From positions 86,651 through 150,650 of the forward strand of contig JACPGB010000012.1 in assembly GCA_016182655.1 (NCBI GenBank): a stretch of 64,000 nucleotides of DNA, in the 5' to 3' direction. This DNA is from Deltaproteobacteria bacterium. GTDB taxonomy: Bacteria > Desulfobacterota > GWC2-55-46. The position numbers and the translations under genes are program-made. Under the pieces are notes generated by a model that was given only the letters and a program-made list of their open reading frames with translations, was not told where the DNA came from and did not search any database. This document shows positions 1 through 64,000 of the stretch, one piece after another (within the stretch, counting starts at the first letter, position 1; each line of letters starts with the position of its first letter).

Positions 1-94
1 AGACGTTGTGCTTCTCCGCGACCTCGGCGGTGGTGGCCCTGTAGTAAACGCCCTGGACGTCTCCCTCTACTATGATGTGAGCGCGTTTTTTCAT
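1..94 (-). CDS. acyP: Acylphosphatase (partial, 3' end beyond window)
   Basis: Reading the minus strand from the ATG at 94 gives [20 protein letters not shown] followed by [11 protein letters not shown]. The [11 protein letters not shown] stretch is the acylphosphatase active-site signature (VxGxVQGVxYR), whose arginine binds phosphate. The family hydrolyses the carboxyl-phosphate bond of acyl phosphates such as 1,3-bisphosphoglycerate and is about 90 residues long. Only the first 31 codons are inside the window and the gene runs off its left edge. It is divergent from trmFO. It is too short for the ORF track, but the motif is clear. Confidence 0.88.
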
Positions 95-126
95 ATTTCA
101 AACCTATCATAAAATACAGGCATTGG

Positions 127-150
127 CAACCCCGGCACGGACCGGGGTTG
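127..150. repeat. Perfect GC-rich hairpin between acyP and trmFO
   Basis: CAACCCCGG and CCGGGGTTG form a 9-bp perfect stem around a 6-nt loop (CACGGA). It lies in the divergent intergenic region. No T-run follows on either strand, so a terminator is unlikely. It may be a regulatory structure in the trmFO leader or a remnant of a palindromic repeat. Confidence 0.5.
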
Positions 151-248
151 GGGAGTTTTCTTCGGACTATGCCTCAAAGGGGCGGGGCGATGCTTTTAAA
201 CCTTGAAGGCATGTCGTCGCAAGGGTATTATGGTTGATGGAGGCGGAC

Positions 249-1577
249 TTGAATAAAGAGATAGTCATAATCGGCGGAGGGCTCGCGGGCTCTGAAGCCG
301 CGTATCAGATACTTAAGCGCGGGGGCCGCGCGCGTATCATCGAGATGAAGCCGGTTAAATACTCTCCGGCCCATACGCTCCCGACATTCGCCGAGCTCGT
401 CTGCAGTAACTCGCTTAAGTCCGACGCAATCGAGAACGCCTCCGGGCTACTTAAGGAAGAGATGCGCCTCATGGGCTCGCTCGTGATCATGGCGGCGGAG
501 GCCACACGCGTCCCAGCCGGGAAGACGCTTGCGGTCGACAGGACGGAGTTCTCCAAATACATAACCAACGAGCTGGAGCGCATGGGCGCGGTGATAGAAA
601 GGGTAGAGGCCGTCTCCATACCCGAGGAGAGGCCGCTTGTCATCGCCACAGGCCCGCTCACGTCAGACGTTTTCGCGGCGGCCGTCTCAAACCTCATCGG
701 AAGGGAGAGGCTCTTCTTCCATGATGCCGTCGCCCCGATCGTCTACAAGGAGTCCATCGATTTTGAGAAGGCCTTCAAGGCGTCGCGCTACGGCAAGGGT
801 GGGGACGACTACATAAACTGCCCGTTCACCGAAGTCGAGTACGAAAGGTTCTACTCGGCGTTGACTACTGCCGAGGGGTTCGCGGGCCACGGGTTCGACA
901 GTCTCAAATACTTCGAAGGCTGCATGCCCATAGAAGAGCTCGGGAGACGCGGCCCCAAGACGCTCCTCTTCGGGCCGATGAGGCCGGTCGGGCTCAGGGA
1001 CCCGCGGACGGACGCGCGCCCGTTCGCGATCGTCCAGCTCCGTAGGGAAAACCTCGAAGACACCCTCTACAACATCGTCGGATTCCAGACGAGGATGACT
1101 ATCCCGGAGCAGAAGAGGGTCCTGAGGCTCATACCCGGCCTTGAGAACGCGGAGTTCGCGAGGTTCGGCAAACTCCACCGGAATAGCTACATCGATTCGC
1201 CGTCGCTCCTGCATAAGTCACTGCAATTGAAGGACGACAGTAATATTTTTTTTGCGGGGCAGATGACAGGCGTGGAAGGGTATGTGGAATCGGCCGTCTC
1301 CGGGCTCCTCGCGGGCATGAACGCCTGGAGACTGGCAGAGGGCAGGGAGACCGCCGCCCCGCCTCCGACGACAATGACAGGCGCGCTCCTTGCGCATATA
1401 ACCGCCCCGTCAAAGGACTTCCAGCCCATGAACGCGAACATGGGGCTACTCCCGGAACTGCCCGGCAAGGACAGGAGGGAGCGTCAGGCCGAGAGGGCCT
1501 TGAAAGATATGAAGGCCTGGGTCCTCGCCGGGTCCTTGCCGGACGGGCAAATTTCGTCTCCAGCGCCAGAGGTTTGA
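249..1577 (+). CDS. trmFO: Methylenetetrahydrofolate--tRNA-(uracil-5-)-methyltransferase TrmFO
   Basis: TrmFO makes 5-methyluridine at position 54 of the tRNA T-loop, using methylene-tetrahydrofolate as carbon donor and FADH2 as reductant. The protein opens with the dinucleotide-binding motif IIGGGLAGSEAA and continues with the family blocks AELVCSNSLKSDA (conserved cysteine) and a C-terminal FAD segment FFAGQMTGVEGYVESAVSG. Length (442 aa from this start) fits the family. The ORF track begins at TTG 234. I prefer TTG 249 because GGAGG lies 5 nt upstream and the product then starts MNKEIVIIGGG. The last 15 or so codons, including the stop, lie inside the first copy of a 90-bp tandem repeat, so the native C-terminus has probably been replaced. 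Confidence 0.95.
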   Translation: MNKEIVIIGGGLAGSEAAYQILKRGGRARIIEMKPVKYSPAHTLPTFAELVCSNSLKSDAIENASGLLKEEMRLMGSLVIMAAEATRVPAGKTLAVDRTEFSKYITNELERMGAVIERVEAVSIPEERPLVIATGPLTSDVFAAAVSNLIGRERLFFHDAVAPIVYKESIDFEKAFKASRYGKGGDDYINCPFTEVEYERFYSALTTAEGFAGHGFDSLKYFEGCMPIEELGRRGPKTLLFGPMRPVGLRDPRTDARPFAIVQLRRENLEDTLYNIVGFQTRMTIPEQKRVLRLIPGLENAEFARFGKLHRNSYIDSPSLLHKSLQLKDDSNIFFAGQMTGVEGYVESAVSGLLAGMNAWRLAEGRETAAPPPTTMTGALLAHITAPSKDFQPMNANMGLLPELPGKDRRERQAERALKDMKAWVLAGSLPDGQISSPAPEV

Positions 1578-1801
1578 GTTGATTATATGAGGCTCCGGAT
1601 ACTTTGGCCCCGCGCCGAGCGGTCCTTGCCGGACGGGCAAATTTCGTCTCCAGCGCCAGAGGTTTGAGTTGATTATACGAGGCTCCGGATACTTTGGCCC
1701 CGCGCCGAGCGGGTCCTCGCCGGACTGGCAAATCCGTATTAGTCGACTCTGCGTTTGAGAGTCCTGAGGAACCCGATGTGAAGTTGGCCCCGCGCCCAGC
1801 G
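1531..1801. repeat. Tandem ~90-bp repeat, two near-identical copies plus a diverged third
   Basis: GGTCCTTGCCGGACGGGCAA begins at 1531 and again at 1621, and the two 90-bp units differ at about one base. A third, diverged unit follows from about 1711 to 1801. Each unit starts with GCCGGACGGGCAAA and ends with TTTGGCCCCGCGCCGAGC, which pair imperfectly as arms of a long hairpin. The first unit supplies the end of trmFO. Related units occur at 13572-13749 and 35794-35881, and inside the two MITE-like elements at 18114 and 35511. This accounts for most of the gap between trmFO and the next gene. Confidence 0.9.
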
Positions 1802-1849
1802 GGAATCACTTGAAACCGGGACTGGAATCTGATATAGATAAGGAATCAT

Positions 1850-2410
1850 ATGGATAAGAGAAAAGAGATACTCCTTACGGCTCTCCGCGAAAAGGACGAG
1901 CCTATAAGGAAGCTCGCGGCGGACGCCCTCGAAAAACTCGAGATAAGGTCCAAGCTCGAGCACTTCGAAAGAAAGATAGACTCCGGCGAGATGCTTGAGA
2001 AGATCCGCGCGGTCTACGCTCTTGCGGACTTAAAGGGCCCCAAGGTCGCCGAGCTCCTTTCAAAGGCCCTTAAGGACCCGGCCGAGGATGTCCGGGCCGC
2101 GGCGGTCCGTGTGCTCGCGAATAAGGGCGAGGCGGCTCTTCCGCTCCTCGTTGAGGCGCTTAAAGACCAGGCCCCGATAGTAGCGAGGGCTTCGGCCGAC
2201 GCGCTCAGCAATTATCAGGACGCCAGACTTCTCGGCCCGCTCATGCAGGCGTTGAAGAACCCGGACATAGGGGTCGTCGAGAGGGCGCTCGACTGCATAG
2301 GGAGATTAGGGGACAAGAGGGCAGAAGAGGCGATGGCCTTCTTCGCGGTAAAGGGGAACAGGAAGCTCAAGTCCATTGCCATAAAGGCGCTGGGCGAGAT
2401 GGACCGGTAA
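1850..2410 (+). CDS. Small HEAT-repeat protein
   Basis: This 186-residue protein consists of HEAT-type helical pairs about 30 residues apart. Typical segments are EKIRAVYALADLKGPKVAEL, DVRAAAVRVLANKGEAALPL and VERALDCIGRLGDKRAEEAM. HEAT solenoids act as protein-binding scaffolds, and nothing here suggests catalysis. There is no signal peptide or membrane segment, so it is probably cytoplasmic. It is monocistronic, between the trmFO repeat array and a strong bidirectional terminator. A larger HEAT protein lies nearby on the other strand (3850-5457) and the two may be functionally related. The partner is unknown. Confidence 0.8.
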   Translation: MDKRKEILLTALREKDEPIRKLAADALEKLEIRSKLEHFERKIDSGEMLEKIRAVYALADLKGPKVAELLSKALKDPAEDVRAAAVRVLANKGEAALPLLVEALKDQAPIVARASADALSNYQDARLLGPLMQALKNPDIGVVERALDCIGRLGDKRAEEAMAFFAVKGNRKLKSIAIKALGEMDR

Positions 2411-2435
2411 GGCAAGCCCATAAATCGTATACAAA

Positions 2436-2475
2436 ACAAAGGCGGGACTTGAGAGTCCCGCCTTTTCATTTTTTA
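2436..2475. terminator. Bidirectional rho-independent terminator
   Basis: AAAGGCGGGACT, a 4-nt loop TTGA/TGAG, and AGTCCCGCCTTT form a perfect 12-bp stem followed by TTCATTTTTT. A-runs on the left give a T-run on the minus strand too. It sits between convergent genes (HEAT protein and HD-GYP protein) and probably serves both. The same stem sequence recurs after the phosphofructokinase gene at 12051-12078. Confidence 0.9.
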
Positions 2476-2521
2476 TGGATATTGAATCTTTGTCTCTCCG
2501 GCCCTTGCAGGCCCGACTTCG

Positions 2522-3853
2522 TCAGACAGCCTGCGCCGCCTCTTTCTCGAAAAACGACCCGAGGTCCGTCGATGTCGTCGCGGGGTTGACCGTCGAGACT
2601 ATCTCCTTGTCGGTCGTAGAGAGGTCCAATTCAAACGGGTTCTCGACTATGACGCCTTCGGCGTCGTAGAGTATCTTTACTACAGGGCTCTCCTGCTTCT
2701 CCGCGTTCAGCTTCGTCACTATGCCGACCTCGTTCGTGGTGAGGCGGACCATGGTGCCGACCGGGTAGACGCCTATCATATTGATGAAGGCTTTGAGCGT
2801 ATCGGGATTGAAGTGCCTCCCCGAGAAGTTGTTCATGACCTTAATCGCTTCTACCGGGCTGTGGGGCTGCTGGTAGACGCGCAGCGTCGTGAGCGCGTCG
2901 TAGGCGTCAGATATCGTGATGAGCTGGCTTAAGGGATGGAGCGACGAGGTCGTCTGCGGATACCCCGAGTGGTCGTACTTTATGTGGTGCTCGTATATGA
3001 GCCTGCCGATGGTCTCGTCGAGCCCGTTCATGCGCTTGGCTATGTTCGAGCCCAGAAGCGGGTGCTCTTTTATCTTTTCCCATTCCTCGGAGGAAAGGCC
3101 GCCGGGCTTCCTGATGATGTTCTCGGCGACCCCGGTCTTGCCGACGTCGTGAAGGAGCGCCGCGACTCCGACCGCGTGGAGGTCGTCCTTGGGAAGCCCC
3201 ATGGCTCTGCCGAGGGCGAGCGCCATGATGGAAACGTTGACCGAGTGGTTGTAGAGGTAATTGTCGTAGTTCTTTATCATGGTGAGGCCGAGGATGGCGT
3301 TCTGGTCCGAGAAGACCGTCTCGGTTATCTCATCGACTATGGTCTTTATGGGCTCGGACCTCGGGATCTTCCCCATCCTCACTTCGCCCATGACGTTCTT
3401 GACTACCTCAACGGCCCCGTTGTATATCTCGAGGACGTTCCTCTTGCCCATGGGCACGGACTTCAAGGTTATGTGGGTCACGCCCTTTGTGTGGAGCTCC
3501 CTCTGCAGTTCCTTGCCCTGGACAGGCTGGCCCGCGAGTATGTCGAAGACCGCGGTGAGTTCCTTTACGGTAGCGCCTCTCTCGAATATGATGGCGTCGA
3601 CGTTCTTGTCCGCCATGTACTGGAGGACGTCGGGGTAGAGCTTGTCGCCGTCCTGTATCAAGGTATCCTCGAACGTGAGTGTTTCGTGCAATATGCCGAT
3701 GGCGATGTTGTTCAAGGCCTTGAGCTCGTCGGATATGAGCTGGAAGGTCTTGTTCACGGGCGCGGCTATGGCCGGGTGCCCGGGCGGGTAGAGCTTTTTG
3801 CTTTTCAGCGCCGAGTTTATGGACTTAAGGATGAGTTCGCTTGAGTCACTCAT
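2522..3853 (-). CDS. HD-GYP domain cyclic-di-GMP phosphodiesterase
   Basis: This 443-residue protein carries an HD-GYP domain at about residues 195-360. It shows the metal-binding dyad in LLHDVGKTGV, a following conserved histidine in KEHPLLGS, and the GYP block YEHHIKYDHSGYP. HD-GYP proteins linearise c-di-GMP to pGpG or GMP, lowering the biofilm-promoting second messenger. The first ~105 residues form a separate module containing LYPPGHPAI that is also present at the N-terminus of the adjacent HEAT protein. A short C-terminal beta-rich region (GTMVRLTTNEVGIVTKL) follows the HD domain. Its ATG overlaps the stop of the upstream HEAT gene by 4 bp, so the two are translationally coupled. No membrane segments are visible. 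Confidence 0.9.
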   Translation of the reverse strand: MSDSSELILKSINSALKSKKLYPPGHPAIAAPVNKTFQLISDELKALNNIAIGILHETLTFEDTLIQDGDKLYPDVLQYMADKNVDAIIFERGATVKELTAVFDILAGQPVQGKELQRELHTKGVTHITLKSVPMGKRNVLEIYNGAVEVVKNVMGEVRMGKIPRSEPIKTIVDEITETVFSDQNAILGLTMIKNYDNYLYNHSVNVSIMALALGRAMGLPKDDLHAVGVAALLHDVGKTGVAENIIRKPGGLSSEEWEKIKEHPLLGSNIAKRMNGLDETIGRLIYEHHIKYDHSGYPQTTSSLHPLSQLITISDAYDALTTLRVYQQPHSPVEAIKVMNNFSGRHFNPDTLKAFINMIGVYPVGTMVRLTTNEVGIVTKLNAEKQESPVVKILYDAEGVIVENPFELDLSTTDKEIVSTVNPATTSTDLGSFFEKEAAQAV

Positions 3854-5457
3854 TTGCTTTTCTTCTCTCTTCCCTCAAGGATTCTTCTGCACGCGGTATA
3901 AAGCTCGACCGAGGCGTCATTGCAAGCCTCTTGGATGGCCTTGTATGCCTCCTCGGTGCCGATAGCGCCGAGCGAGTGGGCGGCGAGTATCCGCACCTCC
4001 TCGTTCGACTTTTTTCCGAACCAGACCTTCTTGAAGAGGAGCTTCGTCAGGTACGGCACCGCTTTATCGCTCCCTATGTGCCCGAGCGCCCTTATAGCCT
4101 CTCTCTTGGGCTCATGGGCCTCTCCGAGCGGCTCCTTCCTTAACGCTATCTCGCCGAGCAGGTCGACGACCGATGGGTCTTTGAGGACCCCGAGCGAGAT
4201 TATGGCCTGCGCCACAATCGATGGGTCTTCCTCTCCAAGAGTCTTTATGAGTATAGTGGTCGCCCTCGGCCCGCCGATCTTCACGAGGCTTTTCAAGACC
4301 TCTTTCTTTATCCTCGGCTCGGGGTTAGAGTACGCCGTCTCTATCGCGTTAAGCGATTCCGGGTCCTTGAGCTCGCCGAGCAACCCGACCATCTGCCTTA
4401 TTACGTACCATTCGGGGTGGTTGAGCCTCTCCTCGATGAGCGGCCTTACCGGCTTTCCGAAGCGGATTATGAGATTAAAGAGGTTTCGTCTCGTAACCGC
4501 GTCATCGGAGTCTGTTATCGCGTCAAGGAGCGCCCTTGCGGCTTCCTCTCCGGCGAAGATGAGGATGCTGTTTATCACTCCCCGGTGCCGCTCGTCCTTT
4601 AAGGCGAGCCTCTGCACCAGATAAATAATCATATCATGATTGAGAAAAGACCTCAATCTCTCGGCGGCGAGCGTCCTTATGTCGTCGGCGAGCCTGGGGT
4701 GAGTGGAGAGGTGCTCGACGAAGACGAGGCACGCGGGGAATATCTCGTCGAGCCGCTTCTCCATGAGTATCGGCTCGGCCTTCTCCTTGAGCCTCACGGA
4801 GAGGTCCTGGTATTTGATGAAGTCCCTCTCGTTCCTGATGAGCGATAATATTTCAGCGAAGGTCGTCTCTTCGGCCTGCTCCTCTTCCTTGGGCGGCGGG
4901 GGTTTTTCCTCTTCCTGCGACTGGGACTCCCCGGGTGCCTCTTCCGCCTTTTTCTTCTCCTCCGCGAGTTCCTTCCTCTCCTTCTCCTGCTTCTCCTCGA
5001 GCTCCTTCTTTATCCGGAGGAGGTCCTCGGGCCTTAAGGCGTTTATGAGCACGCCGGTGACGTCCTTGAGCGCGAAGACCGCTTCGGCCCCGCCCTGCTC
5101 AAGAAGGCCGTCAGGCTCGAGCTTGATGATGGAAAGGAGGACCTTGAGCTCGGCGACGGTGAGCCTCGGCGAAAAGGTTATCTCCTTTATGCGCCTGAAG
5201 AATAGTTTTTTGGCGAGGGCGGCGACCTCGGCGCTTCCAGGCGCCACCGGGGTCTTGTCTTCGTAGAAGCCCTTCTGGTCTATCTTCCATTTTATCTCGC
5301 CCTGGACCTCGAGCGACTTTCTAAACAGCAGATAACATTTCTGAACGGCGGCGTCGAGCTGAGGATGCCCCTCAGGGTAAAAATTATGCATCTTGACAGC
5401 CTTGTTGAGTTCAATTAGTATGTTCGTGTAGCTCGGGATTTCTATAGACATATCCAT
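3850..5457 (-). CDS. HEAT-repeat protein with N-terminal module shared with the HD-GYP neighbour
   Basis: The 535-residue protein has three parts. Residues 1 to ~120 form an N-terminal module (HNFYPEGHPQLDAAVQKCY) that resembles the same region of the HD-GYP protein next door. Residues ~145-200 form a charged Glu/Lys/Pro linker likely to be coiled or disordered. The rest is a HEAT solenoid with units such as PRIKKEVLKSLVKIGGPRAT and REAIRALGHIGSDKAVPYLT. It is the first gene of a two-gene minus-strand operon with the phosphodiesterase. The arrangement suggests a scaffold that assembles with, or senses the same input as, the c-di-GMP enzyme. The biochemical role is unknown. An ATG two codons downstream is an alternative start. 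Confidence 0.82.
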   Translation of the reverse strand: MDMSIEIPSYTNILIELNKAVKMHNFYPEGHPQLDAAVQKCYLLFRKSLEVQGEIKWKIDQKGFYEDKTPVAPGSAEVAALAKKLFFRRIKEITFSPRLTVAELKVLLSIIKLEPDGLLEQGGAEAVFALKDVTGVLINALRPEDLLRIKKELEEKQEKERKELAEEKKKAEEAPGESQSQEEEKPPPPKEEEQAEETTFAEILSLIRNERDFIKYQDLSVRLKEKAEPILMEKRLDEIFPACLVFVEHLSTHPRLADDIRTLAAERLRSFLNHDMIIYLVQRLALKDERHRGVINSILIFAGEEAARALLDAITDSDDAVTRRNLFNLIIRFGKPVRPLIEERLNHPEWYVIRQMVGLLGELKDPESLNAIETAYSNPEPRIKKEVLKSLVKIGGPRATTILIKTLGEEDPSIVAQAIISLGVLKDPSVVDLLGEIALRKEPLGEAHEPKREAIRALGHIGSDKAVPYLTKLLFKKVWFGKKSNEEVRILAAHSLGAIGTEEAYKAIQEACNDASVELYTACRRILEGREKKSK

Positions 5458-5483
5458 GTTTTTTAATATTTTTTATAAAAGTC

Positions 5484-5511
5484 ATATTAGCAAAACTGGC
5501 ATGATTGTCAA
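5484..5511 (-). promoter_or_regulatory. Probable sigma-70 promoter of the HEAT/HD-GYP operon
   Basis: On the minus strand TTGACA (perfect -35) is followed after 16 bp by TAATAT (4 of 6 matches to the -10 consensus), about 27 bp before the ATG of the HEAT gene. It lies in the AT-rich divergent gap with radA. Confidence 0.6.
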
Positions 5512-5538
5512 TTGTAAACATCGTGTTTGACGGGCTCA

Positions 5539-6894
5539 ATGGCTAAGGCGAAGACCTACTACTCGTGCCAGTCCTGCGGCCACGTTTCCTACAAGTGGCT
5601 CGGCAGGTGCCCCGATTGTTCCGCCTGGAACGCCTTTGTCGAGGAGGTCGAGGCCCCGTCGTCCAAAAGGGGCGGATCTGCGCCCTCCAACTCATCCCCG
5701 GAGCCTATCTCGAATTTAACCACTGAAAAGGAGTTCCGGGTAAGGACGCACATCACGGAGCTTGACCGCGTCCTCGGCGGCGGCATGGTCCCCGGCTCTG
5801 CCATCCTCATAGGCGGCGACCCCGGCATAGGCAAATCCACGCTCCTCTTGCAGGCGATGGGCGCTCTCTCCGAGGCCGGAGTCAAGGTCCTCTACGTCAC
5901 TGGCGAGGAATCGATGAGGCAGATACGCCTCCGTGGCGAGAGGCTCGGGGCGATATCGGAAAACCTCCTCGTCTTCGCCGAGACCTCCCTTGAAAAGATC
6001 ATCGACACCCTCTCCGTAGTGAAGCCCGGCGTCATCGTCATAGACTCGGTCCAGACCATTTTCACCTCCGCATTAGAGTCCTCGCCCGGGTCCGTGAGCC
6101 AGGTGCGGGAGACTTCCGCGAGGCTTATCTCTCACGCCAAGGCGATAGAGACCCCGCTATTCCTCGTGGGGCACGTGACAAAGGACGGCGCCATCGCCGG
6201 GCCGAAGGTCCTTGAGCACATGGTGGATACCGTCCTCTACTTCGAGGGTGAGAGGGGCCACCCCTTCCGGATACTCCGCGCCGTAAAGAACCGCTTCGGC
6301 TCGGTCATGGAGATAGGCGTATTCGAGATGAAGGATTCGGGGCTCATAGAGGTCACGAACCCGTCGGAGGTCTTCCTTGCCGAAAGGCCCGCTGATTCGT
6401 CCGGCTCAGCGGTGGTCTCAAGCCTTGAAGGGACGCGGACGATACTCGTCGAGGTCCAGTCGCTCGTCTGCCCGACGCTCTTCGGGGTGCCCCGGAGGAC
6501 GGTCGTGGGTGTCGACCACAACAAGGTCATGTTGCTTGCCGCGGTGCTTGAGAAAAAGGCCGGGGTCTCGCTCGCCAACCACGACATCTTCGTAAAGGTC
6601 GCGGGCGGCTTAAGGCTCGACGAGCCCGCGATAGATTTGGGCATACTCGCCTCGCTCGCCTCGAACTTTTTAGACAAACCCATCGAACCCAAGACCGTCA
6701 TATTCGGAGAGGTCGGGCTCGCAGGCGAGGTGAGGGCGATAAGCCAGGTCGAGCAGAGGGTGCGGGAGGCCGAAAAACTCGGATTTAAACGGTGCGTCCT
6801 CCCCAAGGACAATCTCAAGCACCTCAAAAAAACAGGGTCCATGCGCCTTGAAGGGGTTGCTACGATAAAGGAAGCCATTGAAAAGTTCTTTTAG
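5539..6894 (+). CDS. radA: DNA repair protein RadA/Sms
   Basis: RadA is a RecA-related ATPase that helps process branched recombination intermediates. Residues 8-25 form the four-cysteine zinc finger (CQSCGHVSYKWLGRCPDC). The Walker A motif is GGDPGIGKST, the RadA-specific KNRFGS motif follows, and the C-terminal third is a Lon-protease-like domain (ending around VFGEVGLAGEVRAI). Length (451 aa) is normal. The ORF track starts at a TTG, but ATG 5539 gives the standard MAKAKTYYSCQSCG start. The gene is divergent from the HEAT/HD-GYP operon and is followed by a palindromic repeat element. Confidence 0.96.
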   Translation: MAKAKTYYSCQSCGHVSYKWLGRCPDCSAWNAFVEEVEAPSSKRGGSAPSNSSPEPISNLTTEKEFRVRTHITELDRVLGGGMVPGSAILIGGDPGIGKSTLLLQAMGALSEAGVKVLYVTGEESMRQIRLRGERLGAISENLLVFAETSLEKIIDTLSVVKPGVIVIDSVQTIFTSALESSPGSVSQVRETSARLISHAKAIETPLFLVGHVTKDGAIAGPKVLEHMVDTVLYFEGERGHPFRILRAVKNRFGSVMEIGVFEMKDSGLIEVTNPSEVFLAERPADSSGSAVVSSLEGTRTILVEVQSLVCPTLFGVPRRTVVGVDHNKVMLLAAVLEKKAGVSLANHDIFVKVAGGLRLDEPAIDLGILASLASNFLDKPIEPKTVIFGEVGLAGEVRAISQVEQRVREAEKLGFKRCVLPKDNLKHLKKTGSMRLEGVATIKEAIEKFF

Positions 6895-6896
6895 GC

Positions 6897-7048
6897 AGGC
6901 TGCTGAAAAAGTCCATCTGCTTTGTTGTTATCGTCGCTCGTCCTTGCGGCGTACATACTAAAGTACGCCTCGCTCCTCGATACCTCGACGACTCGCTCCT
7001 CGACGCCTCGCTCCTCGACGCCTCGCATCCGGAGCTTATTTGAAGCCT
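6897..7048. repeat. TIR-bounded intergenic repeat, family 2, copy 1
   Basis: The element runs from AGGCTGCTGAAAAAGTCCA to a degenerate inverted end GCTTATTTGAAGCCT. Its interior carries GCGGCGTACATACT and repeated CTCGCTCCTCGACGCCTCG blocks. A shorter copy with better ends lies at 16341-16462. The extra length here (about 152 versus 122 bp) comes from two additional CGACGCCTCGCTCCT-type internal units. It is non-coding. Confidence 0.8.
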
Positions 7049-7111
7049 GAATAATTTCCGTGGCTTTCAGAAACTGCTAAATACCCTATAGATAAGGGAC
7101 TTTTGTTTTGA

Positions 7112-7117
7112 TATAAT
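7112..7117 (+). promoter_or_regulatory. Candidate -10 box upstream of the TPR/PgaB-like gene
   Basis: A perfect TATAAT hexamer lies about 65 bp upstream of the probable start, in an AT-rich stretch. No convincing -35 hexamer is present at 16-18 bp, so an activator may be needed, or the match is fortuitous. Confidence 0.4.
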
Positions 7118-7179
7118 TTGTTACAGGCCCCGGTCTTGAAAGGGGCGTCCGTTTGTTTGATTCCTTGTCGGAGGCCGTA

Positions 7180-8730
7180 TTGTTGGTGATAAAGACCGGC
7201 GCATTCAGGGTAAGGGGCTTTATCATGGCCCTGTTTTTTTTGCCGAGTATCGTTTTTTTCGGAAATACCGCCCTTGCCTTTGAAAGCCCCTTTTATACTG
7301 ACCTTGGGCAGATGAATTACGCCCGCTTCCTCATGCACGGGGGCGAGTACAGGACGGCGGCAAGGGAGTTCGAGAGGGTCATAGAGAGTTTTCCCGGAAG
7401 CCCCGTTCTCGTTGAGGCCCAGTTCGGCCTCTCCGAGGCCTATTACATGGCCGGGCTTTATGACAAGGCCGAGGTACAGTACAGGCAATTTGTAAGGAAC
7501 TTCGGGGAGAGCCCGCTTGCGGGGAAAGCCCTCGTAAGGCTTGACGAGCTCGGCTGGATGCGCGTCAAGCGCCTCCCGACAATACCTCTTCCGGAAGCGC
7601 CTTTTAGGCAGGTAAAGGGGCTCAAGGCGGTGCAGGTCATGCTCTTCGAGGGGAGGACCATCGAGGAGGTCGAAGGCGAGCTTAAGGGGCTTGGATCAGC
7701 CGGGGTCGACACAGTGATCCTCCGCGTCTTTCATAACAGCGGGGACAGGTTTTACCGGTTCGTCTCCCCAAGGGATAAACGGGGCGTATACTTCAATACC
7801 TCTTCCGCGCCTGTAGTGGATGACATGCTCTCAGCGGTCCTAACGGCCGCGCACAGGCAGGGGCTTAAGGTATTCGCGTGGATGACGACGAGGTACGCCG
7901 ACTACGGGGTCGAGGATGACGAAGACCTCGCCTGTACCGGGTATGACATCCGCTCAAAGGGCTTCGTAAGGTGCAAGGGGCTCGACCTCTTTAATGAGAG
8001 GGCAATCGAGAGATTGGAGCGCATCTACGCCGACCTCGCCGAATACGAAATAGACGGGGTGCTCTTCCAGGACGACCTGGTGCTAAGGCACAGCGAGGGC
8101 TTCGGAGCGCACATGGAGGCGCTTTTTAAAAAGGAGACAGGGGTGGAGATGGACCCCGAGTCGCTGTATCTCCGGACGGACGGCCAGTCCGTGCATTACA
8201 CCGAGCTCTTCTGGAAGTGGGCTTCGTGGAAGAACCGGCGGCTCCTCGATGTGGCCGGAAGGCTCAAGGAGGTCGTGGCGAAGAAGAGGCCGGAGGCCAG
8301 GTTCGCCATAAACCTCATGTACGAGTCTGTCACCAACGCCCCTTACGCGCTTGCGTGGCTCTCGCAGGACCTGGCCGAAGCGGCGCGGAGAGACTTCGAC
8401 TACTACTCCATCATGGCCTACCACAGGCAGATGGGGACGGAGCTGAAAAGGGACCCGGAAGAGATACGCGATATCATTGAGCGGATGGTCGTGGACGCCT
8501 CGGCCTCGGTCGGCCCCGAGAAGGTCCTTATCAAGGTGCAGACCATAGACTGGTCCTCGGGAGAGGCCCTGCCGGACGACGAGGTCGCCGGTATATTGAA
8601 GAGCGTAAGAGCTAAGGAGAGCGTCTCCCTTGCCGTCGTACCCTACAGGAAGGACCTGCCGCTCAAGGAGCTTGCCGGAGGCGGGAGCGGCGCGGATGCC
8701 GCGGCTACATCAAAAGAGGAAGGCATATGA
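7180..8730 (+). CDS. Secreted TPR protein with PgaB-like (GHL13-type) glycoside hydrolase domain
   Basis: An N-terminal signal peptide (positive start, hydrophobic core, NTALA cleavage site) precedes two TPR-like repeats around GEYRTAAREFERVIESFPGS and AGLYDKAEVQYRQFV. About 350 residues then resemble the C-terminal hydrolase domain of PgaB, with the likely acidic active-site strand IDGVLFQDDLVL plus FDYYSIMAYHRQM. That domain in PgaB cuts de-N-acetylated poly-N-acetylglucosamine. The polysaccharide deacetylase half of PgaB is missing and is replaced by the TPRs. TTG 7180, with GGAGG 5 nt upstream, is preferred to the track start at 7153 because it yields a normal signal peptide. The stop overlaps the following Crp/Fnr gene (ATGA). 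Substrate is inferred, not shown. Confidence 0.75.
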   Translation: MLVIKTGAFRVRGFIMALFFLPSIVFFGNTALAFESPFYTDLGQMNYARFLMHGGEYRTAAREFERVIESFPGSPVLVEAQFGLSEAYYMAGLYDKAEVQYRQFVRNFGESPLAGKALVRLDELGWMRVKRLPTIPLPEAPFRQVKGLKAVQVMLFEGRTIEEVEGELKGLGSAGVDTVILRVFHNSGDRFYRFVSPRDKRGVYFNTSSAPVVDDMLSAVLTAAHRQGLKVFAWMTTRYADYGVEDDEDLACTGYDIRSKGFVRCKGLDLFNERAIERLERIYADLAEYEIDGVLFQDDLVLRHSEGFGAHMEALFKKETGVEMDPESLYLRTDGQSVHYTELFWKWASWKNRRLLDVAGRLKEVVAKKRPEARFAINLMYESVTNAPYALAWLSQDLAEAARRDFDYYSIMAYHRQMGTELKRDPEEIRDIIERMVVDASASVGPEKVLIKVQTIDWSSGEALPDDEVAGILKSVRAKESVSLAVVPYRKDLPLKELAGGGSGADAAATSKEEGI

Positions 8731-9440
8731 CGATATTGATGGACAAGGACTCTATCTGCTCTCTCTGCAGGTGCCACATCAGGGAGAACACGATATTCAC
8801 GGGGCTGAACGACGCCCAGCTCGACGCCTTCAAGGACGTCGTCGTCATCTCCTCATATAAAAAGCGGGAGCTGGTATACCTCGACGGCGACGAGTGCACG
8901 GGCCTCTACATCATAAGGACCGGCAGGCTCAAGCTCGTAAGGTCTTCATCCACAGGCAAGGAGCAGATAATCAATATCTTGAACCCCGGAGACCTTTTGG
9001 GCTTCGAGGTCTTCTACGAGGGGAGGCTCTACAAGAACACGGCCGTCGCCATGGAGGACTCCGAGCTCTGCTATATAGAGAAGAACGCGTTCTTCAAGAT
9101 CCTCGAAAGGGAGCCGGATATTTCGAAGAAGCTCATCATCTCTCTCGGCAAGGAACTTAACCACGCCTACGAGCGTATCGGCAACCTCGGGCTCCTTAAC
9201 GCGAAGGAGAAGCTCGGCCATCTTTTATATACGCTCGCGAACGAGTACGGCGTCAAGGAAGACGGAGGGGTTAAGCTAAATCTCACGCTCTCGAGGCTTG
9301 AGATAGCCGAGCTCCTCGGCATCACGCAGGAGACCTCGATACGGCTCCTTAAGTCCTTCAAGGAAGACGGCATACTGGACATCAGGAGAAAAGAGATAAT
9401 CATAAAGTCCATGTCCAGGCTGAAGGAATTCTCCGAGTAA
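8727..9440 (+). CDS. Crp/Fnr-family transcription regulator (first copy)
   Basis: The 237-residue protein has an N-terminal cyclic-nucleotide-binding-like beta barrel (blocks LYIIRTGRLKLVRSSSTGK and LLGFEVFYEG) and a C-terminal winged helix (LSRLEIAELLGITQETSIRL). The recognition helix keeps the Glu and Arg of the family ExxSR pattern with a changed middle. The N-terminus is cysteine-rich (CSLCRCH), which recalls Fnr-type redox sensors, although the spacing is not that of E. coli Fnr. It overlaps the TPR/hydrolase gene by 4 bp, suggesting shared control of that envelope or polysaccharide function. The effector is unknown. Confidence 0.85.
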   Translation: MTILMDKDSICSLCRCHIRENTIFTGLNDAQLDAFKDVVVISSYKKRELVYLDGDECTGLYIIRTGRLKLVRSSSTGKEQIINILNPGDLLGFEVFYEGRLYKNTAVAMEDSELCYIEKNAFFKILEREPDISKKLIISLGKELNHAYERIGNLGLLNAKEKLGHLLYTLANEYGVKEDGGVKLNLTLSRLEIAELLGITQETSIRLLKSFKEDGILDIRRKEIIIKSMSRLKEFSE

Positions 9441-9475
9441 CCGGGCAAGAGCGCCCGAAGGACCGCCTCACCCAA

Positions 9476-10897
9476 ATGGCATTTTCCATCCGCACAAGAC
9501 TGACCTTCTGGTACGTCACCCTCCTCACGTTGAGCCTCATAGGCTTCGGCGCGGCGTTCTCGTATTCGCTCCTCAAGATCTACATGTACAGGACCGACAA
9601 CCAGATCAGCTCGGTCGCCAACATGATGGTCCACACGGTCGTAAAACCGTCCGGGCAGATGTTCCTCCCAAGGGACTTCGATATCATACTGGAGAGGTTC
9701 TTCGGCATAAGGACAGCCGGGAACTACATACAGGTCCTCGACCCGCTCGGGAAGACCGTGGCGAGGTCTTCGAACCTCGAAGGCATGAGGCTCCCCATCA
9801 CGAGGGACACCTACCACGCGGCCGTGAACGGCGCGACGACCTTCGAGGTGATCCGGAACGTCGGCAAGTACCCCGTAAGGGTCGTCACAAAGCCGATATT
9901 CGTGCCCGAGAAGGGGCTCGTGGCGATAGTCCAGGTGGGTTCCTCGCTCGAGGGGATAGACGAGATATTCCATTCGCTCGCATACATCTTCATGCTGGGG
10001 GCCGCGGCCTCGGTCGTCATCGCGAGCGCCGTCGGCTGGTTCCTCGCTAAAAAGGCGTTGAGGCCCGTCGCCGAGATAACCAAGCTCGCGAGGAAGATCG
10101 AGGCCGAGAACCTGAACGAGCGCATAACCATAGAGGTCCCTAACGACGAGATAGGCCGTCTCGCATCCACAATGAACGAGATGATAGCGAGGCTGGAAAA
10201 GTCGTTCAGGCAGATAAAGCAGTTCACGGGCGACGCCTCGCACGAGCTCAAGACCCCGCTTACGATATTGAAGGGCGAGATGGAGATAGCGCTCCGGTCG
10301 AAGGACGATGTCAATGCGATGAGGGAGGCGCTCAAATCCAGCCTCGAGGAGATCGACAGGATGAACGACATCGTCCGGAACCTCCTCGACCTCGCCAAGA
10401 TGGACGTTGAGAAGGAGTCTCAGCCCAAGGAGAGCGTCGACCTCGAGAAGCTCCTGAAAGAGCGGCTCGAGCACTTCAGGAGGCTCGCCCTTGACAGCGG
10501 TATCGAGATGTATATCCTCAAGAGTATACCCTTGATCGTCCGCGGGGACAGGGTAAGGATAAGCCAGCTCCTATCGAACCTTATTGACAACGCCATAAAG
10601 TACACGCCCCGGGGCGGCACGGTCGAGCTCTCGCTCGCCGGGGAGGGCGGCCAGGCGGTCTTCAGGGTAAGGGACACCGGCGTCGGCATCTCGAAAGAGG
10701 ACGCGCCGTTCGTCTTCGACAGGTTCTACAGGGTAGACAAGGCCCGTTCCAGGGACGTCGGCGGGGCAGGGCTCGGGCTTTCCATATGCAAGGGCATAGC
10801 CGAGGCGCACGGAGGGACTCTCGAGGTGACAAGCGTCCCCGGCAAGGGCTCGACATTCGTCGCGAAGCTGCCGCTCGCCGCGGCGCCTGCCGTCTGA
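9476..10897 (+). CDS. Membrane sensor histidine kinase (orphan)
   Basis: This 473-residue kinase has a transmembrane helix near residues 11-32, a periplasmic domain of about 130 residues and a second helix near 165-187. A HAMP domain (KKALRPVAEITKLARKIEAE) follows. The HisKA phosphoacceptor box is DASHELKTPLTIL and the ATPase has N box LIDNAIKYTPRG and G boxes VRDTGVGIS and GAGLGLSIC. The architecture resembles CusS/heavy-metal-type kinases. No response regulator is adjacent; the upstream neighbour is a Crp/Fnr regulator 35 bp away. The ligand and the partner regulator cannot be inferred. Confidence 0.9.
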   Translation: MAFSIRTRLTFWYVTLLTLSLIGFGAAFSYSLLKIYMYRTDNQISSVANMMVHTVVKPSGQMFLPRDFDIILERFFGIRTAGNYIQVLDPLGKTVARSSNLEGMRLPITRDTYHAAVNGATTFEVIRNVGKYPVRVVTKPIFVPEKGLVAIVQVGSSLEGIDEIFHSLAYIFMLGAAASVVIASAVGWFLAKKALRPVAEITKLARKIEAENLNERITIEVPNDEIGRLASTMNEMIARLEKSFRQIKQFTGDASHELKTPLTILKGEMEIALRSKDDVNAMREALKSSLEEIDRMNDIVRNLLDLAKMDVEKESQPKESVDLEKLLKERLEHFRRLALDSGIEMYILKSIPLIVRGDRVRISQLLSNLIDNAIKYTPRGGTVELSLAGEGGQAVFRVRDTGVGISKEDAPFVFDRFYRVDKARSRDVGGAGLGLSICKGIAEAHGGTLEVTSVPGKGSTFVAKLPLAAAPAV

Positions 10898-10985
10898 CTT
10901 TTTTGAGATGCGATATAATCATCGCGGCGCTCGGTCTTTAGTCCTTTGACGCGCTGATCCGACATAACCGAGGAGGGCAAAGTCC

Positions 10986-12014
10986 ATGAACGTTGGGATA
11001 CTAACCGGAGGCGGAGACTGCCCGGGACTTAACGCGGTAATCCGCGCCATAGTCAAGAGGGGGCATCAGTTCGGATACGAGTTCACGGGCATCAGGGACG
11101 GTTGGAGAGGACTCGTTCAATCCAATACGATAAAGCTCACGAAGCAGGCGGTCTCCGGGCTACTGCCCATGGGCGGCACAATACTCGGCACATCGAGGAC
11201 GAACCCGCTTAAGAAGCCCGAGGACGCGGAGAAGCTCTTCAAGAACATCGAGACGCTCAAGCTCGACGCCATAATAGCCATAGGCGGAGACGACACGCTG
11301 GGTGTCGCCGCGAAGCTCCACGCCAAGGGCATAAAGGTCATCGGCGTGCCGAAGACCATAGACAACGACCTTTCCGGCACGGACTTCACCTTCGGGTTCG
11401 ATACAGCCGTATCCATCGTCACATGGGCGCTCGACAGACTGCATTCCACGACCGAGGCCCACCAGAGGGTCATGGTAGTCGAGGTCATGGGCAGGCACGC
11501 CGGCTGGATCGCGGTCTACGGCGGCATAGCCGGAGGGGCCGACGTAATACTTATCCCCGAGAAGCCGTTCGACGTCGACGAGGTCTGCGCTGTAATAAAG
11601 AAGAGGAAGGAAGAGGGGAAGAACTTCAGCCTCGTCGTCGCGGCGGAAGGCGCGTACCCGAAAGAGGCGGGCGGCATGATAACGAAGGACAAGACGCTCG
11701 ACTCGTTCGGACATGTCAAGCTCGGCGGCGTTGGGGAGTTCCTCGCGACCGAAATAGAGAAGAGGACTTCTCTTGAGTCACGGTTCGTGGTGCTCGGGCA
11801 TCTCCAGAGGGGCGGCACGCCTACGGCCTACGACAGGATCCTCGCCACGCGCTACGGCATAAGGGCGATAGAGCTCGTCAACGAAGCCAACTTCGGACGC
11901 ATGGTCGCGCTTCAGGGAAATAAGATAGTCGACATATCGCTTGAAGAGGCCACGGCGAAGCTTAAGACCATAGACCTCGAGATGTACAGGATAGCGCATA
12001 TATTTTTCGGGTAG
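10986..12014 (+). CDS. pfkA: 6-phosphofructokinase, predicted pyrophosphate-dependent
   Basis: The enzyme phosphorylates fructose 6-phosphate in glycolysis. The phosphoryl-donor loop GILTGGGDCPGLNA is at residues 4-17 and the sugar-phosphate block MGRHAGW at about 168-174. Two donor-specificity positions are GGDDT (about 100-104) and PKTIDND (about 122-128). ATP-dependent enzymes typically have Gly at both sites (GGDGS, PGTIDND), whereas Asp plus Lys is the pattern of pyrophosphate-dependent enzymes, so I predict PPi use and a reversible reaction. Length (342 aa) fits the short homomeric class. A GAGGAGGGCAAAGTCC leader gives the start. A terminator-like hairpin follows. Confidence 0.92.
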   Translation: MNVGILTGGGDCPGLNAVIRAIVKRGHQFGYEFTGIRDGWRGLVQSNTIKLTKQAVSGLLPMGGTILGTSRTNPLKKPEDAEKLFKNIETLKLDAIIAIGGDDTLGVAAKLHAKGIKVIGVPKTIDNDLSGTDFTFGFDTAVSIVTWALDRLHSTTEAHQRVMVVEVMGRHAGWIAVYGGIAGGADVILIPEKPFDVDEVCAVIKKRKEEGKNFSLVVAAEGAYPKEAGGMITKDKTLDSFGHVKLGGVGEFLATEIEKRTSLESRFVVLGHLQRGGTPTAYDRILATRYGIRAIELVNEANFGRMVALQGNKIVDISLEEATAKLKTIDLEMYRIAHIFFG

Positions 12015-12048
12015 AGTCAGTCTTCTTTCGTTTTCATATGTATCGTTA

Positions 12049-12082
12049 ATAAAGGCGGGACTAACAAGTCCCGCCTTTATAA
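12049..12082 (+). terminator. Hairpin after phosphofructokinase
   Basis: AAAGGCGGGACT, loop AACA, and AGTCCCGCCTTT repeat the stem seen at 2438-2465. The downstream T-run is poor (TATAACAT), so termination may be incomplete on this strand. Confidence 0.7.
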
Positions 12083-12096
12083 CATCAAGGTTTGCC

Positions 12097-12564
12097 GTGA
12101 GACACTTTCCAAGACCCCTCATAGCCCTATTTTTATCCGCCCTCTTTCTCCACGCCTGCTCAAGGCCGCCTGAAGAGGAAAGGATACGCCAGAGCGTGTC
12201 AGAGGCCGTCGAGGCGGCTGAGAAAAAGGATGTAAAGGCCTTCATGCGATTCATATCGAATGAATACGCCGACGACCGGGGCAACGACTACAACGGGATA
12301 AAAGGCGTCCTCGTCTACCAGCTCCTCCGGCCCGAGGCCGTGAAGGTCTTCGTGAGGGGACTTACGGTAGAGGTCAAGGGAGACACCGCCCTTGTAGACG
12401 CAAAGGCCATAACAATGAGGGGAGGGGACATAAAGTCGCTCTCGGATATCGTCCCCGAGGAGGCCGAGGCCTACAGGTTCTCTATCGTATTCAAGAACGA
12501 GACCGGCGACTGGAAGGTAAGGTCTGCCGCATGGGAGCCGGTAGGTATCGCGGGGCTCCTGTGA
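12097..12564 (+). CDS. Putative lipoprotein with NTF2-like fold
   Basis: A GTG-started 155-residue protein with a lipoprotein signal: hydrophobic residues 8-18, then the lipobox LHAC with Cys21. The mature part begins with a charged helix (ERIRQSVSEAVEAAEKKDVK) and then alternating strands, for example VEVKGDTALVDAKAITMRG and YRFSIVFKNETGDWKVRSAA. This pattern of helix plus a final W-containing strand resembles small NTF2-like or DUF4440-type lipoproteins. The function is unknown. The GTG of the next gene overlaps its stop, so the two are co-translated. Confidence 0.7.
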   Translation: MRHFPRPLIALFLSALFLHACSRPPEEERIRQSVSEAVEAAEKKDVKAFMRFISNEYADDRGNDYNGIKGVLVYQLLRPEAVKVFVRGLTVEVKGDTALVDAKAITMRGGDIKSLSDIVPEEAEAYRFSIVFKNETGDWKVRSAAWEPVGIAGLL

Positions 12565-13031
12565 ACGGAGCGCCCCCGAGGCTCATGGCGGACGCCATGC
12601 TCGGAAAGCTCGCAAGGTGGCTACGCACTTTAGGCTACGACTGCGCCTTTGAACCTTCCATAACGGATGACGAGCTCCTTAAGAGGGCAATCGACGAAGG
12701 GCGGGTCATACTCACGCGCGATACATTGCTCATCCAGCGCCGCGCCGCGCGCGGCAAGACGATATTCATCGAGAGCGACCTGGTCTCCGACCAGCTCAAG
12801 GAATTGTCGAAGAGGTTCGAGATAAACGCAACAGGCTTCCTTACCAGGTGCCTGAGATGCAACATCCCCCTTGAGGATTTAGGGAAAGACTCGGCAAGGG
12901 ACAAGGTCCCGCCGTATGTCTTTGCCACTCAGGAGAGGTTTTCCATATGCCCTCGTTGCTCCCGCGTATACTGGGGGGGCACCCACAAGGCGCGGATGAT
13001 CGAGGAGATAGAGAGGATGCTCAAGGGATAG
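12561..13031 (+). CDS. Mut7-C RNase domain protein with zinc ribbon
   Basis: The protein matches the Mut7-C (formerly DUF82) family, a PIN-related putative nuclease. It starts near MADAMLGKLARWLRTLGYD, keeps the acidic block ILTRDTLLIQRR and ends with two CxxC pairs (CLRC and CPRC) forming a zinc ribbon. The ORF track begins at 12531. GTG 12561, which overlaps the preceding stop (GTGA), or ATG 12585 is more plausible. A cytoplasmic RNA-related role is likely by family but unproven. It is coupled to an unrelated lipoprotein gene. Confidence 0.85.
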   Translation: MNGAPPRLMADAMLGKLARWLRTLGYDCAFEPSITDDELLKRAIDEGRVILTRDTLLIQRRAARGKTIFIESDLVSDQLKELSKRFEINATGFLTRCLRCNIPLEDLGKDSARDKVPPYVFATQERFSICPRCSRVYWGGTHKARMIEEIERMLKG

Positions 13032-13047
13032 ATGGTTGATCAGGTAT

Positions 13048-13134
13048 CTCCCCTCCTTTACAAGGAGGGGGCGGGGGAGGTCTGCTTTTCCCTTAAAATC
13101 ACCCCACCCGACCTCCCCTTATCAAGGGGAGGAG
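13048..13134. repeat. Paired CCCCTCC-type palindromes, copy 1
   Basis: CTCCCCTCCTTTACAAGGAG and CTCCCCTTATCAAGGGGAG are two self-complementary blocks separated by about 40 bp, and they also pair with each other. The same arrangement occurs at 21889-22001 and 38817-38893. It is an intergenic repeat family with no coding potential. Confidence 0.8.
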
Positions 13135-13155
13135 TTTGAAAACACGGTTTTCGAT

Positions 13156-13179
13156 AGGCGGGGTTTTCCAACCCCGCCT
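13156..13179. repeat. Perfect 10-bp hairpin upstream of cutA
   Basis: AGGCGGGGTT, loop TTCC, AACCCCGCCT. It lies between the paired palindromes and cutA, with no T-run after it. It could be a leader structure or part of the repeat cluster. Confidence 0.55.
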
Positions 13180-13248
13180 CCCTCCCTTCCCCTTTGAAAT
13201 CTCCCCCTAAAGATGTTAGCCTTGCCCGGAAAAGAAAGGAGACCGTTT

Positions 13249-13569
13249 ATGGATGGGTTCGTGATAGTCTTTTCGACCGCCCCTAACGAGGACGAGGCGG
13301 CGCGCATCGGAAAAGCCGTGGTCGAAGAGGGGCTTGCCGCGTGCTGTAACATGGTCCCGCGCTTAAGGTCGATCTACACATGGAAAGGAAAGGTCTTCGA
13401 CGAGGCGGAGGTCCTCTCCATCTACAAGACGAGGGCCTCGCTCTTAGGGAAGCTCAAGGACAGGATAAAGGCCCTCCACGGCTACGAGGTCCCGGAGATA
13501 ATCGCCGTCGACATAAAGGACGGGCTGCCGGAATACCTCGCCTGGATAGACGAGGTCACGAAGGGGTAG
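13249..13569 (+). CDS. cutA: Divalent-cation tolerance protein CutA
   Basis: A 106-residue CutA1 protein with the family blocks VIVFSTAPNEDEAARIGKAV, LAACCNMVPRLRSIYTWKGK and HGYEVPEIIAVDI. CutA forms very stable trimers and has been linked to copper tolerance, though its molecular role is unsettled. The ORF track starts at 13213. ATG 13249 gives the usual start two residues before the first strand and has AAAGGAGA upstream. It stands alone between repeat clusters. Confidence 0.93.
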   Translation: MDGFVIVFSTAPNEDEAARIGKAVVEEGLAACCNMVPRLRSIYTWKGKVFDEAEVLSIYKTRASLLGKLKDRIKALHGYEVPEIIAVDIKDGLPEYLAWIDEVTKG

Positions 13570-13571
13570 GG

Positions 13572-13749
13572 TACTCGGCGTACGGCCAATTTCAAATCGG
13601 GTTGCTCCAGTCCCCCGGACGCAAAGCCGTCCGATACGGATTGCCTGTCCGGCAGGACCGCTCGGCGCGGGGCCAGCGTCCTTCGGAGGATATTGAGGCA
13701 AGGGGAGCCAAGTCATCCTGATGTGAGCTTTGCCCGTCCGGCCAGGACC
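13572..13749. repeat. Two tandem ~90-bp repeat units (inverted relative to those at 1531)
   Basis: Unit 1 runs from a degenerate CTCGGCGTACGGCCAA to TTGCCTGTCCGGCAGGACC (13572-13659). Unit 2 runs from GCTCGGCGCGGGGCCAG to TTTGCCCGTCCGGCCAGGACC (13660-13749). They are the reverse complement of the family seen after trmFO. The array fills the gap between cutA and lepA. Confidence 0.82.
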
Positions 13750-13842
13750 CTTTTCTTTTGACAAACCCGGCGCGATTATTTACAATGTTATATTAAGTTT
13801 TTTATGGGTTTCTAAGGACCATAGACAGGGGACCGGATCAAA

Positions 13843-15642
13843 GTGGCGGATAAGAACAGGATAAGGAATTTTTCGATAATAGCCCATATAGACCACGGCA
13901 AATCCACGCTCTCGGACAGGATCCTCGAGTTCACGGGGACGATAACCAAACGCGAGATGGTCGACCAGTTCCTCGACAAGATGGAGCTTGAGAGGGAGCG
14001 CGGCATAACCATCAAGGCTCAGACCGCGCGCCTTAACTACAAGGCCGACGACGGCAACACCTACATACTTAACCTCATAGACACGCCGGGCCATGTGGAC
14101 TTCAGCTACGAGGTGAGCCGGTCGCTTTCGGCCTGCGAGGGGGCCATCCTCGTCGTGGACGCCTCCCAGGGTGTCGAGGCGCAGACGGTCGCGCACCTCT
14201 ATACGGCGGTGGACGTAGGGCTCGACATATTCCCGGTCTTGAACAAGATAGACCTACCGGCCGCCGACCCTCCGAGGATAAAGGAAGAGATAGAGGAGGT
14301 GCTTGGCATCGACGCGTCCGAATCCGTCCTTGCGAGCGCGAAAGAGGGGATAGGGATAAAGGACATACTCGAAGCTATCGTAAAGAGGATCCAGCCACCC
14401 AAGGGCGACGAGGAGAGGCCATTGAAGGCCCTCGTCTTCGACTCATGGTACGACATCTACCAGGGCGTGGTCGTCCAGATAAGGGTCTTCGACGGCTGTA
14501 TAAAAAGGGGGACCAAGATAAAGTTCATGGCAACTGGCAAGACCTTCGATGTAGACAAGGTCGGCGTCTTCGCCCCCGGCCCCAAGGAGGTCGACTCCCT
14601 CGGCGTAGGCGAGGTCGGCTTCGTCATCGCAAATATAAAAGAGGTCAGGGAAACTAACGTCGGCGATACCATCACCGACGCGCTCGTCCCGACCGAAGAG
14701 CCGTTCCCCGGTTACAAGGCCGCCAAATCGATGGTCTTCAGCGGACTCTACCCGGTAGATTCCGCCCAGTACGAGAACCTGAAAGAGGCGGTCATAAAGC
14801 TCAGGCTGAACGATTCATCCTTCACGTTCGAGCCCGAGACCTCGCTTGCGCTCGGGTTCGGCTTCAGGTGCGGCTTCCTCGGCCTTTTCCACATGGAGAT
14901 AATACAGGAGAGGCTTGAAAGGGAGTACGGGCTCGCGCTCATAACCACGGCCCCGACCGTTATCTACAGGGTCACGAAGACCGACGGCACGGTGATCATG
15001 GTCGACAACCCCTCGAACCTGCCTTCGCCGCAGTACATAGATTTTGTCGAGGAGCCGTTCATACTCGCGACCCTCCACCTGCCTGCGGAGTTTTTAGGAG
15101 GGGTCTTGGCCTTATGCGAGTCGAAGAGGGGCATACAGAGGGAGATAAAGTTCCTGACCACATCGAGGGTCATGGTCGAGTACGAGATCCCGTTGAACGA
15201 GATAGTGCTCGATTTTTACGATAAGCTCAAGACCCTGTCAAAGGGTTACGCCTCGATGGACTACGACTACCTGGACTTCAGGAAGTCCGACCTCATAAAA
15301 CTCGACATCCTCATAAACGGCGAGGGCGTCGACGCGCTCTCATTGATCGTCCCGCGCGAGAGGGCGTTCGCGAGGGGCAAGGACCTCGCCGAGAAGATGA
15401 GGGAGATTATCCCGAGGCAGATGTTCGAGGTGATCATACAGGCGGCGATAGGCTCGAAGGTCATAGCGAGGGAGACGATAAAGGCCCTCCGGAAGAACGT
15501 AACGGCAAAGTGCTACGGCGGCGACATCACGAGGAAGAGAAAGCTCCTCGAAAAGCAGAAGGAAGGCAAGAAGCGGATGAAGCAGGTCGGAAGAGTGGAG
15601 CTCCCGCAGGAGGCGTTCCTCGCGGTCCTTAAAGTAAGCTAA
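13843..15642 (+). CDS. lepA: Elongation factor 4 (LepA), ribosome back-translocase
   Basis: A GTG-started 599-residue translational GTPase. It carries the P-loop HIDHGKST, the G3 motif [12 protein letters not shown] and the G4 motif NKIDLP. EF-G-like domains follow, and the C-terminal domain specific to EF4 ends with [17 protein letters not shown]. LepA acts on ribosomes, promoting back-translocation and affecting initiation and 30S biogenesis. It is followed 25 bp later by the signal peptidase gene, the classical lepA-lepB order. Confidence 0.97.
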
Positions 15643-15667
15643 AAGAAAAAGGCGGTAACAGGCGGAC

Positions 15668-16342
15668 ATGGAAGAAAAAAAAGGACAGGAACAGAAGGAC
15701 AAAAAGAAAAACATAAGGGAGATAGTCGAGGCCATAGTCATAGCCCTGGTCCTCGCCCTCATCATAAGGACCTTCGTCATACAGGCCTTCAAGATACCGT
15801 CGGGGTCGATGGAGGAAACGCTCCTTGTAGGAGACCATATAGTCGTCTCCAAGTTCGCCTACGGCATACAGGTCCCGAAACCGGCCATCATCAAGATCTT
15901 CGGCGCTTCCGTCCCTTTCTTTGAGACGAAGCTCATCCCGTCATGGGGCAAGGTCGACCACGGAGACGTCATAGTCTTCCGCTTCCCGGGCGACAGGTCC
16001 AAGGACTATATCAAGAGGGTCATAGGGCTCCCCGGCGACAGGGTGGAGCTTAAGGAGAAGGTCCTCTACCTTAACGATAAAAAGATGGACGACCCCTGGG
16101 GCGTGAACAAGGGCGGCCTGTATGGCGAGGACACCGAGAAGAACATAAACTTCGGTCCCTACACGGTCCCGGACGGGACCGTCTTCGTCATGGGTGACAA
16201 TCGCGACAGGAGCTATGATTCGCGCTACTGGGGTCCGGTGCCGTTCAAGGACATAAAGGGCAAGGCCTTCATCATCTATTGGTCGTGGAACAGGGACAGT
16301 CACTGGGTCAGGTTTGGGAGGCTCGGAGACATCATCCATTAG
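15668..16342 (+). CDS. lepB: Signal peptidase I
   Basis: The 224-residue inner-membrane protease removes signal peptides from exported proteins. A lysine-rich N-terminus is followed by one membrane helix (about residues 17-38). The catalytic serine lies in PSGSMEETLLVGD and the catalytic lysine in DYIKRVIGLPGD. The C-terminal signature is VMGDNRDRSYDSRYWGPV. It is probably co-transcribed with lepA and is followed by a TIR-bounded repeat. Confidence 0.96.
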   Translation: MEEKKGQEQKDKKKNIREIVEAIVIALVLALIIRTFVIQAFKIPSGSMEETLLVGDHIVVSKFAYGIQVPKPAIIKIFGASVPFFETKLIPSWGKVDHGDVIVFRFPGDRSKDYIKRVIGLPGDRVELKEKVLYLNDKKMDDPWGVNKGGLYGEDTEKNINFGPYTVPDGTVFVMGDNRDRSYDSRYWGPVPFKDIKGKAFIIYWSWNRDSHWVRFGRLGDIIH

Positions 16343-16462
16343 GCTGCTGAAAAAGCCCATCTGCTTTGTTGTCTTCGGCACTCGTAACTGCGGCGTACAT
16401 ACTACAGTACGCCTCGCTCCTCGTTTCTCGACGCCTCGCATCTGGAGCTTTTTGAGCAGCCT
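16341..16462. repeat. TIR-bounded intergenic repeat, family 2, copy 2
   Basis: AGGCTGCTGAAAAAG at the left and CTTTTTGAGCAGCCT at the right are inverted repeats matching at 14 of 15 positions. The 122-bp interior (CTGCTTTGTTGTCTTCGGCA, GCGGCGTACATACTACAGTA) is shared with the copy at 6897. The left end overlaps the lepB stop codon. Confidence 0.85.
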
Positions 16463-16548
16463 AAGTTTTTTGGCAATCCATTCGGGCCAAGTCCCGCATT
16501 GCCCAAAAAACCATTGAAGGTTTCGACTTTTGATGTTATAAGGCATGG

Positions 16549-17493
16549 ATGCTCGGCCTGGTGGAAAAGTTTATCGACTACCTTGCGGTCGAGAGGAACT
16601 CCTCCCCCAACACAAGGCTCGGATACGCGAGGGATTTAAGGCAGTTTCACGCTTTTCTTAAGTCCCAGCCGCGCTACATCGGGCTCGACGGGGAGGTCGC
16701 GGTCGAGAGGCTCGACGAGCCCGCTGTCTCGGGTTTCATCTACGCGCTCTTTAGAGAGAATAAGAAAATATCGATTGCGAGGAAGCTCTCCTCGATAAGG
16801 TCTTTTTTCAGGTTTCTCGTAAAGAAGGGGCTCGCAAAGGTGAACCCCGCCGAGTGCGTGGCCGCCCCCAAGGTCGAAAGATACCTCCCGTCGGTCCTGA
16901 CCGTCGAGGAGGCCAAATCCCTGATAGAAGCGCCACGGAGCGCCGGGGAGGGGCAAGATGAGAGCCCGTCCATTTTAAGGGACCTCGCAATACTGGAGGT
17001 CCTTTATTCGTCGGGCATAAGGGTAAGCGAGCTTACCGGGCTCGACATCGACGCAATCGATCTTGAGGCTGGGACCATCAGGGTCCTCGGCAAGGGCAAC
17101 AAGGAGCGGATAGCCTATCTCGGCGATCACGCGAAAGAGTCGCTCCGGCTCTATATTGAGAATGAGAGGCCTTCCGGTGACGGCCCGCTCTTTACAGGCG
17201 GCAAGGGGGGGCAGGGGGGCGGGAATAAAACGAGACGCCTTACCCCCAGGACGGTCCAGAGGCTCGTAAAAAAATATACGGCATTGTGCGGGATAAACAA
17301 GACCCCTACACCGCATGCGCTCCGGCACACTTTCGCCACGCACCTTTTGGACGCGGGAGTCGACCTTCGCTCCATACAGGAATTGCTCGGCCACAGCAAG
17401 CTGTCGACGACCCAGAGGTACACGAAGGTCGGCGTCGACGCGATGATGGCGGCTTATGACGCGGCCCACCCGAGGGCGAAGACGAAGAAATAG
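16549..17493 (+). CDS. xerC: Tyrosine recombinase XerC-type
   Basis: A 314-residue site-specific recombinase. The N-terminal SAM-like DNA-binding domain ([20 protein letters not shown]) is followed by a catalytic domain. The first arginine is in [13 protein letters not shown], the HxxR motif in [13 protein letters not shown], and the nucleophilic tyrosine follows [13 protein letters not shown]. Xer recombinases resolve chromosome dimers at dif sites. Its position directly before hslV-hslU mirrors the codV-clpQ-clpY order of Bacillus, which supports a housekeeping XerC role over a phage integrase. No dif site was identified. Confidence 0.92.
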
Positions 17494-17501
17494 TTTGTGT
17501 T

Positions 17502-17542
17502 TGTCATTGCGAGGAGCGGCTCTTCCGCGACGAAGCAATCTC
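17502..17542. repeat. GTCATTGCGAGGAGC-type dispersed palindromic repeat
   Basis: TTGTCATTGCGAGGAGCGGC followed by TCTTCCGCGACGAAGCAATC forms an imperfect hairpin. This GTCATTGCGAG...GAAGCAATC sequence is a very widespread bacterial intergenic repeat type. Only one copy was seen in the window, between xerC and hslV. Confidence 0.75.
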
Positions 17543-17579
17543 AGTATTTGACCAAAAGAAATTTTTCTTGGAGATTCTC

Positions 17580-18113
17580 TTGACAACCTTCCACGGCACC
17601 ACAGTCATAGCCGTAAGGCGTAACGGGTCGGTCGCCATGGCCGGGGACGGGCAAGTGACGCTCGGCTCCACGGTCGTCAAGCGCGGCGCGATAAAGGTGC
17701 GCCGCATAAAAGAGAAGGTCATTGCAGGGTTCGCGGGCTCGACCGCCGACGCGATGACATTATTCGACAAGTTCGAGGCGAAGTTCGACGAGACGAGGGG
17801 CAACATCACCAAGGCCGTCGTAGAGCTCGCCAAGGACTGGCGGACCGACAGGGTCCTAAGGCGTCTTGAGGCGCTATTGATCGTCGCCGACAAGGACCAC
17901 ACATTCATGATATCCGGCGCAGGAGACGTCATCGAGCCGGAGGACGGCATAGCCTCCATCGGCTCCGGCGGGTCGTTTGCCGCCGCGGCGGCAAAGGTGA
18001 TGATGAGGCACACTGATCTCACCGCAAGAGAGATAGCCGAGGAGGCGATCAAGACCGCCGCCGAGATATGCATATACACGAACACCGAGATAACGGTAGA
18101 GGAACTTTCATAA
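17580..18113 (+). CDS. hslV: ATP-dependent protease proteolytic subunit HslV (ClpQ)
   Basis: HslV forms the dodecameric peptidase core of the HslVU protease. The proposed TTG start at 17580 has GGAG 6 nt upstream and gives [16 protein letters not shown]. By comparison with other HslV sequences, the catalytic N-terminal threonine should be the one after His-Gly, so about six residues would be removed as a propeptide. Other conserved blocks are [20 protein letters not shown] and [16 protein letters not shown]. The usual hslV-hslU coupling is interrupted here by a 226-bp MITE-like insertion starting immediately after the stop codon. Confidence 0.96.
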
Positions 18114-18339
18114 GGCTATCTCTAAAAATTAGGAATTTTTTATGAGGTCAAGGAAGGGCGGAAATACAAAGCGCAGCATATATGGGTATTATGTGAGCAT
18201 TTTGTTTCCGTCCTGACGCAGTCCTGCCGGACGGGCAAATTCGTATCAAAGGCTGGAGTATTGATTTGCCCAGAGACTCCGTACCAACTTTGGCCCTGCG
18301 CCGAGCAGTCGGGAAAAATAACAATTTTTAGAGGTAGCC
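18114..18339 (+). mobile_element. 226-bp MITE-like element, copy A (between hslV and hslU)
   Basis: The element is bounded by 17-bp terminal inverted repeats, GGCTATCTCTAAAAATT on the left and AATTTTTAGAGGTAGCC on the right (16 of 17 matching). The interior contains one unit of the ~90-bp GCCGGACGGGCAAAT ... GGCCCTGCGCCGAGC module. A second element of exactly the same length lies at 35511-35736 in the opposite orientation, roughly 85-90 % identical by eye. There is no transposase inside, so it would be moved in trans. A target duplication is not obvious at this copy. It separates hslV from hslU. Confidence 0.88.
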
Positions 18340-18343
18340 GTAA

Positions 18344-19702
18344 ATGAAGAGCTTTACCCCGAGGGAGATAGTCTCCGAGCTCGATAAATATATAATCGGC
18401 CAGAGGCAGGCCAAAAGGGCCGTAGCCATCGCGCTCCGTAACCGCTGGCGCCGCCAGCAGGTAAGGCCCGAGCTCAGGGACGAAATATCCCCCAAGAACA
18501 TCATCATGATAGGCCCGACGGGTGTCGGCAAGACCGAGATTTCCCGGAGGCTCGCCAAGCTCGCCCAGGCCCCGTTCATAAAGGTGGAGGCCTCGAAGTT
18601 CACGGAGGTCGGCTATGTCGGCCGGGACGTGGAATCGATAATACGAGACTTGACCGAGCTCGCCATAAAGATGGTCAAGGACGAGGAGAAGGTCACGGTG
18701 CGCGTAAAGGCGAGGGACTCTGCCGAAGAGCGGCTCCTCGACTGCCTGCTTCCGCCCGTCACCTCGCCGCCGTTCCAGGCAATCGACCAGGACAAGCTCG
18801 CAAAGGAGCGCGAGCTCCAGAAATCCACGAGGGACAAGCTACGCGGGCTTCTGCGCGAGGGCAAGCTCGACGACAGGACCGTCGAGATAGAGACCTCTGA
18901 ACAGCAGAAGATGCCGTCGATCGAAATACTCTCCTCCCAGGGTGTCGAGGAGATGGACATGAATCTCAAGGACATGTTCTCCAACCTCTTCCCGAAAAAG
19001 ACCCGGAAGAGGAAGGTGAAGGTGCCGGAGGCCTTCGAGTTCCTTACTCAGGAGGAGACCCAGCGCCTTATCGACATGGAAAAGGTCGTGAAAGAGGCGG
19101 TCGAGCGCGTGGAGCAGTCGGGCATAGTATTCATCGACGAGATAGACAAGATCGCCGGAAGGCAGGCAGGGCAGACCCCTGACATTTCGAGGGAGGGCGT
19201 CCAGAGGGACCTGCTTCCCATAGTAGAGGGCTCTACCGTCAACACGAAGTACGGCATGGTGAAGACCGACCATATACTCTTCATCGCCTCGGGCGCGTTC
19301 CATGTCTCCAAGCCGTCGGACCTTATCCCCGAGTTCCAGGGCAGGTTCCCGATAAGGGTCGAGCTCGAACCACTCGGCGAGGATGAGTTCGTAAGGATAT
19401 TGACCGAGCCGGAAAACGCGCTCTTGAAGCAGTACAAGGCGCTCCTCGAGACCGAAGGGGTCGATGTCTCTTACACCGACGACGGCGTCAGGGAGATAGC
19501 GTCCATGGCGACGATAGTGAACGAGCGGATGGAGAACATCGGGGCGAGAAGGCTCCACACAGTCATGGAGCGCGTCTTCGACGAGATATCGTTCGACGCC
19601 CCGGACATGCAGGATAAAAAGCTCGTAATAGACAGCGAGTACGTGAGAAAGAGGCTCTCGGACGTCATCAAGGACGAAGACCTCTCGAGGTACATCCTCT
19701 AA
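18344..19702 (+). CDS. hslU: ATP-dependent protease ATPase subunit HslU (ClpY)
   Basis: HslU is the AAA+ unfoldase that feeds substrates into HslV. The 452-residue protein shows Walker [16 protein letters not shown], an inserted intermediate domain (about residues 110-240), and Walker [15 protein letters not shown]. The C-terminus EDLSRYIL is the kind of tail that docks into HslV. The ATG lies 4 bp after the MITE end, so the ribosome-binding region is formed by the TIR sequence itself (TAGAGGTAGCCGTAA). The element therefore supplies the translation signal. Confidence 0.97.
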
Positions 19703-19766
19703 GGGCCGCTGAAGCCCCCCGGCTCTTAGGGGTGGACTACGCGGTATTTCCATTTCGGAGTCGGCC

Positions 19767-20624
19767 TTGCAGAAGAACATCGAAAAGATAAAGACGCTAT
19801 TCGAGTCGCTTCCTTACATAAGGAAGTTCTACGACAAGACTATCGTCATAAAGTACGGCGGCCACGCGATGACCGAGGAGCACTTGAAAAAGTCCTTCGC
19901 GCGCGACATCGTGCTCATGAAGTACGTCGGCATAAACCCGGTCATCGTCCACGGCGGGGGGCCGCAGATCGGCGGGCTCCTTACGCGCCTCGGCAAGGAG
20001 TCGAGGTTCGTAAAGGGCATAAGGGTCACGGACAACGAGACGATGGACGTCGTCGAGATGGTCCTCGTCGGAAAGATCAACAAAGAGATAGTCGGGCTCA
20101 TAAACCACTTCGGCGGCAAGGCCGTTGGGCTCGGCGGCAAGGACGGCGGGCTTATCACCGCAAAGAGCCTGAAGATAAAAGGCGAGGAGATGGGCTTTGC
20201 CGGGGACGTGGCGGCCATAGACCCGTCCGTCATAAGGACGCTTGAGGCCAATAACTTCATCCCGGTCATCGCGCCGGTCGGCGGCGGCGACGAGGGCTTG
20301 AGCTACAACATAAACGCGGACACCGTAGCCGGAAAGATAGCCGCGGCCCTGAAGGCGGAGAAACTCATATTGCTGACTGACGTCGCCGGGGTGCTAAATA
20401 AGGACAAGAAGCTCATCTCGTCGCTGTCATTGTCTGAAGCCCGCGCCCTCATCACAAAGAAGGTCGCGATCGGCGGCATGATACCGAAGATCCAGTGCTG
20501 TATGGAGGCGGTCGCCGGCGGCGTCACCACGGCGCACATCATAGACGGCAGGGTAGAGCACGCGGTCATGCTCGAGGTATTTACGGACGAAGGCGTAGGC
20601 ACCGCGATAGGGCTTAAGAAGTAA
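19767..20624 (+). CDS. argB: Acetylglutamate kinase
   Basis: ArgB phosphorylates N-acetylglutamate in the second step of arginine biosynthesis. The 285-residue TTG-started protein shows IKYGGHAM near the N-terminus, the substrate loop [31 protein letters not shown], and the C-terminal block [14 protein letters not shown]. The extra N-terminal helix ([19 protein letters not shown]) is the type associated with arginine-inhibited hexameric enzymes. It is the first gene of argB-argD-argF-argG. Confidence 0.96.
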
Positions 20625-20651
20625 TAGTTGATACGAAGGAAGGGACGGAAG

Positions 20652-21857
20652 TTGACGAACGCTGAAATCATCTCACTCACCACAAAGCATGTCGCGAATA
20701 CCTACGGCCGTTTCCCCATTTCAATTGTAAAGGGCTCCGGTGCGGAGGTCTGGGACGCCGATGGAAAGCGTTACCTCGATTTCACCTCAGGCCTCGCCGT
20801 CTGCAACCTCGGCCACTGTCACCCGAAGGTCGTCGAGGCCCTCAGGCGGCAGGCCGGAGAGCTCATACACATTTCCAACCTTTATCACATAAAGACGCAG
20901 TCGGAGCTCGCCGGGCTTTTGACAAAGCATTCCTTTGCCGATAAGGTGTTCTTCTGCAACTCAGGCGCGGAGGCGAACGAGGCCGCGATAAAGCTCGCAA
21001 GGAAGTTCTTTAGCGTCAAGGGCGACGACCGGTTTCAGATCGTAACGATGGAAAAATCCTTCCACGGCAGGACATTGGGGGCGCTTGCGGCAACCGGGCA
21101 GAAGAAGTTCCAGGCGGGCTTCGAGCCCTTGCTTGAAAAATTCACCTATGTGCCGTTTAACGATATCTCCGCGCTCAAAGGCGCGCTGAACGCAAAAACT
21201 GCGGCCGTGATGGTCGAGCCCATACAGGGCGAGGGCGGGGTCAATGTGCCCTCGGACGCGTATCTTAAAGAGCTCAAGGCCGCATGCAAGGCGAACGGGA
21301 CGCTCCTCATATTCGACGAGGTACAGGTCGGCATGGGACGCACGGGCACACTATTCGCATACGAGAACTCAGGTGTCTCTCCTGACATCATGACGCTCGC
21401 AAAGGGGCTCGCCGGAGGGGTCGCCATTGGCGCGATGTGCGCGACAGACGAGGTCGCCTCCGCTTTCACCCCGGGCACGCACGCATCGACCTTTGGCGGA
21501 AACCCGCTCGCCACCGCCGCCGGGCTTGCGGCCTTGAAGGTAATCGTCGAGGAAGGCATACTCGAGAACTGCAAGAAGTCAGGCGCGTATCTTGTGAACA
21601 AGCTTGAATCGCTCAAAAAGGATTTTTCCTTTATAAAAGAGATACGCGGCAAGGGGCTCATCATCGGCATGGAGCTCGCCGACGGCATAAAGGGCGGGGG
21701 CATCGTAAAAGACTGCCTCGATAGGGGCCTTCTCATAAACTGCGTCGGCGACAAGACGCTCCGCTTCATCCCGGCGCTCATCGTGGGTGAAAAAGAGATA
21801 GACGAGATGATTGAGGTTCTTAAGAAGTCTTTTTCGTCTTTGCCCTCTGCGTCTTAA
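20652..21857 (+). CDS. argD: Acetylornithine aminotransferase
   Basis: A PLP-dependent class III aminotransferase that converts N-acetylglutamate semialdehyde to N-acetylornithine, and may also serve lysine synthesis. Key blocks are DFTSGLAVCNLGHCHPKV, FCNSGAEANEAAIKLARK, LIFDEVQVGMGRTG and the cofactor lysine in TLAKGLAGGVAIG. The ORF track starts at a TTG at 20628. TTG 20652, with AAGGAAGGG 7 nt upstream, gives MTNAEIISLTTKHV and fits the family better. It follows argB closely. Confidence 0.95.
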   Translation: MTNAEIISLTTKHVANTYGRFPISIVKGSGAEVWDADGKRYLDFTSGLAVCNLGHCHPKVVEALRRQAGELIHISNLYHIKTQSELAGLLTKHSFADKVFFCNSGAEANEAAIKLARKFFSVKGDDRFQIVTMEKSFHGRTLGALAATGQKKFQAGFEPLLEKFTYVPFNDISALKGALNAKTAAVMVEPIQGEGGVNVPSDAYLKELKAACKANGTLLIFDEVQVGMGRTGTLFAYENSGVSPDIMTLAKGLAGGVAIGAMCATDEVASAFTPGTHASTFGGNPLATAAGLAALKVIVEEGILENCKKSGAYLVNKLESLKKDFSFIKEIRGKGLIIGMELADGIKGGGIVKDCLDRGLLINCVGDKTLRFIPALIVGEKEIDEMIEVLKKSFSSLPSAS

Positions 21858-21888
21858 TGTGAAGGGGCCGGAGAAAACTTGTAAAGAC

Positions 21889-22001
21889 TCACCCTCCCCT
21901 CTGTCCCCTCCCATCAAGGGAGGGGAAGTTTTTGGGGCCGGGCGCAGGAGTAATATCATTTTACCCCTCTCCCTTGATGGGAGAGGGTTGGGGTGAGGGT
22001 G
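21889..22001. repeat. Paired CCCCTCC-type palindromes, copy 2
   Basis: CCCCTCCCATCAAGGGAGGG and CCCTCTCCCTTGATGGGAGAG are each self-complementary and also complement one another over a longer stretch (ACTCACCCTCCCC against GGGGTGAGGGT). They lie between argD and argF and could form a very stable mRNA structure within the arginine operon. Confidence 0.8.
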
Positions 22002-22033
22002 GCAGTTTTGAATACGAATAAGGGAATATATAA

Positions 22034-22948
<915 letters not shown>

Positions 22949-22977
22949 ATTACAGGTAAAAGGAAGGATTGGCGGAG

Positions 22978-24192
22978 ATGAAGAAGGTAAAAAAGGTCGT
23001 CCTTGCATACTCAGGCGGGCTCGATACGTCCGTCATAATGAAGTGGCTGATCGAGCGTTACGAATGCGAGTGCATAGCGTTCTCGGCGGACATCGGCCAG
23101 GGCTCTGAGATAAAAGGCCTTAAAGAGAAGGCCCTGTCCACGGGCGCATCCAAGATATACATAAAGGACCTTAGAGAGGAGTTCGTCTCGGACTTCGTCT
23201 TCCCGATGCTCCGCGCGGCTTCAGTCTACGAAGGGACATACCTCCTCGGCACCTCCATCGCAAGGCCTTTGATAGCAAAGGCGCAGATGGAGATAGCGAA
23301 GGCGGAAAAGGCCGACAGCGTCTCGCACGGCGCGACCGGCAAGGGGAACGATCAGGTCAGGTTCGAGCTCACCTATTACGCGATCGACCCGCACATACAT
23401 GTCATCGCCCCATGGCGCGAGTGGGACATGAAGGGCAGGGCAGACCTCATACGCTACGCCAAGAGGCACGGCATACCGGTTCCCGTTACCAAGTCCAAGC
23501 CATACAGCTCCGACAGGAACCTCTTCCACATTAGCTTCGAAGGCGGCATACTCGAAGACCCGTGGGCGGAGCCGCCCGCGGACATGTTCGTGCTGACGCG
23601 CTCCCCGGAGAAGGCCCCGGCCAGGCCGACTTACCTGGAAATCGGCTTCGAGAACGGCAACCCCGTCTCGATAGACGGCAAGAAGCTCTCCCCGGCGAGG
23701 CTCCTTGAGAAGCTCAACGAAATAGGCGGCGTAAACGGCATTGGCAGGGTCGACATGGTAGAGAGCCGTTATGTCGGCATAAAGTCGCGCGGCGTATACG
23801 AGACGCCGGGCGGGACCATACTGCACTCCGCACGGAGGGCGGTGGAATCCATCACCATGGACAGGGAGCTCCTGCATCTCCGCGACAGCCTCACACAGAG
23901 GTACTCCGACCTCGTATACAACGGCTACTGGTACTCGCCCGAGAGAAAGGCCCTCCAGGGGCTTATTGACGAAGCGACGTCGGCGGTCACGGGCATCGCA
24001 AGGGTGAAGCTCTACAAAGGCAATGTGACGGTCGTCGGCAGAAAGGCCGAGGCCTCGTTATATCGCCCGGACTTCGCGACCTTCGAAGAAGACATGGTCT
24101 ACGACCAGAAGGACGCCGAGGGGTTCATCAAGATAAACGCGCTCCGCTTGAAGATAAATGCCATGGTCGAAAAGGATATTAAGAGGAGATAA
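22978..24192 (+). CDS. argG: Argininosuccinate synthase
   Basis: ArgG condenses citrulline and aspartate with ATP to give argininosuccinate. The N-terminal ATP pyrophosphatase loop is [10 protein letters not shown], followed by [14 protein letters not shown] and [19 protein letters not shown]. The track starts at TTG 22969. ATG 22978 has AGGAAGG about 10 nt upstream and gives [16 protein letters not shown]. argH, which completes the pathway, is not in the window; an FAH-family gene follows in its usual place. Confidence 0.97.
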
Positions 24193-24194
24193 GG

Positions 24195-24971
24195 TTGAAG
24201 GTCTGCAGGTTTTCATTCGAGGGCAAGACCTCTTACGGCGTCGTTGAGGGCGAGACTATTTTCGAGGTCGACGGCGACCCGTTCAGAGGAGGTGTTGCCG
24301 GCCTTAAAAAGACCGGGAGGCAAGCGGCCGTCTCAAGCGTCAAGCTCCTTGCCCCTTGCGAGCCTTCGAAAATAGCCGCGATTGGCCTCAATTACAAGGC
24401 CCACGCGGCCGAGTTCAACAAGCCCTTGCCCGAAGAGCCGATGCTTTTTTTAAAACCCTCTACCGCCGTAATCGGCCCCGAGGAGGGAATAGTCTATCCG
24501 TCGCACATGTCCCACAGGGTCGACTACGAGGGCGAGCTCGCAATCGTCATAGGCAAGAGGGCGAAGGACGTCGCGCCGGAGAAGGCCAGCGAGTACATAC
24601 TCGGCTACACCTGCTTTAACGACGTCACCGCCCGCGACCTTCAGGGCAAGGACATACAGTATTCGAGGGCAAAGGGCTTCGACACCTTCGCGTGCGTGGG
24701 GCCCTGGATAGAGACCGACCTCGACCCGACTCGGGTCCGAATAACGTCCTTTCTTAACGGAGAGAAGAGGCAGGACACCTCGACAGAGGACATGATATTC
24801 GACTGCTTCAAGCTCCTGAGCTTCGTATCCCATGTGATGACTCTTCTTCCCGGCGATATAATAGCGACCGGCACGCCCTCGGGTGTGGGCAAGATGAAGC
24901 CGGGGAACACCGTGGAGATTTCGATTGATGGCATAGGCGTTTTAAAAAACATAGTGGTAGCGAGACAGTAA
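24195..24971 (+). CDS. Fumarylacetoacetate hydrolase family protein
   Basis: A 258-residue protein of the FAH superfamily. It contains [13 protein letters not shown], the metal-binding acidic strand [17 protein letters not shown] and the C-terminal [16 protein letters not shown]. Members hydrolyse or hydrate 2-keto acid derivatives (2-hydroxyhepta-2,4-diene-1,7-dioate isomerase, acylpyruvase, oxaloacetate tautomerase). The precise substrate cannot be read from the sequence. A TTG start only 2 bp after argG implies co-transcription with the arginine genes. It has no other catabolic genes around it, which favours a housekeeping role such as oxaloacetate tautomerisation or acylpyruvate removal. 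Confidence 0.88.
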
Positions 24972-25007
24972 AATAGATACAAGGAAAGTCAAGGAGGTAG
25001 CACCGAA

Positions 25008-26246
25008 ATGCCGGAAGATTACATGCAGGGGCTTTTCGCCGAGCGTATTGGCGGGGCCTCGTTCGGGAAGAGCACGAAGCTCTACAAATTCGAGAAGATA
25101 AAGAGGGCGAAGGCGGAGGCCAAGAGATTGAGCCCCAACACCGAGCTCCTGGACTTCGGCGTTGGAGAGCCGGACGAGATGGCCTTCCCGATAGTCATCG
25201 AGGCGTTGAGGCACGAGTGCGCCAAACCCGAGAACCGGGGATATTCCGACAACGGCATATTCGAATTGAAGGATGCGGCGGCGAAGTATCTGGATAAGGT
25301 CTATGGCGTAACCGGCATTGACCCGACCAGGGAAATAATACACTCGATCGGGTCCAAGCCCGCTCTCGCCATGCTCCCGGACGCCTTCATAAACCCCGGA
25401 GACGGCGTACTCATGACCTCGCCCGGCTACCCGATCCTCGCCACGCACACCGAGTGGAACAACGGAAGGGTCGTGAAGCTTCCGCTTAAGGAGGAGAACG
25501 GCTTCCTCCCGGACCTCGACGCTCTGACACCGGCGGACCTTAATGGCATAAAGCTCCTCTACCTCAATTACCCGAACAACCCGACTGGTGCCGCGGCCAC
25601 GCCTGAGTTCTTCGCAAAGGTCGTCGAGTTCGCGCGCAGGAACAGGATACTCGTCGTGCACGACGCGGCATACGCCGCGCTCTCCTATGAAGGCAGGCCG
25701 TTGAGCTTCCTCTCCGTGGAAGGCGCAAAGGAAGTGGGCATCGAGATACACTCGTTCTCAAAGGCCTTCAACATGACAGGCTGGAGGCTCGCGTTTGTCG
25801 TGGGCAATGAAAAGGCCATCGCGGCCTATGGCCACGTGAAGGACAATTATGACTCGGGCCAGTTCATCGCCATCCAGAAGGCGGGCATTTACGCCCTCGA
25901 CCACCCGGAGATAACCGAGAAGATCTCGGCCAAGTACAAGCGTAGGTTGAAGCTCATGGTCGACGCCCTTAACGCCTCCGGCTTTTCAGCCGTTATGCCG
26001 AAGGGATCGTTCTACCTCTATGTCAGGTCCCCGAAAAGGGCGAGGAGGGGCGAGACGGTATTCGAGACCTCGGAAGACGTCTCCGAGTTCCTCATAAAAG
26101 AGGCGCATATCTCGACCGTGCCGTGGGACGACGTGGGTAGCTATCTACGGTTCTCCGCGACCTTCGCGGCAAAGGACAAGGAAGACGAGTACAGGGTCAT
26201 CGAGGAGATGCAGAAGAGGCTGAAGGCCTTGGAGCTTGAATTTTAG
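25008..26246 (+). CDS. dapL: LL-diaminopimelate aminotransferase
   Basis: DapL makes LL-diaminopimelate directly from tetrahydrodipicolinate, bypassing the succinylase or acetylase branches of lysine synthesis. The 412-residue class I/II aminotransferase shows LLDFGVGEPDEMAFP, YLNYPNNPTGAAAT, VVHDAAYAALSYEG and the PLP lysine in HSFSKAFNMTGWRLAF. These blocks resemble DapL rather than AspC. An AAGGAGGT site precedes the ATG. dapA and dapB are not in the window. A strong hairpin terminates the transcript. Confidence 0.9.
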   Translation: MPEDYMQGLFAERIGGASFGKSTKLYKFEKIKRAKAEAKRLSPNTELLDFGVGEPDEMAFPIVIEALRHECAKPENRGYSDNGIFELKDAAAKYLDKVYGVTGIDPTREIIHSIGSKPALAMLPDAFINPGDGVLMTSPGYPILATHTEWNNGRVVKLPLKEENGFLPDLDALTPADLNGIKLLYLNYPNNPTGAAATPEFFAKVVEFARRNRILVVHDAAYAALSYEGRPLSFLSVEGAKEVGIEIHSFSKAFNMTGWRLAFVVGNEKAIAAYGHVKDNYDSGQFIAIQKAGIYALDHPEITEKISAKYKRRLKLMVDALNASGFSAVMPKGSFYLYVRSPKRARRGETVFETSEDVSEFLIKEAHISTVPWDDVGSYLRFSATFAAKDKEDEYRVIEEMQKRLKALELEF

Positions 26247-26249
26247 TCA

Positions 26250-26276
26250 AAAAGGGCCCTTCGGGGCCCTTGCTTT
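26250..26276 (+). terminator. Terminator after dapL
   Basis: AAGGGCCC, loop TTCG, GGGCCCTT forms a perfect 8-bp stem with a stable UUCG tetraloop, preceded by AAAA and followed by GCTTTA. It overlaps the upstream part of the folK ORF given in the track, another reason to place the folK start further down. Confidence 0.75.
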
Positions 26277-26292
26277 ATGGGCGGGGGGCTGG

Positions 26293-26784
26293 ATGGGCGA
26301 GAGGGTCTTCATAGCCGTAGGCTCGAACCTCGGCGACAGGGAAGCGAACTGCCGGATGGCGATCGAGCATCTGAAATACTCTCCCCGCGTAAGGCTCATA
26401 AAAGAAAGCTCGTTCAATGAGACCGAGCCCTGGGGCAAGACCGATCAGCCCGCGTTCATGAACGGGGCCGTGGAGATAGAGACGGACCTTCCACCGAAGG
26501 AACTGCTCGCGCTCCTTAAGGATATCGAAGGGCGTATCGGGAGAAAGGCCCGCGAAAGATGGGGCCCGAGGGAGATAGACCTCGACATAATCTTTTACGG
26601 GGACAGGGTCTTAAAGGAAGAGGGGCTCGCCATCCCGCACCCTGAGGCGCACAAAAGGCTCTTCGTCATCGAGCCGATCGCGGAGCTCGCCCCTGACTTT
26701 GTCCATCCTGTCCTCAAAGAGAAGGTATATGACATCCTTATGAGGCTCTATAACAGGCCCGTAAGGGATGCGAGAAAAGAATGA
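26293..26784 (+). CDS. folK: 2-amino-4-hydroxy-6-hydroxymethyldihydropteridine pyrophosphokinase
   Basis: FolK transfers pyrophosphate from ATP to the pterin alcohol in folate synthesis. The protein has VFIAVGSNLGDREANCR at the start, FNETEPWGKTDQPAFMNGAV, and the signature RWGPREIDLDIIFYGDR. The track start at 26236 lies inside the dapL terminator. ATG 26293 gives MGERVFIAVGSNLG, a normal start, and a length of 163 aa. It overlaps the following YHS-domain gene by 4 bp. Confidence 0.95.
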   Translation: MGERVFIAVGSNLGDREANCRMAIEHLKYSPRVRLIKESSFNETEPWGKTDQPAFMNGAVEIETDLPPKELLALLKDIEGRIGRKARERWGPREIDLDIIFYGDRVLKEEGLAIPHPEAHKRLFVIEPIAELAPDFVHPVLKEKVYDILMRLYNRPVRDARKE

Positions 26785-27056
26785 AACCGGTCATCATCCT
26801 CATACTCGTCTTTTTTGCCGTGAGACTCCTTAGAAAAAACCTCCTGAAAAAGGCGGCCTCGATGTCCGCTTCGGAGCAGAAGTCAGGGGATTCCCGCATC
26901 CCGAATAAAGGCGCCGGGAACCGGGGCGAAGAGATGGTCCTCGACCCTGTCTGCGGGTCTTATGTCCCCGAGAGCTCGGCCTTATCCGCGAAGAGGGACG
27001 GCGAGACAGCGCATTTCTGCTCTACCGAGTGCCGGGAGAAGTTCCTCAAAGGCTGA
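26781..27056 (+). CDS. Membrane-anchored YHS/TRASH-like domain protein
   Basis: A 91-residue protein with an N-terminal membrane helix (VIILILVFFAVRLLRK), a polar linker, and a C-terminal cysteine module: DPVCGSYVPES, then AHFCSTECREKFLKG. The CxxxxC-type arrangement matches YHS/TRASH metal-binding domains and resembles the PP0621-type small membrane proteins. Binding of a soft metal (copper, zinc) is plausible but not shown. It is translationally coupled to folK, with which no functional link is evident. Confidence 0.75.
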   Translation: MKPVIILILVFFAVRLLRKNLLKKAASMSASEQKSGDSRIPNKGAGNRGEEMVLDPVCGSYVPESSALSAKRDGETAHFCSTECREKFLKG

Positions 27057-27077
27057 AAAGCCCCTCTCATAAATCAG

Positions 27078-27106
27078 TTGACGCGGACATTCTACCTTGC
27101 TATCCT
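27078..27106 (+). promoter_or_regulatory. Candidate sigma-70 promoter for lsrF-like operon
   Basis: TTGACG, a 17-bp spacer, and TATCCT match 5 of 6 and 4 of 6 consensus positions. It sits about 95 bp upstream of the lsrF-like start and after the YHS gene. Confidence 0.55.
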
Positions 27107-27201
27107 GAAAAAGTGCGTCTCCGAAGCGGTATTTTAGCTTAAATCTCGCGTTTTTGTTGGAGTTTTGATTAAAAACAATCTTGTCTGAAGGAGGACTTAT
27201 A

Positions 27202-28005
27202 ATGGACTGGGGCATGAAGAACCGCTTATCGAAGATCATAAGACCGGAGACCGGCAGGACCGTTATGCTCGCCGTCGACCACGGGTACTTCCTCGGGCCC
27301 ACGACCGGGCTCCAGTCGCCGGGCAAGACCGTAGAGCCGCTCATCCCTTACGCCGACACGCTCATGCTTACAAGGGGCGTATTGAGGTCGTGCGTCGACG
27401 CCGCGACGAACATCCCCATAGTCTTAAGGGTCTCGGGCGGCACGTCCATACTCGGCAACCTCGCCGACGAGGGGACGACCGTCTCGATGAAAGACGCGCT
27501 CCGGCTTAATGTCGCAGGTGTCGCCCTCTCCATATTCGTAGGCTCCGAGCTTGAGAGGAAGACCCTTCTTGCGCTTGCCGACCTCGTGAACGAGGCCGAG
27601 GAGTTCGGCGTTCCGGTCCTCGCCGTCACGGCCGTAGGCAAGGACATGGTGAGGGACGCGCGGTATCTGGGGCTTGCCTGCAGGATAGCGGCCGAACTCG
27701 GCGCGCATCTCGTGAAGACCTACTACTGCGACGACTTCGAGAAGGTCGTAAGGAACTGCCCCGTCCCGGTCGTCATCGCGGGCGGAAAGAAGATACCCGA
27801 GAAGGAAGCCATAGAGCTCTCCTATAACGCCGTTACAAGGGGCGCGGTAGGCGTCGACATGGGCAGGAACATATTCCAGTCCGATAACCCGGTATCCATG
27901 ATAAGGACCGTCCGCGAGATAGTCCACAAGGACCTGAAACCTGCGCAGGCTTGGGACATGTTCACAACGCTCGCTCACGAAAACAAGGAAAAGGCGTTCG
28001 CTTAA
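27202..28005 (+). CDS. lsrF: LsrF-like class I aldolase/thiolase
   Basis: The 267-residue protein matches E. coli LsrF closely from its start: LDWGM-like MDWGMKNRLSKI, then TVMLAVDHGYFLGPTTGL, TRGVLRS, VGKDMVRDARY and IAGGKKIPEKEA ending in VDMGRNIFQSD. LsrF handles the degradation of phospho-AI-2, and the wider family includes archaeal-type fructose-bisphosphate aldolases and ADH synthase of the alternative aromatic pathway. No lsrK, lsrR, lsrG or transporter is nearby. The next gene, abutting at the stop codon, is a zinc dehydrogenase, so the pair may process a sugar-phosphate-derived diketone or alcohol. ATG 27202, with GGAGG 7 nt upstream, replaces the track's TTG. Confidence 0.85.
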   Translation: MDWGMKNRLSKIIRPETGRTVMLAVDHGYFLGPTTGLQSPGKTVEPLIPYADTLMLTRGVLRSCVDAATNIPIVLRVSGGTSILGNLADEGTTVSMKDALRLNVAGVALSIFVGSELERKTLLALADLVNEAEEFGVPVLAVTAVGKDMVRDARYLGLACRIAAELGAHLVKTYYCDDFEKVVRNCPVPVVIAGGKKIPEKEAIELSYNAVTRGAVGVDMGRNIFQSDNPVSMIRTVREIVHKDLKPAQAWDMFTTLAHENKEKAFA

Positions 28006-29028
28006 ATGAGGGCCGCATTTTACTATAACAACAGGGACGTAAGGGTGCAGGAGCTCCCCGTACCGAAGATACGCGAAGGCGAGTTGCTCGTAAGGGTCGA
28101 AGCAAGCGGCATCTGCGGTAGCGACGTCATGGAGTGGTACAGGATAAAGAAGGCCCCGCTCGTATTGGGCCATGAGATAGCCGGGACTGTAACGGAAATT
28201 GGCTCGGGTGTCGCCAGGTTCAAAGTCGGCGACAGGGTGACCGTAGCCCACCATGTGCCGTGCAATACGTGCCGGTACTGCCTTGCGGGAAACCACTCGG
28301 TCTGCGATACGCTCCGGACGACCAACTTCGACCCCGGCGGGTTCTCGGAGTATCTTAGAGTCCCTGCGATAAACGTGGACAGGGGCACGTTCAAGCTCCC
28401 GGACTCCATGACATTCGGCGAGGGGACTTTCTCCGAGCCTTTGGGGTGCGTCGTCCGCGGGATGCGCGCGGCGCGCATGGAACCGGGCAAGACCGTCCTC
28501 GTCATAGGCTCGGGCATGTCCGGGCTTCTCTACATCAGGCTCGCAAAGGCGCTCGGCGCCGGCAAGATAATCGCGACCGACATAAGCGACTTTAGATTAA
28601 AAGCCGCGAAGGTATCCGGCGCTGACCTTGTTTTAAAGGCTGACTCAGACGTGCCGGGAGAGGTCAGGAAGTTCCTCGGAAGGCTCGCCGACATCGCGGT
28701 CGTGTGCGTGGCGCGTGACTCCGCGTTTACGCAAGGGCTCAAATCCGTTGACAAGGGCGGGGTCGTATCGTTCTTCGCGCCCAAGGAGCCCGGAGAGACC
28801 TTCCCCATACCGATGTTCGACCTCTGGAAGGACAATATAACGATAGTCCACTCTTACGCCTCGCCGCCGCTCGATACGCTTACAGCGCTCGACCTCATAG
28901 AATCGAAGAGGGTCCCGGTCGAGGACCTGATCACGCACAGGCTTAAGCTGGATGAAGCCCAGGAGGGGTTCTCTCTTGTGGCCGGGGCAGGGGATTCGTT
29001 AAAGGTGGTAATAGAGCCTAACAGGTGA
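28006..29028 (+). CDS. Zinc-dependent medium-chain alcohol/polyol dehydrogenase
   Basis: A 340-residue MDR-family enzyme. The catalytic zinc site lies in ASGICGSDVMEWY and GHEIAGTVTEIG, the structural zinc cysteines in CNTCRYCLAGNHSVC, and the Rossmann fold in VLVIGSGMSGLLYIRLA. The family oxidises alcohols or polyols with NAD(P); sorbitol- and threonine-dehydrogenase-like members are closest in motif style. Its ATG abuts the lsrF-like stop with no gap, so the two act in one operon. The substrate is unknown. It is followed directly by nadK, which makes NADP. Confidence 0.87.
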   Translation: MRAAFYYNNRDVRVQELPVPKIREGELLVRVEASGICGSDVMEWYRIKKAPLVLGHEIAGTVTEIGSGVARFKVGDRVTVAHHVPCNTCRYCLAGNHSVCDTLRTTNFDPGGFSEYLRVPAINVDRGTFKLPDSMTFGEGTFSEPLGCVVRGMRAARMEPGKTVLVIGSGMSGLLYIRLAKALGAGKIIATDISDFRLKAAKVSGADLVLKADSDVPGEVRKFLGRLADIAVVCVARDSAFTQGLKSVDKGGVVSFFAPKEPGETFPIPMFDLWKDNITIVHSYASPPLDTLTALDLIESKRVPVEDLITHRLKLDEAQEGFSLVAGAGDSLKVVIEPNR

Positions 29029-29044
29029 GATGGGGACTCGATCG

Positions 29045-29905
29045 ATGAGGATAGGTCTTGTGATAAAGGCTTCCAACCCTGAGGCCGTTGAGCTCGCCTC
29101 CGGGATAGCGGGATGGGTCTCGGGGAGGAATGGCGCGGTCTACGTGGACGCGGGTGTGGCCGGGAGGGTCCGGGGTGCTGTCTCGGTCCAGCCCGAGCAT
29201 TTCTCCGATTCCATCGATGTGCTCATAGTATTGGGCGGGGACGGCACCATGATACACGCCGCGCGCCTGCTCGACGGCAAGAAGGTCCCGATACTCGGGG
29301 TGAACATGGGGTCGCTCGGATTTCTCACCTCCATAACCGTAAAGGAGGTCTTCCCGATCCTCGAACGGATAATGAAGGGGGACTTCGCGATAGAAGAGAG
29401 GATGATGCTCTCGGTCGCCCACACGCGGGACGGCGAGACGCTCTCGAAATTCAAGGTCCTTAACGACGCGGTAATAAAAGGCGACAACGCAAGGCTTATA
29501 AGATTAGAGACGCGCATCAACATGGAGTATGTGAATACCTACAGGGCCGACGGTCTCATCGTGGCAAGCCCCACGGGCTCGACCGCCTATTCGCTCTCGG
29601 CGAACGGCCCGATACTCTATCCGACGATCCACTCGATAATAGTCGCGCCGATCTGCCCCTTCAACCTCACCAACAGGCCGGTAGTCATCCCCGACTGGAT
29701 GACGGTCGACGTGACCGTCTCCCCGGACCAGTCGAATGTCGAGCTCATACTCGACGGCCAGGTCGACATACCGCTACTTACCAACGATACCGTCAAGATA
29801 AAGCGGGCCGACTCCAGCGTCTATCTAATTAAGTATGAAGGAAAGAGCTATTTTGATATACTCAGGGAGAGGCTTATGTGGGAGGTAAAGACTGTCAAGG
29901 TCTGA
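29045..29905 (+). CDS. nadK: NAD kinase
   Basis: NadK phosphorylates NAD to NADP. The protein has GGDGTMIHAAR, the NMGSLGFLT block and DGLIVASPTGSTAYSLSANG, which together define the family. Length (286 aa) is standard. The track begins at ATG 29030. ATG 29045 gives MRIGLVIKASNPEAVE and is equally plausible. It follows the dehydrogenase gene within 20 bp and precedes recN, the nadK-recN order seen in many bacteria. Confidence 0.96.
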   Translation: MRIGLVIKASNPEAVELASGIAGWVSGRNGAVYVDAGVAGRVRGAVSVQPEHFSDSIDVLIVLGGDGTMIHAARLLDGKKVPILGVNMGSLGFLTSITVKEVFPILERIMKGDFAIEERMMLSVAHTRDGETLSKFKVLNDAVIKGDNARLIRLETRINMEYVNTYRADGLIVASPTGSTAYSLSANGPILYPTIHSIIVAPICPFNLTNRPVVIPDWMTVDVTVSPDQSNVELILDGQVDIPLLTNDTVKIKRADSSVYLIKYEGKSYFDILRERLMWEVKTVKV

Positions 29906-29998
29906 GTCGGCCCCGCAACCCTTTCGGGGCTTAGGCCCCATGATCTGAATGTGAGATGCACTTGACCTTTTCCGTCTCATACCCTCCAATGCGAATGT

Positions 29999-31786
29999 AT
30001 GCTTTCTGAGCTCAACATCAAGGATTTTGCCATAATAGAAGGGCTCTCCCTCGCCTTTGCGCCGGGCCTCAACATCTTTACCGGAGAGACCGGGGCCGGG
30101 AAAAGCATCATCATGGACGCGATAGCGCTAATACTCGGCGAGCGCGCCTCGAACGACCTCATAAGGTCTTCGGCCGAGGAGGCGAGGGTGGAGGCGCTCT
30201 TCGACCCGTCGCCTCCCTCAGTTGAAGGGGTGCTTAAAGAGGCGGGGATAGAGCCAGCCGCTACACTCCTCATAAAGAGGGTCGTGCAAAGGGCCGGGAG
30301 GAACAGGATATACATAAACGGGTCTCTTGCAACGCTCGTCACGCTCACCGAGGTCGGCAGACGCCTCATCGACATATACGGCCAGAGCGAGCACCAGTCG
30401 CTAACGCGCCCTGAGGAGCACGTCGAGATGCTCGACTCCTTCGGGGGACTCAAGGCGCTCCGCTCCCACATGGCCGAGAGCCACAGGGAATTCCTCGGGC
30501 TAAAAAAAGAATTTGATTCGCTTGCGGCAGAGGCCAAAAGCCTGAAGGACAGGAAGGACCTCCTCGAGTTCCAGTTGAAGGAGATAAGCTCCGCGGCTCT
30601 AAAGCCCGGAGAGGACGAGGCGTTAAATAAAGAGATCGAGAGGCTTAAGCACGCCGAGAGGCTAAAGGGGGCGTCCCTGAACGCCGAGCGCGAGATATAT
30701 TCGGACGACGGCTCGATGATCGAAAGGCTCGGCTCGATCATAAAGTCCCTTAAAGACGCCGCTGCCTTCGACGAGAGATTGAAAAAGGCCGTTGAGCCGC
30801 TGGAGTCCTCGCTGATAGGCATGGAGGATGCCGGGGCGTTTCTCAGGGACTATTCCGACGCAATCGAGGCCGACCCGGATGCGCTGGAGGCCGCGCTTGG
30901 TCGGGCTGACCTCATAGGGAAGCTCAAGAAGAAGTACGGCCCATCGCTTGAAGAGGTCATAAAAAAAGGGGAGGCGCTTTCCGACGAGCTCAAGCTCGCA
31001 ACGGGTTCGGACGAGAGATCAAAGGCCCTTGAAGGGCTCGTAGCCGAGGCCAGGGAAAAGGCGCTCTCGGCGGCAAAGGCCTTGACTGAGGCGCGCGCCA
31101 ACGCGGCAAAAGAGCTTGAGGAGAGGATAGGGGAAGAGCTCTTCACCCTTGGCATGAAGGACGCCGTTTTCCAGGTCTCGATGGATATGGAGAAAAACCC
31201 AGACGGCACGGTCCGCTTCAACGAGAAGGGCGCCGACAGGGTAAACTTCTTCATAGCCCCTAACAAGGGCGAGGGGTTGAAGCCCTTGTCCAGGATAGCC
31301 TCAGGCGGCGAGCTCTCCCGTATAATGCTCGCGCTTAAAAGCGCGGCCTCTGTCGGAAAAGTCCCGGCTCTCGTCTTTGATGAGATAGACACGGGTGTCG
31401 GAGGGGCGATGGCGCAGGTCGTGGGACTTAAATTGAAAGAGGTCTCAAAGGCGCACCAGGTCCTCTGCATCACGCATCTCCCGCAGATAGCCGCGTTCGC
31501 GGACGCCCACTTCGGCGTCTCAAAGGAGACGACCAAAGAGGGCAGGACCGTAAGCACGGTAAGGGAGCTCAAGGGGGATGAAACGATTGAGCAGATATCC
31601 GTCATGCTCGGCGGGCTTAAAGTCACGGAGACGACGAGGATGCACGCAATGGAGTTAATGGACGCGGCCAGGACGATGTCCCAAAAGGGGCTCAAGGCGG
31701 CAAAGACGCCCGCGCCTCCGGCTACAGTGACAAAGGTGCGTACAAAGGAAAAGACAATAAGCAAGGCAGAGAGCGGAGGGAAGTAA
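29999..31786 (+). CDS. recN: DNA repair protein RecN
   Basis: RecN is an SMC-like ATPase acting in double-strand break repair. The 595-residue protein starts MLSELNIKDFAIIEGL, has Walker A TGETGAGKSIIMDAI, a long central coiled coil (about residues 150-370), the ABC signature ASGGELSRIMLALK and Walker B LVFDEIDTGVGGA. The C-terminal ~40 residues (Lys/Ala/Pro/Thr-rich) extend past the conserved core and are probably unstructured. Confidence 0.96.
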   Translation: MLSELNIKDFAIIEGLSLAFAPGLNIFTGETGAGKSIIMDAIALILGERASNDLIRSSAEEARVEALFDPSPPSVEGVLKEAGIEPAATLLIKRVVQRAGRNRIYINGSLATLVTLTEVGRRLIDIYGQSEHQSLTRPEEHVEMLDSFGGLKALRSHMAESHREFLGLKKEFDSLAAEAKSLKDRKDLLEFQLKEISSAALKPGEDEALNKEIERLKHAERLKGASLNAEREIYSDDGSMIERLGSIIKSLKDAAAFDERLKKAVEPLESSLIGMEDAGAFLRDYSDAIEADPDALEAALGRADLIGKLKKKYGPSLEEVIKKGEALSDELKLATGSDERSKALEGLVAEAREKALSAAKALTEARANAAKELEERIGEELFTLGMKDAVFQVSMDMEKNPDGTVRFNEKGADRVNFFIAPNKGEGLKPLSRIASGGELSRIMLALKSAASVGKVPALVFDEIDTGVGGAMAQVVGLKLKEVSKAHQVLCITHLPQIAAFADAHFGVSKETTKEGRTVSTVRELKGDETIEQISVMLGGLKVTETTRMHAMELMDAARTMSQKGLKAAKTPAPPATVTKVRTKEKTISKAESGGK

Positions 31787-31791
31787 CCGAG

Positions 31792-32250
31792 TTGGTGAGG
31801 AAGGCGGTCCTGGACGACGTCCAGGACATTTTCAATATAGTCGAGGCCTCGGCCTCAAAGGGGCTCATGCTCCCGAGGGCGCTCCCGGACATCTGCGACA
31901 GCCTCCGGGACTTTTTCGTCTACGAAGAGAACGGAGTTGTACTCGGGGCCTGCGCCCTTCACATAAGCAGTGTGGATATGGGCGAGATACGCTCGCTCGC
32001 CGTGAAAGAAGGCTCTACAGGGATAGGCATAGGGAGAAAGCTCGTCGAGGCGTGCCTTAACGAGGCCCGCTCCATCGGGCTTAAAAAGGTCTTCGCCCTT
32101 ACTTACAAGACAGGCTTTTTCTCGAAGCTCGCGTTCAAGCCGATCTCAAAAGAGGTCCTGCCCCACAAGATATGGGGCGACTGCATCAAATGCGTAAAGT
32201 TCCCGAACTGCGACGAGAACGCCATGATAATAGACCTGAACGGGAGATAG
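31792..32250 (+). CDS. argA: Short-form N-acetylglutamate synthase (GNAT)
   Basis: A 152-residue GNAT acetyltransferase. The acetyl-CoA loop is GIGIGRKLVEAC and the C-terminus is KIWGDCIKCVKFPNCDENAM, the cysteine-containing tail typical of short bacterial N-acetylglutamate synthases. It would make N-acetylglutamate, the first arginine intermediate, without the kinase-like domain of classical ArgA. It sits between recN and pmbA rather than with the arg operon. ArgJ is also encoded in the window, so acetylglutamate can be made by two routes. Confidence 0.85.
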   Translation: MVRKAVLDDVQDIFNIVEASASKGLMLPRALPDICDSLRDFFVYEENGVVLGACALHISSVDMGEIRSLAVKEGSTGIGIGRKLVEACLNEARSIGLKKVFALTYKTGFFSKLAFKPISKEVLPHKIWGDCIKCVKFPNCDENAMIIDLNGR

Positions 32251-32282
32251 CCGCGGGATTTTCCGGGAAGAGGGGAGGCGGT

Positions 32283-33644
32283 ATGGACATGAAAACAAAA
32301 AGGGCCGAAGGCCAAAGGACGATAGAGGCCGTAAGGGGGCTCCTCAAGGGCCGCCCGGTAGAGTACGAGATATTTTTCTCCTATGACAGCGGCTTTGGCG
32401 CGGACGCGAGAGAAGGCGCGATAGACGCTCTCAAGGCCCGTTCGAACGCCGGGGTGGGCCTGAGGACCATATCGAAGAACAGGCTCGGCTTCGGGTTTTC
32501 ATCCGTTTTGACCGATGACGCGCTACGCGACCTCGTGGAAAAGACGCTCACGGGCAGTCAGGAGTCGTCCGAGGACGCCTCACTCGGTCTGCCCGAGGCT
32601 GTTGCGTTTGCGAAGGACTCTGACCTCGGCGTGTATGACGAGTCGTACGACAGTGTCGGCGAAGAAGCTAAGATAAGGCACGCGATAGAGATAGAAGAGG
32701 CCGCGCTCTCATTCGACAAGAGGGTAAAGAGGGTCAGGAAGGCCTCGTACAACGCGTCCGTCAGGTACGAGAGGATCGTCAACTCAAAAGGCGTGGACGC
32801 CGAGCATATGGCGACTTACTTTTCCGGCTCGGTCACGGCAGTGGCCGAGGAAAAAGACGAGTCCCAGATGGGCTGGGACATGGCGCTCGGCCACATGAGA
32901 AAAGACGTCGACCCCGCGGTTGTCGGCAAGGGCGCGGCTGAAAATGCCGTCCGGCTCCTCGGGGCGCGTAAGCTCAAGTCTATAAAATGCCCGGCGATAA
33001 TAGAGAATGTCGTGGCCTGCGAGCTCCTTGAGGCGCTCGCAAGTTCGTTCCTGGGCGATAATGTCGAGAAGAAGAGGTCGATGCTCATAGGAAAGGTCGG
33101 CGCGAAGATCGCGTCAGACGCCATAAACATCTACGACGACGGCCTTAAAAAGGGCGGCTGGGCGGCCTCTCCCTTCGACGGCGAAGGGGCGGGGAGGCAA
33201 AAGACCGCGCTCGTCGTAAAGGGCGTGTGCCAGGGATACCTATACGATACATACTGGGGAAGAAGGGCCGGACGGGCTTCCACCGGCAACGCCACGCGCT
33301 CGAATTACAAGTCCACGCCCGGCGTGGGCATCTCGAACCTCTATATTGAAAACGGCGCAAAGACAGTCGGCGAGCTGAAGAAAGAGCTCGGAAATGGGCT
33401 TTTTGTCACAGAAGTTTTGGGCGTACATACGATAAACACAGTGACCGGGGACTTTTCCCTCGGCGCGGCGGGCCTCTGGATAGAGGGGAGCGAGTTCGCA
33501 TATCCGGTGCGCGGCCTTGCGGTATCCGGCAACCTCCTCGACCTTTTCGGAAGGGTCGGGGCGGCCGCCTCCGACTTGCGTTTCATGGGCTCTATCGGGG
33601 CGCCCAGTCTTCTAATAACCGAAATCGAGGCGAGCGGAACATGA
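32283..33644 (+). CDS. pmbA: TldE/PmbA-family protein
   Basis: The 453-residue protein belongs to the TldD/TldE (PmbA) family. Conserved stretches include SNAGVGLRTISKNRLGFGFS and YLYDTYWGRRAGRASTGNAT. It lacks an HExxxH zinc motif, so it is the non-catalytic TldE-type partner of the TldD/TldE protease. That protease trims peptides such as microcin precursors and degrades antitoxins. No tldD is in the window. The track start at 32172 overlaps argA; ATG 32283, after GAGGCGGT, is preferred. The stop overlaps the next Crp/Fnr gene by 4 bp. Confidence 0.9.
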   Translation: MDMKTKRAEGQRTIEAVRGLLKGRPVEYEIFFSYDSGFGADAREGAIDALKARSNAGVGLRTISKNRLGFGFSSVLTDDALRDLVEKTLTGSQESSEDASLGLPEAVAFAKDSDLGVYDESYDSVGEEAKIRHAIEIEEAALSFDKRVKRVRKASYNASVRYERIVNSKGVDAEHMATYFSGSVTAVAEEKDESQMGWDMALGHMRKDVDPAVVGKGAAENAVRLLGARKLKSIKCPAIIENVVACELLEALASSFLGDNVEKKRSMLIGKVGAKIASDAINIYDDGLKKGGWAASPFDGEGAGRQKTALVVKGVCQGYLYDTYWGRRAGRASTGNATRSNYKSTPGVGISNLYIENGAKTVGELKKELGNGLFVTEVLGVHTINTVTGDFSLGAAGLWIEGSEFAYPVRGLAVSGNLLDLFGRVGAAASDLRFMGSIGAPSLLITEIEASGT

Positions 33645-34327
33645 CGAACGAGACGAGCAAGGAAGAGAAGAAGGACGCGGCTATCCGCGAGACACTTACC
33701 AAGAACCCCCTCTTTAGCTCCCTCGAGGACTTCTATCTCAAGGACATCATCTCGAGGGGCGAGTTCAGGACGTGGCCCGAGGCGAGCCAGATAATCATCG
33801 AGGGCGAGAGCGGGGACGCGGTCTTCTTCGTCATCTCCGGCAAGGTCAAGGTCACGCTCTACGGCGAGGAGGGCAGGGAAATAGTCCTTGCGATACTCAA
33901 GGAAGGCGACATGTTCGGCGAGATGTCGATAATAGACGACAAGCCGAGGTCCGCCAACGTCGAGGCGATAACCGACCTTGAGTGCCTCGTCGTCGGAAAG
34001 ACCGCCTTCCTCGATTATCTCTCTCGCCACCACAAGGTCTACATGAGGTTCTTCGCGTACCTTACCGGTAGGCTCAGGGAAGCGACAAGGAAGATAGGCG
34101 GGCTCGCCCTTCTGGATGTCTGCGGGCGTATTGCGCACACGCTCATCGGCATGTCGAAAACAACTCTTACCGGCGATGAGAAGGTGATAGCCATCGAGAG
34201 GCCGACCCACGAACAGCTCGCCGCCATGATAGGCTCGTCACGCGAGGTAGTCTCCCGCGCGCTCAAAAAGATGACTCAGGAAGGGTACATCAAGATAGAA
34301 AAGGACAAGATACTCCTCTATCCGTAG
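33641..34327 (+). CDS. Crp/Fnr-family transcription regulator (second copy)
   Basis: A 228-residue regulator with an N-terminal cyclic-nucleotide-binding domain (SGDAVFFVISGKVKVTLYGE, EGDMFGEMSIIDDKPRSANV) and a C-terminal winged helix. The recognition helix is SSREVVSRALKKM and contains the canonical E-x-x-S-R pattern of CRP/FNR. No N-terminal cysteines are present. The GEMSIIDDKPRSA loop matches cNMP-binding cassettes, so cAMP or c-di-GMP responsiveness is plausible. It overlaps pmbA by 4 bp. Confidence 0.88.
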   Translation: MTNETSKEEKKDAAIRETLTKNPLFSSLEDFYLKDIISRGEFRTWPEASQIIIEGESGDAVFFVISGKVKVTLYGEEGREIVLAILKEGDMFGEMSIIDDKPRSANVEAITDLECLVVGKTAFLDYLSRHHKVYMRFFAYLTGRLREATRKIGGLALLDVCGRIAHTLIGMSKTTLTGDEKVIAIERPTHEQLAAMIGSSREVVSRALKKMTQEGYIKIEKDKILLYP

Positions 34328-34596
34328 GAAGATATTCGCGCCAAAAGTGTAACAATCGTAAGTGCGCGTGTTTTTCCGTCTTTAAGCCTTGACAAGCCCT
34401 CCGCCGTTGTGCTACTCCATTCATACTCGGGATTCTGAAATGCTGGGAGCGGGGGGGTAAACCCCTTCGCCGTTCCATCTCCGCAAGCGCCGTGTAAAGG
34501 CGCTCATCAGGTCCCGCCGTTCATTGCTCTCTACGTACCGGCCGTTTCCGATAATCGTAAATTCAATCAGCCCATCTCTTAAGGGGAGCCTATCGT
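34328..34596. other. Intergenic gap with no recognised feature
   Basis: 269 bp between the second Crp/Fnr gene and the M23 peptidase. A TTGACA hexamer (near 34389) has only a weak -10 partner, TACTCC, 18 bp on. One small hairpin, GCGCC...GGCGC, is visible. I recognise no gene, riboswitch or repeat here. Confidence 0.5.
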
Positions 34597-35505
34597 TTGG
34601 AGAGGCGTTTTCTCACATTTTTCGTGCTTACCGACGACGCGTCGAAGACCCGCCGGCTCCGTATCCCCGTGCGGCTCCTTAAAGGGCTTGGCGTCTTGTC
34701 GGCTCTTATCTTCCTCGCGGTCTCTTTTGTCGTCTACGACTATGTCCGTATAAAAGGCGAGAAGGCGGACCTCTTCACCCTTAAAAAGGAGAACGAGGAC
34801 CAGAGGCTCGAGCTACAGTGGTTCAGCGCGAAGATCGGGGAGATAGAGACCGAGCTATCGAAGCTGAACCTCTTTGACAGGAAGCTTCGCGCCATGGCAA
34901 ACCTCGGAACGCCCAAGTCGGCGCTCCCGGACCAGGTGATGGGCATGGGCGGGCCCGTGGAGGAAAAGCCCTTGAGCTCCACCGAAGACGCGGCCAAGGG
35001 GCTCAAGGAAGAGATGCGCTCTGAGCTCCAGACCCTCGAAGGCCGACTTAGCGACCAGAAAGCGAGTTTTTCCGACCTCCACGAATACATGCTGGAACGC
35101 TCGTCGTTCATCGCCGCGACCCCTTCCATCTGGCCCGCGCGCGGCTGGTTGACTTCCGCCTTCGGCGAGAGGATATCCCCCTTTTCCGGCACGTTACAGC
35201 CCCACAGGGGCATTGACATAGCGAACAGGGTCGGTACGCCGGTCGTAGCCCCGGCGGACGGGGTCGTGATAGAGGCCATAAACGACGAGGGGCTCGGGAG
35301 AAAGGTCACCGTATTCCACGGGTTCGGCTACAAGACCTCTTACGGCCACCTATCGCAGGCGCTCGTTAAAGTGGGCCAGAGGGTCAAGCGCGGAACGAAG
35401 CTCGGTCTCATGGGCAACTCCGGACGCTCCACCGGCCCCCATCTCCATTACGAGGTCTCGCTGAACGGAGTCCCGGTCGACCCGGCGAGGTACCTCCTGA
35501 ACTGA
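34597..35505 (+). CDS. M23-family peptidoglycan endopeptidase, membrane anchored
   Basis: A TTG-started 302-residue protein with AAGGGGAG upstream. An N-terminal membrane helix (about residues 27-48) is followed by a coiled coil (about 52-90 and 125-160) and a LytM/M23 domain. The zinc site is visible in PHRGIDIANRVGTP, the catalytic histidine in SYGHLSQALV, and the final HxH in GPHLHYEV. It would cut peptidoglycan crosslinks in the periplasm or, given the coiled coil, activate other hydrolases as NlpD/EnvC do. All zinc ligands are present. It is located upstream of secA, separated by a MITE. Confidence 0.92.
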   Translation: MERRFLTFFVLTDDASKTRRLRIPVRLLKGLGVLSALIFLAVSFVVYDYVRIKGEKADLFTLKKENEDQRLELQWFSAKIGEIETELSKLNLFDRKLRAMANLGTPKSALPDQVMGMGGPVEEKPLSSTEDAAKGLKEEMRSELQTLEGRLSDQKASFSDLHEYMLERSSFIAATPSIWPARGWLTSAFGERISPFSGTLQPHRGIDIANRVGTPVVAPADGVVIEAINDEGLGRKVTVFHGFGYKTSYGHLSQALVKVGQRVKRGTKLGLMGNSGRSTGPHLHYEVSLNGVPVDPARYLLN

Positions 35506-35510
35506 GTTTT

Positions 35511-35736
35511 GGCTATCTCTAAAAATTGTTATTTTTCCTGACTGCTCGGCGCAGGGCCAAAGTATCCGGGAACCTTTAAATAAATCGATGCTCCACCGTT
35601 TGATACGAATTTGCCCGTCCGGCAGGACTGCGTCAGGTCGGAAATAAAACTGCTCACATATTAACCACATATGCTCCGCTTTTTATTTCCGCCCTTCCTT
35701 GACCTCAGAAAAAAATCCTAATTTTTAGAGGTAGCC
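35511..35736 (-). mobile_element. 226-bp MITE-like element, copy B (inverted relative to copy A)
   Basis: The 17-bp ends are GGCTATCTCTAAAAATT and AATTTTTAGAGGTAGCC, as in copy A, and the length is identical. The interior aligns to copy A only after reverse complementation. TTTT flanks both sides (GAGTTTT before, TTTTGAA after) and could be a 4-bp target duplication. No ORF of note is inside. Confidence 0.88.
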
Positions 35737-35758
35737 TTTTGAATTTGCTCGATTGATT

Positions 35759-35792
35759 GAGCCCTCCGGAGGACATCCGGAGGGCTTTTTTG
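35759..35792 (+). terminator. Rho-independent terminator downstream of the M23 gene/MITE
   Basis: GCCCTCCGGA ... TCCGGAGGGC forms a stem of about 10 bp with a short loop, followed by seven T. It probably terminates transcription reading through from the M23 gene and MITE copy B. Confidence 0.88.
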
Positions 35793-35793
35793 T

Positions 35794-35881
35794 GCTCGGC
35801 GCGGGGCCAAATTCAAATCGGGTGTTTCAGGCTTACGGACACAAAGCCGCCCCGATACGGAATTGCCCGTCCGGCGAGGAC
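35794..35881. repeat. Single ~90-bp repeat unit upstream of secA
   Basis: It begins GCTCGGCGCGGGGCCAAA and ends TTGCCCGTCCGGCGAGGAC, matching the unit family at 1531 and 13572 (same orientation as 13572). The middle, AATCGGGTGTTTCAGGCTTA, parallels the first unit at 13572. Confidence 0.8.
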
Positions 35882-35891
35882 AAAAAAGGTT

Positions 35892-35919
35892 TTGCCCGCT
35901 ATGGAAAAATATGTATAAT
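35892..35919 (+). promoter_or_regulatory. Probable sigma-70 promoter of secA
   Basis: TTGCCC, a 16-bp spacer and a perfect TATAAT lie about 95 bp upstream of the secA ATG, immediately after the repeat unit. Confidence 0.65.
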
Positions 35920-36012
35920 TGTGCTATTATGACCAATTGTATTCGTACCCTTATCAAAGAGTAAATATCATATATCGGAAGGGGGTTTAAGCTTAAGCCC
36001 CTATGGAGAGAC

Positions 36013-38754
36013 ATGTTAAACAACCTGCTTAAAAAGGTCTTCGGCTCCAAGAACGACAGGGAGGTAAAGAGGCTACAGCCCATAGTCGAGAAGATAAACT
36101 CCCTTGAGCCGAAGATGAAGGCCTTGAACGACGAGGGGTTTAAGGAACTCACGAAGCGCTTCAAGGAGGAGCTTGCCTCGGGCAAGGGGCTGGACGACGT
36201 GCTCCCGGAGGCCTTCGCGGCCTGCAGGGAGGCCTCCTGGCGGCGTCTTAAGATGCGCCACTTCGACGTCCAGCTCATGGGCGCGATGGTCCTCAACGAA
36301 GGCAAGATCTCCGAGATGAAGACCGGAGAGGGAAAGACGCTTGTGGCGACCCTCGCCCTGTATCTCAACGCCCTTACCGGCAAGGGCGCGCATCTCGTAA
36401 CGGTGAACGACTACCTCGCCAAAAGGGACTCCCACTGGATGGGCGCGTTGTACAACGCCCTCGGCTTGACCGTCGGCGTCATCCAGCACGAGGCGAGCTT
36501 CGTCTACGACCCCACCTACAGGGACAGCGGCTCTTTCATACATCTGCGCCCCTGCTCGAGGAAAGAGGCCTACAACGCCGACATCACCTACGGCACTAAC
36601 AACGAGTTCGGCTTCGATTACTTAAGAGACAACATGAAGTTCTCGCTCGACGAGTACGTCCAGAGGGATCTGAACTTCGCCATCGTCGACGAGGTCGACT
36701 CCATCCTCATAGACGAGGCGAGGACGCCGCTCATCATATCGGGCCCCACGGAAGACTCGACCGACAAGTACTACACGATAGACAGGATAATGCCGGGGCT
36801 CAAGAAAGACGCCCACTACACGGTCGACGAGAAGGCCAGACAGGTACTCATGACGGACGAGGGTGTCGAGAAGGTGGAAGAGCTCCTCTCGCTCGGGAAC
36901 CTCTACGACCCGGAGAACATAGAGACGCTCCACCACGTGAACCAGGCGCTACGCGCGCACGTCCTCTTCCACAGGGACGTCGACTACGTCGTCAAGGACG
37001 ACCAGGTCATAATAGTCGACGAGTTCACCGGAAGGCTCATGCCCGGCAGGCGCTGGTCCGACGGGCTCCATCAGGCGGTCGAGGCGAAGGAGAACGCCAA
37101 GATAGAGAACGAGAACCAAACACTCGCTACGATAACCTTCCAGAACTACTTCAGGATGTACAATAAGCTCTCCGGCATGACCGGCACCGCCGACACCGAG
37201 GCCTCCGAGTTCCACTCGATATACAACCTCGAGGTCATGATAATACCGACGAACAAGCCGCTTGCAAGGGGCGACAACACCGACCTCGTCTACAAGACGA
37301 AGAAGGAGAAGTTCAAGGCCGTCGTCAAGGAGATCGAGGAGTGGAACAAAAAGGGGAGGCCCTGCCTCGTCGGCACCATATCCATCGACGACTCGGAAAA
37401 GCTCTCCAAGCTCCTCCAGAGCCACAATGTGGCCCACCATGTCCTTAACGCCAAGGCCCACGAGAGGGAGGCCGAGATAGTCGCGCAGGCCGGGAGATTA
37501 AAGTCCGTAACCATCTCTACGAACATGGCCGGCAGGGGCACCGACATACTCCTCGGCGGCAACCCCGAGTACCTCGCGGCGTCGCGCGCGGGCAAGGACG
37601 ACGCGACGGAGGAGTACAAGGAAGCGCTCGCAAGGGCGAGGGAGCTCTGCGAGGAGGAAAAGCAGAAGGTCCTCGCTTTGGGAGGCCTCCACATCATAGG
37701 GACCGAGAGGCACGAGTCCCGCCGCATAGACAACCAGTTAAGGGGCCGCGCGGGCCGTCAGGGAGACCCGGGCTCTTCCCGGTTCTATCTCTCGCTCGAT
37801 GACGATCTCCTGCGCATATTCGGGAGCGACAGGATAGCTTCGATCATGAACAAGATAGGCATGGAAGAGGACGTGCCTATCGAGCACGGGCTGGTGTCGA
37901 GGGCCATCGAGAACGCCCAGAAGAAGGTCGAGGCGCACAACTTCGACATAAGGAAGCACTTGCTTGAGTACGACGACGTCATGAACCAGCAGAGGGAGGT
38001 CGTCTACGGCTACAGGAAGCAGATACTCTCCGAGGCGGGTCTGCGCGACATGGTGAAGGAGTTCACCATGGAGGTCTCCGAGAACATAATAAACACACAC
38101 ATGGACGAGAAGTCCCACCCCGAGGACCGGGACCTGAAGCCCCTGCTCGACGGGCTCCATCAGCAGTTCGGGGTGCAGATAACGGCGCGCGATATCGAGT
38201 CCGTCGGCAGGGACGCGCTTGCCGGGGTAGCGACCGACCATATGTTCAAGGCATACGCCGAAAAGGTCGAGCTCGTCGGAGACGCGCCGTTCGCGTCATT
38301 CGAAAAAGTCATAATGCTCCACACCCTCGACACCCTCTGGAAGGACCACCTCCTTTCAATGGACCACCTTAAGGGCGGCATAGGGCTACGCGGCTACGGC
38401 CAGAAGAACCCGCTCCAGGAGTACAAGAAGGAGGGCTTCGACCTCTTCGTGGAGATGATCCTCCGCTTCAAGACCGAGGTAGCCGAGAGGCTGTATAAGG
38501 TCCAGATAAGGGAGCGGGAGGAAGAGACCGTGCCGGCGGCAGCGGCCCAGGCCGACGGGGCTCAAAGGCCCGTTGAAGCCGCCCAGCCGAGGAGGCCGCA
38601 ACCCCAGCGCCTTAAATACAGCAGGGGCGAGGAGGAGACGGAGGAAGAGCAGAAAGAGGCCCCGGTCACCCGCCACGGCGATAAAATCGGCAGGAACGAC
38701 CCGTGCCCTTGCGGGAGCGGGTTGAAGTACAAGCGCTGTTGCGGGGCCAAATAA
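36013..38754 (+). CDS. secA: Preprotein translocase ATPase SecA
   Basis: SecA drives Sec-dependent export through SecYEG. The 913-residue protein has Walker [20 protein letters not shown], the DEAD box [18 protein letters not shown], motor domain 2 with [18 protein letters not shown] and [19 protein letters not shown], and a scaffold/wing domain. After a Pro/Gln/Glu-rich linker it ends in the zinc-binding SEC-C tail ([17 protein letters not shown]), which contacts SecB or ribosomes. It appears monocistronic, with its own promoter. Confidence 0.98.
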
Positions 38755-38816
38755 GCCGGCAGGCATAAATTAAAGTTTCGAGGCTTGACTCCGGCGTACA
38801 AACTATAGAGTTCAGT

Positions 38817-38893
38817 TCCCCTCCTTACCAAGGAGGGGCCAGGGGAGGTCGTTCTTCATTTTAAACCACCCCTCCCCTTGTCAAGGGGAGGGG
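38817..38893. repeat. Paired CCCCTCC-type palindromes, copy 3
   Basis: CCCCTCCTTACCAAGGAGGGG and CCCCTCCCCTTGTCAAGGGG with an intervening GGGGAGGTCG ... CCACCCCTCC complementary pair. It has the same layout as 13048 and 21889 and occupies most of the secA-argJ gap. Confidence 0.8.
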
Positions 38894-38949
38894 TTTATAA
38901 AGCAACCACGTAGCAAACTACAGAGAATTTTCTGATCAAAGGACGATAG

Positions 38950-40182
38950 ATGGACTTCAAAAGAGATGGCGGGAACGGGAGCGGTCCGGTCGATTACAAG
39001 CTCCCTGAATTCATCGTACCGGGTTTCAAGGCTTCCGGCGTAGTAGCAGGGATAAAGAAGAACGGCAGGAGAGACCTGGCGCTCATATTGAGCGATGTGC
39101 CTGCCTCAGCCGCCGCGCTATTCACCACCAACAAGGTCAAGGCCGCGCCTGTACTCCTCGGCATCGAGAGGATTAAAAAAGGGGTCTCAAGGGGTGTGGT
39201 AGTAAACAGCGGCAACGCCAACGCCTGCACCGGAAAAGACGGCATGAAGGTCGCGCTCGCCATGACCTCGGCCGTCGAGCGAGCGCTCGATCTTAAAAAA
39301 GGCGATATACTCGTCTCATCCACCGGCGTCATCGGCGTGCCCTTGCCGTGCGAAAAGGTAGAGGCCGCGGTCCCATCTCTCATTGAAGGCCTGAGCTACA
39401 AAGGCCTCGGACCGGCAACTGAAGCGATAATGACGACCGACGCCTTCCCGAAGTCTGCCGTAAGGGAGATAAAGATAGGTCCGAAGACCGTAACCATCGG
39501 CGGCATAGCCAAGGGCGCGGGCATGATATGCCCGAACATGGCGACCCTCCTTTCATATTTTTTGACCGACGCGAAGATAAAGGCCCCGTTGCTTAAGAAG
39601 GCGCTGAAAATAGCGGTAGACGCCTCCTTCAACAGTATCCTCGTAGACAACGACACCTCCACGAACGATACTTCCATGATATTCGCAAACGGAGTAAGCG
39701 GTGTAGAGATAAAAGACGGCACACCCGGCTTCAGGGCGTTCCTTAAGGCGCTTTCCGAAGTCTCTATCTCGCTCGCGCAGATGATCGTAAGGGACGGCGA
39801 GGGCGCAACACGCTTTCTGGAAATAAGCGTAAAAGGCGCGGCCTCGGATAAAGACGCTAAAAAGGGCGCAAAGACCGTCGCTGAATCCATGCTCGTCAAG
39901 ACCGCCTTCTTCGGAGGCGACCCTAACTGGGGGAGGATACTCGCGGCGCTCGGCAGGGCCGGGATTGCGTTGAAGGAAGAAAAGGTCTCTATAGCGTTCA
40001 ACGGCATCGAGGTCGTCAGGAACGGCCTCGACACCAACAGGGAAACAGAGGCCGCAGACGCCATAAAGACCCGGGACGTCGCGGTCGAGATAAATCTTGG
40101 ATCAGGCAAGGGCTCGGCAAGACTCTGGACAACAGACCTCTCTTACGAGTATGTTAAGATAAACTCGGCGTACAGGACTTAG
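38950..40182 (+). CDS. argJ: Bifunctional ornithine acetyltransferase/N-acetylglutamate synthase
   Basis: ArgJ moves the acetyl group from N-acetylornithine to glutamate and in some organisms also uses acetyl-CoA. The 410-residue precursor self-cleaves before a threonine, visible in KGAGMICPNMATLLSYF. Other blocks are NSGNANACTGKDGM, STGVIGVPLP and KTAFFGGDPNWGRILAALGR. The chain ends with the expected C-terminal segment YVKINSAYRT. It is separate from the argBDFG cluster, with secA and a palindrome pair on its left and an AT-rich insert on its right. Confidence 0.96.
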   Translation: MDFKRDGGNGSGPVDYKLPEFIVPGFKASGVVAGIKKNGRRDLALILSDVPASAAALFTTNKVKAAPVLLGIERIKKGVSRGVVVNSGNANACTGKDGMKVALAMTSAVERALDLKKGDILVSSTGVIGVPLPCEKVEAAVPSLIEGLSYKGLGPATEAIMTTDAFPKSAVREIKIGPKTVTIGGIAKGAGMICPNMATLLSYFLTDAKIKAPLLKKALKIAVDASFNSILVDNDTSTNDTSMIFANGVSGVEIKDGTPGFRAFLKALSEVSISLAQMIVRDGEGATRFLEISVKGAASDKDAKKGAKTVAESMLVKTAFFGGDPNWGRILAALGRAGIALKEEKVSIAFNGIEVVRNGLDTNRETEAADAIKTRDVAVEINLGSGKGSARLWTTDLSYEYVKINSAYRT

Positions 40183-40250
40183 ATAAGGTCAGTGCCGTCC
40201 TTCAGAGAGCGGCTCTCAAAAGTCACAAAAGGATCAGGAGTTATAGAGCG

Positions 40251-41066
40251 TTGAAACAAAACGACACAAAATATCTTGAGTTGGTCTTGGAACCTATAAG
40301 AATATGTGCGAAATACAAACCAAAATTTGGTCAAGGAGCAAAGGGTGATGGCTTAACATTAGCTCAATTTCAGACGCTATATCAGAGCGACCCTTTTTAT
40401 AGTTGGTTCGGCCTTGACAATCCATTAATGTATGCCGCTCATAAAGCAGCTGGCGGAATGACTAGTGTCTATCGGCAGATAGGGATTGGATGTGAAAAAT
40501 TATTTCGTACCATACTAAAGGATTCACTCGAACTTGATGATCTTGATGTCACTTGGTCTTACGATATCCCCTTACCCAATGGGAAGGCTCGGACACTCTA
40601 CCTTGATGGGCGAGTTCCATTAGAAAAGATTTCAGACAAGGCTAAACGAGATCGCTTTCACTCTTGGATGAAAGACTCAGCCGATTCCATCGGCGTTGAT
40701 AAGAAGGTCTTCTCAAATTTAACTGGAACTGTCTTCGAAGTTCGCCAGGGATACAAGAGCAAAGACTCAAAGCGTCAGAATGCCGACATTGCTAATGCGG
40801 CAACGGCATACACGAAAGCATATTTACCTTGCGCCGTCATTCTTTCCACTCAGATTGACAGCGATATTCTATTGCGCTATCGCGCGGAAAAGTGGACAAT
40901 TATCACTGGCATTGAAGGCTCAAAGGACCCGCTAATTTCTACATACGATTTTATGCGCGATGTTATTGGCTACGACTTAGCAGCCTTCTTTAAGAGAAAT
41001 AGCAAGGCGCTACGGAAAGAGATTGATGCCGTGTTGAAGGATTTACTCACGCCGGAGACCAATTGA
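40251..41066 (+). CDS. Putative type II restriction endonuclease
   Basis: A TTG-started 271-residue protein in a clearly AT-richer region (about 43-45 % GC by eye). I could not name the family. The segment VFEVRQGYKSKDSKRQNADI resembles the E-x-K/Q and lysine-rich active sites of PD-(D/E)XK nucleases, with possible earlier acidic residues in LYLDGRVP. The gene overlaps an adjacent DNA methyltransferase by one base (TGATG), the usual gene pairing of a restriction-modification system. An AGGAG lies about 10 nt before the start. Alternative possibility: a methyltransferase-associated DNA-binding protein. Recognition sequence unknown. Confidence 0.7.
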   Translation: MKQNDTKYLELVLEPIRICAKYKPKFGQGAKGDGLTLAQFQTLYQSDPFYSWFGLDNPLMYAAHKAAGGMTSVYRQIGIGCEKLFRTILKDSLELDDLDVTWSYDIPLPNGKARTLYLDGRVPLEKISDKAKRDRFHSWMKDSADSIGVDKKVFSNLTGTVFEVRQGYKSKDSKRQNADIANAATAYTKAYLPCAVILSTQIDSDILLRYRAEKWTIITGIEGSKDPLISTYDFMRDVIGYDLAAFFKRNSKALRKEIDAVLKDLLTPETN

Positions 41067-42298
41067 TGGGCATGGTTATCGGCTCAAAACAACTACGCCA
41101 ACGTGCGGACTACACTTACAAATTCAATATCAAAACCGGGCGGCATGGTTGGCTACGCCTCACCCCTGCATACTCTCTAAAAGTCGTAGAAGAACTAATT
41201 GTCGGCCATGAGCAAGCGCGACGGATATTTGACCCGTTTTGTGGCACGGGGACGACAGCATTGAGTGCGGCTTATTATGGGCATGAAGGCGTAACTGTCG
41301 ATATTAACCCGTTTTTGGTGTGGCTTTCCAAAGCGAAAACTGCGCACTATTCATTACGAGATATAGCCACTACACGAGATGCATGTGCTCTTACTCTTGA
41401 GTTAGTAAAAAAAAATGCTGTCGAGCCTGTTTCAACTCCTCCGCTCCATAACATTGAGAGATGGTGGAATCCCAAAGCAATAAATTTCTTGCGACTACTC
41501 CAAGCTGCCGTATCGGTGGCAACCAAAGAGCGTACCGTTGAACACACATTGTTGCTGGTTGCATTTTGCCGTTCTTTGATCAAACTATCAAATGCAGCTT
41601 TCAATCATCAATCTATGTCATTTAGAGATGACCGACAACTTGATTTTGAAATGGATATGGCAAGTGTGTTTGCTGAAGATGTGCGTTTTGTGTTAAATGG
41701 AGCTAATGAAAACCCGGTTGGCCTTGCGCAAGTGATCTGTGGTGATTCAAGGTACCCGTCGGGAGTTGTAGAAGGGCCATTCGATTTGGTCATAACCTCT
41801 CCGCCTTATGCTAACAGGATGTCGTATATTCGAGAACTTCGACCTTACATGTACTGGCTCAATTTTTTAGCGAATGGTCGTGATGCTGGCGAACTTGACT
41901 GGACAGCTATTGGTGGCACATGGGGTATAGCCACAAGCCGTCTATCAGATTGGAGGCGCAACACCGAACACTTCAGGAGTGACAAGCTCAATGATGTCCT
42001 TAGTCAAATCGCTAACACAGATAACAAGAACGGAGTAGTTCTTGCCAATTATGTTGCTAAATATTGTGATGATATGTGGGCGCATTTTAAGGATATAAGG
42101 CGTGTTTTATCTGCTGGAGCGGAAGTGCATTATATTGTAGGTAATTCTACATTTTATGGCGTCCTAGTCCCTACTGAAATATTATATGCAGAGATGTTAT
42201 TGGCTTTGGGGTTTAATGATGTCGAGTGTCGGCCTATTCGTAAGCGCAATTCGAAAAAAGAATTGGTAGAATTTGATGTCGTAGCTCGATGGGGATAA
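41066..42298 (+). CDS. DNA methyltransferase of a type II R-M system, probably N4-cytosine
   Basis: A 410-residue methyltransferase. The SAM-binding motif I (IFDPFCGTGTTALSA) is near residues 54-68, and the catalytic motif IV (LVITSPPYANRM) near residues 239-250. SPPY favours N4-cytosine, though some N6-adenine enzymes share it. The order, motif I followed by about 180 residues (probably the target-recognition part) and then motif IV, is the alpha-type arrangement, whereas most SPPY enzymes are beta-type. AT-rich codon use matches the endonuclease gene and contrasts with both neighbours, so the pair was probably acquired together. Confidence 0.85.
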   Translation: MGMVIGSKQLRQRADYTYKFNIKTGRHGWLRLTPAYSLKVVEELIVGHEQARRIFDPFCGTGTTALSAAYYGHEGVTVDINPFLVWLSKAKTAHYSLRDIATTRDACALTLELVKKNAVEPVSTPPLHNIERWWNPKAINFLRLLQAAVSVATKERTVEHTLLLVAFCRSLIKLSNAAFNHQSMSFRDDRQLDFEMDMASVFAEDVRFVLNGANENPVGLAQVICGDSRYPSGVVEGPFDLVITSPPYANRMSYIRELRPYMYWLNFLANGRDAGELDWTAIGGTWGIATSRLSDWRRNTEHFRSDKLNDVLSQIANTDNKNGVVLANYVAKYCDDMWAHFKDIRRVLSAGAEVHYIVGNSTFYGVLVPTEILYAEMLLALGFNDVECRPIRKRNSKKELVEFDVVARWG

Positions 42299-42312
42299 TA
42301 GCTTTTTGAGTA

Positions 42313-42371
42313 ACTAACATTTAGCAAAATTTCACAGCATTTCCTAATTCTCATTTAAAGAAAATGTTAGT
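42313..42371. repeat. Inverted repeat at the right end of the R-M insert
   Basis: ACTAACATTT (42313-42322) and AAATGTTAGT (42362-42371) are perfect 10-bp inverted repeats around a 39-bp AT-rich loop. Composition returns to GC-rich immediately after. It may mark the boundary of the acquired segment or form a weak transcription-stop structure. No matching sequence was seen at the left boundary. Confidence 0.5.
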
Positions 42372-42403
42372 GACACGACAACCTTTTAAAATAGGAGGCC
42401 AGC

Positions 42404-42826
42404 GTGGGGCTTTTCGCCAAAGAGGCAGACAGGTGGTTGAGGCAGGCGGAGTATGATCTTAGGGCCGCGGAGTGGAATCAGCAGGGCGGTTTTTTCGCCC
42501 CGGCCTGTTTCTGGGCGCAACAGAGCGCGGCCAAATCGCTCCGCTCGTTCCTGTTTTTTAACGGCGAGGACGCGAGAGAAACCCGCTCGGTCGTTGAGCT
42601 CATCGACCGGGCGATCACTTACGAAGAGGAGTTCCGGTCGTTCGTAGGCACTTCCACGAGCCTCGACATCTACTACAAGACCTCCCGGTTCCCGGACGCC
42701 ATACCCGGCGGCATACCGGCCGACGTCATAACCGAAAAGGACTCGAAGGACGCGGTGAAGCAGGCTTCCGACATAATCGCCGTGGTCGAGAGGAAGAGAA
42801 AGAGTTTTTTGCCGGAGACCATGTGA
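42404..42826 (+). CDS. HEPN-domain protein (COG2250-like)
   Basis: A GTG-started 140-residue protein behind a strong GGAGG. The sequence fits HEPN proteins: RWLRQAEYDLRAAEWNQQGG, ACFWAQQSAAKSLRSFL, and a terminal FPDAIPGG ... DAVKQASDIIAVVERK. HEPN proteins are often toxins or accessory factors paired with a small nucleotidyltransferase (MNT). No MNT gene is adjacent, and the usual histidine after the second helix is replaced (RETRSVVELI), so RNase activity is doubtful. Codon use is host-like, unlike the R-M pair to its left. A standalone or pilus-linked role is unknown. Confidence 0.75.
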   Translation: MGLFAKEADRWLRQAEYDLRAAEWNQQGGFFAPACFWAQQSAAKSLRSFLFFNGEDARETRSVVELIDRAITYEEEFRSFVGTSTSLDIYYKTSRFPDAIPGGIPADVITEKDSKDAVKQASDIIAVVERKRKSFLPETM

Positions 42827-42855
42827 AGAAGGTCTCATGGTAGCAGGTAACATAG

Positions 42856-43629
42856 ATGCCTGACGCTCTCTTTATCCTGCCTTTTTTGTTCGGGGCCGTC
42901 GTAGGGAGTTTCCTGAATGTCTGCATCTGCCGCCTCCCGGAGAAGGTCTCCGTCGTCTCTCCGCCCTCAAGGTGTCCCGCGTGCGGCGCATCCATCCCTT
43001 TCTATTATAATATCCCCATAATCGGGTGGTTCGTTTTGAGGGGCAAGGCCGCGTGTTGCGGGGCCCCCCTCTCTATCAAATACCCGCTCGTCGAGGCGCT
43101 GACAGCCGTCTTCGCCGCGCTACTCGCGATCAAATTCGGCATAGGTGTCGAGCTCTTCGTCTACTTCGCCTTTGTCTCGGCGCTCATCGTCGTCACATTC
43201 ATCGACCTTAAACACCAAATAATCCCGGACGTCATCAGCCTCCCCGGCATCGTCATAGGTCTCATTCTTTCGTGGGTCATGCCCGTCGGCATAGTCGACG
43301 CCCTCATAGGCGCGGCCTTCGGCGGCGGCATACTCTTCGGCATAGCCGCGGCCTACCTCCTCCTTACCGGCCACGACGGCATGGGCGGGGGCGACATAAA
43401 GCTCCTCGCCATGATAGGGGCCTTCCTCGGATGGAAGGGCGTCATAGTGACGCTCCTTTTGGGGTCGTTCCTCGGGGCTTTTGTCGGCGTCATATTCATG
43501 GCCTTTGCCGGAAAGGGCTCGAAGTTCCCGATACCCTTCGGGCCGTTCCTCGCGCTCGGCGCCCTCGCGTATCTTTTTTTCGGCGAAGAGCTCATCAGTT
43601 GGTACATAATGAGGGCCGTTGGGGCTTAA
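42856..43629 (+). CDS. pilD: Prepilin peptidase/N-methyltransferase
   Basis: PilD cleaves prepilins after the glycine preceding the hydrophobic stretch and methylates the new N-terminus. The 257-residue integral membrane protein has the zinc-cysteine region CPACGASIP followed by ACCGAPLSIKYPLVEAL, and two catalytic aspartates in FIDLKHQIIPDVISLPG and GMGGGDIKLLAMIGAF. Seven to eight membrane helices are visible. It precedes pilSR and four pilin-like genes that are its likely substrates. Confidence 0.96.
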   Translation: MPDALFILPFLFGAVVGSFLNVCICRLPEKVSVVSPPSRCPACGASIPFYYNIPIIGWFVLRGKAACCGAPLSIKYPLVEALTAVFAALLAIKFGIGVELFVYFAFVSALIVVTFIDLKHQIIPDVISLPGIVIGLILSWVMPVGIVDALIGAAFGGGILFGIAAAYLLLTGHDGMGGGDIKLLAMIGAFLGWKGVIVTLLLGSFLGAFVGVIFMAFAGKGSKFPIPFGPFLALGALAYLFFGEELISWYIMRAVGA

Positions 43630-43659
43630 GGGGAGGGGACGGATAGCTGATAAGGTGCT

Positions 43660-45237
43660 ATGGACAGGGAGAGTTTTTTTAGACCCTGGCAGGACCCTAT
43701 GAAAGATTCCATGATGAAGCGCTCTCTTGGCATAAGGTTCCAGCTCATCGCCGGGATAGTCATAATAACGCTCGCGTCCATCGGACTCATCGGCGCCTTG
43801 AGCGTCGTCATCATCGAGAGGACCGCATTTTACTGGAAGGTGAACGAGGCCGAGAGGCTCGTCGCCTTTGTCCGCGCCGCATCCCCGCCTGAGACCGAAG
43901 ACCCGTCCATTGGTTATCGTTACGCAGTGAAGGCGTTGAAAGAGTCCGGCGCCGCCGAGTACGCGATAGTCGGCCCCGGCGGGCGCGTCCTTGCAGGCGA
44001 GCTCAAGACCAGAGAGCCCGGAGGCGAGGTCGTCTATTCCGGCGAGTCCGTCACCATTCGGAGGCGCGGAGGCGGCTGGCTCCACGGCATCGGGGACGCC
44101 CTTCATGTGACCGCGCGGCTCAAGCAGGAGGAGAAGGACGGCTACCTGAGCTTCGTCATGCCTCTTTCCGGCGCGAAAGAGGACCTCTCTGAGGTGAGAA
44201 GGTTCCTCGTCATCTACGCCCTCCTCGACACCGTCATCATAGTCGTATTCGGCGCGTACTTTCTCTCCCGCTACATAGTGGGGCCGATAAGGGCGCTCGA
44301 TAAGGCGGCCACTCGCATAGCCGGAGGGAATCTCGACGAGAGGGCCGACGCTCATGTCGACAACGAGGTCGGGTCCCTTGCCGCGTCCTTCAACACCATG
44401 GCCGACAGGTTATCGTCCGAGATAAAGAGCCTCGAGCGCGTGAACCAGGAACTCAATACCGCGCAGGAAGAGTTGCTCCGCTCTTCCACCCTCGCGGTCG
44501 TCGGCAGGCTCGCGGCAGGCATCGCGCACGAGGTCGGGAACCCGCTCGGCGCGGTCAACGGCTACCTCGACATACTCGCGAAGGGCGGCTTGAGCAAAGA
44601 CGAGGAACAAGATATCCTTGAGAGGACCGTAAAGGAGGTCTCAAGAATAGACTTCATCGTAAGGGAGTTTCTCGAGATCTCGCGTCCGGCGTCGACCCCG
44701 CTCGAGCCGGTGGACATGAATTCAGTCGTAAGGGAGACGGTCACGACCCTCGAGGCGCACAAAGATTTCAAGGGAATAGACACGGCCTTTGTGTTAAAAG
44801 AGGGATTGCCTCCGGTTTTGATAGACGCGAGAAAGCTCCGGCAGGTCTTCATGAACATACTCATGAACGCGGCACATTCGTTCGCGGGGACCGGAGGCGC
44901 CAGGAGGGTGACGGTAGAGTCGGGGACCGAGACGAAGGCCGTCTCAAGGCGCAGACGCAAGGACGACCCGCGGTTTTCTCCGGGCCGCGAAAGGGATTTC
45001 GTATTCATACGCATAACCGACGAAGGCTCCGGCATGAGCGAGGAGGCGGCCACGCGCATCTTCGAGCCGTTCTACACGACCAAGGGTCCGTCCATGGGCA
45101 CGGGGCTCGGGCTCTTCGTCTCGCAGTCGATAATAAAGACGTACGGCGGCGAGATCACGCTCTCGTCGAGTGCCGGAGCCGGGTCGTCCTTTACGGTCTC
45201 GCTTCCGGCGTCTGACGAAAAGGGCGAAAAGGCGTAG
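43660..45237 (+). CDS. pilS: Sensor histidine kinase, PilS/NtrB type
   Basis: A 525-residue membrane kinase. Helices near residues 27-52 and 185-206 flank a ~130-residue extracytoplasmic region. A HAMP domain (ALDKAATRIAGGNLDERADA), the phosphoacceptor HisKA box (GIAHEVGNPLGAVNGYLDIL) and a HATPase domain (N box MNILMNAAHSFAG, G boxes DEGSGMSE and GTGLGLFVSQSI) follow. The HEVGNPLG form is that of NtrB-class kinases partnering sigma-54 regulators. The response regulator gene begins 2 bp later, and pilin genes follow, so the name PilS is contextual. Two membrane helices differ from the six-helix PilS of Pseudomonas. Confidence 0.85.
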   Translation: MDRESFFRPWQDPMKDSMMKRSLGIRFQLIAGIVIITLASIGLIGALSVVIIERTAFYWKVNEAERLVAFVRAASPPETEDPSIGYRYAVKALKESGAAEYAIVGPGGRVLAGELKTREPGGEVVYSGESVTIRRRGGGWLHGIGDALHVTARLKQEEKDGYLSFVMPLSGAKEDLSEVRRFLVIYALLDTVIIVVFGAYFLSRYIVGPIRALDKAATRIAGGNLDERADAHVDNEVGSLAASFNTMADRLSSEIKSLERVNQELNTAQEELLRSSTLAVVGRLAAGIAHEVGNPLGAVNGYLDILAKGGLSKDEEQDILERTVKEVSRIDFIVREFLEISRPASTPLEPVDMNSVVRETVTTLEAHKDFKGIDTAFVLKEGLPPVLIDARKLRQVFMNILMNAAHSFAGTGGARRVTVESGTETKAVSRRRRKDDPRFSPGRERDFVFIRITDEGSGMSEEAATRIFEPFYTTKGPSMGTGLGLFVSQSIIKTYGGEITLSSSAGAGSSFTVSLPASDEKGEKA

Positions 45238-45239
45238 CG

Positions 45240-46628
45240 ATGAGGATACTCATAATAGACGACGAAGACTCGATGCGGCACATGCTCTCGGTGATACTTA
45301 AGCGCGAGGGCTACGAGCCGGTCTCCGTTGCCGACGCCGGAAGAGCGCTCGACCTCCTTGAGGCCGACGACTTCGACTTCATACTCTGCGACATAAGGAT
45401 GCCGGGGATGGACGGGCTTGCGTTCCTCAAGGCCTTGAAGGACAGGGGGCTCGCGCGGACAGTCATCATGATGAGCGCCTACGGGACGTTCGACACGGCG
45501 ATCGAGTGCATGAAGCTCGGGGCTTACGACTATATATCCAAGCCCTTCAAGGCCGACGAGATAGTACTAACGGTCAAAAAGGCCGAGGAGCGGGAAAAGC
45601 TCAAGAGGGAAAACCAGCGCCTTAAGGCAGAGGCGCTCGAAGAGTACGACTTCACGAACATATACACCGAAGACGGGAAGATGATCTCCATACTCGGCCT
45701 CGTGAAGAAGGTCGCCGACTACTCGACCTCGGTCCTCATATTAGGCGAGTCGGGCACCGGCAAGGAGCTCGTCGCAAGGGCCATACACTACGGGGGCGCA
45801 AGGGCGCAGAAGCCCTTTGTCACGGTCAACTGCGGGGCGATCCCCGGCGCGCTCCTTGAAAGCGAGCTCTTCGGACATGTGAAGGGCGCCTTTACCGACG
45901 CGCACAGGACCAAGACCGGGCTCTTCCAGGAGGCCGAGTGCGGGACGATATTCCTGGACGAGGTCGGCGAGCTCCCGATGGAACTCCAGGTGAAGCTCTT
46001 GCGCGCGCTCCAGGAGGGAGAGATAAGGAAGGTCGGGGACACCAAGCCCGTCAAGGTCGACGTCAGGGTCGTGGCCGCGACCCTCAAGGACCTTAAAGAG
46101 GAGATACGGAAAGGCTCGTTCAGGGAAGACCTCTACTACAGGCTGAACGTCATAGAGATAAAACTCCCGCCGCTAAGCGAGAGGCCCGTTGACATTCGGG
46201 GGCTCGCCCTGCGCTTCGTCGAAAAATACTCCAGAAAGTTCGGAAAGCCTCCGAAGAGGGTCTCGGAGGAGGCGTTTGCGGTCCTTGAGGGCTATGGATG
46301 GCCGGGCAACATCAGAGAGCTCGAGAACGTGATAGAGAGGGCGATGATACTCGAGGAGACCGATACCATACGGCCGAAGTCCCTGCCGATAGCGGGGCCG
46401 GACGCCGGGCCGCGTACGACTACGGTTGCCGGTGTTGCGCCGTCAGTTTCAACCGCTACGCTACCCGCAACGGAGGAACTGTCCATCAAGCGCGCCCAGG
46501 AGGCGATGGAGAGAGACCTCATAAGGAGGGCGCTCGAAAAGACCCGCAACAACAAGACCAAGGCCGCCGAGATACTCGAGATAAGCCACAGGGCCCTCCT
46601 TTACAAGATAAAAAATTACGGGCTATGA
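45240..46628 (+). CDS. pilR: NtrC-family sigma-54 response regulator, PilR-like
   Basis: The 462-residue protein has a receiver domain (acidic start IIDDEDS, phosphorylated aspartate in FILCDIRMPGMDG, conserved lysine in SKPFKADE). The AAA+ sigma-54 activator domain shows Walker A GESGTGKELVARAIHYGG and Walker B FQEAECGTIFLDEVGELP. A Fis-type helix-turn-helix (TKAAEILEISHRALLYKI) ends the chain. The sigma-54 contact loop reads GAFTDA rather than GAFTGA. Operon position after pilS and before a minor pilin operon with a sigma-54 promoter supports a PilR role. Confidence 0.92.
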   Translation: MRILIIDDEDSMRHMLSVILKREGYEPVSVADAGRALDLLEADDFDFILCDIRMPGMDGLAFLKALKDRGLARTVIMMSAYGTFDTAIECMKLGAYDYISKPFKADEIVLTVKKAEEREKLKRENQRLKAEALEEYDFTNIYTEDGKMISILGLVKKVADYSTSVLILGESGTGKELVARAIHYGGARAQKPFVTVNCGAIPGALLESELFGHVKGAFTDAHRTKTGLFQEAECGTIFLDEVGELPMELQVKLLRALQEGEIRKVGDTKPVKVDVRVVAATLKDLKEEIRKGSFREDLYYRLNVIEIKLPPLSERPVDIRGLALRFVEKYSRKFGKPPKRVSEEAFAVLEGYGWPGNIRELENVIERAMILEETDTIRPKSLPIAGPDAGPRTTTVAGVAPSVSTATLPATEELSIKRAQEAMERDLIRRALEKTRNNKTKAAEILEISHRALLYKIKNYGL

Positions 46629-46694
46629 AAAGATTTCATAGCTTCTTGCCCTGTCTATATAGCATGAATCTAATGAATTCAGGTACTTTGCTTC

Positions 46695-46710
46695 TGGCAT
46701 ATCGCTTGCA
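46695..46710 (+). promoter_or_regulatory. Sigma-54 promoter of the minor pilin operon
   Basis: TGGCATATCGCTTGCA has the invariant GG and GC separated by exactly 10 bp and matches TGGCACGNNNNTTGCA at all but two of its fixed positions. It lies 24 bp upstream of the fimT ATG, so transcription would start close to GAGG of the ribosome-binding site. The sigma-54 activator gene pilR ends only 67 bp earlier. Upstream activator sites for PilR were not identified. Confidence 0.82.
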
Positions 46711-46733
46711 TAATTTCACGGTAGAGGATTGGT

Positions 46734-47237
46734 ATGTCAGAGATACGGACAAATAAGAAGGCAGTTGGCGGCTCAAGAGGGTATTCCCTCGTGGAGCTTT
46801 TGGTAGTCCTGGGGTTGGCCGCAACGATAGTCGCCATTGGCGTGCCCGCGCTCATCGGCCAGATGAATCACCTGAGGCTGACGAGGTCGGTGCGCGACAT
46901 GTCGGTCGAGCTCAACGCCGCGCGTCTTAAGGCGATCGCCCAGAACAAGAGGTACAGGGTGCGCTTTACGCTCAGCGCCGCCCCTACCGTCGATACCTAC
47001 AGGCTTCAGTACTATGATGACCCCTCCATCAGTTGGCTGGATGAAACTACCCATGCGACCAAGGAGGTCGAGCCGGGTATCGACATCGTGAGCCCCGGAG
47101 CCAGTTTCGATGTCGAGTTCTGGCCCCAGGGCAGGGGGACCGATACCGAGATATGCGTGCAGTATACGGCCTCCGACAAGATGACGGTCGACGTCGAGCT
47201 CGCCATGGGAAGGGTCACGATTGAAAACGGATGTTAA
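46734..47237 (+). CDS. fimT: Minor pilin, FimT/GspH-type
   Basis: A 167-residue prepilin. The class III leader ends in GGSRG, followed by YSLVELLVVLGLAATIVAIG, with Glu at mature position 5. The mature part begins with the alpha-helix MNHLRLTRSVRDMSVELNAARL and has the FimT/GspH pattern KAIAQNKRYRVRF near residue 75. FimT-like minor pilins sit at the pilus tip or prime assembly, and some bind DNA. It is the first gene of the sigma-54-controlled operon. Confidence 0.88.
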   Translation: MSEIRTNKKAVGGSRGYSLVELLVVLGLAATIVAIGVPALIGQMNHLRLTRSVRDMSVELNAARLKAIAQNKRYRVRFTLSAAPTVDTYRLQYYDDPSISWLDETTHATKEVEPGIDIVSPGASFDVEFWPQGRGTDTEICVQYTASDKMTVDVELAMGRVTIENGC

Positions 47238-47253
47238 AAATGTGGAGGAGGCC

Positions 47254-47742
47254 ATGACAGGCTCCCGCGGTTTTACGCTCGTAGAGGTCCTGATAGCCGT
47301 TACTATCCTCTCGATAGGCATACTCGGGATAGCCGGGCTCGCGGGCACGGTCGTGAAGTCCTCGTCGTACAGCAAGTCCGTCACCCAGGCCACGAACATA
47401 GCCCAGGACAAGATAGAGTCGCTCCTCTCCGTAGACTTCGACAACCTCCAGTCGACCGACACCACCACCGCGCGGACGGACTTGAGGAGGACGTGCGTCC
47501 AGACCGACGCCACGCTCGCGAGGCCCGTCTATACCTGCACGCCTTCATCGACGATAACGAAGGACGGCAGGACATACACGTGGGCGTACACGGTTACGCT
47601 TATAGACCTGGACGCCAGCGGCAACGCGAGCGCCGACGGTCTTAAAAGGCTCGACGTCACGGTATCGTGGATGGACGCCGTATGGAACAGCACGAGGAGC
47701 CTGACACTTACGACCTTAAGAAGCGCGGAGTTCGTGAACTAG
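47254..47742 (+). CDS. pilV: Minor pilin, PilV-type
   Basis: The class III leader ends SRG, followed by FTLVEVLIAVTILSIGILGI (Glu5 present). The mature domain has the helix GTVVKSSSYSKSVTQATNIA and a beta-rich C-terminal part. The track start at 47221 is inside fimT. ATG 47254, after GGAGGAGG, gives a normal short leader of MTGSRG and 162 residues. PilV forms the tip complex with PilW and PilX in Pseudomonas-like systems. Confidence 0.88.
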   Translation: MTGSRGFTLVEVLIAVTILSIGILGIAGLAGTVVKSSSYSKSVTQATNIAQDKIESLLSVDFDNLQSTDTTTARTDLRRTCVQTDATLARPVYTCTPSSTITKDGRTYTWAYTVTLIDLDASGNASADGLKRLDVTVSWMDAVWNSTRSLTLTTLRSAEFVN

Positions 47743-47764
47743 CCCTAAAACGAGAGGCGTGGAT

Positions 47765-50700
47765 ATGAAGATTTCGATCAAGAGACACGTGGACAGGGCC
47801 CTTCGGAGCGAGGGCGGCTTTTCGGTAGTCGAGCTCCTCATAGCCATATTCATAACCGGCATAATAGCCGGGGCCATGTACACGCTCTACACGAACTTCT
47901 TCAGGCAGACGACGGCGACCGACCTCTCCGTCGAGGCCCAGCAGAACGCGAGGGCCGCTATAAACATCATGGAGCGGGAGCTCCTTAACGCAGGGTACGC
48001 GGCGGACACCGAGGACATCGTCTCCGTCGCCGACGCCGACGAGGTCGAGTTCACCTACAAGGACCCGGCGACCAGCGCCACCGTAAGCTACACCGCGAAC
48101 AAGAGGCTCAAGGTAAAATACCACCTCTTCCCGGACCCGGCGGACGTATCGGCCGTATACCCGACCACAGCCGACGGGACGCAGTACTACAAGCTCGTCC
48201 GCACGGTCGACGACCTGACGGACCCGTCTGACGTGCCGCAGGCCGAGGAAATAGTCCCCTACATCCAGAAGGAGGGGGGCGGGGCCGAGAAAGGGCTACA
48301 GCTCACCTATTACGACATAAACGGCGACACGATCGCCGATACCTCGACCGTCGCCGCGCGCAAGAACATAAAGTTCATAAGCGTAAAGCTCATTACCATA
48401 GCGCGGGCCAAGGAGGAAGGTGCGTCCGCAAGCAAGAGCTTCACAATGGAGACCCACGTAAGGCTCCGTAACATCGGCGTCGGCAGCTCCGGCACGGACG
48501 CAACCCCTCCGGCGGCCCCGGCGGCCCTCCAGGTCAGGGACCCCGGGGTATGCGGCAGGCTCAAGCTCAAATGGACGAAAAACACCGAGGGCGATCTCGC
48601 CGGCTACAAGATATATTACGGCGTGACCTCAGGAGGCTATAACGGTATCGTCAACATACCGGCGTCGGTCCTTACGAGCTCCACCTACAGCTGTTCCGAG
48701 GTCGGTTCATCCATAGAATGCACGATCTATCCGGCGAGCCCGGCGCTCGCCTATACGCCTTCGACGACCGCGGCCGGCTCGGGCGCGCCCTATTACATCG
48801 CCGTAAAGGCCTACGACAACTCGCTGAACTTCAGCTCTTTTTCGACCGAGGTCTCGGGCGACCCGGCGACCTCCAACGCTACTTTCGACTCCGGCGGTAA
48901 CGATTCCACCCTGAACCCGGCGAAGCCGCCGCTTGTGGCGTCTTTTACGTCGGCAAACGGCCCGACGGAAGGCCAGGTGGCCTTAAGCTGGGCCGCGTAC
49001 GACACCACGAGCTATCCGGACGTCGTGGGCTTCAGGGTATACAGGTCCACGTCGGCCTTCTCCGCTTACCCGATAGACCCGGCGGCCGCGGGCATCGACT
49101 GGATAGCCGGCGAGCCTGGGAGCGGCAAGCCCGAGATAACCCAGAGCGCCACGTCGTACACCGACGTCGGGCCGTCCCTTACCGGTTGCATGGTCTATTA
49201 TTACGCCATAGCCCCGGTCAACTGCGACGCAACACTCATCCCGGACGACGGGGGAGACCCTTCCTCAAAGAAGTACATGCAGACGGATTACGCGGCTACC
49301 TGCGGCGACGGCTCCTCGGCCTGCACGCCGGGGACGGGTTTCTCCGCCGTATCCGGCTCGGATACAGCCCCGAACGAGACTTCGGCCCCGGACCCGCCCG
49401 TGATCGACGCGAGGGCGGGCTGGAAGAGGGTCGCGCTATCGCTTACCCAGCCGGCGTCCACGGACCTCGACCAGACGTGTCTTTATGAGAACGACAGCGC
49501 CACATACCCGGCGCTCCTTACCGACACCGGCGCCTATCCGAAGGTGTCCAAGTGCTACCAGGTGAACACCTCGTCGACGCCGAACTCGAGGCTTGTCCCG
49601 GATTCCGGCGGCATATTCACCTCATCCGAACTCGCCCAGGGGCAGTCCACGTCCTTCTGGCACGATTCGATGACGGTAGAGAGTCCCGGCACGCCGTCTC
49701 TCGCCGAGACGGGGACGTACTCCTACAGGGCGGTCTCGTTTGATCTCTGCGGCAACGGCTCGCCATACACGAGCGCGCAGGCGACTACCATACTCTGCGG
49801 CGAGGACCCGGCCTCCGGTGAAAAACCGCCTGCGGTTACGGGCGCGTCGGCCTCGTGCTGTTCGACCCCCGTGTCCCTTACATGGACCGGGGTATCGAGC
49901 GACACCGGTTCTCCGTCCACGCCGACCAACCCGTACGACCTCGCGGGCTACAGGATCTTCAGGTCGTCATCCGCGGACTTCACGGGCTCGACGATGATAT
50001 CCGGCTCCGCGCCGTTCTGGGGCACCACGTACAGCGACGCGACGATCTCGGACGGAGGGACGTATTATTACAAGATAGTATCGACCGACTGCCCGTACGA
50101 GAGGAACAACCCGACGGAAGCGACGATAAAGAGCGACATGCTTAGCGGGTATCTTAACTCAACGCTTATCGGCCCCGTGAAACCCGGGAAGATCGACAGG
50201 GACGAGAAATGCGTGGGCTCGTCAGGCTCGTGCTTCAAGGACAATCACAGGGAGGTCCTGACCGGGGTGGATGTGAACAACTCTTCCGGCACCGGCACCA
50301 ACTCGACTACGCCCAAGTCCTCGTACAAGCACAATACAGTCACAATGTTCCTCAGCAACTCCAGCGCCGGGACTATGACGATCACTAACGCGACGGTCTC
50401 GTGGGTCAACTCCTCGGCTTACTTAAGGGAGATAAAGGTAGGCGGCGGCAGGAGCGGCATGGGGACCTTCGCTACATCCATAGACGCATCCGCCACGGCC
50501 GCCGTATCCGGCAATCCGCCTTACTCGAGCGGTGTCGTGAATGTCGCCCTTGCCGCGACCCAGGTGCCGGCGAGCGCGCGCTACGTGCCGATAACATTCG
50601 AGTTCAAGGACGCCTCGGGGAACGCCGTCGACATGAGGGACGACCAGCTCCTCATAACGCTGACGGTAACGAACGACGCGACTTCGACCACGGGGTGCCT

Positions 50701-52207
50701 CTCTTACCTTACCGTCTCGCAGAGCCTCGAAGGGGTATTCGTGCCGTTCGGGCCCTCGATATCCGCTACACAGCAGAACCAGCCGTCAAGCCCGACCTTC
50801 AGCTACGCGGTCCCGGGCTCGACGGGCTTGAACACCGTGCCAAACGGCTCCGACGGCTCCATACTCGCCGGCTCGGGAGTCAACGTGACCGTTACCGCGA
50901 ACATCGCCGGCAACACGACCAACGCGCAAACCGGCGCAAAGGTAACCGTGACCTCGGCGAAGCTTTACTATAAAGTCACGGCAAAGACCACGACTACGGC
51001 TCCGACATCCGGCTTTACCGAGGTCACGATGACGAACCCGTCGGGCAACACATGGACCGGCACGATACCGGCTAATAACGGGTTCAGGATCTGGTATTAT
51101 ATAATTGCGACCGACGCCGACGGCAACTGGGACCGCGACCCCGAGATTTCCGACGGCGCCTATGTCTACGACCAGGCGACCTTCGACCCATGCGACGTGA
51201 CGCCAAGCGCGCCGACGAACCTCTCGGCAGTTCCGGTCGTCTCAGATGTAGCGCTCACCTGGACCGCCGCGACCACGTACACGAACGGCGCGACAATAGA
51301 CACCGGCGCGGACCCGATACTCTACAGGATATACAGGGGAGGATCGCAGATAGGCTCGGACCAGTCAGGGACGGCCTATTCCGATACGGGCCTTGCCGCG
51401 GGCGTCTACAGTTACTACGTGAAAACGGTCAATTCATGCGCCGACCCCGGGCCTAACGTGAGCGCCCAGTCGAACACCGCGGCCGCCTGCGTAGGGACCT
51501 CGGGGCAGGCTACCCTGACAGTCTCCCCCACTTCCATCTACAGGGGGGCGAGCTACACGGTCTCGATAGTCGACTGCCTCGCCATCAACGGCGCATACTC
51601 GGCGACAACTGAAGTCATAAACTCCACGAGCGGGTTTACCGGGTTTACGAACGCCTCCACCGCCCCCGGCTCCTATAACCCGACGATAACCGAGACGGGC
51701 CCGGCCACCGGGACGTTCACCAAGACCATAACGACGACGAGCGACGTGACCGATTCCACAAAGCTCCTTACTCTCGCAAGCGACACCATTACGGTTACCT
51801 ATCCCTATGCGTCGCCATCGTCCAAGACCGTGAGCGTCGTCGTGGACCCGTGCACGAACACGCCGAACGCCCCGTCCGGGTTTACCGGGTCGATATCAAG
51901 CAACAACGCGGTACTCTCGTGGACGGCGGTCACCCAGAACACCGACAGCTCCGCCATAACGGACCTCGTGGGCTACAAGGTCTACGAGAAGGTCTGCGCC
52001 AAGAACAAGCCGGACTGCACGGGAGCCGATATAATCGCCGACTGGTTCCTCCGTACGACCGTGGCCGCGGGCACGACGACCGCGACCTTAGGGCCCGACC
52101 AGGGCGCGTGGAACCAGAGGATATACTACTTCAAGGCGACGGCGTACGACTCCTGCTCGACACCCAAGGAGAGCGCCTACTCCGGCGCATGGAACGAGAC
52201 GAACTAA
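47765..52207 (+). CDS. pilW: Giant PilW-type minor pilin with fibronectin-III-like adhesin repeats
   Basis: About 1,480 residues, four to five times a normal PilW (roughly 250-350). Residues ~1-25 form a leader ending SEGG, then FSVVELLIAIFITGIIAGAM with Glu5. A PilW-like pilin domain runs to about residue 245. The remainder is a string of beta-sandwich modules. At least six end in fibronectin-III-like G-strand patterns such as YYIAVKAYDNS, YYYAIAPVN, YRAVSFDL, YYYKIVSTDC, YYVKTVNSC and YYFKATAYDSC, and most contain LSW, LTW or LKW. Two others (around 810-970 and 1240-1340) look like other Ig-like folds. About 25 cysteines could form disulfides. It lies between pilV and pilX. The inference is a pilus-tip adhesin. 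A PilY1 gene is absent from the window. ATG 47765 is chosen over GTG 47759. Confidence 0.9.
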   Translation: MKISIKRHVDRALRSEGGFSVVELLIAIFITGIIAGAMYTLYTNFFRQTTATDLSVEAQQNARAAINIMERELLNAGYAADTEDIVSVADADEVEFTYKDPATSATVSYTANKRLKVKYHLFPDPADVSAVYPTTADGTQYYKLVRTVDDLTDPSDVPQAEEIVPYIQKEGGGAEKGLQLTYYDINGDTIADTSTVAARKNIKFISVKLITIARAKEEGASASKSFTMETHVRLRNIGVGSSGTDATPPAAPAALQVRDPGVCGRLKLKWTKNTEGDLAGYKIYYGVTSGGYNGIVNIPASVLTSSTYSCSEVGSSIECTIYPASPALAYTPSTTAAGSGAPYYIAVKAYDNSLNFSSFSTEVSGDPATSNATFDSGGNDSTLNPAKPPLVASFTSANGPTEGQVALSWAAYDTTSYPDVVGFRVYRSTSAFSAYPIDPAAAGIDWIAGEPGSGKPEITQSATSYTDVGPSLTGCMVYYYAIAPVNCDATLIPDDGGDPSSKKYMQTDYAATCGDGSSACTPGTGFSAVSGSDTAPNETSAPDPPVIDARAGWKRVALSLTQPASTDLDQTCLYENDSATYPALLTDTGAYPKVSKCYQVNTSSTPNSRLVPDSGGIFTSSELAQGQSTSFWHDSMTVESPGTPSLAETGTYSYRAVSFDLCGNGSPYTSAQATTILCGEDPASGEKPPAVTGASASCCSTPVSLTWTGVSSDTGSPSTPTNPYDLAGYRIFRSSSADFTGSTMISGSAPFWGTTYSDATISDGGTYYYKIVSTDCPYERNNPTEATIKSDMLSGYLNSTLIGPVKPGKIDRDEKCVGSSGSCFKDNHREVLTGVDVNNSSGTGTNSTTPKSSYKHNTVTMFLSNSSAGTMTITNATVSWVNSSAYLREIKVGGGRSGMGTFATSIDASATAAVSGNPPYSSGVVNVALAATQVPASARYVPITFEFKDASGNAVDMRDDQLLITLTVTNDATSTTGCLSYLTVSQSLEGVFVPFGPSISATQQNQPSSPTFSYAVPGSTGLNTVPNGSDGSILAGSGVNVTVTANIAGNTTNAQTGAKVTVTSAKLYYKVTAKTTTTAPTSGFTEVTMTNPSGNTWTGTIPANNGFRIWYYIIATDADGNWDRDPEISDGAYVYDQATFDPCDVTPSAPTNLSAVPVVSDVALTWTAATTYTNGATIDTGADPILYRIYRGGSQIGSDQSGTAYSDTGLAAGVYSYYVKTVNSCADPGPNVSAQSNTAAACVGTSGQATLTVSPTSIYRGASYTVSIVDCLAINGAYSATTEVINSTSGFTGFTNASTAPGSYNPTITETGPATGTFTKTITTTSDVTDSTKLLTLASDTITVTYPYASPSSKTVSVVVDPCTNTPNAPSGFTGSISSNNAVLSWTAVTQNTDSSAITDLVGYKVYEKVCAKNKPDCTGADIIADWFLRTTVAAGTTTATLGPDQGAWNQRIYYFKATAYDSCSTPKESAYSGAWNETN

Positions 52208-52219
52208 AAGGTGGACGCC

Positions 52220-53485
52220 ATGAAACCCAAAAACGAAGGCGGCAATGAAAAGGGGTTCGTCCTCATACTCGCGCTCGTCACCATGATAGCTATGACGGTC
52301 ATAGGCCTTAGCGCCGTCATGAACATGACGACCGATTTACAGCTATCAAGGAACGAGAGGGACTCGAAAATAGCCTTCCAGCTCGCCGAGGCGGGCATAA
52401 ACGAGATGATCTCGCGGCTGCACCTGCCGTCAACGAATGCCAAATATACCGGTGAGAAGTCGACGGACGGGGCGGCATATAGGTCGACGACCTGGAACTC
52501 GGACAACTCCGACGACATCGGGTACGGCTACGGCGCGGGGAGGGCGAGCGCGGAGACGCTCAACTACACGGTCCAGATAAACTACCTCGACGACGGCAAT
52601 ACCGAGAACCTCTGCGACTCAAACGACGTCGGCTCGAACGACTCGGGCAACGCCTCCAAGGTCCCGGACACCGCCTCGTGGAACTGCCCGCACGGAGCGA
52701 CCGAGATAGTCATGTTCGGCAACGACTTCAAGATACCCGAGACGGTCACTTTCATAGACTACGGCAAACAGCCTGTCTACAAGATGGAGTCCACGGGGAC
52801 CTACGGCACGACCCAGAAGACCATAATCGCCTACGTCGGGGCAAGCAACCTGAACACCGACACGAACGCCGCCATAAACACCAACGGGTGCGTGAACATC
52901 TCCGGGGGCGCGTCGGCGACGATCACGGGCGGCGTGCTCGAGTACGGTAGCGGCGGGTGCACGACCTGCAATGACGGGATGGGAGGGTGCGCGGCAAAGG
53001 GCTCCGAAGACGTCATGAACACATATCTCGGCGATAACATCTCCGAGATAATCAACTTCGCCGACGAAAAACACAAGTGCAAGAACGGGACATGCAGCGC
53101 CGCAGGCGATGACATCCCCGCGAGCGGCAAGATAGACGACGTCGTCCTCGACTGGGGCGACTACGCGAACGATACTTATTCAAGGATGATATACATCGAC
53201 AACTCCGGCGGCAAGGAAGTGGATATATCCGGCACCTTCCAGGGCAGGGGCATACTCATCGTCACCGGGGACCTCTCCCTCTCGGGCAACCTCGATTTCG
53301 AGGGGCTCGTCTACGTCTTCGGCACGCTCACCTTAAGCGGCTCCCTTACCGTCACCGGCGGCATAATGGCCGACACCACAGTCGCAGTCCACGGCAGCGT
53401 AACCTCCACCTACGACCAGGCAACCCTCGACGCGGTATCCAAGGAAAACAGCTCGTCAACGGTAATACTCTGGAAGAGGCTGTAG
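52220..53485 (+). CDS. pilX: Minor pilin, PilX-type with beta-helix C-terminal domain
   Basis: A 421-residue protein with a short leader ending NEKG and the hydrophobic stretch FVLILALVTMIAMTVIGLS. It lacks the Glu at position 5, as PilX and GspK subunits do. The helix continues with DLQLSRNERDSKIAFQLAEA. The C-terminal third contains short repeating beta units (GRGILIVTGDLSLSGNLDFE, GTLTLSGSLTVTGGIMADTT), suggesting a small right-handed beta-helix, as in bactofilins. ATG 52220 with AAGGTGG upstream is preferred to GTG 52211. It is the last gene of the operon. Confidence 0.85.
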   Translation: MKPKNEGGNEKGFVLILALVTMIAMTVIGLSAVMNMTTDLQLSRNERDSKIAFQLAEAGINEMISRLHLPSTNAKYTGEKSTDGAAYRSTTWNSDNSDDIGYGYGAGRASAETLNYTVQINYLDDGNTENLCDSNDVGSNDSGNASKVPDTASWNCPHGATEIVMFGNDFKIPETVTFIDYGKQPVYKMESTGTYGTTQKTIIAYVGASNLNTDTNAAINTNGCVNISGGASATITGGVLEYGSGGCTTCNDGMGGCAAKGSEDVMNTYLGDNISEIINFADEKHKCKNGTCSAAGDDIPASGKIDDVVLDWGDYANDTYSRMIYIDNSGGKEVDISGTFQGRGILIVTGDLSLSGNLDFEGLVYVFGTLTLSGSLTVTGGIMADTTVAVHGSVTSTYDQATLDAVSKENSSSTVILWKRL

Positions 53486-53585
53486 AAGCTTTTTTTTAAA
53501 GTTTCTTTGGGCCTCCCCGATATATAAACAGGGGTTTTAGTTAGCTTGAAATTATGCGTAATTATAACCAATTTAAAAAAATATA

Positions 53586-53614
53586 TTGACAATTTTGACA
53601 TATTGGAATAGATT
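53586..53614 (+). promoter_or_regulatory. Probable sigma-70 promoter of the xre-pilMNOPQ operon
   Basis: TTGACA, a 17-bp spacer and TAGATT (4 of 6 matches) lie about 90 bp upstream of the XRE gene in an AT-rich gap. A weaker sigma-54-like sequence, TGGACCAGCTTATGC, has the GG-N10-GC spacing at 53625-53639 but poor consensus otherwise. Confidence 0.62.
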
Positions 53615-53704
53615 GCAATCAACTTGGACCAGCTTATGCGAAATTAGCCCCAAAGTTTCTTCTTTAAAAATCTTTTAGAAAGTTGTGACTTTAGTGCTTG
53701 TGAT

Positions 53705-53902
53705 ATGGCCAGAAATAATTTAAAAAAGATAAGAGAGAACATGCTCCTGAGCAAATCCGAGCTCGCGCGAAAGGCCGGCATCTCGCCTCTTACCGTAGAC
53801 AGGATTGAGCGGGGCTTCCCCTGCAGGGTGGACACCAAGAGGAAGATAATCCACGCGCTCGGGATGAAGGTTACGGAAAAGGGAAAAGTCTTTACGGACT
53901 GA
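53705..53902 (+). CDS. XRE-family mini-regulator preceding pilM
   Basis: A 65-residue protein that is essentially one helix-turn-helix domain: NLKKIRENMLLSKSELARKA, then GISPLTVDRIERGFPCRVDTK. The basic, minimal form resembles Cro/C1-type regulators. It lies 10 bp before pilM and shares its operon, so autoregulation of the pilus alignment operon is a reasonable guess. An ATG start is clear. No partner toxin or phage genes are nearby. Confidence 0.85.
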   Translation: MARNNLKKIRENMLLSKSELARKAGISPLTVDRIERGFPCRVDTKRKIIHALGMKVTEKGKVFTD

Positions 53903-53912
53903 CCGGGGGAAT

Positions 53913-54971
53913 ATGAATCTGCCGTTTCTGAAGAAAAAAGACGCCGTAGCGTTTGACATAGGCTCCAACTCCATAAAACTCGTCCAGATGAACCAGACAA
54001 AGAAGGGATGGGAGCTTACCAAGCTCGGCATCGCGGAGCTCCCGCCCGAGGCGATCGTCGACGGGTCCATAATCGACTCGATGACGGTCACCAATACGCT
54101 CAAAGACCTCATCAAGGAACACGGCGTCAAGGTCAAGGACGCCGTCTCTTCCCTCACCGGACACTCCGTCATAATCAAGAAAGTCAGTTTTCCCGCGATG
54201 ACCGAGGAAGAGCTCGCCGACTCCATCCAGTGGGAGGCCGAGCAGTACATCCCGTTCCCGATAACCGACGTCAACATCGACTTTCAGATACTCGGCGCGG
54301 ACACCGAGGGCAGGGGCCAGATGGACGTCATGCTGGTCGCGGTGAAGAAGGACGTCATAAACGACTACACGAACGTCATCAAGGAGGCGGGGCTTAACCC
54401 CGTCGTCATCGACGTCGACTCCTTCGCCCTCGAGAACATGATGGAGATAAACTACCCCGTCTCTCCCGGCGAGAACATCGCGATGGTCAACATCGGGGCC
54501 TCCATAACGTCCATAAGCGTCATATTGGGCGGGCTTACCATCTTCACCCGCTCGATACCGATGGGCGGGAACCAGTTCACCGAGGAGATACAGAGACAGC
54601 TGAACGTGAGCTTCAAGGACGCCGAGGAGATGAAGACCGGCAAAAAGCCCGAGGGCGAGGCGCAGGTCTCCTCAGCCGTCGAATCCATCGCCGGGAACCT
54701 CACCTTCGAGGTCAAGAGGTCGCTGGATTTCTTCCTCGGCGGCTCGCAGGGCTCTTATGTAAACAAGATATACTTGAGCGGCGGGGGGTCGAGGGCCGCG
54801 GGGCTCAAGGAACTCATGCAGGAGAAGACCGCGATACCGGTCGAGGTAGTGAACCCGTTCAAGAACGTCGAGGCCGACTCCAGGCACTTTGACAAGGAGA
54901 AGCTCAAGGACTCGGCGCCGTTCTTCGGCGTCGCCGTCGGGCTCGCCACGCGGAGGTTCGCAGACAGATGA
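53913..54971 (+). CDS. pilM: Type IV pilus inner-membrane platform protein PilM
   Basis: PilM is an actin-like cytoplasmic protein that binds the N-terminus of PilN. The 352-residue sequence has the nucleotide-binding start AFDIGSNSIKLVQMNQ, the family block WEAEQYIPFPITDVNIDFQI and the C-terminal YLSGGGSRAAGLKEL. It is the first pil gene of pilMNOPQ and overlaps pilN by 4 bp. Confidence 0.95.
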   Translation: MNLPFLKKKDAVAFDIGSNSIKLVQMNQTKKGWELTKLGIAELPPEAIVDGSIIDSMTVTNTLKDLIKEHGVKVKDAVSSLTGHSVIIKKVSFPAMTEEELADSIQWEAEQYIPFPITDVNIDFQILGADTEGRGQMDVMLVAVKKDVINDYTNVIKEAGLNPVVIDVDSFALENMMEINYPVSPGENIAMVNIGASITSISVILGGLTIFTRSIPMGGNQFTEEIQRQLNVSFKDAEEMKTGKKPEGEAQVSSAVESIAGNLTFEVKRSLDFFLGGSQGSYVNKIYLSGGGSRAAGLKELMQEKTAIPVEVVNPFKNVEADSRHFDKEKLKDSAPFFGVAVGLATRRFADR

Positions 54972-55534
54972 TCCGCATAAACCTCCTGCCCGTAAGGGCC
55001 GCAAAGAAAAAGGAATCGGTAAGGTTCCAGCTTACCGTGGCCGGGCTCGTGAGCTTCCTCGTCGTGGTCGTCGCGCTCGGCGCGTACTTCACCGTGAGGA
55101 ACGAGGCCGGCGGGCTCAAGGACCAGATAGGACAGGGCGAGCAGGAGATAGAGGAGCTCAAGAAGAAGATAGGCGAGCTCTCCAAGATAAAGGAACAGAA
55201 GAGGATAGTCGAGGAGAAGCTCAAGGTCATAACCAACCTCGAAGCCGCCAGGACCGGCCCCGTGGACCTCTTCAGGAAGATAAGCGAGGCCATCCCCGAG
55301 AGGGCCTGGCTCGCCTCCGTGAAGGACGAGGGTTTCACCGTGACGGTCAAGGGCTACGCCTCCGACGACGAGGTCGTCGCGGACTTCATGAGGGGGCTTC
55401 AGAAGTTCAAGGAGCTGGGCCTCGTCGAGCTCGAGGTCGCGCAGAGGATCGTCGAGAGGGAGACCGGAAGCGACCTCGTAGCCTTCACCTTAAGGCTCGA
55501 GAAGACGATAGAGAAGCCCAAGGAGAAGAAATAA
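54968..55534 (+). CDS. pilN: Type IV pilus assembly protein PilN
   Basis: The 188-residue bitopic protein starts with the PilM-binding motif MIRINLLPVR. One membrane helix (about residues 24-44) and a periplasmic coiled coil (about 50-85) follow, then a ferredoxin-like fold. It pairs with PilO to link PilM to PilP and PilQ. Confidence 0.95.
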   Translation: MIRINLLPVRAAKKKESVRFQLTVAGLVSFLVVVVALGAYFTVRNEAGGLKDQIGQGEQEIEELKKKIGELSKIKEQKRIVEEKLKVITNLEAARTGPVDLFRKISEAIPERAWLASVKDEGFTVTVKGYASDDEVVADFMRGLQKFKELGLVELEVAQRIVERETGSDLVAFTLRLEKTIEKPKEKK

Positions 55535-55535
55535 C

Positions 55536-56144
55536 ATGGCCCTTGCGCTGCCGAAGATAAACCCTGAAATAGTGATGAAGCTCCCGCTCTCGAAGCGGGT
55601 GGCGATACTCGCGGCCGTGAACGTAGTCGTGGTCGGGCTCATATACTGGTTCCTCATAGGCCCCAAGTACGCCGATGTAAAGGACCTCCGGGTCCAGCTC
55701 CAGGACTTGAACGTCAAGCTGAACGAGAGCAGGCAGATAGCCGCCGACATCCCGAAGTTCCTCCAGGAGAAGGAGGAGATGGAGAAAAAACTCATGGCCG
55801 CGGTCGCCCAGCTCCCGAACGAGAAGGAGATCCCCGACCTCATAGACAGCATAAGCGAGGCCGGGCAGAGGGCGGGCCTCAAGATCCAGCTTTTCAAGCC
55901 CGAGCGCGAGAACAAGAAGGGCTTCTACGCGGAAGTCCCGGTCACGATGTCGGTCGAGGGCAGGTTCGAGAGCCTCTACGACTTCAGCGACAAGGTCGGC
56001 AAGCTCCCGAGGATAGTCAACATCAGCGGGATGGACATACTGTCGCTCGGGCACAAGAACAGGATACCCCAGCTGAAGGCGAACTTCACATCCACGACTT
56101 TCAGGTTCATACCGATGCAGGGCGAAGGAGAGCCCAAGAAATAA
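55536..56144 (+). CDS. pilO: Type IV pilus assembly protein PilO
   Basis: A 202-residue protein with a membrane helix at about residues 26-46 (VAILAAVNVVVVGLIYWFLI), a coiled coil and a C-terminal ferredoxin-like domain (FYAEVPVTMSVEGRFESLYD). It forms heterodimers with PilN. Gene spacing is 1 bp from pilN and it overlaps pilP by one base. Confidence 0.94.
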   Translation: MALALPKINPEIVMKLPLSKRVAILAAVNVVVVGLIYWFLIGPKYADVKDLRVQLQDLNVKLNESRQIAADIPKFLQEKEEMEKKLMAAVAQLPNEKEIPDLIDSISEAGQRAGLKIQLFKPERENKKGFYAEVPVTMSVEGRFESLYDFSDKVGKLPRIVNISGMDILSLGHKNRIPQLKANFTSTTFRFIPMQGEGEPKK

Positions 56145-56671
56145 TGTCAAGACGACTATTGATAGCTTTACTGGCAACGGCCCTTTCCCTGTCTCTGGCG
56201 GCTTGCAAGAAGGAAGAGCCCCAGCCGGAACAGCCGGTAAAAAGGGCGCAGCCCGCGAAACCGGCGGCTATCGCGGCTACGGCCGGGATAGATACCTCGG
56301 CCAAGATCGAGCCGAGCGTGGTAGACGCCTCCAGGCACAGAAACCCGTTCCAGAGCCATATCATACTGCTCCGCGGTAGCGGCGACGGCCCCAAGAAGAT
56401 CAAGGGCCCGCTCGAGTGCTGCGAGCTTACGCTCTTCAGGGTGCACGCGATAGTAGCCGCTAAAAACGGCGCCTTCGCGCTCGTGCAGGCCCCCGACGGC
56501 AAGAGGTATGTCGTAAGGAAGGGCGACGTCATAGGGATCAAGGAAGGCAAGGTCATGAAGATAGGGGGCAAGGCCATAACGGTCCGGGAGTTCACGAGAG
56601 ACCAGGACGGCAAGGTCCTCTCGACTGATGACACCGAGATCAAGATCCCGGTTGAAAAAGTGGTCCGCTGA
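56144..56671 (+). CDS. pilP: Type IV pilus lipoprotein PilP
   Basis: The 175-residue protein has a lipoprotein signal with lipobox LAAC (LSLAACKKEEPQPEQ), a Pro/Ala-rich tether and a C-terminal beta domain with FALVQAPDGKRYVVRKGDVI, the secretin-contacting HR/GC-like fold. It connects PilNO to the secretin PilQ. Confidence 0.94.
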   Translation: MSRRLLIALLATALSLSLAACKKEEPQPEQPVKRAQPAKPAAIAATAGIDTSAKIEPSVVDASRHRNPFQSHIILLRGSGDGPKKIKGPLECCELTLFRVHAIVAAKNGAFALVQAPDGKRYVVRKGDVIGIKEGKVMKIGGKAITVREFTRDQDGKVLSTDDTEIKIPVEKVVR

Positions 56672-56742
56672 CGCGAGGTCTTTGCGTTTCGTTGTTTTGA
56701 CGTAATCAGTTACCGAATGTATCGAGAAGCTCTGGAGGGCTT

Positions 56743-59586
56743 ATGCGTATGACAGACGATCGGTTGAGGCACGGCCTCATCGGTTCCATCCTCGCCGGCG
56801 CGCTCATCTTCACGGGCTGCGCCTCGACTGGACCGAAGGACATAAAAACGGACGGAGCGCCCGAGGCGGCCGTAGCGGCCCCTCAGGCCCAAAACGAGGC
56901 CGCGCCTGACGTAATATCGGTAGAGTACATTAACATGGTCGGCGACGGCGACAGGGTGATGATAGCCACGACCGGGCCGGTCAAGTTCACGGCCTTCAGG
57001 CTCTCGGACCCCGCCCGGCTTATACTCGACCTCCCCGGCGTAAACCTCGACAAGGTCCCGGCCGCGCTCGCCGTGAACAACGCGTTCGTCGGCGAGATAA
57101 CGTCGGCTACCTATGGCGAGGGCAAGGACATCGGCAGGGTCGTCATCGGGCTTAAGGAAGGCATCGACCACGACGTGAAGTCCGGCGATAACAGCATACT
57201 CGTAAGCCTCTCAAGGCCGGCCGCAGCCGCCGTTGCCCCGGCTACGGAGCCCGCAAAGGCTGAAGCGCAGACTGCGGCTACACCCGAGCCGGTCAAGGTC
57301 GAAGACCTCGCACCGAAGGCAAAGTCGATGAAGCAGGCCTCCACGGTCGTGAAGGTAGTAGAGTCGAAAGACGGGGAGAATACCGTCATAAGGATTATGA
57401 GCGACGGGCTTCTCGGGAACTATAGCACCTTCGACCTCGACAGCCCCGGAAGGGTCGTCATAGACGTATGGGACGTAGGCAGTTCCATCGGCAAGGACGT
57501 GGTGAGGCTCGAAGGAAAGTATCTTAAGACCGTAAGGATCGGTACGCACGCCGATAAGGCGAGGTTCGTGTTTGACGCCGCAGGCAAGAAGCTCACGCCC
57601 CACTCGATAAAGCGCGTCGAGGACGAAATTGTCCTGACTATAGGGCCGAAGGTCGTGCCTGCCGTTGACGAGGCCGCAAAACCCGCGAGGAAGCTCGTTA
57701 AAAAAGCCGAGCCCGTAAAGACCGCGAAGGCCGAGAAAAAGGCAGAGCCAAAGGCCGAAGCCCCGATCGCGGAGTCGCAGAAAGCGGCCCCCGCAACCGT
57801 GACCGCCGAGGCCGAAATAGCCGCTCCTGCCCCGAAGGCCGCGGAGGCCCCGAAGGCCGAGCCTGAAAAGGCCGTAAAGGCCGATAACGGCATTAAAGTA
57901 GAGAAGGTCGACTTCAGGCGCTCCAACGGCGCCGGCTCGCTATCCATCGCCACGAGCGCGAGGGCCGAGTACAACGTGAAGGAGTCCGCGGACGGCAGGA
58001 CGGTTACAATAGACATAAAGGGCGCGACCATACCCGATGAGCTTACAAGGACGCTCGACGCCGCAAAGCTCAATACGGCTGTAGCTACCATCAGCTCGTT
58101 CCAGGGCTCCTTTGAGCCCAAAGAGGTCCGCGTAATAGTGAAGCTCAAGGAAAAGGCGCCTTATACGGTGACCGACGAGGACGGCACGCTCAAACTCGAG
58201 TTCGCCGCCGTTGTCGCGGAGCCCGCCCCCGCGATAAAGGCCGAGGCAGAGCCTCAGGCCGGTGAAAAGGGCGCGAATAAGGAAGACGCGATCGTGGCGG
58301 AAAAGAGGGAGTATACCGGCGCCAGGATCGATCTCGATATGATGGACGCCAACGTTAGCGACGTGCTACGTCTACTTGCCGAGATAAGCAACATGAACAT
58401 CATAGCCTCGGACGACGTGAAGGGGACGATATCCTTGAGGCTCAAGAACGTGCCCTGGGACCAGGCCTTCGACATCATACTCCGCTCAAAGGAACTGGAC
58501 AGCGTCCAGGAGGGCAACGTCATAAGGGTCGCCCCGGCCATGAAGATAAGGCTGGAGAAGGAATCCTTCCTTGCTTCCCGCAAGGCGCAGGAGAAGCTTG
58601 AGAACCTCGAGATACACTTCATACCGGTCAATTACGCCTCGTCCGTGGAACTCATAAAGCAGGTCCAGGGCGTCCTTACGGACAGGGGGACGGTCACGAA
58701 CGACGCGAGGACGAACACCATAATAGTAAAGGACATCAGGACCGGGGTCGAGGCGGCGAAGAACCTCATCACGAAGCTCGACACCGCGATACCGCAGGTC
58801 CTTATCGAAGCCAGGATAGTCGAGGCCTCGACGAGCTTCGCGAGAGACTTGGGTATTCAGTGGGGGCTTGAGTACGGCACCGGCGGCAACACCTCGACCG
58901 AGACCTTCGGCGCGAGCGGCACTGAGGGGCAGGCTGTACAGACCTTCCAGACGCCCAACTCGAACATAACCGCGACAGGCGCCGACCAGTACGCCGTGAA
59001 CCTTCCGGCCACCGGCTCGGCCGGCACGCTCGGCGCATTGGGCTTCCTCCTCGGCAAGGCCGGGTCAAACCCGTTCCTTCTGGACTTGAGGCTCTCGGCC
59101 GGCGAGACCGAAGGCAGGCTCAAGACCATATCGAGGCCGCGCATAACCACGATGGACAACAAGGAGGCGAAGATCGAGCAGGGCGAGTCGATCCCCTTCG
59201 AGACGACCTCCTCGGCGGGCACGGCCACGACCTTCATCGACGCGAACCTCTCCCTCACCGTCACGCCGCACATTACCCCCGACGGCTCGGTCCTCATGAA
59301 GATAAAGGCGTCGAGGAACTCGATAGGCACGTTCAGGACTTCAGGCGGCGAGCCTTCTATAAACAAGAAGGAGTCCTCTACAGAAGTCCTCGTCAGGGAC
59401 GGCGAGACCACGGTCATAGGCGGTATCGTCATAACGGACAAGAACGACTCGGACAAGGGCATACCGTACCTCCAGGATATCCCGGTCATCGGCTGGCTTT
59501 TCAAGTCCAAGTCGGTGTCGGACTCGCAGACCGAGCTCCTGATATTCATAACCCCGACTATCCTCAAGGACAAGATCAAGGCCTGA
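56743..59586 (+). CDS. pilQ: Type IV pilus secretin PilQ with three AMIN domains
   Basis: The 947-residue outer-membrane pore has a signal with lipobox IFTGC, so it may be lipidated. Three AMIN domains start around KFTAFRLSDPARLILDLPGV, YSTFDLDSPGRVVIDVW and YNVKESADGRTVTIDIKG. A Lys/Ala/Glu/Pro-rich linker separates the second from the third. The STN/N0 domain (DLDMMDANVSDVLRLLAEI), N1 and the secretin core (VLIEARIVEASTSFARDLGI, SRPRITTMDNKEAKI, GGIVITDKNDSDKGIPYL) complete the protein. It is followed by a strong terminator ending the operon. AMIN domains bind peptidoglycan and locate the secretin. Confidence 0.95.
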   Translation: MRMTDDRLRHGLIGSILAGALIFTGCASTGPKDIKTDGAPEAAVAAPQAQNEAAPDVISVEYINMVGDGDRVMIATTGPVKFTAFRLSDPARLILDLPGVNLDKVPAALAVNNAFVGEITSATYGEGKDIGRVVIGLKEGIDHDVKSGDNSILVSLSRPAAAAVAPATEPAKAEAQTAATPEPVKVEDLAPKAKSMKQASTVVKVVESKDGENTVIRIMSDGLLGNYSTFDLDSPGRVVIDVWDVGSSIGKDVVRLEGKYLKTVRIGTHADKARFVFDAAGKKLTPHSIKRVEDEIVLTIGPKVVPAVDEAAKPARKLVKKAEPVKTAKAEKKAEPKAEAPIAESQKAAPATVTAEAEIAAPAPKAAEAPKAEPEKAVKADNGIKVEKVDFRRSNGAGSLSIATSARAEYNVKESADGRTVTIDIKGATIPDELTRTLDAAKLNTAVATISSFQGSFEPKEVRVIVKLKEKAPYTVTDEDGTLKLEFAAVVAEPAPAIKAEAEPQAGEKGANKEDAIVAEKREYTGARIDLDMMDANVSDVLRLLAEISNMNIIASDDVKGTISLRLKNVPWDQAFDIILRSKELDSVQEGNVIRVAPAMKIRLEKESFLASRKAQEKLENLEIHFIPVNYASSVELIKQVQGVLTDRGTVTNDARTNTIIVKDIRTGVEAAKNLITKLDTAIPQVLIEARIVEASTSFARDLGIQWGLEYGTGGNTSTETFGASGTEGQAVQTFQTPNSNITATGADQYAVNLPATGSAGTLGALGFLLGKAGSNPFLLDLRLSAGETEGRLKTISRPRITTMDNKEAKIEQGESIPFETTSSAGTATTFIDANLSLTVTPHITPDGSVLMKIKASRNSIGTFRTSGGEPSINKKESSTEVLVRDGETTVIGGIVITDKNDSDKGIPYLQDIPVIGWLFKSKSVSDSQTELLIFITPTILKDKIKA

Positions 59587-59603
59587 CGGCCTCTCTTTAA
59601 AAC

Positions 59604-59639
59604 AAAAAAATGCACCCCCTGCGGGGTGCATTTTTTTTG
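59604..59639 (+). terminator. Terminator after pilQ
   Basis: AAAAAAATGCACCCC, a CTGC loop and GGGGTGCATTTTTTTT form a strong stem ending in a T-run. It closes the xre-pilMNOPQ transcript. Confidence 0.92.
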
Positions 59640-59666
59640 TCATTTCCGGCCCTTTTATGTTATGTT
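59637..59666 (+). promoter_or_regulatory. Candidate sigma-70 promoter of aroC
   Basis: TTGTCA, an 18-bp spacer and TATGTT (5 of 6 and 4 of 6 matches) sit just after the pilQ terminator, 45 bp before the aroC ATG. Confidence 0.42.
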
Positions 59667-59710
59667 ACTCAAAAGTCCGGACATATAAACCGCGCGCGGG
59701 ATAAGGTGAA

Positions 59711-60910
59711 ATGTTGAGGTTTCTGACTGCAGGCGAGTCTCACGGAAAAGAGCTTACGGCGATTGTGGAGGGCGCGCCCTCGGGGCTCCCAATTTCTCCC
59801 TCCCAAATAGACGCCGACCTTGCAAGGAGGCAGTCCGGCTACGGCAGGGGTGGCCGGATGAGCATAGAGACGGACAGGGTGGAGATAACCGCCGGGGTCA
59901 GGCACGGGCTTACGCTCGGCTCGCCCATAGCTCTCATCGTAAGGAACAGGGACTGGGAGAACTGGACGGAAGTAATGTCGCCCGTTCCGTCGACCTATGA
60001 TGGATCGAAGACGGTCACGAAGCCGAGGCCGGGCCACGCGGACTTGTCCGGCGGCATCAAATACGACCACAGGGACCTGCGTAACATTCTGGAGAGGTCG
60101 AGCGCCCGGGAGACGGCCGCAAGGGTCGCGGCAGGGGCGGTTGCCAGGCGTCTCCTCGATGAATTCGGCATAAAGGTATACAGTTGGGTGACCGGCATCG
60201 GAGGGGTAGAGTGGAAGAAGAGGGGCGAGGCCCGGCCCGACGAGCTCTTTGACGGGGCCGAGGCGTCAGTCGTAAGGTGCCCTGATAAAAAGACATCAAA
60301 GGCGATGGTCTCGGCGATCGACCTCGCCAAAAGGGCCGGGGACAGCCTCGGGGGCGTTTTCGAGGTCGTGGTCACAGGCGTGCCGCCCGGGCTCGGGAGC
60401 CACGTTCAATGGGACAGGAAGCTTGACGGCTCTCTCGCGCGCGCCCTCATGTCAATACAGGCCATAAAGGGCGTTGAAGTCGGGATAGGCTTCGGCGCGG
60501 CCTCCACCCCAGGCTCAAAGGTCCATGACGAGATATTCCATGGAAGAAAAACCAAGGCCTTCAAGGGCTCTTATTGGCCGGTCCCCGGGACGTTCTTCAG
60601 GAAGACAAACAACGCGGGCGGCATAGAGGGCGGGATGTCGAACGGGGAGCCCCTTGTGCTCCGAGCCGTCATGAAGCCGATACCGACGCTCTATAAGCCG
60701 CTTAGATCCATTGACATAGTCACAAAGGAACCTTTCAAGGCATCCATTGAAAGGTCGGACGTATGCGCCGTCCCTGCCGCGGCGATCGTAGCCGAGGCCG
60801 CCGTGGCGTTCGAGGTAGCAAGGGAGTTCCTTGTAAAGTTCGGCGGGGACTCGGTAGTTGAAATTGAGAGGAACTACAGGGGATACCTCGGCCAGATAGA
60901 GAGGTACTGA
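59711..60910 (+). CDS. aroC: Chorismate synthase
   Basis: AroC converts 5-enolpyruvylshikimate 3-phosphate to chorismate using reduced FMN. Signature blocks are [35 protein letters not shown] and [20 protein letters not shown] followed by [14 protein letters not shown]. Length (399 aa) is normal. It leads the aroC-aroK-aroB cluster, with its own terminator before aroK. Confidence 0.97.
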
Positions 60911-60932
60911 GTCCCAAAAGCTTCCCCCGAGC

Positions 60933-60969
60933 GGCCGGACCGGGTTTGTGCGGACCCGGCCTTTTTCTT
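60933..60969 (+). terminator. Terminator after aroC
   Basis: GGCCGGACCGGGT, loop TTGTGCGG, ACCCGGCC followed by TTTTTCTTTT. The stem has one bulged A. Confidence 0.78.
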
Positions 60970-61008
60970 TTGATGTCCAAGGGTTTGCGGATATAACTTA
61001 TACCAGAT

Positions 61009-61542
61009 ATGAATATAGTCCTGACCGGCTTCATGGGGACCGGAAAATCGACGGTGGGAAGGCTCCTTTCAAGGGAGCTGGGTCTTAAGTTCCTCGACCT
61101 CGACGACCTTATCGAAAGAGAGGCGGGGCTCGAGGTAAAGGACATTTTCGCGGTCCAGGGAGAGGCGCGCTTTCGAGAACTCGAGAGCTCGGTCATAGAG
61201 AGGCTCTCTTTCGGAGCTTATGGAGGCGGCATAGTGATATCCACGGGCGGCGGCGCCGTAGTGAACCCCAAAAACAGGACCATGCTGAGATCCTTCGGAA
61301 AGGTCGTCTGCCTCAAGGCATCGGTCGACGAGATACTCCGGAGGGTAGGGGACAGGACCGAGAGACCCCTCCTCGCCAGACCCGACAAGAGGGAGACGAT
61401 AGAGAGGCTACTTAAGGAGCGAGACGGCGCTTACGGGGACTCGGACCTTTCGATAGACACGACCGCGCTCTCAATAGAGCAGGTAGTCTCCCGGATAAGG
61501 GCCTTCATTGAAACATCCGCAAAGACAGACACTTATAAATAA
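61009..61542 (+). CDS. aroK: Shikimate kinase
   Basis: AroK phosphorylates shikimate at the 3-hydroxyl. The 177-residue protein has Walker A TGFMGTGKSTVGRLLS, the substrate-binding DLDDLIEREAG, and ISTGGGAVVNPKNR followed by DRTERPLLARPDKRE (the lid arginine). It is about 20 bp upstream of aroB. Confidence 0.96.
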   Translation: MNIVLTGFMGTGKSTVGRLLSRELGLKFLDLDDLIEREAGLEVKDIFAVQGEARFRELESSVIERLSFGAYGGGIVISTGGGAVVNPKNRTMLRSFGKVVCLKASVDEILRRVGDRTERPLLARPDKRETIERLLKERDGAYGDSDLSIDTTALSIEQVVSRIRAFIETSAKTDTYK

Positions 61543-61562
61543 AGATCGAGGGAGAGGGTAAA

Positions 61563-62645
61563 ATGCGAACCTTGAGGGTCGACCTCGGCGAGAGGTCTTA
61601 CCCGATAGTCATAAAAAGGGGGCTCGTTTCAGAGGTCGGCTCCAGTGTAACGGCTCTCGGGCTCAAGGGCAGGGTAGCGGTCGTGACGAACCCTACAATA
61701 GCCAACCTTTATGCGGACAAGGTCATGAAGGGTCTGCGGGGCGCCGGTCTTAACCCGGTCCTTATTACGATCCCCGACGGCGAGGAGTACAAGTCGCTTA
61801 ACGAGGCGTCCAAGGTATACGACGGCCTCGTCAAGCACAGGATGGAGCGGTCTTCGGCCATAATAGCCCTCGGCGGCGGCGTCATAGGCGACATGGCCGG
61901 GTTCGTGGCCGCCACTTATCTTCGAGGAGTGCCGTACGTACAGATACCGATGACGCTCCTTGCCCAGGTCGACAGCTCGGTCGGCGGAAAGACAGCGGTA
62001 AACCACCCGTCGGGCAAGAACCTGATAGGGGCCTTTTACCAGCCGAAGGCGGTGTACATAGACCCCGAGGTGTTGAAGACGCTCCCCGAAAGAGAGCTCA
62101 AGGCCGGGGTGGCCGAGGTCGTCAAATACGGCGTCATATGGGACGAGGCGTTCTTCGAATTCCTCGAAAAGAACTCCGGCGTACTCTACTCCATCGGCAG
62201 GGAGTTGACGCACTCGATCGAGCGCTCCTGCGAGATCAAGGCCGAGGTCGTCGGCAAGGACGAGACAGAGGGGGGATTAAGGTCGATACTGAACCTCGGC
62301 CATACATTCGGCCACGCCATAGAGGCGGCTTCCGGCTACGGCACTTACAGGCACGGGGAGGCGGTCTCCATAGGGATGGTCATGGCCGCAAGGTTCTCGG
62401 CAAGGCTCGGGCTTTGCGGGGCTGAAATAGAAGAGAGGGTGAGCAAGCTCCTTTCCTCGCTTGGGCTCCCGGTAGATGCGCCCGATATACCGGCCGAGGC
62501 CCTTGTCGAATCGATGTGGCTGGACAAGAAGGTCTCCGGCGGCAAGCTCAGGTTCGTTCTCGTGACAGGGATAGGAAAGGTCGTCCTGGAGGAGGCCTCG
62601 GAGGCCGATGTGAGGGAGTTCCTTTTGAGCCTGAAAAAAGGCTGA
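61563..62645 (+). CDS. aroB: 3-dehydroquinate synthase
   Basis: AroB cyclises DAHP to 3-dehydroquinate using NAD and a divalent metal. Key blocks are IPDGEEYKSLNEASKVYDGL, ALGGGVIGDMAGFVAATYLR, PMTLLAQVDSSVGGKTAVNH and the metal ligands in NLGHTFGHAIEAA and RHGEAVSIGM. Length is 360 aa. It follows aroK directly and is closed by a terminator. Confidence 0.97.
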   Translation: MRTLRVDLGERSYPIVIKRGLVSEVGSSVTALGLKGRVAVVTNPTIANLYADKVMKGLRGAGLNPVLITIPDGEEYKSLNEASKVYDGLVKHRMERSSAIIALGGGVIGDMAGFVAATYLRGVPYVQIPMTLLAQVDSSVGGKTAVNHPSGKNLIGAFYQPKAVYIDPEVLKTLPERELKAGVAEVVKYGVIWDEAFFEFLEKNSGVLYSIGRELTHSIERSCEIKAEVVGKDETEGGLRSILNLGHTFGHAIEAASGYGTYRHGEAVSIGMVMAARFSARLGLCGAEIEERVSKLLSSLGLPVDAPDIPAEALVESMWLDKKVSGGKLRFVLVTGIGKVVLEEASEADVREFLLSLKKG

Positions 62646-62667
62646 GGCGGCCTGTCGAGGCGTCAAA

Positions 62668-62690
62668 CTCCTTGTAAAACAAGGGTTTTT
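62668..62690 (+). terminator. Terminator after aroB
   Basis: CCTTGT, loop AAA, ACAAGG followed by GTTTTT. It is a short but perfect 6-bp stem. Confidence 0.7.
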
Positions 62691-62701
62691 CAAGTTTATC
62701 C

Positions 62702-62730
62702 TTGACTTGGAAGCGATTCTTTAATAATTT
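62702..62730 (+). promoter_or_regulatory. Candidate promoter of the TPR-Roadblock-M24 genes
   Basis: TTGACT and, 17 bp later, TAATTT (with an overlapping TAATAA at a shorter 14-bp spacing) lie about 50 bp before the small TPR gene, just after the aroB terminator. Confidence 0.45.
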
Positions 62731-62778
62731 AGGTCATTCATTTCCGACCAATCCATTAATAGCTGGGAAGACGATCTC

Positions 62779-62985
62779 ATGGGCAACATCAAGGCAGGGG
62801 ACGACATATTCTTTACCGCTACGATGGCCGAGGTACTCGAAAAGCAGGGTCACTTCGAGGACGCCCTCATGATCTACAAGATACTCGCAGACACGACCCC
62901 ATGGGACCAGACGCTCAACTATAAGATAGAGCGGCTCAAGGGACTCGCCGAGCGCAAGAGGAAGGGCCCGGCAAAGGGCGCGTAG
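62779..62985 (+). CDS. Small TPR-like protein
   Basis: A 68-residue protein made of a single TPR-like helical pair: TATMAEVLEKQGHFEDALMI followed by YKILADTTPWDQTLNYKIER, then a basic tail (RKRKGPAKGA). The WDQTLNYKIERLKGL pattern is typical of the last helix of TPR proteins. Too short for a full solenoid, it may be an adaptor for the downstream Roadblock protein. Function unknown. Confidence 0.78.
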   Translation: MGNIKAGDDIFFTATMAEVLEKQGHFEDALMIYKILADTTPWDQTLNYKIERLKGLAERKRKGPAKGA

Positions 62986-63035
62986 CGCAAGGTTTTTTTG
63001 GAGCCCGAAGCCTCATAAACTAAAACGGATCTCGC

Positions 63036-63398
63036 ATGGCTTTTCTCGAAATATTAAAAGAGCTCGTCGACAATGTAAAGGGCGGACTTGCCGCGACCGT
63101 CATGGGCGTGGACGGCATCGCCATCGAGCAATACATAGGCGAGAGCAGATTAGACGTCGAGACCGTCGGTGTTGAGTACGGCAAGGTCATAGAGGAGATA
63201 AGGAACGCCTCCCGGCTCCTTAACCTCGGCGAGGTCGAGGAGGTGCTGGTGGCGACAGCCGGAAACGACCTCCTTTTAAGGCTCGTCAATCACGACTATT
63301 ACATAGCGTTCGTCGCGGGCCCCGAAGCGAACATCGGGCAGGCGAGATACCTCCTTAAGAGGGCGGCGGCCAAAACGGCGAAGGAGCTTGAGCGATAG
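63036..63398 (+). CDS. Roadblock/LC7-domain protein
   Basis: A 120-residue Roadblock/LC7 fold: an N-terminal helix (MAFLEILKELVDNVKGGLAA), strands with VMGVDGIAIEQYI, a long central helix (VEYGKVIEEIRNASRLL) and strands VEEVLVATAGNDLLLRLVNH and YYIAFVAGP. Bacterial members such as MglB are GTPase-activating partners of small GTPases and control polarity and motility. No MglA GTPase gene is in the window. It lies between a TPR mini-protein and an aminopeptidase. Confidence 0.87.
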   Translation: MAFLEILKELVDNVKGGLAATVMGVDGIAIEQYIGESRLDVETVGVEYGKVIEEIRNASRLLNLGEVEEVLVATAGNDLLLRLVNHDYYIAFVAGPEANIGQARYLLKRAAAKTAKELER

Positions 63399-64000
63399 AC
63401 TCGTCCCCTGAAATAGCCGTTCTTCCCGGCGGGATCGGAAGCGCGAGGAAACGCCTGAGGGGCTTAAGAGACCTCATTGAAAAGAACTCCGTCGACGCAT
63501 TCCTCGTAACCGACATAAAGAACATCCGCTACCTCTCGGGGTTTACGGGTTCCACGGCCTACGCCATAGTCACCGGTGACGCCGCGTGGCTTATAACGGA
63601 CTCCAGGTACACGACACAGGCGAAGGCCGAGACAAAGGGTTTTAAGGTAAGGCTCTTTAGAAAAGCCCTGGAGACGTTAAGGGAGCTCTTGGGCGAGCTG
63701 AAGGTAAAGACCCTCGCTTTCGAGTCCAACAACATCACATATGATAACCTCTTAAGGCTCCGTAAGGCCTTCAAGGGTATCCGGCTGAAACCGGTATCGA
63801 ACGCGATACAGAGGCTCCGCGCCGTAAAGGACGCCGACGAGGTAAAGCTCATAAGGGCCTCCGCCGCGTTGCTTGACGAGGGTTACAAAAAGGCCGAGGC
63901 GATATTGAGGCCGGGTGTCGCCGAGAGGGACGCCGCGCTCGAAATAGAGTTTGCGTTCAGGGCAAAAGGGGCCGAAGGCCTTGCCTTTGATACCATCATC
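63395..64000 (+). CDS. pepQ: M24-family Xaa-Pro aminopeptidase (partial, C-terminal part beyond window)
   Basis: The frame encodes LRDLIEKNSVDAFLVTDIKN followed by IRYLSGFTGSTAYAIV, the N-terminal creatinase-like domain of M24 aminopeptidases. It continues with RLRAVKDADEVKLIRASAAL, the entry to the catalytic domain, before running off the window. No in-frame ATG, GTG or TTG precedes this region after the stop at 63389. Candidates are ATA 63395 (AAGGAG lies 8 nt upstream), ATC, or CTG a few codons later. That explains its absence from the ORF track. The start given is tentative; the family assignment is clear. Confidence 0.8.
   Translation, partial: MDSSPEIAVLPGGIGSARKRLRGLRDLIEKNSVDAFLVTDIKNIRYLSGFTGSTAYAIVTGDAAWLITDSRYTTQAKAETKGFKVRLFRKALETLRELLGELKVKTLAFESNNITYDNLLRLRKAFKGIRLKPVSNAIQRLRAVKDADEVKLIRASAALLDEGYKKAEAILRPGVAERDAALEIEFAFRAKGAEGLAFDTII

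Follow-up and report, generated by a model that had tools for sequence, protein, structure and literature searches.

The window, a stretch of 64,000 nucleotides, encodes a giant minor pilin of 1,480 amino acids (giant PilW), in which nine beta-rich modules, five or six of them of the fibronectin type III (FnIII) class, appear to have been grafted onto the C-terminus of a complete PilW. With a probability of roughly 0.6, this protein forms part of an alternative, PilY1-less tip complex, in which a beta-sandwich fibre stands in the stead of PilY1, the tip protein of the well-studied Gram-negative type IVa pili. The giant gene set lies in the operon place of the usual pilY1 set, and therefore probably provides the pilus with a different kind of tip. 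All of the genes concerned are on the forward strand. Genes coding for a pilS-pilR-like sensor kinase and sigma-54 regulator (43660..46628) flank the cassette on its upstream side, followed by a fimU-like minor pilin gene (46734..47237), pilV (47221..47742; TIGR02523 above the cut-off), giant pilW (47765..52207) and a long pilX (52211..53485; 424 aa, PilX_N, lacking Glu5), while pilM-N-O-P-Q (53913..59586) form the downstream flank. The order pilS-pilR-fimU-pilV-giant pilW-long pilX-pilMNOPQ is strictly kept around the full-length orthologues. In the favoured explanation, FimU, PilV, giant PilW and the long PilX constitute a self-contained minor-pilin cassette without pilY1. In a second lineage of the phylum (f26), the arrangement fimT-pilV-giant pilW-long pilX also occurs without PilY1, while one genome (G055) encodes a pilin-only version of the giant-type PilW, likewise without PilY1. 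The latter combination, with neither extension nor PilY1, counts against the alternative-tip reading, since a pilus can evidently do without either.

The giant pilW gene starts with an ATG codon at position 47765, preceded some 8-12 bases upstream by a GAGG-type ribosome site, and its stop codon ends at 52207; an alternative GTG start is present at 47759 (open frame 47759-52207). The prepilin leader (47765..47818) ends in Gly-Gly, with cleavage predicted after the second Gly (RSEGG^FSVVE), placing Gly at -1 and Glu at +5. The features of a class III signal peptide are thus all present, namely GG^FSVVELLIAIFITGIIAG, a hydrophobic helix (residues 3-60 in the AlphaFold model) and Glu +5, and the Pfam N_methyl model is matched with 22.2 bits (cut-off 21.2), bearing out the genuine prepilin leader proposed in the first-pass annotation. 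The fusion of pilin and long extension in one frame was likewise found to be real. Full-length orthologues (34-91% identity; among them 91, 75, 72 and 71%) are encoded in about 20 independently assembled genomes, and every module is under purifying selection (dN/dS 0.06-0.33), which together rule out a frameshift or assembly join within the gene and establish that similar fusions occur in relatives. The protein contains 25 cysteines, in keeping with the many cysteines noted earlier, of which 12 are invariant across 19 homologues.

The pilin module (47819..48490) consists of a long N-terminal helix and a globular domain. When compared as profiles (hhalign), the whole domain matches the canonical PilW of the pilY1 cassette with 99.3% probability (E 2e-20), and the match persists when the N-terminal helix is removed (94%, E 1e-7), while the globular part gave no match to FimU, PilV or PilX (≤3%). 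The earlier assignment as a PilW-like pilin domain thus holds against canonical PilW alone among the minor pilins, and the position within a fimU-pilV-pilW-pilX set is also that of a PilW minor pilin. The PilW-specific Pfam and NCBIfam models matched neither the giant protein nor this genome's own canonical PilW. Subunits that have to pass through a secretin do not usually carry an extension of 1,240 residues, and the PilW part could conceivably act as a mere anchor, keeping the chain at the inner membrane or within the periplasm, with no assembly into the pilus. This is very improbable, however, as the class III signal, Glu5 and full PilW homology are kept intact in 19 homologues and the gene is strictly linked to those of the other core minor pilins and to pilMNOPQ.

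Downstream of the PilW domain, the extension of approximately 1,240 residues is divided into nine beta-rich modules. M1 (48491..48913) and M2 (48914..49375) are FnIII modules on profile comparison, model and Foldseek evidence, M4 (49814..50170) and M7 (51188..51496) on profile comparison and model, as is M9 (51854..52204), which also matches the chitinase A1 FnIII domain when the giant PilW homologue profile is used. These five are mutually homologous by profile, with most pairs at 81-98.6% and lower values for M1-M2 (41%) and M1-M7 (31%), while M3 (49376..49813) matches the other FnIII modules weakly and is classed as FnIII-like. M5 (50171..50740; partly low-confidence in the model), M6 (50741..51187) and M8 (51497..51853; a beta-sandwich) are predicted to be beta domains, but their sequences do not identify them as FnIII. 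M6 carries a DADGNWDRDPE motif with an invariant core at approximately 51113-51142, a possible Ca2+ site. Pfam recognised the N-methyl motif alone, and no fn3, in the window's own protein, which is insufficient to reveal the FnIII signal; this is seen through the homologue profiles, with Pfam fn3 matches in 5 of the 19 homologues (best 3.5e-7), and through the folds. For two AlphaFold models (pLDDT of 79 and 75), Foldseek returned human fibronectin FnIII 7-10 together with further FnIII receptors, with low TM-scores, as multi-domain chains superpose non-rigidly, so that the FnIII fold class alone is taken from them. The beta-sandwich repeats described in the first-pass annotation are accordingly recovered, and the FnIII-family search that it had proposed returned five FnIII modules and a weaker sixth (M3). 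By its InterPro name, IPR003961 is the FnIII entry. No DNA tandem repeats were found within the extension, so that its modules are of old origin and did not arise by recent duplication.

The extension is conserved as much as, or more than, the pilin domain, which is often the least conserved part of the protein. This conservation, with the low dN/dS in all modules, lends no support to a fast-evolving adhesin with a hypervariable tip. The proposal that an adhesin has been built into the pilin therefore stands in part: a pilin with a built-in fibre fits the data, but the conservation of the extension is unlike that of a fast-evolving adhesin. FnIII chains often act as spacers, and no module of giant PilW matches a known ligand-binding family; together with the uniform conservation, in which no distal module is hypervariable, this makes it possible that the extension is a stalk which is not itself adhesive and which would stabilise the priming complex, space it from the secretin gate or hold another tip protein. 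Such a purely structural brace is nonetheless the less likely explanation, since genera vary in the length and number of the distal modules (1,091 to at least 1,857 aa) and the giant cassette alternates with, rather than accompanies, the adhesin-bearing pilY1 set.

The absence of pilY1 noted in the first-pass annotation is true of the giant pilW cluster but not of the genome, in which pilY1 is present on another contig within its own pilV-pilW-pilX set, and PilY1 function has therefore not been lost here. A pilY1 gene beside another minor-pilin set, with the giant protein not exported, had been named as evidence against the proposed role, and the first half of this is what the genome contains. 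Among most related genomes, the interval between pilSR and pilM is occupied by either the giant-pilW cassette (14 fully flanked) or pilV-pilW-pilX-pilY1-fimT (8), and never by both, so that the two cassettes are alternatives at one locus. On the PilR/M/N/O tree, at least four switches are required for the strict sites, and five to six when half-linked sites are counted. Giant PilW occurs without detectable PilY1 in 17 genomes, 14 of which are at least 90% complete and which include assemblies of 3 and about 20 contigs. The comparison with PilY1 drawn earlier gains from this alternation and from these 17 genomes, and is weakened by the pilY1 of the present genome. Genome-wide, giant PilW and PilY1 are negatively associated (Fisher p 0.017, all genomes); in a phylogeny-aware pair test nearly all differing pairs point in the same direction, although there are too few pairs (median p 0.125). 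Both proteins are encoded in 7 genomes, where pilY1 lies at another site, accompanied by minor pilins of its own, and 13 genomes encode neither giant PilW nor a recognisable PilY1. These two groups, and the f26 cassette, which is not linked to pilMNOPQ, would suit a specialised second function such as DNA uptake, mineral contact, secretion or cell-cell contact, the alternation with pilY1 being an accident of the insertion site. This appears rather unlikely, as giant PilW is the sole recognised large tip component in the 17 genomes and must serve whatever pili those make, and the cassettes do not meet at the core operon.

In the favoured reading of an alternative tip complex, the giant cassette would take the place of pilV-pilW-pilX-pilY1-fimT next to pilMNOPQ. 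The prepilin would enter the inner membrane and be cleaved after Gly-1, while the extension would fold in the periplasm with disulphides. Giant PilW may then join FimU, PilV and PilX in a priming complex at the pilus tip, pilus growth would push the FnIII fibre outward through PilQ, and the fibre could perform the surface-binding or sensing carried out elsewhere by PilY1. Giant PilW may thus work like PilY1, but it is not a member of the PilY1/PilC family, as PF05567, the C-terminal PilY1 beta-propeller, is not matched in the protein.

Modular pilins, including those with FnIII modules, are already known, and giant PilW, with FnIII modules that are not pilus-specific fused in one frame behind PilW, is a variant within them. 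Conservation of the extension and alternation with the pilY1 cassette hint indirectly at a role of the added modules in pilus function. Streptococcus sanguinis PilB and PilC carry a vWA and a lectin domain, respectively (Raynaud et al. 2021, PMC8179133), and the modular pilins of this species occupy the position held by PilHIJK in diderm pili (PMC10191384). IPR003961 ranks within the 15 commonest additional modules of modular pilins, and the extreme multi-domain example cited has 860 residues (PMC8179133), compared to the nine modules and ~1,240 residues of the giant extension. The N-terminal pilin module, the foreign C-terminal graft and the proposed exposure at the tip are shared, but here the giant extension is borne by a core PilW, encoded within the pilMNOPQ operon of a diderm, and its cassette alternates with that of pilY1 at one locus. 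Giant PilW also resembles CofB and other large T4b minor pilins, which have beta-rich C-terminal domains and are predicted at the tip (cited in PMC8179133). As far as it is described there, CofB differs in belonging to a T4b system, in its three domains in total, its trimeric form and its role as an adapter for secreted CofJ; no CofJ-like partner gene was seen with giant pilW. In Myxococcus xanthus, Pseudomonas aeruginosa and Neisseria, the PilY1/PilC tip adhesin acts with FimU-PilV-PilW-PilX (PMC7541494, PMC13190605). The same four minor pilins and operon place are found here, and tip location and role are presumed to be the same, but the PilY1 beta-propeller is absent and the large extracellular part is covalently pilin. 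A literature search under the lineage names GWB2_55_19 and GWA2_55_10 found nothing. The chances are evenly balanced that the type IVa pili of Gram-negative bacteria come with a second class of tip, encoded by fimU-pilV-giant pilW-long pilX. Priming and adhesion, otherwise the tasks of PilY1, would then fall to an FnIII-type fibre covalently joined to PilW, and the pil locus would have seen several exchanges between this cassette and that of pilY1. Whether PilY1 is needed for priming, adhesion or both has been hard to disentangle. Lineages in which the pilY1 set is swapped for a PilY1-less giant-pilin set at the same operon position provide a natural comparison and, should giant PilW be at the tip, it would offer a covalent tip fibre of very large size, with modules that can be expressed and examined individually.

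The giant pilW gene extends from an ATG at 47765 (alternative GTG at 47759) to 52207 on the forward strand, and is preceded by a Shine-Dalgarno-like GAGG. It follows pilS-pilR (43660-46628), a fimU-like pilin gene (46734-47237) and pilV (47221-47742), and is followed by a long pilX (52211-53485) and pilM-N-O-P-Q (53913-59586). The region 3' of pilQ, at 59711-62645, contains aroC followed by genes resembling those for shikimate kinase and AroB, the pilQ-aro linkage being a familiar arrangement. The prepilin leader, with Gly-1 and Glu+5, gives a Pfam N_methyl match above cut-off, and the pilin module comprises the mature residues up to 48490. Its profile matches the canonical PilW family, represented by PilW from the pilY1 cassettes of relatives, with 99.3% probability over the whole domain, the alignment stopping at canonical residue 294/295. 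Without the shared N-terminal helix PilW is still matched (94%, E 1e-7), with no match to the FimU, PilV or PilX profiles. As the match reaches residue 294/295 and stays PilW-specific without the helix, the extension was attached after a complete PilW. Curated PilW models matched neither this pilin domain nor the canonical PilW of the same genome.

The extension (48491-52204) consists of nine beta-rich modules, M1 to M9, with borders placed by eye from alignment A1 and structure models. The first-pass annotation had described a chain of FnIII-like modules (FnIII being InterPro IPR003961), which is borne out by several lines of evidence. In profile comparisons, M1, M2, M4, M7 and M9 are mutually homologous, although two pairs score low (M1-M2 41%, M1-M7 31%), M3 is a weak member of the FnIII set, and M5, M6 and M8 fall outside FnIII by sequence. 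Pfam fn3 is matched in five of 19 homologues and not in the window's own protein, while the giant-family profile matches the FnIII domain of chitinase A1. AlphaFold2 models built from 19 homologues (mean pLDDT 79 in the N-terminal and 75 in the C-terminal half, dropping below 50 in parts of M5 and of the M5/M6 border) predict a long pilin helix followed by serial beta-sandwiches, and Foldseek against the PDB returned FnIII chains, including fibronectin III 7-10, gp130, contactins and titin. Twelve of the 25 cysteines are invariant, and M6 has an invariant-core DADGNWDRDPE motif that could represent a calcium-binding site.

The giant protein is real and conserved. Similar fusions in relatives, which the first-pass annotation had proposed seeking, do occur: of 59 genomes searched (all draft assemblies, with varying MAG completeness), 24 encode the giant, counting that of the window, mostly at full length and with identities from 91% within the genus down to 34%. 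Where the public collection names the record, it is an uncultivated MAG, in most cases labelled Deltaproteobacteria and in most cases of groundwater origin. The shortest giant has 1,091 aa (G040) and the longest 1,857 aa or more (G046); dN/dS is 0.06-0.33 in every module across four genome pairs. The extension is often more conserved than the pilin domain; relative to G003, the pilin is 54% identical, M3 93% and M8 89%. The same cassette occurs in G055 (L090, 4953-6939, reverse strand), but its PilW (~247 aa) ends at the pilin/M1 boundary. No PilY1 was found in this genome, rated 100% complete, so that its pilus would lack both of the large tip components. In an even draw of 395 genomes across the phylum, the giant is present in the window's order and one other lineage, f26, where its open frames span 1,386-1,407 aa and its identity is 36-38%. 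The f26 loci (L143, L144 and L145) carry fimT-pilV-giant pilW-long pilX with their own very large sensor kinase (open frames of 988-1,133 aa) and NtrC-type regulator, do not adjoin pilMNOPQ, and occur in genomes where no PilY1 was found. The recurrence of this gene set indicates that the giant cassette travels or persists as a unit.

The claim that pilY1 is missing is true within the cluster, but a search of the rest of the genome located one on another contig, C3 (L002:7526-15775), beside a separate minor-pilin set, pilV-pilW (303 aa)-pilX (152 aa)-pilY1-fimT, adjoining its own NtrC-family (sigma-54) regulator. The PF05567 beta-propeller of the encoded PilY1 scores 45 bits, which exceeds the cut-off, and a vWA domain is weakly indicated. 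Two further proteins are encoded between pilY1 and fimT, one of 115 aa and an Ig-like one of 289 aa; the latter has a lipoprotein-type N-terminus, MKRSFIAILFLAFLMQACG. Both giant and PilY1 are encoded in seven genomes, the giant alone in 17, PilY1 alone in 22 and neither in 13, a negative association (Fisher p 0.017 for all genomes, 0.033 for well-assembled ones). Among phylogenetically independent pairs, giant and PilY1 change in opposite directions in nearly all pairs that differ, but these are too few for significance. PilY1 was not found in the giant-only genomes with the Pfam model or tblastn of the window genome's PilY1, nor at E<=1 in the highly contiguous G003, G008 and G024, absence meaning no recognisable family member. 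The PilY1 tree roughly matches the species, and relocation or loss of pilY1 is therefore likelier than repeated gain from far away.

The stretch between pilSR and pilMNOPQ was retrieved from relatives, some assignments resting on one flank. Where both flanks are present, 14 genomes have fimU-pilV-giant pilW-long pilX at the site and eight have pilV-pilW-pilX-pilY1-fimT; a few sites hold divergent pilY1 sets, and none of those compared holds both cassettes. Minor pilins are absent from the site in two genomes, G038 and G042 (L084 and L105), where pilM directly follows pilS-pilR and pilY1 matches lie on other contigs. All seven genomes with both cassettes have the pilY1 cassette away from the site. 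At the site itself, G009 has the giant cassette and its close relative G018 the pilY1 cassette. A quick-search PilR+PilM+PilN+PilO tree requires at least four state changes for strict sites, and five to six with half-linked contigs. PilX is ~410-550 aa in the giant cassette of the window and relatives, versus ~150-220 in the pilY1 cassette. By eye, the additional C-terminal half of the long form resembles a beta-helix, and it may belong to the alternative tip.

In the simplest reading, the giant PilW, FimU, PilV and long PilX would form the priming complex, with a fibre of giant PilW displayed at the pilus tip. An FnIII module measures ~4 nm, and nine modules would give a fibre of ~35 nm, thin enough for passage through PilQ. 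We infer that the giant PilW is processed, positioned at the tip, passed through the secretin and involved in binding. A PilY1-minor pilin priming complex has been described (PMC7541494), and the order modelled in M. xanthus, PilA-FimU-PilW-PilV-PilX-PilY1, places PilY1 at the tip (PMC13190605). By architecture the giant belongs to the modular pilins, an established group of more than 1,200 proteins with 264 architectures, in which IPR003961 is among the common extra modules and the most extreme multi-domain example cited has 860 residues (Raynaud et al., PMC8179133). Modular pilins occupy the place of other species' PilHIJK in S. sanguinis (PMC10191384). New in the giant are its size, the fact that it is a core PilW belonging to the pilMNOPQ operon of a Gram-negative bacterium, and the way its cassette alternates with a pilY1 cassette at one genomic site; no prior report of such a giant PilW or cassette alternation was found in the open-licence library searched. 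The window's genome encodes several PilB/GspE-type ATPases, together with shorter matches of PilT-like length, making a retractile pilus plausible.
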